From contig JAKAKG010000227.1 in NCBI GenBank assembly GCA_021813555.1, positions 1 through 38,508 on the forward strand: 38,508 nucleotides of DNA, read 5' to 3'. This document shows positions 1-38,508 of the stretch, in pieces. The notes below the pieces were generated by a model, which saw nothing but the letters and a program-made list of their open reading frames with translations, was not told the DNA's origin and did no database searches. Every line of letters starts with the position of its first letter. The stretch's first letter is position 1. Source of the stretch: Acidobacteriota bacterium (lineage in GTDB: Bacteria > Acidobacteriota > UBA4820 > DSQY01). The position numbers and the translations under genes are program-made.

Positions 1-75
1 GTACAGATACTCCACCACGTCCCCGTTCACCGAGTACCCGTCGTCTCCAGAGAGCCGGATCGTTTTCTGCCTCAT
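1..75 (-). CDS. Small ORF cut by the left window edge, first 25 residues
   Basis: The ORF starts at ATG 75 with a strong GGAGG six to ten bases upstream and reads leftward off the window. Visible residues begin MRQKTIRLSGDD and end VVEYLY; no family is recognised. A consensus promoter at 119-147 points at it, leaving a leader of roughly 35-40 nt. If the two window ends are joined, the frame continues for eight codons into 38508-38485 and stops at TAA, giving a 33-residue protein. That join is an inference. The promoter, spacing and ribosome site make a real gene likely, but its role is unknown. Its position ahead of the late operon makes a small regulator possible. Confidence 0.6.
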   Translation of the reverse strand, partial: MRQKTIRLSGDDGYSVNGDVVEYLY

Positions 76-118
76 TTTATCCTCCGTCTGCGAGGGCGCT
101 CCTTGCGCCACTGAGGAT

Positions 119-147
119 AATATAATGCCTATTTATTTATTTGTCAA
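119..147 (-). promoter_or_regulatory. Consensus sigma70 promoter, leftward
   Basis: On the minus strand TTGACA (147-142) is followed after exactly 17 bases by TATATT (124-119). The spacer is AT-rich, with three AATA units. An ATATAAAATAT near-palindrome at 162-172 lies just upstream of the -35 box and could be an UP element or activator site. The region is strikingly AT-rich compared with the rest of the window. It should drive the small ORF at 75 and transcription across the window junction. Confidence 0.85.
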
Positions 148-299
148 GCCCCAGTTTAGCCATATAAAATATAGCACCCACTCCGGGCCACCTAATATCG
201 AGTTCAAGCGGACCCGTCCACGGCGTCGCTACTCGCTAGGCGTTTCCCGGCTCGGGTCCAGTTGCCGGGCTCACTGAAGTGCGGCATTAGACTGGCCCG
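148..299. other. Gap between the last early gene and the junction promoter
   Basis: There is no well-supported gene here. A 27-codon minus-strand ORF (287-204, MPHFSEPGNW start) overlaps the stop region of a 10-codon ORF, but neither has a convincing ribosome site. The segment contains the AT-rich palindrome upstream of the junction promoter. No intrinsic terminator with a T-tract was found, so early transcription may read through into the junction unit. Confidence 0.4.
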
Positions 300-404
300 T
301 CATTTTCTGTGCTCCTCCAACCACCCTCCAACCAGCATCCCCAGCCCAAACACTACGACCACTAGCGTTATGAGGTGCGCCAGTACGTCACTGTTTGGCT
401 GCAT
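300..404 (-). CDS. Small single-span membrane protein (34 aa)
   Basis: This short ORF starts at ATG 404 and ends with TGA at 300. Residues about 7-27 (VLAHLITLVVVVFGLGMLVG) form one clear transmembrane helix, followed by a short charged tail ending EEHRK. It overlaps the end of the preceding 21-codon ORF by 17 nt in another frame, as expected for translational coupling, but its own ribosome site (GGGAAAA) is only moderate. Small one-helix proteins at the end of early operons can be membrane effectors or holin-like, but nothing specific identifies this one. The hydrophobic run in a GC-rich phage argues for a real gene. Confidence 0.5.
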   Translation of the reverse strand: MQPNSDVLAHLITLVVVVFGLGMLVGGWLEEHRK

Positions 405-453
405 AGGTTTTCCCGAAGTCCCTGGCGCTGAAATCCTCACTCTTCTCGTCCAT
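388..453 (-). CDS. Very short acidic peptide ORF (21 aa)
   Basis: This is a 21-codon ORF starting at ATG 453, with an excellent GGAGG ribosome site five bases upstream. It overlaps the end of the zinc-ribbon gene (stop at 437). The product begins MDEKSEDFSARD and has no recognisable domain. Either it is a true micro-protein or it serves as a leader that carries ribosomes into the small membrane-protein ORF starting at 404 in another frame. The ribosome site is the main evidence. Confidence 0.45.
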   Translation of the reverse strand: MDEKSEDFSARDFGKTYAAKQ

Positions 454-667
454 GGTTCCCTCCGGCACTATCACGGGGCACGGATGCCTCCGCGTCCATG
501 CCGTACATCGCGACTCGTTTCCACGTCCAATCTGGCCCATAGGTCGGCTGGCGTGGGCATGCGGGGTGCTCGCACCTGATGACGCACGACTTGCGGGTGG
601 CATCACGCTCGATTCGGCGGCGGGCCATGGTTGTTCCGCAGTAGGGGCAGACTGGTGGTGGCCTCAC
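437..667 (-). CDS. Zinc-ribbon protein (76 aa)
   Basis: The start is GTG 667, overlapping the stop of the previous gene as GTGA, with GAGGAGG upstream; the longer upstream reading is a shadow. The product has a CxxC knuckle (C7, C10) and further cysteines C28, C32 and C37, in a pattern like short phage zinc ribbons such as Lar-type or Ogr-type proteins (CPYCG near the N-terminus). Residues after about 50 look unstructured. It is probably a nucleic-acid or protein-binding accessory factor, but no specific function can be assigned. It belongs to the early operon, between the 231-residue Cys protein and the micro-ORFs. Confidence 0.7.
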   Translation of the reverse strand: MRPPPVCPYCGTTMARRRIERDATRKSCVIRCEHPACPRQPTYGPDWTWKRVAMYGMDAEASVPRDSAGGNHGREE

Positions 668-1359
668 GCGTCTCCTCCTCGCGCCCAGCACGCCGGCCAG
701 GTGTGGGTGCACAGCCGCCACACGGTGGGATGGCTCACGTCCTCCCTGGCGGCCTGCTTGTAGAGCGCGGCTATTTTGCGCGCTCCAGCCCCCGCGCGGT
801 CCCCCAGCTCCACCTGTTGTTCTGCCATTTCCAGCCGCGAGGTGTCCCAGTGCAACACCCCAATCTGCCACAGCCGCAGGATCAACTCCCCGTATTTCAG
901 GCGGTGGCTTCGTTGCGCCCAGTGGCCGAGCAGGCGCTCAAAATCGATGGCCCAGGCCCTCCCGTCGTTCGAGTACCGGCCCCCAGGGGGAATTAAGACC
1001 CGCTCCGTCTGTGGCTCTGGGTTCCAGAAAGTGTCGTCCCGCCCACAGAGGCCGCACGTATCTGAGACCACCGTGCCCGGCCTGATCCGTTCCGGCAGGT
1101 AAGGGGGGGTGTCAGGATGTTTGCGCCGTCGCTCGATGGCCCGGCCAAGACACCGGGCGCAATACAGGGACCCTTCCGTGGTGGCCACGTCCACGAACAA
1201 CCGGCGTGGCAGCCGGTACCCGTAGGCGTTGCGCGCGTACAAGGACAGCGCGGCCGGCCAGTCCAGGGGTGTTTCGGTGTGGGCAAGCCTCAGAGATTGC
1301 CAGAGCCCAAGCCAATCAATGCGCAAATCGGGCGGGCGGCAGACCGTCGTCCCATTCAA
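664..1359 (-). CDS. Unrecognised early protein with two Cys pairs (231 aa)
   Basis: The longest reading begins at TTG 1359, with a GGGGGA run about ten bases upstream. It overlaps the replication-initiator gene by 44 nt, and no ATG or GTG lies near, so the start is uncertain. The protein contains CxxC at 67/70 and CxxC at 102/105, about 30 residues apart, which would form a four-Cys zinc site. The C-terminal third (about 190-215) is helical and could include a helix-turn-helix. No family is recognised. Its place just after the initiator suggests DNA replication or transcription control. A Q-like antiterminator is one possibility given the late-leader layout, but nothing in the sequence proves it. 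Confidence 0.7.
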   Translation of the reverse strand: MNGTTVCRPPDLRIDWLGLWQSLRLAHTETPLDWPAALSLYARNAYGYRLPRRLFVDVATTEGSLYCARCLGRAIERRRKHPDTPPYLPERIRPGTVVSDTCGLCGRDDTFWNPEPQTERVLIPPGGRYSNDGRAWAIDFERLLGHWAQRSHRLKYGELILRLWQIGVLHWDTSRLEMAEQQVELGDRAGAGARKIAALYKQAAREDVSHPTVWRLCTHTWPACWARGGDA

Positions 1360-2140
1360 GGCAGATTCCCCCTTCGGTGGCGAGCTCCTGAAGCTGAACC
1401 CACAGGTGGTCCAGGATCCAGGTGCGTATCAGGTCGTTGGGGGCGGTGACGAGCATGCGCCCGTCCGGTCCCCGGCTCCAATACAGCCGTTCGATCCAGG
1501 TCTGACACACCTGGGGGCTCCAGGTGGCCGCGGCTCGGCGCATCAGCGCGCGCCACAGTTCGGCTCCCTCCGTGTCGATCGGGGGGGGAGGCACACAGGC
1601 CAGACGGGGTGGCGGGGGCGGGTGGGACGGCTCAGCCGGTGCAGGAGTGTGGGCGCGCCCAACCTTGGCGGCCTGCTCGGCTTTGCTCGGTCCACGGGTT
1701 CTCCTCTTCGTGGGGGGGGTTGTTGGTTCCGGCCCCTTCCCATCCCCACCCGCGGCAGCGGGGGGGGTAGGGGGGGGTATCTTTGTCTCTGTACTCTGTA
1801 CCTCTGGGGACACGATTGTCCCAGATACGGAGCATGTGCTATCGGATGCTTGCACATGCTTGCAAAGGACGAGGAAACCTCCATCCAGTAATGGTTTCAG
1901 GTCTTCGTCCGTCAGGTCTTCGACCCGCAACCGGAAACGGAGTTCCTCAATGTCGTAGGGAACATGGCCGTCCAGTTCGGAGGCGAGCACCCACAGTTGC
2001 ATGAGCAGCCCGCGAGCCGAGAGAGAGAGCGCCATGAAGCGCCGGTCGGCCAGTAGCTTCACGTGGATCTTGATCCACGGCGGCCTGCGGCGCCTATAAT
2101 GCTGGTACCGTTCCCAGTTCTTAACCCTGAGCGCCTGCAT
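1316..2140 (-). CDS. Phage replication initiator with DnaA-type domain I (274 aa)
   Basis: This is probably the origin-binding initiator of phage replication. Residues 1-92 match the N-terminal winged-helix domain of phage replisome organisers and O-like proteins: the VKNWERYQHYRRRRPPWIK start, a SARG helix and a GFL end. A Pro/Gly-rich linker covers about 100-190. Residues 193-262 resemble DnaA domain I, with ELW, QTWIERL, TAPN and a WI helix; in DnaA this domain contacts the replicative helicase. The ATG at 2140 has GGGGGGAG upstream and overlaps the preceding gene by 20 nt. No phage polymerase or helicase was found nearby, so host replication proteins are probably recruited. The assignment rests on motif recall, not a search. 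Confidence 0.85.
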   Translation of the reverse strand: MQALRVKNWERYQHYRRRRPPWIKIHVKLLADRRFMALSLSARGLLMQLWVLASELDGHVPYDIEELRFRLRVEDLTDEDLKPLLDGGFLVLCKHVQASDSTCSVSGTIVSPEVQSTETKIPPPTPPAAAGGDGKGPEPTTPPTKRRTRGPSKAEQAAKVGRAHTPAPAEPSHPPPPPRLACVPPPPIDTEGAELWRALMRRAAATWSPQVCQTWIERLYWSRGPDGRMLVTAPNDLIRTWILDHLWVQLQELATEGGICLEWDDGLPPARFAH

Positions 2141-2654
2141 CCATCTCCCCCCTCAGACACCGCGCCACTTCCTCCTGAACCAGATCCTTCACCCACTGCC
2201 GAAAGGCGCTCCCTACGCCCCGCAACGCTCTCTCTCGCTTCTTCCACCGGGTGGCGTGTCCCTTCGTTCCAGCGCCATAGTGGGCGGGCTTGCACGAATA
2301 GCAAACCGCTCGTCTCTTGGGCGCCCACCGTCTCAGGCACACGTGGCAAGGGATGATCTCCTGCCGCCGTTGCCACACCTTCCCCCTCCTGCTCCGCGTG
2401 GCTCCGGGAGGGAGAGGAAGCCGGGGAGGGAGGGTCTCCCCGGCTTCCTCGTCCGCCTCGTCCTGTGAGGGAACAGGGTTAGAGGCGGGCTCTTGGGAAA
2501 AATCCAGATAATGAGGACAGGAGACGTTGCAGTAGTGCTTTCTGCCCTCACGGTAGTGGGCTTGGCGATCCGCGCAGCCATCCCCTGAAATGGCCGCGCC
2601 ACTCAAGCTCATGCAAGTGATCACGATGCGGGAAGGCTTGGGCTTACCGCGCAC
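2121..2654 (-). CDS. Early protein with two Cys clusters (177 aa)
   Basis: The start chosen is GTG 2654, with GGAGG six bases upstream, overlapping the end of the RlpA-like gene by 11 nt. An N-terminal cluster (C14, C27, C42, C46, within a DRQAHYREG...HYCNVSCPHY context) and a second CxxC...CxxC (C103, C106, C118, C121) suggest two metal-binding knuckles joined by an acidic, Pro-rich linker. The C-terminus is basic and helical. It probably binds nucleic acid or acts in a replication or regulation complex with the adjacent initiator. No family is recognised with confidence. Confidence 0.8.
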   Translation of the reverse strand: MRGKPKPSRIVITCMSLSGAAISGDGCADRQAHYREGRKHYCNVSCPHYLDFSQEPASNPVPSQDEADEEAGETLPPRLPLPPGATRSRRGKVWQRRQEIIPCHVCLRRWAPKRRAVCYSCKPAHYGAGTKGHATRWKKRERALRGVGSAFRQWVKDLVQEEVARCLRGEMDAGAQG

Positions 2655-3009
2655 GAAGCACCTCCACGGTGATGCGAGCACGGCCCCGCTCTTTCAGTCC
2701 CAATTGCAGGGCCACGCCCTCGCTCAGATCCATGCGTCCCCTCGGGGTCCCCGTAGGCATGCGGTCAGCCACGAGCCCCGCCGTCCAGCGCGAGGTTTCC
2801 CTATTGCGCAGTCCCAGCCATGTACCCAGAGGGAACTCATTGCAGGCCACGGATGGGCCCCATGCGTCAAACCGCCAGGCACGGAGCCCAGGGCGCCATG
2901 CCGTCGCCCTCCCGTGGAAGGGGCGTCCGTACCACGTGGCCTCCATGGGGATGATCGGGAGGCATTGTAGGCTCACAAGGAGCCCGAGAAGAAACCACCG
3001 CCGCCTCAC
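2644..3009 (-). CDS. Exported RlpA-like double-psi beta-barrel protein (121 aa)
   Basis: The core from residue 24 (ATWYG) through PLGT (60-63) and MDLSEGVALQLG (93-104) follows the RlpA double-psi beta-barrel pattern: SWYG start, central NxxPLGTxV, and DLS near the end. RlpA proteins bind or cleave peptidoglycan glycan strands. The start is uncertain. GTG 3009 gives a basic then hydrophobic leader (RRRWFLLGLLVSL) typical of a Sec signal, but its ribosome site is weak. The segment encoding this leader overlaps the zinc-ribbon ORF at 3115 in another frame. Such a protein in an early operon is unusual and could act on the host wall before lysis. Alternatives are expansin-like or other barrel families. 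Confidence 0.65.
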   Translation of the reverse strand: MRRRWFLLGLLVSLQCLPIIPMEATWYGRPFHGRATAWRPGLRAWRFDAWGPSVACNEFPLGTWLGLRNRETSRWTAGLVADRMPTGTPRGRMDLSEGVALQLGLKERGRARITVEVLRAR

Positions 3010-3115
3010 GGTAGGCAGCACACCCGCACAGCACGCACGGCCGAACTTGGCCCTCATGGGTGTAATGCGCCGCCGCCACATGCCCGCACCCGGTGCAGGC
3101 GCTACCAGCCGCCAT
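2867..3115 (-). CDS. Small zinc-knuckle protein (82 aa), overlaps the RlpA-like gene
   Basis: ATG 3115 follows the HNH stop by one base and has GGAGG five bases upstream, a very good initiation site. The first 35 residues carry CxxC (7/10), H12, H17, CxxC (27/30) and C32 followed by Tyr, a spacing common in short phage and actinobacterial CGH...H...CxxCxCxxY knuckles. The remaining 47 residues overlap the leader-coding part of the RlpA-like gene in a different frame and look like composition-driven filler. The two genes may share this DNA, or the functional part here may be only the N-terminal knuckle. Role unknown. Confidence 0.55.
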   Translation of the reverse strand: MAAGSACTGCGHVAAAHYTHEGQVRPCVLCGCAAYREAAVVSSRAPCEPTMPPDHPHGGHVVRTPLPREGDGMAPWAPCLAV

Positions 3116-3116
3116 C

Positions 3117-3515
3117 TCATCCTCCGATCTCTATGCGGGTCCAAATCGACGCCATAGGAGTCAATGCCCGCAAGAGCGCCAGCTCCCCGGGCGTCTTTGT
3201 CGCCGCCACTTTCTGCTCTCCCTCCTCGCCGCTCTTCTCCACCTCGTCATGACATACCGTGCACAGCGGGATGAGGTTCTGCTGGATGTCCAGGCGCTGG
3301 AACGAGCGGGGGACCAGGTGGTGGGCGTGGGTGTCCCTCTTCCCGCACAAGCGGCACGGTGCCCCCTCGTATTTCTTGAGGAGGGTCGTGTCCACCAGGA
3401 CGAGGGGTTTAGGGAAGGCGAGCGCCGCGCTGGGGGCCTTAGGCTGGGGATTCTTCCGGCGCCACGCCTTCCGTTGCTTCTCCTGTTTGACGGGCTTGGG
3501 CGGCGCTGGGCTCAT
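3117..3515 (-). CDS. HNH endonuclease (132 aa)
   Basis: The zinc-stabilised HNH fold is plain: CxxC at 54/57, the HH pair at 65-66 within AHHLVPRS, Asn80 in the QNLIPLC strand, and CxxCH at 85-89 followed by an acidic helix. The first 45 residues are a basic, Pro/Lys-rich tail. HNH nucleases of this size in phages either nick DNA for packaging or recombination or act as free-standing nucleases. Here the gene is in the early operon, far from the terminase, which argues against the packaging role. ATG 3515 overlaps the previous stop (ATGA). No intron or repeat features are seen around it. Confidence 0.9.
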   Translation of the reverse strand: MSPAPPKPVKQEKQRKAWRRKNPQPKAPSAALAFPKPLVLVDTTLLKKYEGAPCRLCGKRDTHAHHLVPRSFQRLDIQQNLIPLCTVCHDEVEKSGEEGEQKVAATKTPGELALLRALTPMASIWTRIEIGG

Positions 3516-4225
3516 CCCAACACCACCACCGCTTGCGGGACGCGCTCCTTAAGCCACGCTACGGCCTTCGAGCGGGCGGTGACCTTCCACCGCGAGTCAT
3601 CCACGAGGAAGAGCGCAAGCTCGGCGCCGTCCTTCCCGCGGCGTACCCGCAGGATGAACTCCTGTGAGGGCTGCTCCAGCTCCGGCCACGTCACGTACGG
3701 GCAGAGCTCCCAGCGGGGCTTCACCGAGACCTCCTCCACCAGCGCCACGCCGGTCCGCGCCGTGGTGCGCTGGGAGACTCCGTTGTCCTCGGTCTGAACG
3801 GAGCCCTCCTGCTTCAGGTTGCCCGCAAGCCGCAACAGGGCGGAAAGTTCCTCCGTGGGGGTGAAGGCCGTCTGGCACCCCACCACGAAATCCTCCTGGG
3901 GCTGGTACACGTCGTAGTGAAAGCGCGCCGCGTCCTCGAAATCGGCCTGGAGGAAGAGGGCCCGGTCCTTCCACGGCTCCACGAGGGGACCTACCACCAG
4001 GAGCTTCTGGTGGCTGACCACGATCACGGAAAGGTGGTCCAGCGCCAGCGCGTCGCGATTTTCTGTCAGGTAGAGAGCCACCCCGGTGAGAGAATGGAGG
4101 TGGAGAGCGAGAGGCTCCGGCGGAGCCACGGCCTTCAACCCCTTGTCCGAGTAGGTTCTTCCGTCCACCTCCAGCAACCGCGCGGCCGCCAGGTCCACGA
4201 TTCGGTCAATCCCCTCCTTGATCAT
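3512..4225 (-). CDS. Conserved phage protein next to the terminator-like gene (237 aa)
   Basis: ATG 4225 overlaps the upstream stop as ATGA. The product starts MIKEGIDRIVDLAA, with EVDGRTYSDKGLK shortly after. From memory, this resembles hypothetical phage proteins of about 240 residues that travel next to the so-called replication terminator protein in Firmicutes phages. There is no signal peptide, membrane segment or catalytic motif. It is probably a soluble alpha/beta protein acting together with the 126-residue neighbour, perhaps on replication. The family memory is moderate and the function is unknown. Confidence 0.85.
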   Translation of the reverse strand: MIKEGIDRIVDLAAARLLEVDGRTYSDKGLKAVAPPEPLALHLHSLTGVALYLTENRDALALDHLSVIVVSHQKLLVVGPLVEPWKDRALFLQADFEDAARFHYDVYQPQEDFVVGCQTAFTPTEELSALLRLAGNLKQEGSVQTEDNGVSQRTTARTGVALVEEVSVKPRWELCPYVTWPELEQPSQEFILRVRRGKDGAELALFLVDDSRWKVTARSKAVAWLKERVPQAVVVLG

Positions 4226-4602
4226 GCCCCGACGCCTCCTTCCTTCTGCCCCACCAGAACCGGTTTGGCGGCCGCGTTGGCCGCCGCCACCTCGTCATCG
4301 AACGCCAGCTTCCCTTGCTGGGTGTCGTCCTCCCTGGCGATGGGTTTGCCGTCCGGACCCTTCGCCATGTAGAGGCGCGTCGCGAAACCACGGGCGCCGG
4401 GGAGCTTGGACGCGCACGAGATTTCCACCTCGCCCGTGCCGCGCTCCTCGTCCGGGAAAATCTCCACCGTGAGCTTCACCACCCGTTTCGGTTTCCAGGG
4501 GGTGTTCGGGTCGAGGATGTTCGCCAGGGTCTTCTCCATCTCCCTCGCGAAGAGCTGGGCCGCCGCGCCGCGCCCCAGGTTTTCCAAACTCAGCTTGTCC
4601 AT
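4222..4602 (-). CDS. Replication terminator protein-like phage protein (126 aa)
   Basis: The true start is ATG 4602, four bases after AGGAGG; the longer reading upstream is a shadow. Residues 1-35 (LGRGAAAQLF..., NILDPNTPWK) and the following KRVVKLTVEIFPDEER strand resemble a phage family that databases label replication terminator protein, although that label is not well tested experimentally. The rest is a beta-rich domain with an EVEISCASKL strand. It is translationally coupled to the downstream 237-residue protein, and the two probably work together. Confidence in the gene is high; confidence in the function is low. Confidence 0.85.
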   Translation of the reverse strand: MDKLSLENLGRGAAAQLFAREMEKTLANILDPNTPWKPKRVVKLTVEIFPDEERGTGEVEISCASKLPGARGFATRLYMAKGPDGKPIAREDDTQQGKLAFDDEVAAANAAAKPVLVGQKEGGVGA

Positions 4603-4610
4603 GGGCCCTC

Positions 4611-4814
4611 CTATGGCCTCATTCGAGCCAGGCCGTCCAGAAACTCCGCCTCCGTGTCCACCTCTTTGCCGTTGGGCAGAAGGTACTGGACCGAGTACTC
4701 TCCCTTGGGGGACTTTTTCGTGATGCGTTCGCCCAGTCCCCCCTCGTGGCGCGCCATCGTCACCGTCCCCCCGTCCGGGAGGGACTCCCAACTGTAGGAT
4801 TCCCACGCCGTCAC
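4611..4814 (-). CDS. Small unrecognised early protein (67 aa)
   Basis: It starts at GTG 4814 in a GTGA overlap with the previous stop, with GGAGG about seven bases upstream. The product is a compact mixed beta protein (TAWESYSWESLPDGG..., GEYSVQYLLPNGKEVDTEAEFLDGL) with no cysteines, membrane segments or recognisable motif. The beta-turn-rich centre and C-terminal helix suggest a single small domain. It sits between the helix-turn-helix protein and the terminator-like gene. Function unknown. Confidence 0.8.
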   Translation of the reverse strand: MTAWESYSWESLPDGGTVTMARHEGGLGERITKKSPKGEYSVQYLLPNGKEVDTEAEFLDGLARMRP

Positions 4815-5329
4815 TGGGCCGCCTCCGGGTAGGGATGCGACGGGGGCAAGGGTTCCGGTGCGGAGGACGGGGCCGCGCGGTGGTGGGCTACGAGGCGCCG
4901 GCGGTATTCCTCCTCACACGCCCACCCCATATCCCAGCAGATCCGCGCCACCGTCTCAGGATGGTCCTTGGCAAAATCCACGTTCGCCATGATCCCCGTC
5001 AGCGCCGCTCGGCAAAACCGCTCCGCCCTGTCCGTGCTCGCCGCGCGCTCGCGCTCCGCCACGCCGTCCAGGATCTCCGAGAGCGACGACTCGAAGGGTG
5101 GCTTCTGAGGCGCCTCCGGCTCCGGCCCCTGGACGGGTTGGGGCTCCCGAAGCGAGGCCAGGTAGTTGGTGATGGTCTTGGGCGAGTGCGGAAGCCCCAG
5201 GATGGCCTTGATGCCCCTTCCCGTCAGCTTCTCGTTCGTGCTCGCCAGGTTCCTGATCTGGAGTTGCTCGCGCTCGCTCAGCGGCGCGCACCGCCCATTC
5301 CTGGCCCTGAAAAGGATCTGCGGTTCCAT
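4811..5329 (-). CDS. Early protein with a possible DNA-binding N-terminus (172 aa)
   Basis: The start chosen is ATG 5329, which overlaps the previous stop as TGATG; the longer upstream reading would cover the real 67-residue gene and is rejected. Residues about 17-60 (LSEREQLQIRNLAS, KGIKAILGLPHSPKTITNYLASLRE) look like a helix-turn-helix of the type that recognises spaced DNA steps. A Pro/Glu-rich linker follows, then a helical segment with conserved-looking Trp and Cys residues (ARICWDMGWACEEEY). It is probably a transcription or replication accessory protein. No family is recognised. Confidence 0.8.
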   Translation of the reverse strand: MEPQILFRARNGRCAPLSEREQLQIRNLASTNEKLTGRGIKAILGLPHSPKTITNYLASLREPQPVQGPEPEAPQKPPFESSLSEILDGVAERERAASTDRAERFCRAALTGIMANVDFAKDHPETVARICWDMGWACEEEYRRRLVAHHRAAPSSAPEPLPPSHPYPEAAQ

Positions 5330-5532
5330 CACGCCACCTCCGCCGGGGTTTCGCCAAACGACACGAACGCCTGAACCGAGCCGTTGCCCGAACGCCGGAT
5401 GAAAGTGGGGATGCACGTCCAATGGATGTCCCGCACCAGGCACCCCTCGTCCGCGCCGCCGCCGCACATCCGGCACCGGTCCGCCACCTTCACCACCTGC
5501 TTGACTTCGGGTTGGCCAGAAGTTAGAATCAT
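5329..5532 (-). CDS. Small Cys-cluster protein (67 aa)
   Basis: ATG 5532 has a purine-rich GGAGAAGGAGAAG site upstream. Cysteines 20, 23, 31 and 40 (CRMCGGG...C...HWTC) form a plausible zinc knuckle near the centre. The C-terminal part is short beta structure. The gene is preceded by a 178-bp leader with two strong hairpins and a tandem 8-bp repeat. That leader makes it the best candidate in the early operon for separate control, by attenuation or an internal promoter. Function unknown. Confidence 0.75.
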   Translation of the reverse strand: MILTSGQPEVKQVVKVADRCRMCGGGADEGCLVRDIHWTCIPTFIRRSGNGSVQAFVSFGETPAEVA

Positions 5533-5554
5533 CTCTTCTTCTCCTTCTCCACAG

Positions 5555-5614
5555 CGGCCGGTCCCCCCGGCCGTTTTCCTTTTCAGGGGGCCGGTGGTGT
5601 GGCCACCGGCCCCC
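5555..5614. terminator. Two strong hairpins in the leader of the 67-aa Cys gene
   Basis: A perfect 12-bp inverted repeat at 5586-5597 and 5603-5614 (GGGGGCCGGTGG with a 5-nt loop) lies in the gap between the winged-helix gene and the Cys-cluster gene. A second short GGCCGG/CCGGCC hairpin at about 5555-5571 is followed on the plus strand by GTTTTCCTTTT, a terminator-like T-tract. On the minus strand, the coding direction here, neither has a good T-tract. They may act as an attenuator, an RNA-stability element, or a block to antisense transcription. Confidence 0.55.
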
Positions 5615-5665
5615 GTGTCGGGTTACCACCCCCGGACTGCGCCAGTGGGTGATCGGGTTGTACGG

Positions 5666-5681
5666 TCGGTATCTCGGTATC
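5666..5681. repeat. Tandem 8-bp repeat TCGGTATC x2
   Basis: Two exact, adjacent copies of TCGGTATC (5666-5673 and 5674-5681) lie between the stop of the winged-helix gene and the hairpin leader. Spacing and position would suit an operator for one of the phage regulators, but no matching copies were noticed in the divergent control region, so the link is only a guess. Confidence 0.5.
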
Positions 5682-5710
5682 ACCCCCTCCTCTCCCGGCG
5701 TGGCCGGGGC

Positions 5711-6007
5711 TCATGCTCTGGTAGACGAGTGAGAAAAGCGGCCTCGCCGCGGATGATCGGACACACACCGGGCCACGGCCTTGCGGATGAGCTCTTGCAC
5801 GTCCACGTCGGCCGTGGGGGGAGGAGTAAAGGCCGGGCGCAACCCCCGGAGGTACGCTTCGAAGTCGGAACTCCTCACCACGAACCGCCGCCCTTCTCTC
5901 AGCAGGTCAAAAGGGAGGGTTCCCCTTTTCGCGCGCCGCTTCAGCGTGCGCCAGGACTTATACCCCATGCGCTCCGCCACGGTTTGGGCGGAAAGGAGGC
6001 GGGTCAT
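5711..6007 (-). CDS. Winged-helix, excisionase-like DNA-binding protein (98 aa)
   Basis: The start is ATG 6007, overlapping the Cro-like stop as ATGA, with GGAG upstream. Residues 3-56 (LLSAQTVAERMGYKSWRTLK..., VVRSSDFEAYLRG) fit the MerR/excisionase-type winged helix: two helices, a turn, a basic wing and a final short helix. Excisionases of temperate phages have this fold and size. This gene is divergent from, and about 1.2 kb away from, the integrase, in the early lytic transcript where an excisionase or early activator would be expected. A plain transcription factor is the alternative. The C-terminal 40 residues are probably helical or disordered. Confidence 0.8.
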   Translation of the reverse strand: MTRLLSAQTVAERMGYKSWRTLKRRAKRGTLPFDLLREGRRFVVRSSDFEAYLRGLRPAFTPPPTADVDVQELIRKAVARCVSDHPRRGRFSHSSTRA

Positions 6008-6333
6008 GCGGCGCTCCGCTTGCTTTTTGTGGAGCAGGATTCTATCTTTCCCAAATGGGAGGCTAGAGGAGAGCACAAGGCGTCGGCTGTGATAGCCTTA
6101 GGGGGCAATGAAGGAAGTCCTCGGCGGGCCCTGTCCTTGGCGATGAGCCGGAGCCCCCTGACCAGTTTCCACAGGTTGGCCCCCCTCGGGTGGCGGTTGG
6201 TCCCGTTCAGCCAGTTTCTCACGGTCTGATAGGGGAGTTCCGAGGACCGAGCCACTTCGGCCGGGCCAGCCTCCAGCAAGGCACAGAAGGCCGTAAGGGC
6301 TGGGTTAGAAGGTTCAATTATGGGGGTTACCAT
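6004..6333 (-). CDS. Cro-like helix-turn-helix regulator (109 aa)
   Basis: This is the first gene of the leftward early operon, divergent from the repressor. Residues about 17-60 contain a helix-turn-helix (GPAEVARSSELPYQTVRNWLNG), with the Trp-Leu-Asn-Gly ending seen in YdaS/Cro-like proteins. ATG 6333 lies about 20 nt inside the transcript predicted from the promoter at 6361-6389, and GGGAGG is present upstream. It probably represses the repressor gene and tunes early transcription by binding the tandem operators between the two genes. The last 40 residues are basic and unstructured. Confidence 0.85.
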   Translation of the reverse strand: MVTPIIEPSNPALTAFCALLEAGPAEVARSSELPYQTVRNWLNGTNRHPRGANLWKLVRGLRLIAKDRARRGLPSLPPKAITADALCSPLASHLGKIESCSTKSKRSAA

Positions 6334-6360
6334 CTCGCGGGGTCCCTCCCTTATGGGACC

Positions 6361-6389
6361 AATATAAACTGTCTAAAGGTAACTGTCAA
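6361..6389 (-). promoter_or_regulatory. Early lytic promoter (leftward, consensus sigma70)
   Basis: On the minus strand TTGACA (6389-6384) and TATATT (6366-6361) are separated by exactly 17 bases. It is placed to drive the Cro-like gene at 6333 and the whole early operon. Its -35 box and spacer are covered by the tandem repeat described separately, so repressor binding there would block RNA polymerase. Confidence 0.85.
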
Positions 6390-6414
6390 GGGGTATCGTC
6401 CTATGGGTATACCA
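6367..6414. promoter_or_regulatory. Operator region: tandem 14-bp repeats and a palindrome
   Basis: AACTGTCTAAAGGT (6367-6380) and AACTGTCAAGGGGT (6381-6394) are adjacent imperfect direct repeats, 11 of 14 identical, lying over the -35 and spacer of the early promoter. A GGTATACC palindrome (6407-6414) falls on the first codons of the repressor gene. A further inverted pair GGTCCC/GGGACC is at 6341-6360. These are probable binding sites for the repressor and the Cro-like protein. Confidence 0.65.
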
Positions 6415-6825
6415 TATGGAAAACTGCTATACGATGCCAGGAAAAAGCGCGGGCTCAATCAGGCACGCCTCGCGGAGATGGCAGGCATTAATCCTCGCGG
6501 GCAGGCCTATATCAGCGATATCGAGACGGGCAAGATAGCCATCCCAGGCGCCAATAAATGGGGAGCAATCTGCGCCATTCTCAAAATCGATCCCCTCACA
6601 GGAGTGGAACTAAAGGCCGCGAAAGCGGTATCTTTGGCTTCCGAACAGAGGGGAGCCTATATGATCAAAGACGAGAGGGGTATTTGGCAGCCGTTCAATC
6701 TTCGCAGTGATCCAGAAAGGTACGAGGCGGGAACCGTGTTGTCGTTTAAAGACGCGGATGGCACGGAGATTCAGGTGCAAGTGTTCTGCGGGCCCAATGG
6801 GAGAAAGACGGTCGTGCCAGTGTAA
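6403..6825 (+). CDS. XRE-family phage repressor (140 aa)
   Basis: This is the likely lysogeny repressor. The start is ATG 6403, with AAGGGG upstream; the upstream reading is rejected because it runs through the operator. Residues 5-60 form an XRE helix-turn-helix (LLYDARKKRGLNQARLAEMAG, then YISDIETGK). The C-terminal 70 residues form a small beta-rich domain and do not show the Ser/Lys catalytic pair or the length of an S24/LexA-type peptidase domain. Induction is therefore probably not by RecA-stimulated self-cleavage. It is divergent from the Cro-like gene and overlies a palindrome that could mediate autoregulation. It is followed 21 bases later by a membrane-protein gene. Confidence 0.85.
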   Translation: MGIPYGKLLYDARKKRGLNQARLAEMAGINPRGQAYISDIETGKIAIPGANKWGAICAILKIDPLTGVELKAAKAVSLASEQRGAYMIKDERGIWQPFNLRSDPERYEAGTVLSFKDADGTEIQVQVFCGPNGRKTVVPV

Positions 6826-6846
6826 GAGAAAAATGGGGAGGCATGA

Positions 6847-7209
6847 GTGGCTAAGTACGTCGGAGTCGCTTTGGTCTTGGCAACGCTGGCTATGGCCTAC
6901 TTGCTTGGACGAAAAAATTGGAAGTCTGATCGCCGCGGGGATGACATCTGGCGGGGCGGGTTGCTAGTGTTGCTGCTCGTTATGTGTGCCGCAGCGCCGA
7001 TTATGCTGGCAACCTCTGATCGTGATGCAGATCATATCGGGATAGTGCTTCTTCTGGGATCTGGCCTGCTCTGCGCACTTGGGGGGGCTCACAAGCGCAT
7101 CAATAGAGCCAAAGAGTGGTGCGACCTTCAGAAAAAACAAACCGGCTCCACAGAATGGCTCGGGCAGGTTGACCTAAACGAACTTTCCCAAATCTTGCGC
7201 GCCGAATGA
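6847..7209 (+). CDS. Three-span membrane protein between repressor and integrase (120 aa)
   Basis: The start is GTG 6847, with GGGGAGG upstream. Hydrophobic segments at about 3-20, 38-56 and 64-82 predict three membrane helices, followed by a soluble basic tail of about 38 residues with a WLGQVDLNELSQIL ending. It overlaps the integrase start by 4 nt (ATGA) and is transcribed with the repressor. Genes in this position are expressed in the lysogen and often give superinfection exclusion or other prophage-borne defence. That role is inferred from position only; no family is recognised. Confidence 0.8.
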   Translation: MAKYVGVALVLATLAMAYLLGRKNWKSDRRGDDIWRGGLLVLLLVMCAAAPIMLATSDRDADHIGIVLLLGSGLLCALGGAHKRINRAKEWCDLQKKQTGSTEWLGQVDLNELSQILRAE

Positions 7210-8195
7210 CCCGCACCTCATTCCCCCCCACGGTGCGGGTGATCCGGCATCCAAGGAGCCCCTACTACTGGGCCTATTGGAGGTGGAAGGGGGTGAGCCG
7301 CTACGCCACCTTGAGAACCTCGGACAAGGAGGAGGCTCTGCGCAGGGCCAAGCTGCTCCAGCAGCAGCTCCTTGAAGAGTTTTACGGCCGGGGCGGGCAG
7401 GCGGCGCCCCCTCCTCCTCCCACCGTGGCCGACGTGCTCCAGACCTACCGCCGCCGCCTCGTGGAGCCGCGAGTCAGCGCCCACCATGCCAGCGTGCAGG
7501 GCAAGCGGCTCGACTACTGGAGCCGCATCCTCGGCCCGGACACGCCGGCGGGCGAGGTCACCACCCCCGTTTTGGACACGTGGCTGACCGAAAGCCTCAA
7601 GGCCCTCTCCAAGACCACCGTGCGGAATTACCTCATCGCCCTGCGTGCCGCCTACAAGCAGGCCGTGGAGGATGGGCTCCTGCCCAACATTCCGTGGAAG
7701 GTGAAGGCGCCAAGAGCTAGGCAGAAGACGGAGGTGGTGGATCTCGCCAAGATTAGGGACGCGCTGGGAAAGGCCGATCTAGCTACTCCGGAAGGCCGCG
7801 CCTTGTGGCTGGCCGCCTACACGGGGCTTCGCCGCGGGGACATCGCCGCCTTAACCTGGGAGGCCATCACCCAAGACGGGGTGGTGGAATGGCTCACGTC
7901 CAAGCGGGAGCGTCCGGTGGGAATCCCTATGCCCAAGCGCGCCTGGGAAGCGCTGCGGGGGCACCGGGGGAAGGGAAGGGTGGTTCCGCTTCACGTGGAC
8001 GCCATCACGCGCGCCATGCCCTACGGAACGCACGCCATGCGCCACGCCTACGCCACCTACCTGGCCAAGGAGGGGGTAGACCGGCTCCTGGTCTCCCGCC
8101 TTCTCGGCCACGCCCAGGACCAGGACGTGACCGGCGGCTACATCCACCTCTCAACCGAAGACCTAAGAAAGACCGTCGAAAAACTGCCCTACTAG
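7206..8195 (+). CDS. int: Tyrosine integrase (329 aa)
   Basis: This is a phage tyrosine recombinase that should catalyse integration at the tRNA-Leu site. An arm-binding N-terminal domain (about 8-60, with YYWAYWRWKG), a SAM-like core-binding domain (about 72-165) and the catalytic domain (about 175-329) are in the usual order. Catalytic residues visible are Arg209 (TGLRRGD), Lys233 (TSKRERP), His276 and Arg279 (HAMRH), His302 (LLGHA) and Tyr312 (GGYIHL). The length is typical and the gene looks intact. ATG 7206 overlaps the membrane-protein stop. The gene ends 11 bp before the first of the repeats that flank the attachment core. Confidence 0.95.
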   Translation: MTRTSFPPTVRVIRHPRSPYYWAYWRWKGVSRYATLRTSDKEEALRRAKLLQQQLLEEFYGRGGQAAPPPPPTVADVLQTYRRRLVEPRVSAHHASVQGKRLDYWSRILGPDTPAGEVTTPVLDTWLTESLKALSKTTVRNYLIALRAAYKQAVEDGLLPNIPWKVKAPRARQKTEVVDLAKIRDALGKADLATPEGRALWLAAYTGLRRGDIAALTWEAITQDGVVEWLTSKRERPVGIPMPKRAWEALRGHRGKGRVVPLHVDAITRAMPYGTHAMRHAYATYLAKEGVDRLLVSRLLGHAQDQDVTGGYIHLSTEDLRKTVEKLPY

Positions 8196-8206
8196 CCCCC
8201 CCAGGC

Positions 8207-8447
8207 TTCTGTACCGCTGCATGTATAGCCAGCCCCGCTTAGTCCTGCAAGCCCTCATGCAAGACTCAAAATCCGCCGTGGGCGACCACTTGGGGGTTCG
8301 AGTCCCCCCTTCGGCACCAGAACAAAACCCAATCACAGCGGGCACGGCAGAGCCACACAGCGCCCCCTGTTGCGGTGTATGGACGGTGGCCACCTGGGTG
8401 AAATATGGTCTTTGGGGAGTAATCTTTCTGTACCGCTACTGTACAGA
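8207..8447. other. Phage attachment site (attP) with tRNA-Leu-derived core
   Basis: The 3' part of a tRNA-Leu (CAA anticodon) lies at about 8263-8319. It has the CTCAAAA anticodon loop, a variable stem GTGG/CCAC, a T arm GGGGG-TTCGAGT-CCCCC, the acceptor strand CTTCGGC and ACCA. The matching 5' acceptor and D arm are absent, so this is a fragment, as in an attP or hybrid att site. An exact 12-bp direct repeat TTCTGTACCGCT flanks it (8207-8218 and 8426-8437), and an inverted GTACAGA at 8441-8447 pairs with the second copy. These are likely integrase arm sites. Phage genes on both sides argue for attP rather than an integrated end. Confidence 0.8.
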
Positions 8448-8454
8448 GGTGGGC

Positions 8455-9033
8455 TCAAATCAGAGGCGCGAGGTCCCACACCAATTCGTACTTGTCAGGG
8501 TGGGAGGCACAGTAGGCGTCGATGTCGTCAGGCTGGGCGGCGCCCGGCTCCACGCCGAAGTACAACCCCGCCGCCGCGTAGGCTTGGGCCACTACCCAGG
8601 AACAGATGGGGTATCGGTCCAGCCCGGCCACGCGGCGGGCGGCGTACACGTCTCTACTGAACAGCTTGGACAGAAGCCAGTCCACCGCGTGGGCTCCTAT
8701 CTTGATCCACCCGTACTTCCGCCCGACGTAGGAATTCGCCTTGGCCAGGATGCGCGTTTTCTGGCCTTCGGTCAGCGTCTTCGGCCGCCAGATCCGCACG
8801 GGGGTTTTGCTCTTCACGTAGGCGTCCCACATCACCCGGTTCCGGACCGTGGCCAGGGCTTCAATGACTGGGGCGAAGATCAGGGGCATGGATGCCGCGA
8901 TGAGGCCCACGTGGCTCACTTGGGGCTTCGGTTGCTGAGGCGCCCGCTCAAAGAACCGAATGAGGCGGCCTGTGAGGTCTGGGTTCGCGGTGCCTAGAAT
9001 ATCGCAGGCTTGCAAGGGTGGGTAGGTCGGCAT
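8455..9033 (-). CDS. YiiX/YaeF-like permuted NlpC/P60 amidohydrolase (192 aa)
   Basis: The order of catalytic elements is that of circularly permuted papain-like amidohydrolases. An N-terminal DIL strand (11-13) and SHVGLI with His41 come first; SYVGRKYGW follows at about 101-109; the nucleophile Cys144 (YPICSWVV) comes late; and a PDDI motif lies near 167-170. Relatives cleave lipoprotein, lipid or peptidoglycan amide bonds in diderm envelopes. ATG 9033 has CGGAGGG upstream. It is the last gene of the late operon, after the outer-membrane protein and a hairpin. It could assist lysis or alter the envelope. No signal peptide is evident. Confidence 0.8.
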   Translation of the reverse strand: MPTYPPLQACDILGTANPDLTGRLIRFFERAPQQPKPQVSHVGLIAASMPLIFAPVIEALATVRNRVMWDAYVKSKTPVRIWRPKTLTEGQKTRILAKANSYVGRKYGWIKIGAHAVDWLLSKLFSRDVYAARRVAGLDRYPICSWVVAQAYAAAGLYFGVEPGAAQPDDIDAYCASHPDKYELVWDLAPLI

Positions 9034-9065
9034 CTGTCCCTCCGTTCAAACACTCGCTGGGATCA

Positions 9066-9095
9066 AGAAAGAGAGGGGCCCCCGAAGGGGCCCCT
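9066..9095 (-). terminator. GC-rich hairpin with T-rich tail
   Basis: A 9-bp stem AGGGGCCCC/GGGGCCCCT at about 9074-9095, with a CGAA loop, is followed on the minus strand by TCTCTTTCTT. It lies between the outer-membrane-protein gene and the YiiX-like gene, so it could terminate or dampen late transcription before the last gene. It is similar in sequence to the hairpins near 38050 and 38240. Confidence 0.65.
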
Positions 9096-9119
9096 GTGGA
9101 GGAATAGAGGTAAGCGAGG

Positions 9120-9782
9120 CTAGAAGCGGACCTCTGCCCGGACTCCGGGTTCGATCACGTTCGCTTGTGGAACGAGGAAGTCGCTCACGTGGCGATACCG
9201 GACGTAGGCCCCGAGGCCGAAGTGCTTGCTTAACCAGTAGTCTCCTCCGATGGTACAGCCGAAGCCGATCTTTGTTCCGCTGGCGGAATCTCCCGGCGCG
9301 AAATACCCCGTGGCGTCAAGGCTGGCGTACATGTCGCCCTGGGAGCCCCTGATGAGGTAGTAATAGCCGCTCAGGTCCACTCCGGTGTACTGGTAGGCCG
9401 TGAGCTTCGAGGGCTCGCGAAAGTTATGCTTCACGAGCCACGTGCTGAGCTTCACGGTGTCTCGCGTGATGCCAAGCCCGATGGCCAGGCGCTGGGTTGG
9501 GAACCACTTAACGCCCGCGCTGAGGTTGGCCTCGAACCGCACTTCCGACTGTTCCAGATTCCCGGCGGTGGCCGTAGCGAGCTGGCCGAGTCCCAGGTAT
9601 ACCTCGAACGACGGGAGAGTATTCGGCGCTATGGCCGTAGCCACCACCTCCTTGGCCGTGGCCTGAACCTGGGCCATGGGGCTCAGGGGCGCCGTCGCGA
9701 CGGGCGCGGGGGGGGACTGGGCGAACGCAAGCATCGAGACGAGACACACGAGAAACGCGATGAGGATCTTGAACCCCTTCAT
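9120..9782 (-). CDS. Probable outer-membrane beta-barrel protein with signal peptide (220 aa)
   Basis: ATG 9782 follows GGAGGTACAAC. Residues 1-21 form a clean signal peptide (KILIAFLVCLVSMLAFA) with cleavage before Gln22. After a Pro/Ala-rich segment, the mature part alternates polar and hydrophobic residues with many aromatic ends (FEVYLGLGQL, AGVKWFPTQRLAIGLGI, VDLSGYYYLI, LGAYVRYRHVSDF) and ends in ...AEVRF, a C-terminal Phe as in beta-barrel insertion signals. It probably inserts into the host outer membrane as an eight-strand-like barrel. In phages such proteins change the receptor surface or serum resistance. It is the second-last gene of the late operon. Confidence 0.8.
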   Translation of the reverse strand: MKGFKILIAFLVCLVSMLAFAQSPPAPVATAPLSPMAQVQATAKEVVATAIAPNTLPSFEVYLGLGQLATATAGNLEQSEVRFEANLSAGVKWFPTQRLAIGLGITRDTVKLSTWLVKHNFREPSKLTAYQYTGVDLSGYYYLIRGSQGDMYASLDATGYFAPGDSASGTKIGFGCTIGGDYWLSKHFGLGAYVRYRHVSDFLVPQANVIEPGVRAEVRF

Positions 9783-9793
9783 GTTGTACCTCC

Positions 9794-10054
9794 TTATTGA
9801 TGCGGGGGGCCGTCCCCCCTGCGATGGTTGGGCCGGTGGCAGGGCTGGCGGTGGGGACCGTCGAAGTCCATCACCACCACCGTGGTGTCTCTGTGGTCGT
9901 TCTCCCACCAAGGGTCAGGTTCGGGCTCGGGGAGCAGTACCGCGGCGGTCACCACGGCCGTGTCCACGAGCGCGCGCTGCCAGGTCATGCCGGCGCATCC
10001 GGCCATGACGAGGCACGCCGCCAGGAGCAAGAGGATCCCCACGCGGTGTTGCAT
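9794..10054 (-). CDS. Small lipoprotein (86 aa)
   Basis: ATG 10054 has GGAGGTGTC upstream. A short signal sequence ends in the lipobox LVMAGC, with Cys20 as the lipidation site. The mature part begins with a short hydrophobic stretch (VDTAVVTAAVLL), then turns acidic, His- and Pro-rich. Size, lipobox and position among lysis genes suggest an outer-membrane spanin subunit (Rz1-like). No adjacent inner-membrane partner is seen except possibly the coiled-coil protein at 11612. Alternatively it is an accessory lipoprotein of the outer-membrane protein that follows directly. Confidence 0.8.
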   Translation of the reverse strand: MQHRVGILLLLAACLVMAGCAGMTWQRALVDTAVVTAAVLLPEPEPDPWWENDHRDTTVVVMDFDGPHRQPCHRPNHRRGDGPPHQ

Positions 10055-10063
10055 GACACCTCC

Positions 10064-10690
10064 TTACGCGCCGTAATCGTTCGTGGTGAGGGCGCGGCTC
10101 ACGCTGGGGGCGCCGCCGAGAAGGGGCGTGGCCGCCACGTAGAAGGCCGTCTTGGCCGAGTCCGTGAGAGAGAGGATGTACGCCCCGTCCGCTTTGGTCT
10201 GGACCAGGAGGCATTTTTTGGCGGTGAGGATGCCCATGTCCGTGCCGCTGGCGGCCTTCGCCTGGACGTTGCCGCTCGCGCTCACGGTGGTGAGACCCAC
10301 GCCGCCCGGATCACCGGAGAGGTGGACCATGAGGAGGCAGGCGCGCGCCATGGCCACACCCGCCGCGTCCTTGGCCTGGAGGGTGATCTCGCACAGGCCG
10401 GAGCTCGCGCCCTGGGCGATGGTGAACCCCACCGAAGCGGGCAGGTTGTCCACGAGGTTCAGCTCGTTTTTGGTGGCGGTGACGCCATCGAGGATGTTCA
10501 GCTCATCCTTGCTGGCCGTGACGGCGTGGAGCTTCACGAAGTCGGCACCCACGGCGCCCGCGTCATGGAGGGCGTTGATCTCCGCCGAGGTGGCATCCAG
10601 CCCCGTGCCTCCGGTGACGGTTCCCGTGACGGTCAAGTTGCCGTCGATCTCTTGGTTCCCGATGTGCTTCTGATTCCCACGGGTGTTCAT
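10064..10690 (-). CDS. Phage structural protein with repeated ELN motifs (208 aa)
   Basis: ATG 10690 is preceded by GGGAGG. Residues about 30-85 contain three diverged copies of a short unit (ATSAEINALHDAG, TASKDELNILDGV, TATKNELNLVDN) typical of phage fibre or decoration proteins, placed after a GNLTVTGTVTGG beta segment. The C-terminal 115 residues look like a beta-sandwich. It is probably a virion decoration or fibre-associated protein, although it lies inside the lysis region. There is no signal peptide, unlike the downstream neighbours. Confidence 0.75.
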   Translation of the reverse strand: MNTRGNQKHIGNQEIDGNLTVTGTVTGGTGLDATSAEINALHDAGAVGADFVKLHAVTASKDELNILDGVTATKNELNLVDNLPASVGFTIAQGASSGLCEITLQAKDAAGVAMARACLLMVHLSGDPGGVGLTTVSASGNVQAKAASGTDMGILTAKKCLLVQTKADGAYILSLTDSAKTAFYVAATPLLGGAPSVSRALTTNDYGA

Positions 10691-10711
10691 GCGGTTGTCC
10701 TCCCTATACCT

Positions 10712-10918
10712 TCACTTCGCCACGGTGTTGGCTCCCTTGGCGGACCAGATACCGCCTGCCACGGAGAGCAAGAATATCCACGCCACCATCCCCCACTCTG
10801 ATTTTGTCTTGGGGGGAGCCCAGCCGAAGACCAGGGCCACCGTCGAAAGGCCGATGCCGATCCGGGTCCCGATGTTCTTCAGGTGGTAGACCCACTTGTT
10901 TTCGTACTTCACGTTCAT
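10712..10918 (-). CDS. Probable holin, two membrane helices (68 aa)
   Basis: ATG 10918 follows AGGGGGAACCCC. Helix 1 at about 18-34 (TRIGIGLSTVALVFGWA) and helix 2 at about 42-58 (WGMVAWIFLLSVAGGIW) are joined by a short basic loop; both ends are polar. The size, two-helix topology and position close downstream of the endolysin fit a class II holin. No family is recognised by sequence, so the call rests on topology and context. Confidence 0.7.
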   Translation of the reverse strand: MNVKYENKWVYHLKNIGTRIGIGLSTVALVFGWAPPKTKSEWGMVAWIFLLSVAGGIWSAKGANTVAK

Positions 10919-10928
10919 GGGGTTCCCC

Positions 10929-11138
10929 CTAAGTTTCTCTGGGAATGAAGTGCATGCAGGGTCCAGCCATGGGTTGGAGCTTCTGCCGCTGGAGGAAGGG
11001 GGGATAGTCCCACTCCTTCTCGCACAACGCGGACTGCATGGCCCCAGCCCGTTCCTGGGCCCGGCTCCTGGCCTCGTCGAACTGGTAGAATTTGCACCGG
11101 CGGCAGCACCGCTCTGGGTAGTGGGCGGGGATACTCAC
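10929..11138 (-). CDS. Small Cys-containing protein (69 aa)
   Basis: The start is GTG 11138, overlapping the endolysin stop as GTGA. Cysteines in the CCRRCKFYQ segment (residues 11-15), one at 39 and one near 61 (AGPCMHF) could bind a metal ion. The middle is helical and basic. It sits between the endolysin and the holin candidate and is presumably co-translated with them. Its function is unknown; a lysis regulator is only a guess from position. Confidence 0.7.
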   Translation of the reverse strand: MSIPAHYPERCCRRCKFYQFDEARSRAQERAGAMQSALCEKEWDYPPFLQRQKLQPMAGPCMHFIPRET

Positions 11139-11584
11139 ATCTGCCCCGCCGGCCAGCGGTAGCCAAGCACGTGATCCTTGAGGAACGTAGCGATACTCAC
11201 CCGATCCCCCTGATTTCCGCCAAGCACGTCCAGGGTGTGTTCTGTCTCAGCGACGACGAACCCCACATGCCCGGCCGTGGGGCTTGCGCCGCGGGAGAAC
11301 ACGACGATGCACCCTATGCGCGGCGCGTCAAGCACTTGGCCCCACTTGAGCCAAGAGCGCGCGGCGGCGGATTGCGGGGACTCGTAGCCCATCGCCTCCA
11401 TGCAGGCGCACGCGAAGGCTGAGCACCATGGCACCTCATCGCTCGTTGCCTTGAGGCTGGTCGCGGAGTCGTACCAGAGGATGCGCGGGTTGGCTTCTGG
11501 CCCCGGGACCTCCTCCACACCACGCGCAAGTTCGTCCCGTGCAAATTCCAACCAATCGGGTTCTTTCGTCTCAGATGCTTTCAC
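11135..11584 (-). CDS. Endolysin-like NlpC/P60-CHAP amidase, TIGR02594-like (149 aa)
   Basis: This is a likely peptidoglycan hydrolase for host lysis. The pattern W-x3-A near the start, DEVPWCSAF with nucleophile Cys54, SWLKWG at 77-82, GHVGF with His106 and LGGNQGD at 121-127 matches the TIGR02594-type phage amidases of the NlpC/P60 (CHAP-related) superfamily. There is no signal peptide, so access to the wall should need the holin candidate two genes downstream. ATG 11584 has GGAGG upstream. The length is normal for a single-domain endolysin. Confidence 0.9.
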   Translation of the reverse strand: MKASETKEPDWLEFARDELARGVEEVPGPEANPRILWYDSATSLKATSDEVPWCSAFACACMEAMGYESPQSAAARSWLKWGQVLDAPRIGCIVVFSRGASPTAGHVGFVVAETEHTLDVLGGNQGDRVSIATFLKDHVLGYRWPAGQM

Positions 11585-11611
11585 TATCTACCCTCCTAAG
11601 ACCTTGGAGTG

Positions 11612-11980
11612 TCATCGCATCCTCTGCTGTTGCTGGGCCCGTGCTTTTTCGGCTGCGAGGTCGGAGGCGAGCGCATTGACGGTGGCGGCCACCTGGTCCA
11701 GCTTCGCCTCCATCCGTTCCATCCTGCCACCCCCGAACTGCTGGGCCTGAACGTCCTTGTGATTCTGAAAGTCGTTTTCCAGGCGGGAAATGCGCGCCTC
11801 GTGGTTCTGCCAGATGTAGCCGATCAAGCCGAGCAGAATCACGAACTGAAGGGCCACGAGTGCCCCCGTGACCCGCCTGTAATCGGTACGGTATTCGTCC
11901 AGCTCGTCCCGTTGTCGCATGGGGTTGACCACTTCAGACCTCCATCCCTTTCGGCGTTCGGGCCCGGTGTACGTTGTCAT
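11612..11980 (-). CDS. Single-span membrane protein with coiled coil (122 aa)
   Basis: ATG 11980 has GGGGAGTGAG upstream; the longer reading is a shadow. A charged N-terminal 36 residues leads into one membrane helix (about 37-57, VTGALVALQFVILLGLIGYIW) and then about 65 residues with heptad-like spacing (ISRLENDF, MERMEAKLDQVAATVNALASDLAAEKARA). This is the layout of inner-membrane spanins or of coiled-coil anchors. It lies directly upstream of the endolysin. If it is a spanin, the lipoprotein at 9794 is the possible partner. A pinholin or anchor role cannot be excluded. Confidence 0.75.
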   Translation of the reverse strand: MTTYTGPERRKGWRSEVVNPMRQRDELDEYRTDYRRVTGALVALQFVILLGLIGYIWQNHEARISRLENDFQNHKDVQAQQFGGGRMERMEAKLDQVAATVNALASDLAAEKARAQQQQRMR

Positions 11981-11991
11981 CTCACTCCCCG

Positions 11992-12297
11992 TCAGGCGGG
12001 GCGCTGTTGAAGGCGCTGGAGGTAGCTGGCCAGCGTTTGGCCAAGGGTGTTGGGGTCCTGGGAGGAGGGTCCCACCTGGGGCACCGCCGTGGGCTGGGGC
12101 GCGGCGTAGGCTTGGAGCGCGGAAACCAGGGTCGGCTTGGGGTTCTGGAGGTAGGCGCCTTGGCCGCTCAGGCGGAGGACCTGGTCCCAGGGAATCCCCA
12201 TGGCGCTCAGCCCTGCGGGAATCTGGATGCGCGGGGCGGGCAGGGCGTGGCGCTGGGGGTCGCCCCATGACCCGCCCGCGCTGTCTAAGTTGATCAT
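11992..12297 (-). CDS. Small unrecognised late protein (101 aa)
   Basis: The start is ATG 12297, five bases after GGAGG; the GTG two codons earlier overlaps the ribosome site and is unlikely. The product begins MINLDSAGGSWGDP, is Pro/Gln-rich, and ends with a helical, Gln-rich segment (LGQTLASYLQRLQQ). It immediately follows the 2100-residue virion protein, so it may be a chaperone or minor virion component. No family is recognised. Confidence 0.7.
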   Translation of the reverse strand: MINLDSAGGSWGDPQRHALPAPRIQIPAGLSAMGIPWDQVLRLSGQGAYLQNPKPTLVSALQAYAAPQPTAVPQVGPSSQDPNTLGQTLASYLQRLQQRPA

Positions 12298-12307
12298 CGT
12301 CACCTCC

Positions 12308-15300
12308 TCACTGGGTGTAGGCTTGGTAGGCTTTCCGGCTTCCGCCGGGGTATTGGGGCCGAAGTTTCCCGCGCACCGATGAAACCAGGTCCTTCTCCGC
12401 GATCAGTTCGGCGGGGCGTCCCTCCTTCTTCATCTTGGCGTTGTAGGCGCGCAGCTCGTCCGCCGCGGCCTTCCTGGCGGCCTGGTTCTTCGTGGCGATG
12501 GCGCCCGCGAATTTCGCGGAGAGGTCGTCTAGCTTGGAGGAGCGCCGGTCCCGCGCCGCCTTGATGTTGGCCGCCGTGTCGTACCGCTCATTCAGCCGGG
12601 TGGGCTGGAATCCCAGGGCCTTTCCGGTAGCCTCCACGGGGGAGAGTTTGAAGGGCTCCATCTTGCCTGTCTTGGGGTTCATGGCCATGTCCGGGGCGCC
12701 GCTCCGGGTCGTGGAGCCCTGCGTGCCGAGCCGAAGCGCCGCGAGGGGTGACTTGATGGCGTTCGGGGCCAGGTCCTCTACGGCACGTAGCGGCTTGCCC
12801 TCGGCCAACGATTTGGAGGCTCTCCACCCGGCACTTACCAGGCCGGCGGTGGGGCCGATGAAGAACTTGGCCAGCGCCGCCCAGGTGGCGTCCTCTCCGT
12901 TGCCGCGAACCCGGAACCCCGTGTCCGCCGGGTTAAGACTGCCGGAGATGTCGAACCCTCCCATAGCCGGAACACCCCGAAAGACGCCCCGGGCCAGCAG
13001 GGCGCTCCACTGCCTCAGTTCCTCTTCGGGGTCTTTGCCAAGCGCCTTCTGGTAGGCCCACTTGAAGGCATCTCCCGCGCCGCTCCCCATGAGTCCGGAA
13101 AGTGCTCCGGTGGTGGCGAGGTTTCGCGCCAGCGCCGCCATAGCGCTCTTATCCTTGTGCATGGCTCCGGCCATGTTCTCCATGACCCACGTCCAGTAGT
13201 GCCACTGGTAGGCTCGGAACTGATAGGGCAAGGATCCCAGCCCCCGTCCGACAACGGGACGGTCGCCTTTGGAGTAGGCGAAGTGTGCCCGGTCCACGAG
13301 CTCCAGCGCGCTTTCCCTCGCCACCTCTGGAGCCTCACCTTTGGCGCGGTAGGCCCGGAAGGCCGCCAGGAAGGTGCTCCCCCGGTTGAACTCCTCCACG
13401 GTGCCAAAGAGAAACCCGCTCACCTTGGACACCTTCTGCATGCCGAGCTTGGCCGCCTTGTAGACAGGATTCCCCGTAGTTCCCATGAGCTGGTGCTCAA
13501 GTTGGGCGCCCAGTTCGCCCGTCCCCTCCGCCCATGTCATGGCGGCGGCGTCCTCGGCGGAAAGGCCGCTCCCGTTCCGCTTCCATACGATCCAGTCCTT
13601 GGAGGCGCGGACGAGTTTCACGCTCGGGGCCGAGGTGACCTTGCCCAGCTCGGGATAGGCCATCGTGGCCATACTGGTGAGGTTAACCGAGGCGCTCTTG
13701 AGGCTTCCCCCAAGCACCATGTGGAAATTGATGGCCTTGAGGGTGGCGTACGGGTCTTTGGAACTGTCCAGGGTGTAGCCCATCCAATCGTTCAGGTGTT
13801 TCCACAGAACCGGCTGGTCCTGTTCGTTGGAATGTATCGATACGTCCTCCTTCGCGCGGCTGTAGCCGTCGAACATCTTCACCTTGCCCAGCCACCCCGC
13901 GGCGGCGGCCAGGGAATCGGCGTTCGTCCTTGCGATGTCCGTGGAGAAACCGGGGATTCCCGTGGCGCCTCCCGCCCGGTGGATGTGGTGGGCGCCGTAT
14001 CCCTTGCTCCTCACGTAGTCCAAGAGCCGGGCCTTAATGAACTTGTCCATCTCGGCGTCCAACGGCAACCCATCCAGGAAGGCGGACATCATCTTCATCT
14101 GAACCCCGGCTTTGTTCTCATAAAGGGCCGTGGCCTTGTTTCCGGTGAGGAGCATGTGGTTCTCGGGGTCGTAGGCCGAATCTTCCGCGATGGAGGAGCC
14201 CTTGCCGTCGGAGATCCACTCCCTGACCTTCTGCCGCCCCTCGGTGAGGGCCCTCATGGCGTCGTGAAATTCTCTGGGCGTCTCGTAGGTGCCAAAGAAG
14301 AGGGGCAGGGCGCCCTCCTCGGCGTCCTTGGCGTAGATCGTAATGGCATAGTTTCCGTACCGGGTATGGGGCTGGTAGTGCGGGACGTGAGAAATCCACG
14401 GGGCCACGCTCTGCCGGAAGCTGTAGGCCAGTTGCACCAGAGGGTCCGTGATGGTGACCACCGCCCACTTCCCCTTGGCTCCCTCGGCGCGCTGCATGTA
14501 GGCTACCTTGTTGGCCTTCTGGAGGATGTCCAGGTAATTCCGCGCCCCCTGCCGGGTCATGAAGGGTCTGACCTCCTTGGCGATTTCACCAGCCCGGTAG
14601 TTGGCCACGATGTTTTGGACCGCGCCGGCATCTCCCGGGCTGTCCAGAAGGTCCCGGACCATGGCCTCGGGGTTGGTGATCTCCTCCCCCCGAAGATGGT
14701 CTTTGAATCGGCTGGTGAATACCCCCAACACGTGTTGCCGGACCTGTTCATGCGCCGTCTCGATGGCCACCAGGCCCTCCGCTTCGTGGCGGCTCAGGCC
14801 GAAGCGCCTCATGTACTCGGCGGGATCTCCCTCGGGAATGTGCGTGGCGCCCTCGATCATGTAGGCGACCTGGCCCACGCGCTCCTTCTCCGTCTGGCTC
14901 AACTCGAAGAAGGGCTTGGCCGCGTCCGCGAATTCCTGGCCGCGCTGGAACTTCTCCCGTTGCCCTATTCGGTAGGCGTCCCAGAAGGGCTTCACCACCT
15001 TGGGGAACTTGCGCGCGAGGTGGCTCATCAGGGTAACCTTGGCGCCGAAGTCCCTCAGGAGCGTTTCCGTGCGAGGGGCATGGATGGGGAGAGGCACCCC
15101 AACATCCTTGGAGCGGAGTTCGGGCGGCACGTAGGTGCGTTCCTTGAGCGCCTGAAGTGGAGAGCGCACCGCCTTGGCCAGCTCCGAGAAGCCTTCCTCC
15201 GGCCGTTCGGGCAGGGTATGGGGATTCCACGGCTCCACGTTCTGGGGTTCGGGCGTCCTCGCCTGCTCGGCGGGTTTGGCCCCGGACATCTCGGCCACCT

Positions 15301-18300
15301 GGGCGCTCGTGATTTCAGGGAGCATACCTTCGGGCAGGAGTTGGCCCGGTTTGAAGTAGCCCCGCTCGTCCGTGGCCGCCTTCTTCGCCATCTCCCACGC
15401 CTTGGCCAGGTAGGGCCGCACCTTTGCCCCAAATTCCTGGAGCATGGCGCGGGACCACTCGGTAAACTTTGTCAGCCCGTTTCTCAGGTGCTCAGCCCCG
15501 ATGGTCGCGTAGTCCGCCAATACCTGGGTGGCGTCGTTCATCACCGTGGGGTCCTTGAGCCTCGCTCGGGCCTTATTCGCGGCGGTCCGGAGGGCGTCCG
15601 GCCGGACAAGCGCCTTGGCTTCGTCGGGAGAAAGCGCCTTGGCCTGTGGCCCAAAGGCAAAAAATTCCGCCGCCTTCTTGTCACCCGTGGCCTCAAGGGC
15701 TTGCCGATAGACTTCCGTGCGGGTTGTGGCAACCCCGCCATAGTTGATTAGCTCCGCGCCAGTGTTGGCGGCGGTGGAGCGTCCAGACGCAGGAACGGCC
15801 CCCGTTTCCGAGGGCCGCGTGGGGGCTGGGGAGCCTATTTCCTGTGGGCTCTCCGCCTTCTTCCCAAGTTCCGGGTAGTCTGCCAACACCTCGGGCGGGA
15901 CCGGCTTGCCCTCGGAGAGGGCGCGCTCAACATGCGCCCTACGCATCCGAAGCAATTCCCCATCCATCATGGCCTTGACTTGCTTGGAGGCACCCCTCGG
16001 GATAGGCGGCATTGTGGCCGCATATTCCTCCCGCGTCATCTGCCAGGGTTCTTTGGCGTGGGCCTGGGTTCCAGGCGGCAGCGTGCCTTGGCTTTCATAT
16101 CTAGGACTGAGTCCGTACTGTGAGGCGGCCTCTTTGATGCGCGCCTTGGTGGCCTCCAGGCCGCGATTCGCCACTATCATTTCGGCCTGAGCTATCGCAT
16201 CGGTGCGCGTCTTATCATGACCGTTTGTGATGCGAAGGCCAGTCCGGGCGTCTGAAACGCTCCACGTCCCGTCTCCGTCGCGCTGTTTTATGCCTTTTGA
16301 ATCTGCTTTGAGGCCGCCCGTCCCGTTCCTGAACACAAAGAGGTCTAGGTCTCCGGCGGGGTCTGCCGAGAGGCGCACAGGATACGCCTGTTTAACCCTT
16401 ACAAATTCGTGTGCGGGGATGAAATCAGGTTGCCCGGCGGGGCGGGGCTCTGTAGTTTTGTAGACGTAGAAGGCGCGCTCTTGACCCGGCTTGATGCGGC
16501 TGGGGGATTGAGGCGCTACTTCTGCGGCGGCGGTTCCTCCTGGGGATTCGCCGGGAAGAAGGTTCCGTCTTCCAGCTCGATTCCCTCGAACCGGTAGCGG
16601 GGGTTGTCCAGGAAGCCCTGAAGCGTTTCCGGGTGCTTGTGCGGCGGCTCGCTTGGCTTGCTTGGCGGCGTACTGGGTGGCGCTGGCGTCGGCATAGGTT
16701 GGCCCCTCTCCCATGGTGACGGAAAGCCCCTTGTGGGTGACTTTCTCGCCAGTTTCTAGGTCCGTGAACTTCCACCGCGACTTGGCCAGATCGCGCTCAA
16801 TGGCGGCCCCGATCTCCGGTGAGAAGGTAGCGCCTTCGCCGTGAAGAAGCAAGGCCACCTCGTCCCCCCCGGGTCGGCCGGCGGTGATGTCGGCTTGTCC
16901 AGTGCGCCGCCTCACCACCTCGCCCATGGTCCGGATCACGGCGTCTCCCGCGTCCTGCCCGTAGCGCTTGTTGATCTTGCCGAAGCCGTCCCCGTCCAGG
17001 AAGAGCCACGAACCTGGAAGCCTCCCCGCCTCGTGCTCGGTCCGAATGGTGGCCAGGGCGTCCGCGTTGTAGATCTGCGTCTTGGCGTCCGAGTGCGCCT
17101 TGTCGAATTGCTCTTCGGGGGTGAGCGCGTCCCAGGCTGCGCGAAGCGCCGCCTTGGCCTGGTCTGCACCCGCCCGCCGCTCGGGAGGGGGGACCGGTTC
17201 CGCCGAAAGTGGTTCCGCGGGGACCCGAATGGTGGCCGCCTGCGTGTCCGCCTGCTTCTGGGCTTCCCACAAGGGCGTCACGTCCACGGGTTCCTGGGCG
17301 GGTGTAGCGGGGCGTTCGGCACCCCGGTTCATGGCGGCGACGGTGCGCGAAATCGCTTCGAGCGAGGGCGGCGCGGGGGTTTCCTTGCGCGTGGCCGCTT
17401 CGGCCTGTGCGGTGGCCGCCGCGTCCATGGCTTCCACCTTGGCCTGGTACTCCGGCCCCAGTTCTCCCCTTCGCGCCGGTTCCTGCCACCAGGGGGCCGA
17501 TTCGTCTCTCACAGGAGCAGGGCCAGGCGGAATCTCTTGCGCCGTGGGCTCGGCCTTCCCTGAAGCGATGGCCTCCACCTGGGCGGCTTCCTCGGGACTG
17601 AAGAGCTGCTTGGGTTTAGGCGCTTCGATCCCGGTTAAGTCCTGCGGGGTAGGTCCTTTTGGCGCCCTCAGTTCGGTGGCGCGCGGTGTCTCTGCGTGGC
17701 CCGGGGCCGCAAGGCTTCGCGGGTCCATGAGCACGGGGGCGAGGCCCATCCCGGCGGCGGTGGCGATCTCCTCGGCGGTGGGCACTTCGCCGCGAAGGAG
17801 CTTATCGGTGAAGAGTTGGCCGAGCATGATGCTGGTTCCGGCGATGGCCCGCTTGCCACCGGGCAACATTTCGGCGCGCCTGAAGAGGTTGCCTACGCTC
17901 GTGTTCGAGAGGTACGCCCTGGCCGCCTCCATGCCGCCGGTGAGGGGATTGGAGGCGGTGCCGTAGGCTTGAACGGCCGCTTCGGCGCCCATGCCATGGG
18001 CCCAGTTGGGGATTGCCTGCAAGATGGCACGGCTCAGGGTGGGCGCGGCGGCGATAGCTCCCGCCGCTTCTCCTGGCACCATGGCCTCGCCCAACATCGA
18101 ATACGCGGGGAGTTTGGCGAGCATGCCCAGGGTTCCGGAGGCCACGTCCGCCACCACGTTTCCCGCAGGTCCAAGCCCAGAGGCTTTTCGGGCTTTCTCG
18201 TTCTGTCTGGCCATCTCCTGAGGGAGCTGTCGCATCCCCTGAATGGGGTGGGTGCCGTCCGGGTCCGTGAGGTACTTGCCCCACCAATCGGCACCGCCCA

Positions 18301-18610
18301 GTTTAAGGAGGCCGTTCGCCGGTGCCAGCCACCCGGCGTTGAGGTCGTGGACAGTGCGGCGCCCCACCTCGTTCACCGCAGGTCCCATTCCCTCGAACGG
18401 CACCGCCTCGGAGGTGACCCCCTCAGGAGAAGGAGAGGGGGGTGGCGTCGTGCTGCCGGGTGTGTGGGCAGGCATGAGGGGAAGGTTGGGCGTGTGCGCC
18501 GCCATGAGATTGGGCGCCGTGGTCCCCTTGGGAGGGGAGGCAAGAAGCGCGTCCAGAGCATCGGGTTGGCCCTTGGGGGGGCTGGCAAGAAGGGCGTCAA
18601 GGGCGTCCAT
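12308..18610 (-). CDS. Giant ejection-type/polyvalent virion protein with a GGDEF domain (2100 aa)
   Basis: This is probably an internal virion protein injected with the DNA. The N-terminus carries a tandem DALDALLASPPKG repeat (residues 2-14 and 17-29). Residues about 505-650 form a GGDEF-type domain: FLDGDGFGKIN (537-547), GDAV (555-558), the signature GGDEV at 581-585, a later SVTMGEG strand and YAAKQAKR. Mg-binding Asp539 and the GGDE core are kept, but the last Phe is Val, and the Asp usually following IN is Lys. Residues about 705-830 look like a polyvalent-protein-associated domain. From about 1150 on, the protein is long and helical and resembles the large phage PLxRFG-type virion proteins. 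Two smaller ejection-type genes lie upstream. Confidence 0.9.
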   Translation of the reverse strand: MDALDALLASPPKGQPDALDALLASPPKGTTAPNLMAAHTPNLPLMPAHTPGSTTPPPSPSPEGVTSEAVPFEGMGPAVNEVGRRTVHDLNAGWLAPANGLLKLGGADWWGKYLTDPDGTHPIQGMRQLPQEMARQNEKARKASGLGPAGNVVADVASGTLGMLAKLPAYSMLGEAMVPGEAAGAIAAAPTLSRAILQAIPNWAHGMGAEAAVQAYGTASNPLTGGMEAARAYLSNTSVGNLFRRAEMLPGGKRAIAGTSIMLGQLFTDKLLRGEVPTAEEIATAAGMGLAPVLMDPRSLAAPGHAETPRATELRAPKGPTPQDLTGIEAPKPKQLFSPEEAAQVEAIASGKAEPTAQEIPPGPAPVRDESAPWWQEPARRGELGPEYQAKVEAMDAAATAQAEAATRKETPAPPSLEAISRTVAAMNRGAERPATPAQEPVDVTPLWEAQKQADTQAATIRVPAEPLSAEPVPPPERRAGADQAKAALRAAWDALTPEEQFDKAHSDAKTQIYNADALATIRTEHEAGRLPGSWLFLDGDGFGKINKRYGQDAGDAVIRTMGEVVRRRTGQADITAGRPGGDEVALLLHGEGATFSPEIGAAIERDLAKSRWKFTDLETGEKVTHKGLSVTMGEGPTYADASATQYAAKQAKRAAAQAPGNASGLPGQPPLPVRGNRAGRRNLLPGESPGGTAAAEVAPQSPSRIKPGQERAFYVYKTTEPRPAGQPDFIPAHEFVRVKQAYPVRLSADPAGDLDLFVFRNGTGGLKADSKGIKQRDGDGTWSVSDARTGLRITNGHDKTRTDAIAQAEMIVANRGLEATKARIKEAASQYGLSPRYESQGTLPPGTQAHAKEPWQMTREEYAATMPPIPRGASKQVKAMMDGELLRMRRAHVERALSEGKPVPPEVLADYPELGKKAESPQEIGSPAPTRPSETGAVPASGRSTAANTGAELINYGGVATTRTEVYRQALEATGDKKAAEFFAFGPQAKALSPDEAKALVRPDALRTAANKARARLKDPTVMNDATQVLADYATIGAEHLRNGLTKFTEWSRAMLQEFGAKVRPYLAKAWEMAKKAATDERGYFKPGQLLPEGMLPEITSAQVAEMSGAKPAEQARTPEPQNVEPWNPHTLPERPEEGFSELAKAVRSPLQALKERTYVPPELRSKDVGVPLPIHAPRTETLLRDFGAKVTLMSHLARKFPKVVKPFWDAYRIGQREKFQRGQEFADAAKPFFELSQTEKERVGQVAYMIEGATHIPEGDPAEYMRRFGLSRHEAEGLVAIETAHEQVRQHVLGVFTSRFKDHLRGEEITNPEAMVRDLLDSPGDAGAVQNIVANYRAGEIAKEVRPFMTRQGARNYLDILQKANKVAYMQRAEGAKGKWAVVTITDPLVQLAYSFRQSVAPWISHVPHYQPHTRYGNYAITIYAKDAEEGALPLFFGTYETPREFHDAMRALTEGRQKVREWISDGKGSSIAEDSAYDPENHMLLTGNKATALYENKAGVQMKMMSAFLDGLPLDAEMDKFIKARLLDYVRSKGYGAHHIHRAGGATGIPGFSTDIARTNADSLAAAAGWLGKVKMFDGYSRAKEDVSIHSNEQDQPVLWKHLNDWMGYTLDSSKDPYATLKAINFHMVLGGSLKSASVNLTSMATMAYPELGKVTSAPSVKLVRASKDWIVWKRNGSGLSAEDAAAMTWAEGTGELGAQLEHQLMGTTGNPVYKAAKLGMQKVSKVSGFLFGTVEEFNRGSTFLAAFRAYRAKGEAPEVARESALELVDRAHFAYSKGDRPVVGRGLGSLPYQFRAYQWHYWTWVMENMAGAMHKDKSAMAALARNLATTGALSGLMGSGAGDAFKWAYQKALGKDPEEELRQWSALLARGVFRGVPAMGGFDISGSLNPADTGFRVRGNGEDATWAALAKFFIGPTAGLVSAGWRASKSLAEGKPLRAVEDLAPNAIKSPLAALRLGTQGSTTRSGAPDMAMNPKTGKMEPFKLSPVEATGKALGFQPTRLNERYDTAANIKAARDRRSSKLDDLSAKFAGAIATKNQAARKAAADELRAYNAKMKKEGRPAELIAEKDLVSSVRGKLRPQYPGGSRKAYQAYTQ

Positions 18611-19644
18611 CAGCGTCCTCCCGTCACCTGGTTCACCGCAGCGGATACCTCTTCAATGCTGTGGCCCATGGCGAGCGCCTTCACGGCTTTGGCGTACACG
18701 TCCGGGGGAAGTTTCCCCTTCATTACGTTCAGCGTGGCCGCGCCTCCGGGAACTTTGGCGATGGCCGCCGCCTCATCGGGGTTGCCCTGGCTCCCCTGTC
18801 CCGGTTTGTTGTAGGCCGCGACTTCTTGAGCCACCTCCTGGCGGGCGATGTCCCGGGCCTGATCGTAGGTGATGGCGTTGCCTTCCCGGTCTTGCCATCC
18901 GCCCCCCAAGGCGTCCTTGAGCGTGGCCACGCGGCTGTCAATGCGGCTTTCGACCTGAGCCGGGGTGAGGGCCGGTTTCTCGGCGTCGCGCGCGCTGCTT
19001 CGGGTCACGGCACCCGGGGGCAGGGCTAGGGGCTTACCGCCCGCTTCGGGATGCTTGGGGTCGTAGAGGATGGGGTTCCCAGAAGGGTCCACCACGCCGG
19101 GGGCCACGATGAAGCTCGGCTGGGGTGAGGCGGGGGGCCTGAGGTTTCGTGCAATCTCGGACCGGGTCTTCTCCGCCGCAAGCGCCTTGGCCTCCCGGTC
19201 CTCCTGCCATTTCTGAACCCAGGGGTACATGGCCGGGGGGATAGGGAACTGAGCCGACTCCTCAGGGCTCATACCCACCGCCGCCTTGCTTTTCTCCCAA
19301 TCTTCGAAGACCCAGCCCTTGGCGGGGTCGTGGTAGGCGCTCCCCTTGAAGTGCTCGTTGGCCACGGCGGCTTTCTCCATGGCGGCTTTGGAGCGCGCTA
19401 TCCGTTCCATCTCCTGGGCGTGCGCCTGCTGGGCTTGCCAGTTGCCCATCTCGGCCTGTTTAAACTGGGTCTCCAGGGCGGTTTGGGCGTCTTGGCGCTG
19501 CTGGTTGCGCTGTTGCAGGGCCATGGCGAGCTGTTGCAGAGCGTTCTCGCGCGTCGGTTCCTGCGTGCGCTGCCCCGCAGTGAAGGCCTCCAGGGCGCCC
19601 GCCAGGGGGCTCCTCGTGTTCTGTACGATCTCGGCCAGGCCCAT
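18610..19644 (-). CDS. Probable ejection/internal virion protein (344 aa)
   Basis: ATG 19644 follows AGGAGCCGAGC; the stop overlaps the giant gene start as TGATG. The N-terminal 100 residues are a long Gln/Ala-rich helix (QRNQQRQDAQTALETQF...). A mid region has PWVQKWQEDREAKALAAEKTR, and the C-terminal region has small helices. Such low-complexity helical proteins between the tail and the giant protein are typical of P22-like DNA ejection proteins. There is no signal peptide. The call rests on position and composition, not on a specific motif. Confidence 0.75.
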   Translation of the reverse strand: MGLAEIVQNTRSPLAGALEAFTAGQRTQEPTRENALQQLAMALQQRNQQRQDAQTALETQFKQAEMGNWQAQQAHAQEMERIARSKAAMEKAAVANEHFKGSAYHDPAKGWVFEDWEKSKAAVGMSPEESAQFPIPPAMYPWVQKWQEDREAKALAAEKTRSEIARNLRPPASPQPSFIVAPGVVDPSGNPILYDPKHPEAGGKPLALPPGAVTRSSARDAEKPALTPAQVESRIDSRVATLKDALGGGWQDREGNAITYDQARDIARQEVAQEVAAYNKPGQGSQGNPDEAAAIAKVPGGAATLNVMKGKLPPDVYAKAVKALAMGHSIEEVSAAVNQVTGGR

Positions 19645-19653
19645 GCTCGGCTC

Positions 19654-20448
19654 CTAGTTGAAAAGGCGGGTTCCGTTCTGCCCGGAGTTCCAGATGTAGT
19701 TGAGCGCGGCCGGGTTGGCGGTTGTGGACGTTCCGCCTTGGAGGCTTTTCAGGTAGGCGTCCAGGGAGCTTTGCAGGCTGTTGTTCTGCATGTAGCCGCT
19801 CAGGACGCCTCCCAGGCCGCTCAGGGCGGAGCTGTAGCCGTTCCATCGGTTGGCGTCCGCTGCGTAGAGGGCGTTGTTCGCGTCCGTGGCCCCCTGGTAG
19901 CCGCCCATGGTGTAGCCCTGCTTGAGTTGGTTCCCTTGCTGGAACACCTGCTGGAGGGGGTCGGCCAGGTCATGCCACTTCTGTTCCGTGGCCGCGTAGT
20001 TGGTCTTGGCGGCGTCTGTCGCGATGCCCGCCTTAATGGGCAAAAGAACCCGGTTCTGGCCCTCGCTCAGATCCGCGAGTGCCTTCGTGCCGATGTTCCC
20101 GTAGTCCAACCCGCGCTTGGAGATGGCGTCTTGGGTGGCCTTTTGCTGGTTCTCGAAGGTCTTGTCGTACTGGGCATTGAGTGCCTGGTACTGTAAATCC
20201 TGAAGGTCGGGAGAAATCACCTGGGGGCGTTGTCCGGCCAGCCAGGCTTCAATCTCCGGCCCGAGAAGTTTTTTCCAGCGCTTCAGGCTCCATTTTTGGC
20301 CGGGCACGGGGGTAGCCGCGAGCTGGGCCGCCAGTTTAGCCTGTTCGTTGGCCGCCCCTTCGGCGGATTTGGATTGCTGGTTGGCCGAGACGGCGCTTCC
20401 CACCAGGCCCGCTCCTGCCGCGATGGCTGCCGCTGCGATGATCGCCAT
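19654..20448 (-). CDS. Probable DNA ejection protein (264 aa)
   Basis: It starts at ATG 20448 with AAGGAGAGC upstream. The first 25 residues are Ala/Gly-rich and hydrophobic (IIAAAAIAAGAGLVGSAVSA), followed by a long helical region rich in Gln and Ala, then a Gly/Asn/Ser-rich C-terminus. This is the usual make-up of small ejection proteins (P22 gp7-like) that embed in the host membrane during DNA delivery. It is the first of three consecutive ejection-type genes. Confidence 0.8.
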   Translation of the reverse strand: MAIIAAAAIAAGAGLVGSAVSANQQSKSAEGAANEQAKLAAQLAATPVPGQKWSLKRWKKLLGPEIEAWLAGQRPQVISPDLQDLQYQALNAQYDKTFENQQKATQDAISKRGLDYGNIGTKALADLSEGQNRVLLPIKAGIATDAAKTNYAATEQKWHDLADPLQQVFQQGNQLKQGYTMGGYQGATDANNALYAADANRWNGYSSALSGLGGVLSGYMQNNSLQSSLDAYLKSLQGGTSTTANPAALNYIWNSGQNGTRLFN

Positions 20449-20459
20449 GGTGCTCTCCT

Positions 20460-20993
20460 TTACAGTCCCGCCGCCAGTTTGGCCGCCAGGTCTTCGTGAA
20501 GTGCTTGAAACGCTTCGGGGGAGGATTCCACCCGGTCAAATCTCGGGTCCACGCGCATGGCTACGAGCTGCGCGTAGCGGCACGGGTCCCACGAGCCGGG
20601 CAGAAGGTGCTCGGCAATCTGCCGCGCCGCCACGTCCTTGAAGAGGTTGGTCCAGGGAACGTGCAGCCCCGCGATCTTGTCCAGCATCCCGCCCCACCAT
20701 TCGGGCATGAGCGGGAACCCGATGCGCTGGAGGCTCGCGTTCACCTCCGAGATGGGGCGGTGGAGAATGACCTTGGGGGCTGGGTGTGTATTGAGCCAGT
20801 CCGTGTACAGCACGCAACCCGTGCACGAGAGGCCCACCCGTTTGGGCGCGTAGCTGTCCGCCACGCGGTCCAGGTCCTCCACCTTGAAGGCCGAGAGTGG
20901 ATCGTGAAGGCAGAGCGTGCGCTCCGTCATGAGCCAGTTCGCGGCCCACGTGGTGCCGCTGCGGGGCGCTCCCAGCACCATAAACCTGATCAC
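20460..20993 (-). CDS. Sulfotransferase-like P-loop enzyme (177 aa)
   Basis: The start is GTG 20993, overlapping the tail-protein stop as GTGA, with GGAG eight bases upstream; the longer reading is a shadow of the tail gene. The N-terminus MIRFMVLGAPRSGTTWAANW has the PAPS-binding loop of sulfotransferases (PRSGTTW, residues 10-16). A HRPISEVNASLQR segment (about 79-91) resembles the Arg/Ser region of the 3'-phosphate loop. At 177 residues it is shorter than typical sulfotransferases (over 250), so it may be a reduced or fast-evolving member. It could modify a tail protein or host surface glycan. Another P-loop kinase-like role is possible. Confidence 0.75.
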   Translation of the reverse strand: MIRFMVLGAPRSGTTWAANWLMTERTLCLHDPLSAFKVEDLDRVADSYAPKRVGLSCTGCVLYTDWLNTHPAPKVILHRPISEVNASLQRIGFPLMPEWWGGMLDKIAGLHVPWTNLFKDVAARQIAEHLLPGSWDPCRYAQLVAMRVDPRFDRVESSPEAFQALHEDLAAKLAAGL

Positions 20994-23900
20994 GGAGCGT
21001 ACTCCAGGTAGAGTTTGAAGGCGCCGCTCTTGGCTGGGACGGGCGTCCCGCCCGCCGGGTCCAGAATGGCGAGGTGGCTCGGGCTCAGGAGCAGGGTGAT
21101 GTCCTTGGGAGAGATACGGATGTTCACTCCCTTGGCCGTGGTCCCGTCGATCATGATAGCCTCGGCGGGGAGCTGCCCCATGAAACACATGCTGGGCGTG
21201 TTGGCCGTGTTCTCTTTGTAGAGGATGGAGCGGCCCCAGATGGAGCGAATGGGTCGGCTCTCTCCGGTGAAGGTGAATTTCTGGGAGCACTGCGAGGCGT
21301 CGAAGCTCAGCCGGGCACTCCAGGGCAGTTCATGGATGCGCGTCCCCGCCTCCCCGCCGATGTTGGTCCGCTTGCGCACGAGGGGCGGCGCCCCAGCCGC
21401 CCCGGTCCAGATGATGGCCAGGAGCATGGAGGACGGCGTGGAGATCCCGCCCAAGGTCCCGGGCGTGTCCCGCAGGTCCGGATCGTCCAGCCAGATCCCG
21501 AGGTGCACCCCCGCCGCGAGGGTGGCGGTGAGGGCGTCTTGCAGGACCACCGTACCTGTAGCCGCGTCGAAGTGGGTTAGGTAGAACTCGTTTCCCGCCT
21601 GATCTCCGTCCAGAACCACGCAGTGGGCGCCGAGCGCGGGCGTCCCCGCTGGGACCTGGAGGATGAAGGTGGACTCATTCGAAGCGCTCTGAACCGTGCC
21701 CACCACATATTCATCGCTCTCCTTGTCCGAGGGTCCAACCGCCGTGCCCGTCAGGGGAATGAGCGTGAGCACCAGGCCGCTGTCATAGGTGGCCCGGATG
21801 GCGTAGGCCGAGGTGGGGGAGAAGTAGGTGGTGGCCGTTTCGGGCAGACGGTGCTCCGTCACCGCAATTTCTCTGCCCATCATCCTGATCTTTCCGTTCC
21901 GCACCGCGACGGCGCCCCCGCTTCCGGAGTCCCCGGAGGGGGCCACTTCTACGCCCTCCTCGGAGGGGAGGGTCACGTTCCAGGCAGAGTAATTCTCCGA
22001 GGCGGCCACGTCCCCCTTGATGGCTTCGATGTCCGTCGCAAACTTTTTCAGGTCAGCGAACAGGCTTGAGGTCTGAGGGCTGAGGGAGCTTCGGATCTTC
22101 TGGGGCCCGATGTTGGCAAATTCGGAAATCTGTTGGTCTGAGATGTTCGTCATGTAGGCCAGCAGCGCCACGAGGTCAGACCAAATCCCCTCCGCGTCCA
22201 CGCTCATCATCTGCCCGCTTTCAACGTTTCTTGGGCGGTAGGGGAGGATGGGGTATGTGGGAGTGACGGTGGCGCCGATGAAGTTCTTGCCCGTGAGGTC
22301 CGCCCCCGCCATGGTCACGTCCATGGCCACCGGGGAGAACCGGTATCCCGCCTTGAGGGGATAGAGCGTTACCAAGCCGTCCGGAACATCGGCTAGGTGG
22401 TACGTACCGTAAGCGTCCGTGCTGGCCGAGAGGGTTCCGGACACCACGTTGACCCCCGGCAGGGCGGCGCCCCCGGCCCCAGTGATGGTGCCCGAGATCG
22501 TGTGGCCTGTTCCGGTGGGGCCTACGGTGACAGCGCCAAGAAAATCGATGCCGGTCCGGTCCGCTCCAGCCACGCTCACGGCACGAGAGCTGGGCGTGAA
22601 CGTGTAGCCGGACCGCACGGGGGTGAGGGTGTAATCCCCGTCAGGCAGTCCCGGCAGGATGAACTGGCCCAGCGCGTCCGAAGTGGAGGTCACCCCGCCG
22701 GCCGAGACGGTTACTCCGGAAATCACGCCGCCCGTTTCCGTCCGTATGGTTCCAGAAATCGAGTGGGATCCCGCCGCCGCCGTGGCAGCGAAGTTGATTC
22801 CCGTCACGTTGGCGCCCGCCAGAGTGACATTGGTCAGAACGGGGGTAAAGGTGTAGCCGTTCAGGCTCGGAGTCACCGCATACGTGATGTCGTAGCAGTT
22901 CTGGATGGTGTAGTTCCCGGTGGCGTCGGTGATGGCGCTCAGGCCGTTCCCCGCGTTCACCAGGACACCCTCCAGCGCGGCCCCGTCAATCGTCACCCGC
23001 CCGGAGATGCTGTGGAGGTAGGTGCCTGCTCCGGTGGCGTGGAAGTCTTGGTTCGGGATGCTCAGAGTGGTGACCGTGACGGAGCGGGACAGCGGTTCCC
23101 AGTTGGTCCCGGCGGCGGGGCGGATGGTGTAGCTTCCCGCGGTCAGGTGGTCGAAGGTGTAGAGGCCGTTCTGGTCGGTCCATACCGAGCGGGATTCGGT
23201 TCCCTCCATGATAATGAGCATCCCGGACATTCGGGTGACCCCGTCCGTGTCGTACAGGGTCCCCGTGATCTGATAGATGCCGGCGGGCGCGCCCACGAAG
23301 TTCTGGTTGATGAGGGGCGCCGTGAGGTTGGCGATGTAGAGGTAGGACGGGGTGAAGATGTAGCCCCCGCACGAGGGTGTGAGGGTTTGGGGCCCGGGAG
23401 CCAGGGAAAGCTCCCAGTAGCCGTCCGCGCCGGACATGCACTGGTCCATCCCGTTCGATACGTAGACGTAGGGAAGCGGCGTTCCATCCCCGAGCCGGGT
23501 ATACCCGGAGACGAGGATTCGGGTCGGCGCGGCGTAGCCCGTGAAGTTCACGCCGGTGGCGTTACTCCCCGCGAGATTGACGGCGGTGGCGGCGGGCTGG
23601 TATTGATAGCCGCCGCTGTAGGGGGTGACGATCCACGCCCCGTCTACCAGGCCGTTGATGGTGTAGTAACCATCGGCGCCCGTCGTGGTGTTGTTGCCCT
23701 GGGCGGGGTTTCCAGCTCCAGGGTCGGCGGTGACGGAGACACCGGAAATGGGCGCGCCACTGCTGTCCTGCACTCTCCCCGAAATGGACCTGGCAGTAAC
23801 CACCGGCGTGGCCACGAAGTCCTGTCCCGAGGCGTCCGCGCCGCTGATGGTTCCCGCGCGGGACGCGGGAGCGAAGGTGTATCCGGTCAGTTCGCAGGCG

Positions 23901-24601
23901 ACGCTGAAGGCGGAGCCGTCCTCGCAGTTGGGGAACGAGAAGTACCCCCCTCCGCTGGTCCAGGTGCCCAGTTCCAGGCGTCCGATGGTTCCCCACACGT
24001 GGACGCTGTCCACGCCCGTTGTGCCGTCCGCCAGCGTCACGCGCCCGCTGACGGCGTAGGTGGGGACCACCACGGCGGTGGCCGTGATGAGCTGGTCCGG
24101 GGGGGCCGTCGTGCCCGTGGTGAGGGTGAGCGGATCGGGAGCGAAGGTGTATCCGGTCAGGACGGGGTCGAGGGAAATCGGAGTGGATGACGGCACATAA
24201 ATGACGCACATCCCCGCGGAGGAGGTGAAGAAGCCGGAGACGTTGGTGACTCCGTTCAAGGTGAGCGCGATTGCTACATTGCCGACCCCGGTTCCGCTTC
24301 CTAGCCGGACGTAGGTCCGGACTTTCACGGCCCCGCTTCCGGCGGCTGCGGTGAGAATGAAACTAACGGTATAGTTGGTGCTCAGTGATATGGTTTGGCT
24401 TGCGCTCAAAAAATAGGCGCTTTTGTAATAGGATGGAGTGATTTTATAGGTCCCCGGCACCAGGTTTGCGGAGGTGTAGTATCCTTCTCCGTTCGTTCTT
24501 ACGACGGAAGAAATCCCCGTATCCGTGTTCAGGATGGTGACGTAACATCCCGATAGGGGCTCTCCGTTGGCGTTGGTGATGGTTCCTACGATCATGCCCA
24601 T
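20990..24601 (-). CDS. Tail fibre/spike-like protein with nine beta-sandwich repeats (1203 aa)
   Basis: Residues 1 to about 788 are nine tandem units of 82-92 residues. Each follows ISGxV-x-DG-x-x-L-x-GV-x-V, a T-D-x-x-G-x-Y turn, L-x-x-G-x-YTLTP, GYTFTP and a final VTLAGA-x-x-TG-x-NF. That is the pattern of carboxypeptidase-regulatory-like (prealbumin/SpaA-like) domains. The C-terminal 415 residues are different, with coiled helices (about 835-880) and a beta-rich end, probably the virion-attached or receptor-contacting part. It is likely a long side fibre or adhesin. ATG 24601 has GAGGTAGACC upstream. No signal peptide, so it should assemble in the cytoplasm. It lies between the nozzle-like gene and the sulfotransferase-like gene. 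Confidence 0.85.
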   Translation of the reverse strand: MGMIVGTITNANGEPLSGCYVTILNTDTGISSVVRTNGEGYYTSANLVPGTYKITPSYYKSAYFLSASQTISLSTNYTVSFILTAAAGSGAVKVRTYVRLGSGTGVGNVAIALTLNGVTNVSGFFTSSAGMCVIYVPSSTPISLDPVLTGYTFAPDPLTLTTGTTAPPDQLITATAVVVPTYAVSGRVTLADGTTGVDSVHVWGTIGRLELGTWTSGGGYFSFPNCEDGSAFSVACELTGYTFAPASRAGTISGADASGQDFVATPVVTARSISGRVQDSSGAPISGVSVTADPGAGNPAQGNNTTTGADGYYTINGLVDGAWIVTPYSGGYQYQPAATAVNLAGSNATGVNFTGYAAPTRILVSGYTRLGDGTPLPYVYVSNGMDQCMSGADGYWELSLAPGPQTLTPSCGGYIFTPSYLYIANLTAPLINQNFVGAPAGIYQITGTLYDTDGVTRMSGMLIIMEGTESRSVWTDQNGLYTFDHLTAGSYTIRPAAGTNWEPLSRSVTVTTLSIPNQDFHATGAGTYLHSISGRVTIDGAALEGVLVNAGNGLSAITDATGNYTIQNCYDITYAVTPSLNGYTFTPVLTNVTLAGANVTGINFAATAAAGSHSISGTIRTETGGVISGVTVSAGGVTSTSDALGQFILPGLPDGDYTLTPVRSGYTFTPSSRAVSVAGADRTGIDFLGAVTVGPTGTGHTISGTITGAGGAALPGVNVVSGTLSASTDAYGTYHLADVPDGLVTLYPLKAGYRFSPVAMDVTMAGADLTGKNFIGATVTPTYPILPYRPRNVESGQMMSVDAEGIWSDLVALLAYMTNISDQQISEFANIGPQKIRSSLSPQTSSLFADLKKFATDIEAIKGDVAASENYSAWNVTLPSEEGVEVAPSGDSGSGGAVAVRNGKIRMMGREIAVTEHRLPETATTYFSPTSAYAIRATYDSGLVLTLIPLTGTAVGPSDKESDEYVVGTVQSASNESTFILQVPAGTPALGAHCVVLDGDQAGNEFYLTHFDAATGTVVLQDALTATLAAGVHLGIWLDDPDLRDTPGTLGGISTPSSMLLAIIWTGAAGAPPLVRKRTNIGGEAGTRIHELPWSARLSFDASQCSQKFTFTGESRPIRSIWGRSILYKENTANTPSMCFMGQLPAEAIMIDGTTAKGVNIRISPKDITLLLSPSHLAILDPAGGTPVPAKSGAFKLYLEYAP

Positions 24602-24604
24602 GGT

Positions 24605-26647
24605 CTACCTCGCTCCCACAAAGGACAGCGCCGCTTGGTGAAGGGTGATGGAGCCCCGGCCCCGGGTGAGGACCTGGGCCTGGGTGAGGCCGCCCAGACT
24701 ACCCTGGGGCGCTGTGAAGCGTAGTTTCTGCGCGTGGTTCCGGTCCCAGTGACACAGGTCCGGGTTTTCGGTCCAGAAACCGATGGCCCCCGTATCGTCC
24801 GCGTTCAGGTTCACGTCCGTGCCCCACATCATGGGCCCTCTCGGGACGGACCACCGCTTGACGGTGGGCAGGTCCCGCTCGTCCACCGCGAAGCAGGCGA
24901 GGATGGGCTCCACGTCCCCGGTCAGGTCCAGGTCCAAGTGGCGCGTGCGTTTGTAGCCAAACCGCGAGCCCAGATCTTGGAACAGGAAGTGCAGCTCCGA
25001 CTCAATCACCTCATCCCCGCCAAGCTGGCCGTAGGTGTAGAGGGTGCCCTTGGAGCAGAGCACGAGGCGGCGCTGATGGCGACACCAGACGGCGGGGCAG
25101 GCCAGAAAGCCGTCCCATGGCGTGGTCTGTGGGATGTCCGGGAATCCGTCTGGGACCGGGAGCTTGAGGTTTCCCGAGAGCGAGGTGTCTTGGTAGGGAA
25201 CCTTCAGCGTAAAGAACTCCTCAAGCCTGTTCCGGTTGTCCCATGAAAACCATGCCCCCCGGACTTCGTTCCACACCAGCGCCTCCCAGCCTGTTCCGCT
25301 CGTGACTGGCAGGAGGAAGAAGGCCTGCTTGGCGTCCGGGTCGTAGGTGGCGGAGGAGTAAGCCAGGCCAGGACGGTTCTCGATGGCGTCCTTGACCGGA
25401 TCGCTCATGGGCACATCCTTGAGCTGGAGCTGCCGCGTGATTTCAAAGATGCCTGCGGCCCCCAGCATGGCGATGCCGGTCCCGGTGTAGGTCCACGAGG
25501 CCGGGCCCGCGCACCCCGTGTTGGGTGATAGCTCGATGAGGGCCAGGTCTGAGTACGTCGCGAAATCGTTTCCAGAGAGCAGAAACGTGCTCCCGGCCTT
25601 GGCGATGATGAGCCCTGAGGCCACGAAGTTGAGCCGGTCGCCCAGCGCCGTCGAGGCCATGGCCGTGACGATGTCCGCGTCGGCCGTGCGCGCCTCCGGC
25701 CAGTAGGGGCAGAGGGTCCAGGCGTCGGAGGATTCGGTCCACCGGACCGATGCGCCCATGCGGCTGTCGAAGTTGCCCTTAAAGCCGGAGAGAAACAGCC
25801 GGCCAGCGTGGCGGGCCACCACCGAAGGGTATCTCCACCCGTCGTCGTCGGCGGACACCTGGACGAGCGCTTGCGTGTCGTTCCCCTGTCCGGTCAGGGG
25901 CAGGGGGTCCACGGCGAAGGGGGTCTTGAGCTTGAAGGTGCCTGGAGTGAGGGTCTTGGTGGTGTTGGCCGACTTGCAGACGACATACAGCGCGCCGGAG
26001 ATGAGTCCCCCCAGCACCGTATCTCCCTTGGCCTCGTAGACCACTTCGTCTCCGTCCTCCAGGGTGTTGCCCGGGATCTTGAAGGTTCCCGTAGCCACCT
26101 CCACGGACTTCTTGGGAACGATCAGCGAGGCCGCGGAAAACCACGTGGCGCTCGGGTAGGCCAGATCGTTCTGCCCGTCCCACTCCATGAGGTGGTTGGT
26201 CCCCGATGCGATGTAGAGTTTATCCGCGAAGGTTTCACAGCAGACCATGGGAGTCATGTTGGGAAAGGCCGGGGCCGAAGAGGGGCCTTTCACTTCCACG
26301 AGGTTAAGGCCCTGGCCTGGGGCGTGGCGGAAGAGGCGCGTGGGGGTGACCACCACGCGGATGGGGGACAGAGCGCCGGTCTTCTGGTAGTCGTAAACCG
26401 CGAGGATGGGCTCTTGCAGTTCCAGCTTGGTGGCCGGGTCGATGAGCGTTTCAGGGACGAACGCCTTTCTGCGCTGGATGCTGGCTCCAGGGCCCAGGAC
26501 GGGCTCCCAGTTGCGCAGTTTTCGGGCCATGTTCAGGGCCATGGTCCGGGAGAGCTTGTGCTCTCCAATCCCGTGGTACTCTCCCGAAGCGAGATCGTCG
26601 AAGACCAGGTCCGTGCACCCGGCCTTCTGGCTGCGTTCCATCCTCAC
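24605..26647 (-). CDS. Tail nozzle/stabilisation-like protein (680 aa)
   Basis: It starts at GTG 26647 with GGGGA upstream; ATG 26641 is an alternative. The sequence has repeated beta-blade-like segments (LYIASGTNHLMEWDG, GRLFLSGFKGN, GSTFLLSGNDF, LVLCSKGTLYTYG), as in the propeller nozzle proteins of P22-like and related podoviruses that close the tail after packaging. Length and order, directly after the adaptor, agree. It probably sits at the tail tip and carries the fibre protein encoded next. The call is by topology and synteny rather than a signature motif. Confidence 0.75.
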   Translation of the reverse strand: MRMERSQKAGCTDLVFDDLASGEYHGIGEHKLSRTMALNMARKLRNWEPVLGPGASIQRRKAFVPETLIDPATKLELQEPILAVYDYQKTGALSPIRVVVTPTRLFRHAPGQGLNLVEVKGPSSAPAFPNMTPMVCCETFADKLYIASGTNHLMEWDGQNDLAYPSATWFSAASLIVPKKSVEVATGTFKIPGNTLEDGDEVVYEAKGDTVLGGLISGALYVVCKSANTTKTLTPGTFKLKTPFAVDPLPLTGQGNDTQALVQVSADDDGWRYPSVVARHAGRLFLSGFKGNFDSRMGASVRWTESSDAWTLCPYWPEARTADADIVTAMASTALGDRLNFVASGLIIAKAGSTFLLSGNDFATYSDLALIELSPNTGCAGPASWTYTGTGIAMLGAAGIFEITRQLQLKDVPMSDPVKDAIENRPGLAYSSATYDPDAKQAFFLLPVTSGTGWEALVWNEVRGAWFSWDNRNRLEEFFTLKVPYQDTSLSGNLKLPVPDGFPDIPQTTPWDGFLACPAVWCRHQRRLVLCSKGTLYTYGQLGGDEVIESELHFLFQDLGSRFGYKRTRHLDLDLTGDVEPILACFAVDERDLPTVKRWSVPRGPMMWGTDVNLNADDTGAIGFWTENPDLCHWDRNHAQKLRFTAPQGSLGGLTQAQVLTRGRGSITLHQAALSFVGAR

Positions 26648-26656
26648 GTCATTCCC

Positions 26657-27382
26657 CTACAGCAGAGGTGAAATCCACGGGCTCACGATGACGCTCTGGT
26701 CCAGGATCATGGCGTTGTAATCTCCCAGCGCGCGCTGGTACATGGCCTCCGCGAGCTGGCGCTGCATTTCCCGCTCCCGGGTGTCAAAATCCTCGGCGCT
26801 GCGCATGGCGCGCCAGAGGCACCACTGTTGTGCGGCGTCGATCAGCAGGGCCGGGATGGGGACCAGGGCGGTGTCCTGGGATGTGGGATCAATGGCGCCT
26901 TCGCTGGTCCAGCCGGGAGGCTCCACGGCAGCCAGGGGCCAGTACCATATTTCCAGGGTGGCCGCTTGGGCGGGCGGGGGATGGAGCAACAACCCCGTCT
27001 GGCCCGTGGAGAGGGGAGCTACGGCAAAGGCGAGGGGCGTGCCCGGAGACAGACCTGGGTTCTGGTCCCGCTCGTAGAGGATCGCCTCCTGGGTGGTTGG
27101 GGCCAGCACCCGGCGGGAGTTGTCAGGAGAAAGCACCTGTACCCGAACGAGGCGGGTCGGCTCGAAAGGCAGCGTCACCAAGGCCGCCCCGGCGGTTACG
27201 GGCACCGACCTGAAGACGCCTGAGTCTGGGTCTTGCGCCAAGGGGATGTCTACGGCCAGCTTGCGCACGAACCGCACGAGGTAGCCGAAGAGGCGGCGGT
27301 CCGGCCACCGTTCCACGAGGGTGGTCTCAGTGGATCCTCCGAGGTCCTCCCGGATCCCGTCGAAGAACTCTGCCATCAGCAT
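26657..27382 (-). CDS. Head-tail adaptor-like protein (241 aa)
   Basis: ATG 27382 has AGGAGCCCCCC upstream. The product resembles phage adaptor/connector proteins: an N-terminal helix, a beta region in the centre (FRSVPVTAGAALVTLPFEPTRLVRV, LEIWYWPLA), then helices (LIDAAQQWCLWRAMRS...FDTREREMQRQLAEAMYQRALGDYNAMI) and a short C-terminal strand. Position just before the nozzle-like gene supports this. No catalytic or metal motif is seen. Confidence 0.75.
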   Translation of the reverse strand: MLMAEFFDGIREDLGGSTETTLVERWPDRRLFGYLVRFVRKLAVDIPLAQDPDSGVFRSVPVTAGAALVTLPFEPTRLVRVQVLSPDNSRRVLAPTTQEAILYERDQNPGLSPGTPLAFAVAPLSTGQTGLLLHPPPAQAATLEIWYWPLAAVEPPGWTSEGAIDPTSQDTALVPIPALLIDAAQQWCLWRAMRSAEDFDTREREMQRQLAEAMYQRALGDYNAMILDQSVIVSPWISPLL

Positions 27383-27394
27383 GGGGGGCTCCTG

Positions 27395-27991
27395 TTACAT
27401 CCCAGGGAGGCGCTGGCGACACGGGACGCGGGAGGTGATGGTCCCGGCGTAGTGGCCGCTCACGGTGACGAAGGCCCAGTTCCCCCACAGGTCCACGGCT
27501 GAGGCGGTAATGAGGATATTGTTGGGACGCCTGGCATCCGCCTGGACGGCGAGGGGGACGCCCGTACCGTTCCGGCAAGCCACCCAGGTGTCCAGGCCGA
27601 CCGCCAGATGGGTATCGCAGTACACCGCCACCGCGTTCGTACTCGTGCCATACACGCAGTGGCAAGGACGGTCCGCCGTGAAGCCGGGTCCTGGAGTGGT
27701 GATGGAAACCGTGGGGCCTCCCGTCTCGCTCACCTGATAGAAGTGGATGCGCGCGCCGTCCGTCACGGCTCCAGGATCGGTCACTGGACTGGTGGTATCG
27801 GTGAAGGCGATGGTCCGCGTGGTCATTTCTGGGGTGTCCGAGCGGATCACCGTATACGGGGAGACGCCCCCTGAGAAGGTCAGGACCACGTCCGCCCCGC
27901 TCTTCTCCACCGTGAGGGAGACCGATTGGGCGAGCGCGGGAAGGGCCAGCGTCAGGACCGCGCCAAGAATCAGGACCGCCTGTTTTCGCAT
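27395..27991 (-). CDS. Exported Ig-like protein, Cys-rich (198 aa)
   Basis: The start is ATG 27991, with AAAGGGAG upstream. Residues 1-21 (MRKQAVLILGAVLTLALPALA) are a textbook Sec signal with cleavage before Gln22. The next 80 residues look like an Ig/fibronectin-type sandwich (VSLTVEKSGADVVLTFSGG, YTVIRS, ITFYQV-like end). The C-terminal part has a cluster of cysteines (CHC, YCD, ACRN, PCRQR) that could form disulfides in the periplasm. It lies inside the virion gene operon, which is unusual for exported proteins. It may be a surface adhesin or an inhibitor of host factors. No family is recognised. Confidence 0.8.
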   Translation of the reverse strand: MRKQAVLILGAVLTLALPALAQSVSLTVEKSGADVVLTFSGGVSPYTVIRSDTPEMTTRTIAFTDTTSPVTDPGAVTDGARIHFYQVSETGGPTVSITTPGPGFTADRPCHCVYGTSTNAVAVYCDTHLAVGLDTWVACRNGTGVPLAVQADARRPNNILITASAVDLWGNWAFVTVSGHYAGTITSRVPCRQRLPGM

Positions 27992-28026
27992 GCACGTACT
28001 CCCTTTGGACAGTGTGAGTGTGGTGT

Positions 28027-28590
28027 TCACGTCTGGTCCCCGGGCACCTCGCCCGCTTCGATGGTTTCCGAGGACAGATAGTGCTTCTTGGGAGCCCCCA
28101 CGAGCAGGCCCCTGAGCTGGTACGTGTGGGGCCTGGGAGCTGTGCCGTCGTAGGCTCGGCCCGGTTTGGACAGGATGGGTGAGCCATCCTCCAGGAGTTC
28201 CCACCGCTGGATCAGCCCCGCCGGCAGCTCCGGAGGGTTGAACCCCACGCTCGCCAGCGTCTCCCCTTCCGTCGTGGCGGCAGGGGGGAAGTAGACCGGA
28301 CGAAGGTCCACCGTGGGGTCGGTGGCGGCGAACTTCTGAGCGATGACCCACCCTCCCCCGATGGAGAGGGGACCCTGGCCGCAGGCCAGCCACGCGCCGC
28401 CTTGAGTGGGTGTAAACCGCCACTGACCGCAGGCGTAAGGGGTGAGGGACACGTCCTTATCCGAGGCGGCGACGGGGTACACCGTGAGGGTGGCCGAGGC
28501 CACCTCCGGAGCGGCGCAAGTGAATTCGAGGGCGAAGGCCGGGGTCACGGCCAAGAGACACAAAGGGATGACAGACAGCCATCGGCGCAC
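28027..28590 (-). CDS. Exported protein in the morphogenesis operon (187 aa)
   Basis: The start is GTG 28590, seven bases after AAGGAG; the stop of the previous gene is inside its ribosome site. Residues 1-20 (RRWLSVIPLCLLAVTPAFA) form a signal peptide. The mature part begins LEFTCAAPEV and contains two Cys/Gly/Trp motifs (YACGQWRF, WLACGQGPL) and later beta-strand-rich sequence. The cysteines may form disulfides. It is the third of four consecutive signal-peptide genes. Function unknown. Confidence 0.8.
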   Translation of the reverse strand: MRRWLSVIPLCLLAVTPAFALEFTCAAPEVASATLTVYPVAASDKDVSLTPYACGQWRFTPTQGGAWLACGQGPLSIGGGWVIAQKFAATDPTVDLRPVYFPPAATTEGETLASVGFNPPELPAGLIQRWELLEDGSPILSKPGRAYDGTAPRPHTYQLRGLLVGAPKKHYLSSETIEAGEVPGDQT

Positions 28591-28600
28591 GGCGCTCTCC

Positions 28601-29431
28601 TTAATTGGCAATGATCCAGTCGGCGCTTGAAATGGTGCCCGCCGCGAAATACAGCTTCTTGGCGGAGGTGTCCACGTACATGTCCCCCACCTTGCCCGGT
28701 GTGCTGGTGGGTGCCGCGCCTCCGCTTGAAATCGCCGGGGCCGTGCTCGCGGGAGCAAAGTAGGCGGCGTGTTGGCCACCGAGATAATCCGCGTTCAGGT
28801 TGCCCACCAGGGTGGTGGAGGCGACGGTGAAAGGGGCCGTGCCCGTGACAACGGTGGAGACAAAGGCCGGCGCGCTGGGGGCGTATTTGAACAGCGCTCC
28901 CCCGTCTCGCATGAAGGTGATTTGGCTGTTCACACCGAGGCCGAAGAAGTTGATCTGTGAGGCTCGGTAGGTGCCGATGGCCACGAAAGGATACGGTTCT
29001 AGGTAATTGACGCACTGGCCCGAGTCGATGTATACATCTCCGGCGTCCCCTGAACTGCCAGCGTCCCCCCCCGAAATATTCACATCCCCGCCGCGAAGAA
29101 GGCCCCCTAGGCCGGGTAGGATTGCTCCGCCTCCCCTGATGTTGACGGTTCCGCCCCTGTCCGTGAGGTTGACAGCCATGGCTCCCTGGATCGTCACGTT
29201 CGCGGTGTTGGCCGTAGCGGTGCCGCTGGACGTGATGGTCTGCGTCAAGAGCGTGTGCGTTCCCAGGTTGAGGTCCGACGTGGCCCCGGTGTAGGGGACG
29301 AGACCAGACACGTCCGTGGGTGTCCCGCCCGACGGGTAGGTGCCGCCTTTCGGCCCGGTCTGTGTGGGTGCGGCGATGGCCAACACCATCGCGAGCGCGG
29401 CGACTTTCAGGCCCAGCGTCCAGCGGTTCAC
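28601..29431 (-). CDS. Exported fibre-like protein, paralogue B (276 aa)
   Basis: The start is GTG 29431, in a GTGA overlap with the previous stop. Residues 1-20 (LGLKVAALAMVLAIA) are a signal peptide. Then comes QTGPKGGTYP (24-33) and GLVPYTGATSDLNLG (43-57), a segment widely seen in phage tail fibres. The middle contains a Gly/Ile-rich stretch (VNIRGGGAILPGLGGLLRGGDVNISGG). The C-terminus (GKVGDMYVDTSAKKLYF...ADWIIAN) resembles a fibre-tip motif. It is clearly related to the upstream gene over the first 60 residues. A fibre-like protein with a Sec signal is unusual. Confidence 0.8.
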   Translation of the reverse strand: MNRWTLGLKVAALAMVLAIAAPTQTGPKGGTYPSGGTPTDVSGLVPYTGATSDLNLGTHTLLTQTITSSGTATANTANVTIQGAMAVNLTDRGGTVNIRGGGAILPGLGGLLRGGDVNISGGDAGSSGDAGDVYIDSGQCVNYLEPYPFVAIGTYRASQINFFGLGVNSQITFMRDGGALFKYAPSAPAFVSTVVTGTAPFTVASTTLVGNLNADYLGGQHAAYFAPASTAPAISSGGAAPTSTPGKVGDMYVDTSAKKLYFAAGTISSADWIIAN

Positions 29432-30519
29432 GGCGTGGCTCCCGTTATGACACCGCCCACGATGGTGAGGGTGAACTGCGTGGTCACGGCTCCTCCGGAG
29501 GTGGTGGCCCCGTACCAGGTCAGGGTCTTAGTTATGCCCAGCGGGTAGCGCCAGAGTTCATGCCACACCGTGCCGTCGTAGAGGAGACATATCGAAGCGC
29601 CGGGCGAGGAGACGAAGGGCCGGGCCAGCGAGAACGGGGCGGTGGCGGGAAGGGTAATGTTAGAGTCAACAAATTCGAGCTGGAGTACCTTCCCGGTGAC
29701 GGCTCCAGCAATCCCTCCGGCCGCCTGCCACGGGACGCTGGACCAGATCACCATGTGAGAGCGGCCCCTCGCGTTGATGCTTATCTCTCCAGTGTTAGGG
29801 CTCCAGATTTGCCAGGGCAAGGTGACATCGCCGTTCAGGGCCATACTGCCTGTACTGATCCAGTCTCCCGAGAGGTACCCCGGGCCGGGATCGTTGGTGC
29901 TGACGGTGATGGCTGGCGTCCAGCTTTCCGGTGTAATGCTGGTAGCGCCTTGGGCGTTTTCGAGTCCCACCGATGCGCCGTAGGCGGTGGCGTAGACGCC
30001 CGGGACCCAGGCGTTGATGGCGGCCGCTAAATTAAGGGCGGTAACCTCGTTGGAGACCTGCGAGGCGTACTCGGCACCTTCGGTCAGGCTGTAGAGTACT
30101 GAGCTGGGCAGGCCAGCATCCACTGTAATGGACACCACACCTCCGTACAGGCTGGTGTAGTCCGCCACGGTAAAGCTTGACATGCCCGGGCCACCGCTCA
30201 GCATCAGGGGCCCGCCGGTCTTGTTGGTGACGGCGTTGGGGTAGGCACCCATCCCTGTGATCCGGGTGATGTCAGGGGCCACATCCGAGAGCGCCACCCC
30301 GCCGATTTGGATTCGGCTTGCAATGACGCCGTTCGTTCCGAGGTTAAGGTCCGACGTGGCTCCGGTGTAGGGGACGTAACCAGAGAGGTTGGGCTGGGAG
30401 GGGTAGCTGCCTCCCCTGGGTCCCGTCTGGGCTGGCGTGAGCAGGGTCACGGTGCAGAGTGCGAGCAGGACGGCCAGCCCAGCGTGGCGGGGTTTAGATC
30501 GTGAACAGGAGCCGCACAT
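29428..30519 (-). CDS. Exported fibre-like protein, paralogue A (363 aa)
   Basis: The start is ATG 30519, with GGAGG upstream, overlapping the previous gene end by 26 nt; the longer reading is a shadow. After a basic N-terminus, residues 13-30 (AGLAVLLALCTVTLLTPA) form a signal peptide. Residues 31-60 (QTGPRGGSYP, GYVPYTGATSDLNLG) match the downstream paralogue. The rest is Gly/Ser/Thr-rich beta structure and ends in a long strand region (TTQFTLTIVGGVITGATP). It may form a trimeric adhesin fibre outside the cell. No similarity to a virion fibre C-terminal knob is seen. Confidence 0.8.
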   Translation of the reverse strand: MCGSCSRSKPRHAGLAVLLALCTVTLLTPAQTGPRGGSYPSQPNLSGYVPYTGATSDLNLGTNGVIASRIQIGGVALSDVAPDITRITGMGAYPNAVTNKTGGPLMLSGGPGMSSFTVADYTSLYGGVVSITVDAGLPSSVLYSLTEGAEYASQVSNEVTALNLAAAINAWVPGVYATAYGASVGLENAQGATSITPESWTPAITVSTNDPGPGYLSGDWISTGSMALNGDVTLPWQIWSPNTGEISINARGRSHMVIWSSVPWQAAGGIAGAVTGKVLQLEFVDSNITLPATAPFSLARPFVSSPGASICLLYDGTVWHELWRYPLGITKTLTWYGATTSGGAVTTQFTLTIVGGVITGATP

Positions 30520-30817
30520 ACTGCCCCTCCTCGGCCGAGACCATACGAACTTCGGAGATGCCGAAGTACCGATCTCCCCACTGGTTCTTGGTGATGAAGT
30601 CGAAGGCGGCTGGATCCCCCGCGGCGGGGACGGCAGGGTCCGCGCCGTTGTAGGAGAAGAACACCGTGGAGGTCGCGGGATGGTCCTCACTGCCTACGCC
30701 GATGCCCAGCGCGCAGGCTCTCGCTCCGTCCGGCAGTGTCACGGTGACCGGGGTTGCCCCCACGATCACTTCTGTGAAGTAGGACCGGCCGGGTACGTAC
30801 CCCATCGGCACTAGCAC
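30494..30817 (-). CDS. Small head-associated protein (107 aa)
   Basis: The first codon is probably GTG 30817, although GTG 30811 or ATG 30805 are possible. The start overlaps the upstream gene end. The product is a compact beta protein (FTEVIVGATPVTVTLPDG, VFFSYNGADP, ISEVRMVSAEEGQYVRLLFTI) with no cysteines in a metal pattern. Size, position after the capsid genes and beta content suggest a capsid decoration or a head-completion protein. No family is recognised. Confidence 0.7.
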   Translation of the reverse strand: MLVPMGYVPGRSYFTEVIVGATPVTVTLPDGARACALGIGVGSEDHPATSTVFFSYNGADPAVPAAGDPAAFDFITKNQWGDRYFGISEVRMVSAEEGQYVRLLFTI

Positions 30818-31260
30818 GGGAGCACCGCCATGTCCGGCTTGTAGTACCGCTTCGTGCCGTCCGGCAGGACGGTCTGGCGGACCTTGCCCTCCGCCACCGC
30901 CTCATTGAGCTTCGGCCTGGAGACCACTTGGCACGCCTCGGAGTAGGTGATCCAGCCGTGGGCCTCGTCGAAGGAGGCGTCGTCCGGCTGTTGGGCGGCC
31001 TTCTTGCTTTCGGTGGTGAGCACCTCGAAGACGCGCGGCGGTCCGGGGATCTTCGTCCGCCTGGCCACGAGATAGCCCACGCCGTAAGGGAAGATGCGAT
31101 CCTTAACCATGGCGTCGAAGAGTGCCTCTTCGCCGTCCTGGAGCTGGATCGTGGCCCATCCGTCTTCGAAGCGGACGAGGCCGCTGAGCAAGCCGGGGCA
31201 GTTCATGCCGCCGGTCTTGCCGGCCATGATCCCTATGGCCTGAAGACTGACTTCTCTCAT
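30811..31260 (-). CDS. Head-region protein of unknown function (149 aa)
   Basis: The start is ATG 31260, with AGGAGCCG upstream. The N-terminal 90 residues are beta-rich (VRFEDGWATIQLQDGEEALFDAMV). The C-terminal 50 residues (ITYSEACQVVSRPKLNEAVAEGKVRQTVLPDGTKRYYKPD) look like a MerR-type winged helix, which is odd for a virion protein. It lies between the capsid gene and the small decoration-like gene. It could be a head protein with a DNA-contacting tail or a regulator expressed with the head genes. Confidence 0.7.
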   Translation of the reverse strand: MREVSLQAIGIMAGKTGGMNCPGLLSGLVRFEDGWATIQLQDGEEALFDAMVKDRIFPYGVGYLVARRTKIPGPPRVFEVLTTESKKAAQQPDDASFDEAHGWITYSEACQVVSRPKLNEAVAEGKVRQTVLPDGTKRYYKPDMAVLPC

Positions 31261-31279
31261 GTTCGGCTCCTGCACAGAT

Positions 31280-31310
31280 GACCCAGGCCGGGGCGGTGCC
31301 GGCCTGGGTC
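31280..31310 (-). terminator. 12-bp hairpin downstream of the capsid gene
   Basis: A perfect inverted repeat GACCCAGGCCGG/CCGGCCTGGGTC with a 7-nt loop lies about 65 nt after the major capsid stop and before the next start. There is no T-tract, so it may be an RNA stabiliser or a partial terminator that raises capsid yield over downstream genes. Confidence 0.55.
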
Positions 31311-31373
31311 GGTCCTGGAGGTGGACCATGATGCGTCCGTGAACCCGCCTCCTCCGCGCGGATCAGGTGAGGC

Positions 31374-32540
31374 TTACGCCGGGGCGATGACACCCGTCTT
31401 GACGAAGAGAGCCTTCGTGCAGTCGAACTCCCAGCCGCCTTCGCAGCCGATGACCTCGGTGGCGTTGTCCCCGTCCTTGGGCAGGGCGTAGCGGCCGATG
31501 CGGCGCAGGGGCCGGAAGCGGACCAGGTCGGGGTTCCAGAGCTCGAACTTCCCGAGCCAGCGGCTGTTGACGTTGTCCCAGGCGTCCACCAGGGTCCAGT
31601 CCACGTAGGGACGGATGCGGCCCCAGGGGGTTCGGATGAGACCCACGTCCACGCCCACTTCCTTCAGGACGCCTCCGGAGAAGTCCCCGATGTTGTTGGC
31701 CTGGTAGAGGTACTGCATGGCGCTGAAGGCCACGGGAGAGCACGGCGCCAGCATCTCCGGACCGCCGTACTTGAGCGGGTCGCGGACCAGGGCCTCTAAC
31801 GCGGCCCTGTTGGTGATGTCCATGGCGGTGTGGTCCTGGTAGTAGGAGGTGCCGAGGATCCCGCTGGAAACCGTGATGGGTCCGCGCGTTCCCGGGAGCG
31901 TGAGGCCGACGCCGAGGAGGAGCGACACGTTCAGGTCTCGCTTGAGCAGGTCCTGGGCGTCCTGCCGCAGGACCGGCTTGGTCTGCTGGAACTGGAGGCC
32001 GCCGTTATCCGTGACGGCTTCCATGGTCCCGGTCCAATTCACGGGCTCCACGAAGCGCTGGATGTAATTCGTGCGCTCCACGGCGAGGCGCATCCGTGCG
32101 GACAGGTCCGAGGCGGGCCAGCCCTCCTGCATGGGTGTGGAGAGCCAGGTGATCACGGTCCCGTGGGGGATGGCCGCGGCCACTCCGAAGATGGCCCGGG
32201 TGACGGTGAGGGTCTTGGTGGCCGCGCCTACGGCGGTCACCATGATGCCCTCACGCGAGAGCTCGACGATGCCGATCATGCCGGCACGGACGCCGGTCAC
32301 GTTGTCCATCACGATGCTGGTGGCCGCGTCGTCGTAGCCGGCGGGGCTGTTGTCGATCCGGGCGAAATCGGGCAGCGGGTCCTTGTCGCCGCACCGGATG
32401 AAGTCCTCCTTGAGGATGGCCCCCATCTTCGCCAGCGCGTAGCTGACGGAGGGATACTTCTGGGGCTGGACCAGGTAGAACTTCTTGCTGTAGTCCTTGA
32501 CGATCTTGCCGTTGGCGAGTGAAAGGTTGAGGTCTGCCAC
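31374..32540 (-). CDS. Major capsid protein, SU10/DUF5309-like (388 aa)
   Basis: The start is GTG 32540, with AAGGAGAC upstream. The sequence fits the HK97-fold capsid family named after phage SU10 (DUF5309). It has an N-terminal arm, a central helix with SDLSARMRLAVERTNYIQRFVEPVNWTGTME, and a C-terminal beta region with repeated Trp/Arg strands (WLGKFELWNPDLVRFRPLRRIGRYAL). The upstream scaffold-like gene and downstream adaptor region agree. The length of about 390 is typical. It forms the virion shell. Confidence 0.85.
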   Translation of the reverse strand: MADLNLSLANGKIVKDYSKKFYLVQPQKYPSVSYALAKMGAILKEDFIRCGDKDPLPDFARIDNSPAGYDDAATSIVMDNVTGVRAGMIGIVELSREGIMVTAVGAATKTLTVTRAIFGVAAAIPHGTVITWLSTPMQEGWPASDLSARMRLAVERTNYIQRFVEPVNWTGTMEAVTDNGGLQFQQTKPVLRQDAQDLLKRDLNVSLLLGVGLTLPGTRGPITVSSGILGTSYYQDHTAMDITNRAALEALVRDPLKYGGPEMLAPCSPVAFSAMQYLYQANNIGDFSGGVLKEVGVDVGLIRTPWGRIRPYVDWTLVDAWDNVNSRWLGKFELWNPDLVRFRPLRRIGRYALPKDGDNATEVIGCEGGWEFDCTKALFVKTGVIAPA

Positions 32541-32552
32541 GGTGGGTCTCCT

Positions 32553-33677
32553 TTACGATTTGGCGAAGAACGAACCGGACTTGAGCCCGAGCTCGTCGTC
32601 CGCGTCCTCCTCGGTGTGGCCCGCGCCTTGGGGGGGCAGTCCCCGGCGCTCCTGCTGTGCCGTCTTCGCCTTGTCCTGGTCCGCTTGTTTCTTCGCCGCC
32701 TCGGCTGCATCTCGCTTGGCCGTGACGGCGGAGTAAGCGGCGATCAGGATGGCTTCGGGTCCGTGTCCCTCGCGGACGAGGGCCTCCTCGTGCTGCTTCA
32801 CCCACTCCGTCACCTGCCCCACAAACTCCGGGTTTCGGTCTGCCTCAGGACGGGAAGCGAAGAAGCGGCTTACGAGGGCGTTCGGGTCTGCCGCCGGGGA
32901 GGGGTCCTGCGCGGGTTTGGCCGCTTGGGTTGTCCCTCCCGGCGCGCTCGCGGGCGCGGGTTGCGCCTTTGGGGGTGCCGTGAGTTTGGAGATGAGGGCC
33001 TTCAGGTAGCCCGGCTGGGTCATGAAGGCGTTCATCATCTCATCTTCGTCCTTGCCGAGCAGTTCCGAGAGTTCATCGGGAGGAGGAGGGGCGAAGCTGG
33101 TTTTGAGGTTGAACGGCTGGCCCGCCTGGCGCGCGGAGATGACGGCGCGGATCACGTCCGCCACCGCTTGCCCCGCCTCCTCGTCCGAGAGGATGAACCT
33201 CAGGGCGTTGCCCACGCTCTTGTCTTCGAAGGCCGGGCGGAAGTCCTGAAAATCCTTGATGGCGGCGGAATACTCTTGGGCCTTGCGGGTGAGGAACGCG
33301 GATCGCTCCTTTTCCTGAGCGACCATGAACTCCGCCAGTTCCGGGGCGGTGGTTTTCAGCTCTCCGAACTTGGCCGCAAGTTCGGGCGTGAGTCCGGTCA
33401 ATTCAGGCGTGGTGGGTTCCGCCTTCTCGGCGGGCTTGGCTTCAGGCTTGCCCCCCGTTTCGCCGGTGGGCGCCTCGGAACCCTCGGCCGTGGCGGGCGC
33501 TGGTGTCTCGTCGTCGTGCTCCAGATCCAGGCCGGCGCTCTTGGTTTTCTCGTCCGGCTGGTCGGGCGCTTCGAGCAGGTCATACACGTTGGGGGTGCTC
33601 TCGAAAAACCCGCCTGGAGCCGTCCCTGTCTCTGCGGGAACCGCTTCGGGCGGTGCCGCCGCGTTAGTATCAACCAT
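32553..33677 (-). CDS. Scaffolding-like protein (374 aa)
   Basis: The start is ATG 33677, with GGAGGTGGATC upstream; residues before it are a shadow. The product is strongly acidic and Pro/Ala/Glu-rich, with long helical stretches (ELAAKFGELKTTAPELAEFMVAQEKERSAFLTRKAQEYSAAIKDF) and a basic/Gln-rich helical end. This composition and the place between portal and capsid genes are typical for capsid scaffolds removed after assembly. No protease motif is visible in it. Confidence 0.8.
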   Translation of the reverse strand: MVDTNAAAPPEAVPAETGTAPGGFFESTPNVYDLLEAPDQPDEKTKSAGLDLEHDDETPAPATAEGSEAPTGETGGKPEAKPAEKAEPTTPELTGLTPELAAKFGELKTTAPELAEFMVAQEKERSAFLTRKAQEYSAAIKDFQDFRPAFEDKSVGNALRFILSDEEAGQAVADVIRAVISARQAGQPFNLKTSFAPPPPDELSELLGKDEDEMMNAFMTQPGYLKALISKLTAPPKAQPAPASAPGGTTQAAKPAQDPSPAADPNALVSRFFASRPEADRNPEFVGQVTEWVKQHEEALVREGHGPEAILIAAYSAVTAKRDAAEAAKKQADQDKAKTAQQERRGLPPQGAGHTEEDADDELGLKSGSFFAKS

Positions 33678-33921
33678 GATCCACCTCCGCCTTGATGTCA
33701 CCGGTTAACAGGGCGAGCACCAGCTCGGCCCTGGCGCGCGCGCCTTGCAGATACCTCGTGGTCTCGTAGTCGGGCGAGTCTGAGAACTCGCTCAGGTCGT
33801 GGTCCCTTAGCTCAAAGAGGAGCTTGATCAGCTCTTGGCCGTCGGGCGTGGCGCCGATCGGGCGGCACACCTGGGCCGCCCGATCCGTCCAGGCGTCGGG
33901 GGGGAGGATCAGCAGCGGCAT
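33670..33921 (-). CDS. Small head-region protein (83 aa)
   Basis: ATG 33921 follows the portal stop directly (TAAATG), with AAGGAG upstream. The product is a mostly helical, acidic protein (DGQELIKLLFELRDHDLSEFSDSPDYETTRYLQGARARAELVLALLTG). It overlaps the scaffold start by 8 nt. It could be a portal-associated or assembly factor. No family is recognised. Confidence 0.75.
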   Translation of the reverse strand: MPLLILPPDAWTDRAAQVCRPIGATPDGQELIKLLFELRDHDLSEFSDSPDYETTRYLQGARARAELVLALLTGDIKAEVDHG

Positions 33922-35802
33922 TTAGGCTCCTTGGGGTTGAGCGAGGGCCAGCGTTGGGGGCCCGCCCAGGGTCATGCCCGGTCCCACGGGTGGGCCGGGA
34001 GGTACGGGGCCCGGAAGGGGAATGGCTGCGCCCGGTGGTAACTCCTGCGGAGGGGCGGGCGCCGTCGGCGGCGCCTCGTTCGCGACGAGGTCCGGGTCCA
34101 GGTGCTTGACTTCGGCCACTCTCCGGAGCGCCTGAACCACGAGGGGCTGGGCTCCCGCCTTCTGTGCCACCTCGATGAGCCCCATGAGGTCCATGGCCTC
34201 GGCCTGGTCGTCCACCCACGTGGATCCGCTCCGCAGCTCCACCTCCAGGTCCGTGTCAAACGTGTCGGGGCTGATCAGGTAGAACTTGCCATCCTCACTC
34301 TGCCAAAACAGGGGAGGTTCGCCCGCCTGGTAGACGCCCTTGATGGCCTCCGCGCTCATGTTCACGTAGAGGCGAAACGATCGGTGCATCTCGGGGTCAA
34401 TGCTCTCCGCCGTGAACCTGAACCGCGAATTGCTCTCAGCCTGGAGGTTGCTCACTTCGCCGAGGGTGTTGGAGTAGGTCCGCGTGGTCACGCCCGCGCT
34501 CATGGGGGAGACCCCCGTATAGAGCGGGTGTGCTGAGCGGATGTACTCCAGGTTCGCCTGGTGGGCGGTGGTGGGAGGGTCCACGTCCAGCCGGTGCATG
34601 ATGTCCTTGATGGACGCGCCGTTGAGTTTTGCAAACCGCCATTCCGAGGGCCGGAAAGGTCGCCTGAGTACCCGGGCGAGGTCGCCGGACTTGGAGCTGT
34701 CCACGATGCCGCCTCCCAGCACAGAGAGGCCGAACTGCCGCAACATGAGGTTCACGTAGGTGTTCGTGGCGTCCTGGCCGTCCTCCAGCAGATCCGCAAA
34801 TCCGATGCCCGCGCATCCCCATTCCGACGGAGAGCGCAGGCAGACCAGCTCCTGGAACGGAATTTCTCCGTGGCCGTAGGGTCTCACGGAAACCTTGAGC
34901 AACTCCTCGCTCGGTCCGTCCGCGGTGCACAGGGCCAGGATGCGGGACATGACCGGCTTTCCAGCGTCCTGCGCGTCCCCTCCAAGCTCCAGATTTTCGA
35001 TGGCTCGCAGGTCGTAACGGCCATGATATTCCAACACGTGGACGGTCCTTCGCTCCAACTTGGGGCGGTCCGCGTCCAGCGTCGTGTCCGGCGTCTCATG
35101 GGCGGCCTGGTCGATGGCCTTCTCACAATCCGGAAAGAGGGCTACCGCCTCGCTCTTGGAGTACCACCGGTCCAGGATTCCGTACCTCGCGGTTCTGATT
35201 TTCCGGCTCATGGGGTCCGAACGCCACTGCCACGGACGGATGGAATCCACTTGGGCGCGCGGGTACTGATCGTCGTCCGCCTCCCGGTGGCCCATGATCC
35301 CGGTCCCAAAGATGCACATGTTCAGCAGTCCGTCCCGGTATTCGCCCTGGAGGTCAGCATGCCGGAATGCCCACAGCAGGTATTCCTCGGCCCCCCTCAG
35401 GCTCACGCCCCTAATCTTCTGTTTGAGGGGGTCCGGCGGCGCGCCCCTCACCACGCGCGGTTGGCGCAGTGTGAAGGGCTTTTTGGGCGCGAGAAACGCC
35501 TCATTCAGCCGGGTCATGATCGTCTGGATGTGATAGAACGTCTCTTTCCAGTAGAGTTTGCCCCCGCCTCCCGATTCCTGCACGGTTTTCATGGCCGTGG
35601 CGCTCGCCCCCAGGTCCCGCCAGAACCCGTCAAACGTGGCTGCTGGCGTGGCCCCTGTGGGAAGCGCCTCTTTGTCCCAGGTGTAGTGCCCCCGCCACGC
35701 AGCCAGGAACCGGGCCCACCGTGCAATACGGAGTTGGAGGTCCTGATCCGATTCCTGATATTGGCGAGAGAGCAGATCGAGCAGCTTCGGCGTGGCTTTC
35801 AT
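33922..35802 (-). CDS. Portal protein, podovirus type (626 aa)
   Basis: It overlaps the large terminase stop as TGATG. The long helical N-terminal region (SRQYQESDQDLQLRIARWARFLAAW), a beta/wing centre (VHVLEYHGRYDLRAI, HGEIPFQELVCLR) and a crown helix region (NTYVNLMLRQF) resemble P22-like portals, and the length agrees. The C-terminal 60 residues are Pro/Ala-rich and probably disordered, perhaps a barrel or terminase-contact region. It forms the dodecameric channel for DNA packaging and ejection. Confidence 0.85.
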   Translation of the reverse strand: MKATPKLLDLLSRQYQESDQDLQLRIARWARFLAAWRGHYTWDKEALPTGATPAATFDGFWRDLGASATAMKTVQESGGGGKLYWKETFYHIQTIMTRLNEAFLAPKKPFTLRQPRVVRGAPPDPLKQKIRGVSLRGAEEYLLWAFRHADLQGEYRDGLLNMCIFGTGIMGHREADDDQYPRAQVDSIRPWQWRSDPMSRKIRTARYGILDRWYSKSEAVALFPDCEKAIDQAAHETPDTTLDADRPKLERRTVHVLEYHGRYDLRAIENLELGGDAQDAGKPVMSRILALCTADGPSEELLKVSVRPYGHGEIPFQELVCLRSPSEWGCAGIGFADLLEDGQDATNTYVNLMLRQFGLSVLGGGIVDSSKSGDLARVLRRPFRPSEWRFAKLNGASIKDIMHRLDVDPPTTAHQANLEYIRSAHPLYTGVSPMSAGVTTRTYSNTLGEVSNLQAESNSRFRFTAESIDPEMHRSFRLYVNMSAEAIKGVYQAGEPPLFWQSEDGKFYLISPDTFDTDLEVELRSGSTWVDDQAEAMDLMGLIEVAQKAGAQPLVVQALRRVAEVKHLDPDLVANEAPPTAPAPPQELPPGAAIPLPGPVPPGPPVGPGMTLGGPPTLALAQPQGA

Positions 35803-37430
35803 CAGAAGCCCATCCTCTCGGAGAATTCCGGCTCAGGTGCGGGTTCGAACGCTTTGGGTTGGTAGCCGTGGCGTACGTCGTCGGTGGAGGGGATGGGCCC
35901 AAACGCCAATAGATCGGCCGCGCAGTCCCCGATGTCGTCCTTGGTTGCGCGCGGGAAGGTCAAGGCGAATCGTTCCCACGCCGAAAAGAAGGCTTTTTCC
36001 TGAGGGTTGAGGTCCGGGGCTTCCGGGTCCCTGGTGAGAATGAGCCCCCGCTTGATAGGCCCGTCCAGTTGCCAAAGTCTGTCGAACTTCCTGGTCTCGC
36101 GCCGCTTGATGGGTACCACGTTGGGTAGGTAGTAGCCCCGGCGCTCTCCCTCATGGCGTATCGCCTCATCGAAAAACACGGCCATGCCGATTTCTTCAAT
36201 GTAGGTCGTGGTGCCGTAGCTCCGCTGCAAGTCGTAGAGGTAGCTGGCAACCCACGACGGGGCCGCGTGGCCGTCGAACCCTGAGACGATGCACCTCCGG
36301 CCATCTGGGAGCACGGCGGCCAGCATGACCGAGAGGTTATCTTTGCCCCGCTCCGTGGCGAGGTCTACCGTCACCACAAAATGAATGGGCGGCTCTAGGA
36401 TGCGCGGATCGTAATACCTCTGAACCTGAGCCTTCGTCCACGCCGCCAGCAGGGCGGAGGGGATGGTGAGCTGCATCTGCGTGGCAAATTGCCATGGGCC
36501 CATCCCATCCTCATCGGCCTGGATGGTAGCCGGGGGTTTCACCGAGGGGAACACGCACGCGCCCAGGGGCAGGCCGAACGGGTTATCCGCCTCCTGGTAG
36601 ACGGCGTCTACGCGGATCGGGTGCCGCTCCACGCGCCAGCCCTTAATGCGTCCCTCGAAAATCTTCACGTGGGTATCTTCGGGATCCCAGAATGTACCTC
36701 TGAGGAACGTCTGGGCGTGCACGCCCGCGCGGAGCGATCGGATGTCCCGCAGCTTCGCGTCCGCCTTTTCGACAGCCTCCGGGGTCTCAGTGCTCCGGCT
36801 CTCCACCACGTCATCCAGCCCGAGCACGTCGAAATGTTTGCCGGCTGGGAGCGACTCCAGGGAGAACGCCAGCACCGTGGCATCGTGTGAGGCGGAGGAC
36901 CTCAGCACGGTGAATTCCGCCTCCGTCCATTTCTCGGCATCGTCCGGCCGCGCCGGCACTACCTCGGGAAATAGGGCCCGAATCCACGGGTCCTGGAGGT
37001 TGCGCCTGATCGCCCGGGTGATGGCCTCCGCCACGCCGAGCTTCCAGGACCCCACGCCGATCCTGATCTCAGGATTCCACAGAATCCTGCGGGTGAACTG
37101 GATTTCCTCCAGCGCAGTTTTGTATGTGCCTCTTGGCTGGAAAATAGCGACCTGCACTGCGGGGAGTTTCTCGTACTCTCGTATCCTGTGCGCCATGAGG
37201 AGGTGGATCTCGTCCCAGGGGTGGCTCTCGTCGTCGTAGCCGAGCAGCCGCGCCAACACGTAGAGGTCTGCCCTCACGGCGGCGCGTAGATACCCCTTGA
37301 TGGCTTCCCACTGCCCCCCTTCGGGGGCGCGTTCCCAGGCCTGCACGATGGCGCTAACCAGAGAGCGGTACTCGGGCCAGCGTACGGGGTCAGGCAGGCG
37401 GAGCCCGCCGGGGGACACGATCTCAGCCAT
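35802..37430 (-). CDS. terL: Terminase large subunit (542 aa)
   Basis: This is the packaging ATPase and nuclease. Walker A is QPRGTYKT (98-105), Walker B is FDVLGLDDVVE (about 200-210). The RNase H-like nuclease domain begins with VVTVDLATERGKDN (Asp356, Asp364) and has the C-terminal acidic pair in KDDIGD (about 498-502). The Walker A has Tyr in place of the usual Gly or Ser before Lys-Thr, which is a mild variant. ATG 37430 overlaps the small-subunit end by 8 nt. It should form the motor on the portal. Confidence 0.95.
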   Translation of the reverse strand: MAEIVSPGGLRLPDPVRWPEYRSLVSAIVQAWERAPEGGQWEAIKGYLRAAVRADLYVLARLLGYDDESHPWDEIHLLMAHRIREYEKLPAVQVAIFQPRGTYKTALEEIQFTRRILWNPEIRIGVGSWKLGVAEAITRAIRRNLQDPWIRALFPEVVPARPDDAEKWTEAEFTVLRSSASHDATVLAFSLESLPAGKHFDVLGLDDVVESRSTETPEAVEKADAKLRDIRSLRAGVHAQTFLRGTFWDPEDTHVKIFEGRIKGWRVERHPIRVDAVYQEADNPFGLPLGACVFPSVKPPATIQADEDGMGPWQFATQMQLTIPSALLAAWTKAQVQRYYDPRILEPPIHFVVTVDLATERGKDNLSVMLAAVLPDGRRCIVSGFDGHAAPSWVASYLYDLQRSYGTTTYIEEIGMAVFFDEAIRHEGERRGYYLPNVVPIKRRETRKFDRLWQLDGPIKRGLILTRDPEAPDLNPQEKAFFSAWERFALTFPRATKDDIGDCAADLLAFGPIPSTDDVRHGYQPKAFEPAPEPEFSERMGF

Positions 37431-38037
37431 CCTCGTTCCCCTTCGCCGCCTTGAGCCGCTTGGCCCAGGAGGTCACCGAGGAGAGTAGTTCCTCCATGGG
37501 CACCGGACACGTCACCTGGGCCTGGAGGGGGCGCCCCTGTTCATCCTCGAACCGGACCACGTCCTTGAGCGCCCCGTAGTGGCGGAGGATGGTAGACATG
37601 GCTTTTAATTTATCGTGGGCCTCAACGTCCAGGCGGGAGATTTTCACTCCGTCTTTTTCTAGGGTCGTGAGGCGGAATTTTTTGAGGACCGATGTGGGCA
37701 GGTCCTTGAGGTCCTTGACCTTGATTTGGTCGCCCACCTGTTCTAACACTGACCCCAGGTCAAAGAGCGCTATTTGCTCGGCTTCCCGGACGATGGCTCC
37801 CACCTTCACGGCGGTGTCTTTGGTCACTGCCGCTTCCAGTTCGGCTATTTTGTTGCGGCATGCAACATCTTTAAACGCTCTGGAGCCCAGGGTGTGGGCT
37901 GAGGCCACGGAAAACCCCGCACGGATGGCCGCTTGCGTGATGTTGTGGTCTAGAACATATTCACGCGCGAACGCATCCAGCCGTGCCTGTTTCTGGTCCG
38001 GGCTCGGCCCGCGTTTTTTGGTCTTCGGTTTGCCCAT
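37423..38037 (-). CDS. terS: Terminase small subunit (204 aa)
   Basis: The start chosen is ATG 38037, with GGGCGGATC upstream; a longer reading from 38136 would begin inside the predicted promoter and is rejected. Residues 10-60 (SPDQKQARLDAFAREYVLDHNITQAAIRAGFS...GSRAFK) match the DNA-binding N-terminus of Terminase_2 small subunits. The middle is helical and the C-terminus is basic. It should recognise the packaging site, probably near the noncoding region at 38040-38500. It is the first gene of the late operon, downstream of a promoter and an intrinsic terminator. Confidence 0.9.
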   Translation of the reverse strand: MGKPKTKKRGPSPDQKQARLDAFAREYVLDHNITQAAIRAGFSVASAHTLGSRAFKDVACRNKIAELEAAVTKDTAVKVGAIVREAEQIALFDLGSVLEQVGDQIKVKDLKDLPTSVLKKFRLTTLEKDGVKISRLDVEAHDKLKAMSTILRHYGALKDVVRFEDEQGRPLQAQVTCPVPMEELLSSVTSWAKRLKAAKGNEDG

Positions 38038-38046
38038 GATCCGCCC

Positions 38047-38077
38047 AAAAAGAAGGGGCCCGGAATCCCGGGCCCCT
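38047..38077 (-). terminator. Intrinsic terminator in the late leader
   Basis: A 10-bp GC stem AGGGGCCCGG/CCGGGCCCCT (38054-38077) with a 4-nt loop is followed on the minus strand by TCTTTTT (38053-38047). It sits between the promoter at 38132-38160 and the small terminase start, so late transcription should stop here unless it is antiterminated. Confidence 0.8.
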
Positions 38078-38131
38078 CTGACTGAGATGCTGCAAGGTGT
38101 CTCGCCGTGGTCACACTGCTCGATCATGGTA

Positions 38132-38160
38132 ATCATAGCGTTTCACGAGGCACGTGTCAA
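38132..38160 (-). promoter_or_regulatory. Late promoter (consensus sigma70, leftward)
   Basis: On the minus strand TTGACA (38160-38155) is followed after 17 bases by TATGAT (38137-38132). The predicted start is near 38125, about 50 nt upstream of the terminator hairpin and about 90 nt upstream of the small terminase start. With the terminator it forms a short leader unit like the lambda late promoter and its terminator. Confidence 0.85.
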
Positions 38161-38232
38161 GTCCACCCGCCGTGGTCGGGGCCGAGCACTGCGGGAGCTG
38201 GCAGCCCTAGCAGTCAGCGGCTCTATAACGCG

Positions 38233-38274
38233 AAAGAAGAGGCCCGGGGCCACCAACCCTGGGCCTCTTCTTTT
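38233..38274. terminator. Strong bidirectional-type hairpin
   Basis: A 13-bp stem AAAGAAGAGGCCC/GGGCCTCTTCTTT (38233-38245 and 38261-38273), with an inner GGG/CCC pair, reads T-rich on both strands (CTTCTTTTG on plus, CTTCTTTCG on minus). It would end the leftward transcript from the 119-147 promoter. Its left arm is nearly the same as the hairpin at 38054 (AAGAAG, then one G/A difference, then GGCCCGG). Confidence 0.7.
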
Positions 38275-38287
38275 GCCCCCCCCCGTT

Positions 38288-38392
38288 TCACCGCCCTGCA
38301 CGGAAGGCCGTGTTAGGCGTCCGTTTGTGCTGCAATCCTTTTGCGCTCATGGCGTCGCATTTGTGAGAATGTTGCAACACCGTTGGTTTCAT
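38288..38392 (-). CDS. Possible basic micro-ORF (34 aa)
   Basis: This 34-codon ORF from ATG 38392 to TGA 38288 encodes a basic, Cys/His-containing peptide (MKPTVLQHSHKCDAM start, TAFRAGR end). It lies downstream of the edge ORF if the ends join, and before the hairpin at 38233. There is no good ribosome site, although it overlaps the end of a 6-codon ORF. The support is weak. Confidence 0.25.
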   Translation of the reverse strand: MKPTVLQHSHKCDAMSAKGLQHKRTPNTAFRAGR

Positions 38393-38508
38393 GGACGCTT
38401 AACTGGCATTATGCGGATGTCGGCTTGTAACATTCCGGCTTACACTCTGCCCCATTCATCCGCGTCCCCGTCAATTTGCACTTACACCCTGACCGCCCGC
38501 CCTTGGGG
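38393..38508. other. Noncoding right end of the window
   Basis: No supported gene is present. If the window is circular, the edge ORF ends at 38485-38487 (minus-strand TAA) and the rest is an untranslated stretch of its transcript. A weak inverted pair GCGGATG (38413-38419)/CATCCGC (38457-38463) and two similar CTTACAC-CTG units near 38440 and 38480 are present. A packaging site could lie here, but no recognisable cos or pac sequence was identified. Confidence 0.4.

Follow-up and report, generated by a model that had tools for sequence, protein, structure and literature searches.

Introduction

GGDEF domains have been reported in polyvalent proteins by Iyer et al. 2017, with a prophage of Acetonema longum as an example, and cyclic-nucleotide signalling or interference with host nucleotide responses was proposed as their function (PMC5512222). 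Two giant phage proteins, DarB of phage P1 and gp69 of phage JC1, are present in virions (PMC9024508, PMC9144972), and DarB contains a capsid-targeting signal within its first 30 residues (PMC9024508). Stand-alone GGDEF proteins of phages are already annotated in public records, among them a separate protein of Myxococcus phage Mx1 (WNM70324.1, record OR576727) annotated as 'nucleotide cyclase'. In the literature we found no experimental test of phage-injected enzymes acting on cyclic-nucleotide signals of the host. Here we analysed a stretch of 38,508 nt (the window), which is an entire contig of a metagenome-assembled genome of 3.3 Mb and 98.6% completeness, and in which a GGDEF domain lies inside a giant prophage protein of 2100 residues. 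Apart from the named phages, all contigs used for comparison were of metagenomic or draft-assembly origin.

A giant gene in the late operon of a temperate prophage

The contig (C29) holds a temperate podovirus-like prophage. The temperate phage was marked by genes for a repressor (6190-6825) and an integrase (7206-8195) on the plus strand. On the minus strand we found the large and small subunits of the terminase (35802..38136), a SU10-like portal protein (33922..35802; PF23899, 37.2 bits with a cut-off of 30, and a PHROG portal match), a SU10-type adaptor protein (26657..27382; PF24175, 60.4 bits) and, downstream of the giant gene, a phage lysozyme of 149 aa (11135..11584; phrog_1259, 7.7e-34, endolysin families). 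The giant gene itself (12308..18610, minus strand) lies near the end of the late operon as an intact open reading frame of 6.3 kb with its ATG at 18610, and its product matched both NF032893 and PF00990.

Directly upstream on the same strand follow a gene for a 344-aa protein (18610..19644), whose stop codon shares one base with the giant gene's start codon, and a gene for a 264-aa protein (19654..20448) with an Ala/Gly-rich hydrophobic N-terminus. An earlier note on this DNA had described both as ejection-type genes. Their position and make-up fit this description and they are possible ejection proteins, but neither matched any family in our profile searches.

Seven carboxypeptidase-regulatory-like (transthyretin-type) repeats were found in another product of the late operon, a 1203-aa protein (20990-24601) that may serve as a fibre or in decoration. 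Two adjacent tail-fibre-like genes (28601-29431 and 29428-30690) were observed to have a common hydrophobic N-terminal stretch ending in QTGPxGGxYPS, together with a VPYTGATSDLNLG motif.

In the host genome we counted approximately 20 GGDEF matches, 7 EAL and 7 PilZ domains. Thus a target network for c-di-GMP is present in the host.

The PLxRFG tail and exchange of the front end

The C-terminal part of the giant protein, residues 1412-2081 (670 residues; 12368..14377, minus strand), was identified as a PLxRFG/tail-700 domain by NF032893 with 208.1 bits, the cut-off being 100. A model of this domain gave no significant match in the PDB. The same tail is common to about 80 viral contigs, and in the PLxRFG proteins of SopranoGao, Itty13, PEp14, F116 and others it was 20-38% identical to that of the 2100-aa protein. 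In a second genome of the same genus (G007, contig C264) we found the same tail, at 35-39% identity, on a 2409-aa protein whose front end is ddrB-ParB and contains no GGDEF domain. As the same tail is paired with a different front end within one genus, we concluded that the 2100-aa protein is a polyvalent protein with a swapped-in module: unrelated domains are joined in it and exchanged between relatives, and its gene lies near late virion genes. The suggestion of a giant ejection-type protein was borne out in this form, as a PLxRFG/tail-700 polyvalent protein of the late operon.

Another segment, residues 1014-1077 (15380..15571, minus strand), is common to other giant phage proteins such as JC1 gp69 and PEp14, with 33% identity to JC1 gp69 over 67 columns (E 2e-6). 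A Pfam search detected no methylase, helicase, SNF2 ATPase, metallopeptidase or ART domain in the 2100-aa protein. Close relatives of the whole protein were not found in scans of viral and genome contigs, which used short peptide patterns and miss distant members.

The combination of this tail with a GGDEF domain appears to be rare: a profile that finds the 2100-aa protein easily detected no GGDEF domain in 8911 open reading frames from 80 PLxRFG-tailed IMG/VR loci, the G007 contig and four phage records. Most of the IMG/VR loci span 10 kb upstream of the tail, and in some of them the locus ends within the giant gene.

A GGDEF domain with a broken inhibitory site

The earlier note had placed a GGDEF domain in the front half of the giant protein, and two of the checks that it proposed, a profile search and a structure prediction, confirmed this. 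Pfam GGDEF (PF00990) matched residues 505-638 with 45.1 bits (E=1.2e-11; cut-off 23.8), and NCBIfam TIGR00254 matched residues 505-654 with 43.4 bits (cut-off 37.4). The prophage domain also reached 80 bits against a profile made solely of other GGDEF domains. The AlphaFold model, for which the prophage domain and seven relatives were used as input, reached a pLDDT of 80 and a pTM of 0.69. When this model was compared with the PDB using Foldseek, the best 50 structures listed were all GGDEF/diguanylate cyclase structures (best E 4e-9, probability 1.00, TM 0.5-0.66). The profile score, the fold search and the retention of conserved sites ruled out a chance or compositional match. Judged by its sequence profiles and predicted fold, the region of residues 504-659 is a true GGDEF domain; its residues about 505-651 are encoded at 16658..17098 (minus strand).

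All motif positions given in the earlier note were correct: FLDGDGFGKIN at residues 537-547 (16970..17002), GDAV at 555-558, the GGDEV active-site hairpin at 581-585 (16856..16870), SVTMGEG within 625-637 and YAAKQAKR ending at 654 (AKQAKR at 16649..16666), all on the minus strand. K650 and R654 of the last motif are presumably the phosphate-binding lysine and arginine positions, after PleD. From the PleD numbering combined with the alignment, we take N547 and D556 to be the equivalents of the guanine-reading N335 and D344, and G544 to stand at the position equivalent to K332. The final Phe of the GGDEF motif is usual, not obligatory.

In the alignment the residues D539, D541, F543, N547, G555, D556, R579, G581, G582, D583, E584 and K650 were kept, so the GGDE core and the metal-binding Asp (D539) were in place as claimed, as were both guanine-reading positions. 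The Asn at the position equivalent to N547 reads guanine (PMC12657218). When bacterial GGDEF domains of the same order and of other origins were aligned with the prophage domain, 17 columns showed a conservation of at least 95%; the prophage domain kept 14 of these and 29 of the remaining 151.

Several positions were changed. The Lys of FKxIN was replaced by G544, which adjoins K545; the alignment also verified K548 in place of the Asp after IN and V585 in place of the last Phe. With Gly at the K332-equivalent position and Val at the end of the motif, the domain may have only weak cyclase activity or none. The F-G and I-N-K changes also recur in related phage domains. At the inhibitory site (16889..16900, minus strand), the alignment with the order's bacterial GGDEF domains showed the Arg of RxxD to be replaced by G571 (G571-x-x-D574); the RxxD that defines an I-site-regulated diguanylate cyclase is thus broken.

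The 120 bases directly after the GGDEF domain (16551-16670) have an 88% identical copy elsewhere in the same genome (G000:C155:7704-7823). The copy lies in a reading frame broken by a stop, with a tRNA-Thr(cgt) gene approximately 0.9 kb away, and we read it as the remnant of a related gene.

Related GGDEF domains in other phages

A PLxRFG match was found in 4 of 396 genomes of the host phylum, in two of them above the cut-off. A second polyvalent protein with a GGDEF domain was found in another family of the phylum (L233; G389:C29, 2-9427). This protein of 3142 aa, whose reading frame is open at the 5' end, combines a GGDEF domain (27.2 bits, cut-off 23.8) with a helicase of the strawberry-notch type and an Erm-like methylase match; its PLxRFG-like tail scored below the cut-off. 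Its GGDEF domain with flanks was 31% identical to that of the prophage over 263 alignment columns (E 4e-9), which indicates that two polyvalent proteins of the phylum carry related GGDEF modules. Both have DGDxxGxINKxYGQxxGD. A scan of IMG/VR with this pair of proteins found no relatives.

In phage Mx1 and in the viral loci L055, L061, L188/L189 and L221 the GGDEF gene lies between the genes for a head protease-like protein of approximately 1200 aa and the major capsid protein (phrog_752), with one or more extra genes in the same interval. The Mx1-like cassettes were located at L053 608-8709, L055 5313-13718, L061 5714-13624, L188 5436-14149 and L221 5619-15352. Their GGDEF domains were 32-35% identical to the prophage domain, and most have FGxINK. 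In L053, L055, L061, L188 and L221 the head protease-like and the major capsid proteins were also observed to share a segment of approximately 25-65 residues within each phage.

A third context was found in YuA-like Pseudomonas phages and Bordetella CN1-type phages, where a small GGDEF/SGDEF gene without an I-site stands immediately before antirestriction genes (L234 5055-6030 in PaSz-4, GGDEF protein QAX99436.1; L235 3950-5541 in Bordetella CN1). These proteins matched L233 with E-values down to 9e-13 and the prophage domain weakly (E about 0.001). RxxD was broken in all related phage domains examined, partly by reading of the alignment: the Arg was lost in the prophage domain and the YuA-like proteins, the Asp in the Mx1-like ones. 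Many further GGDEF matches in 'Bacteriophage sp.' fecal records and in IMG/VR were set aside, as they resemble bacterial sensor cyclases of approximately 300-700 aa.

In a phylogenetic tree the prophage domain was placed outside the GGDEF clades of its host, beside the Mx1-like and some planctomycete domains. It formed the longest branch (3.19) and the support for the phage grouping was 60/49; because this support is weak, we do not claim a clade with the Mx1-like domains. The domains may possibly have a single phage origin. That the prophage domain was recently captured from a GGDEF protein of the host was not supported, since it fell outside the host clades, although its position on such a long branch is unsure.

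A duplicated N-terminal peptide

At the N-terminus of the 2100-aa protein an exact duplication of DALDALLASPPKG was found, with the two copies at residues 2-14 and 17-29 (18524..18607, minus strand). A duplicated peptide within the first 60 residues was present in 31 of 44 giant phage proteins and in 11 of 80 control open reading frames from the same loci; nearly all 44 are PLxRFG-tailed, JC1 gp69 was added for comparison, and the rows are not independent. The peptide is specific to each phage, for example FSYEDAF, NPFDQFD, LKPFSGELD, EWWKQGA or SEIDDILKGAP, and in the G007 protein LPPGFTWDD is present in three copies. Loci with a tandem N-terminal peptide include L039, L094, L118, L121, L132 and L141. 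Given the capsid-targeting signal in the first 30 residues of P1 DarB, it is a reasonable guess that the duplicated peptide is a candidate packaging signal. This reading is by analogy only, because DarB itself was checked and has no N-terminal duplication.

Possible roles at infection

We propose that the 2100-aa protein would be a late product, packaged in the head of the temperate podovirus-like phage and ejected together with the DNA. Its front half would be an exchangeable cargo section, here with the GGDEF domain. GGDEF enzymes need dimers; after entry the domain would bind GTP and, as a dimer, make c-di-GMP or a related cyclic dinucleotide. With the inhibitory site broken, synthesis would proceed without product inhibition and would locally push the c-di-GMP network of the host at the start of infection. 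We give this reading a probability of about 40%. In the literature we found no virion proteomics for a protein with exactly the PLxRFG C-terminal domain, and JC1 gp69, for which there is virion mass spectrometry, is not direct evidence for packing since it does not have this domain.

In another, rather less probable reading the GGDEF domain is catalytically silent and, within the packaged giant, binds GTP or c-di-GMP as a sensor, a sponge or a protein-docking module. Bacteria commonly have silent GGDEF domains, and the GGDEV ending, the replaced Lys of FKxIN and the long branch in the tree would all be in agreement with such a function. Yet the residues required most directly for catalysis were kept while the rest of the domain diverged (14 of 17 against 29 of 151 columns), and with its I-site lost the domain is less likely to be a c-di-GMP receptor of the kind that uses this site. 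We consider it unlikely that the domain is instead a counter-defence enzyme, which would make or mop up a cyclic nucleotide and thereby confuse nucleotide-based immunity of the host, not steer its c-di-GMP behaviour. Such defence and phage counter-defence do exist (PMC12657218), and interference with host nucleotide responses was part of the proposal of Iyer et al. (PMC5512222). The antirestriction genes adjoining the distant relatives in YuA-like Pseudomonas and Bordetella phages point in this direction, as does the joining of GGDEF to a methylase and a helicase, domains typical of polyvalent proteins, in L233. Gene neighbourhood is weak evidence, however, and the base-reading Asn points to GTP and to c-di-GMP, the ordinary product.

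That the protein is not delivered at all seems improbable to us. It would then be expressed in the lysogen or producer cell, or be left over from a decaying prophage, and the GGDEF domain would have no part in entry. The contig is metagenome-assembled, and the degraded fragment of a similar gene (C155; 88% DNA identity over 120 bases) would suit such a decay. The 6.3-kb reading frame is intact in the late operon, however, the terminase, portal, adaptor, lysozyme, integrase and repressor are all present, and relatives were found in free viral contigs and cultured phages. The preferred reading, delivery of an active cyclase, has a more general and doubtful extension: phages may have their own GGDEF family of feedback-free cyclic-dinucleotide synthases, built into the virion or encoded beside antirestriction genes and delivered or made early, which PLxRFG proteins would carry by means of the duplicated packaging peptide. 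Since relatives occur in cultured phages of Pseudomonas aeruginosa, Bordetella and Myxococcus and share the loss of the feedback site, the question whether phages inject such enzymes is directly testable in laboratory systems. If delivery of an active cyclase is true, phage particles would set a second messenger of the host, or blunt its nucleotide-based immunity, before phage genes are expressed.

Comparison with known systems

The prophage domain has the fold and the active-site layout of PleD, DgcB, DosC and other bacterial diguanylate cyclases. It differs from them in having no sensor domain and no I-site, in its GGDEV motif and in being very divergent. The stand-alone GGDEF proteins of phages (Mx1-like phages, YuA-like Mesyanzhinovviridae, and the Bacillus phages G and SP-15) are small separate proteins of 152-386 aa; those of the Mx1-like and YuA-like phages have, like the prophage domain, the GGDEF core and a broken I-site.

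Among the giant proteins, membership of the DarB group was rejected, because the methylase and the SNF2-type helicase are absent from the 2100-aa protein by Pfam; JC1 gp69, one of the DarB-like giants of the Bcep22/JC1 group, has no PLxRFG C-terminus. The Acetonema longum protein WP_004096050.1 likewise has a GGDEF domain inside a giant prophage protein encoded near virion genes. Unlike the 2100-aa protein it also contains SNF2 ATPase, DNA methylase, metallopeptidase and ART domains, and L233 is closer to this layout. As GGDEF polyvalent proteins were reported by Iyer et al. 2017, the 2100-aa protein belongs to a previously described type. What our analysis adds to this type is that a GGDEF domain is paired with a PLxRFG tail of full length, that the phylum has a second GGDEF polyvalent protein, that the I-site is broken in three phage contexts and that the N-terminal peptide is duplicated; no paper describing these points was found in the partial library searched.
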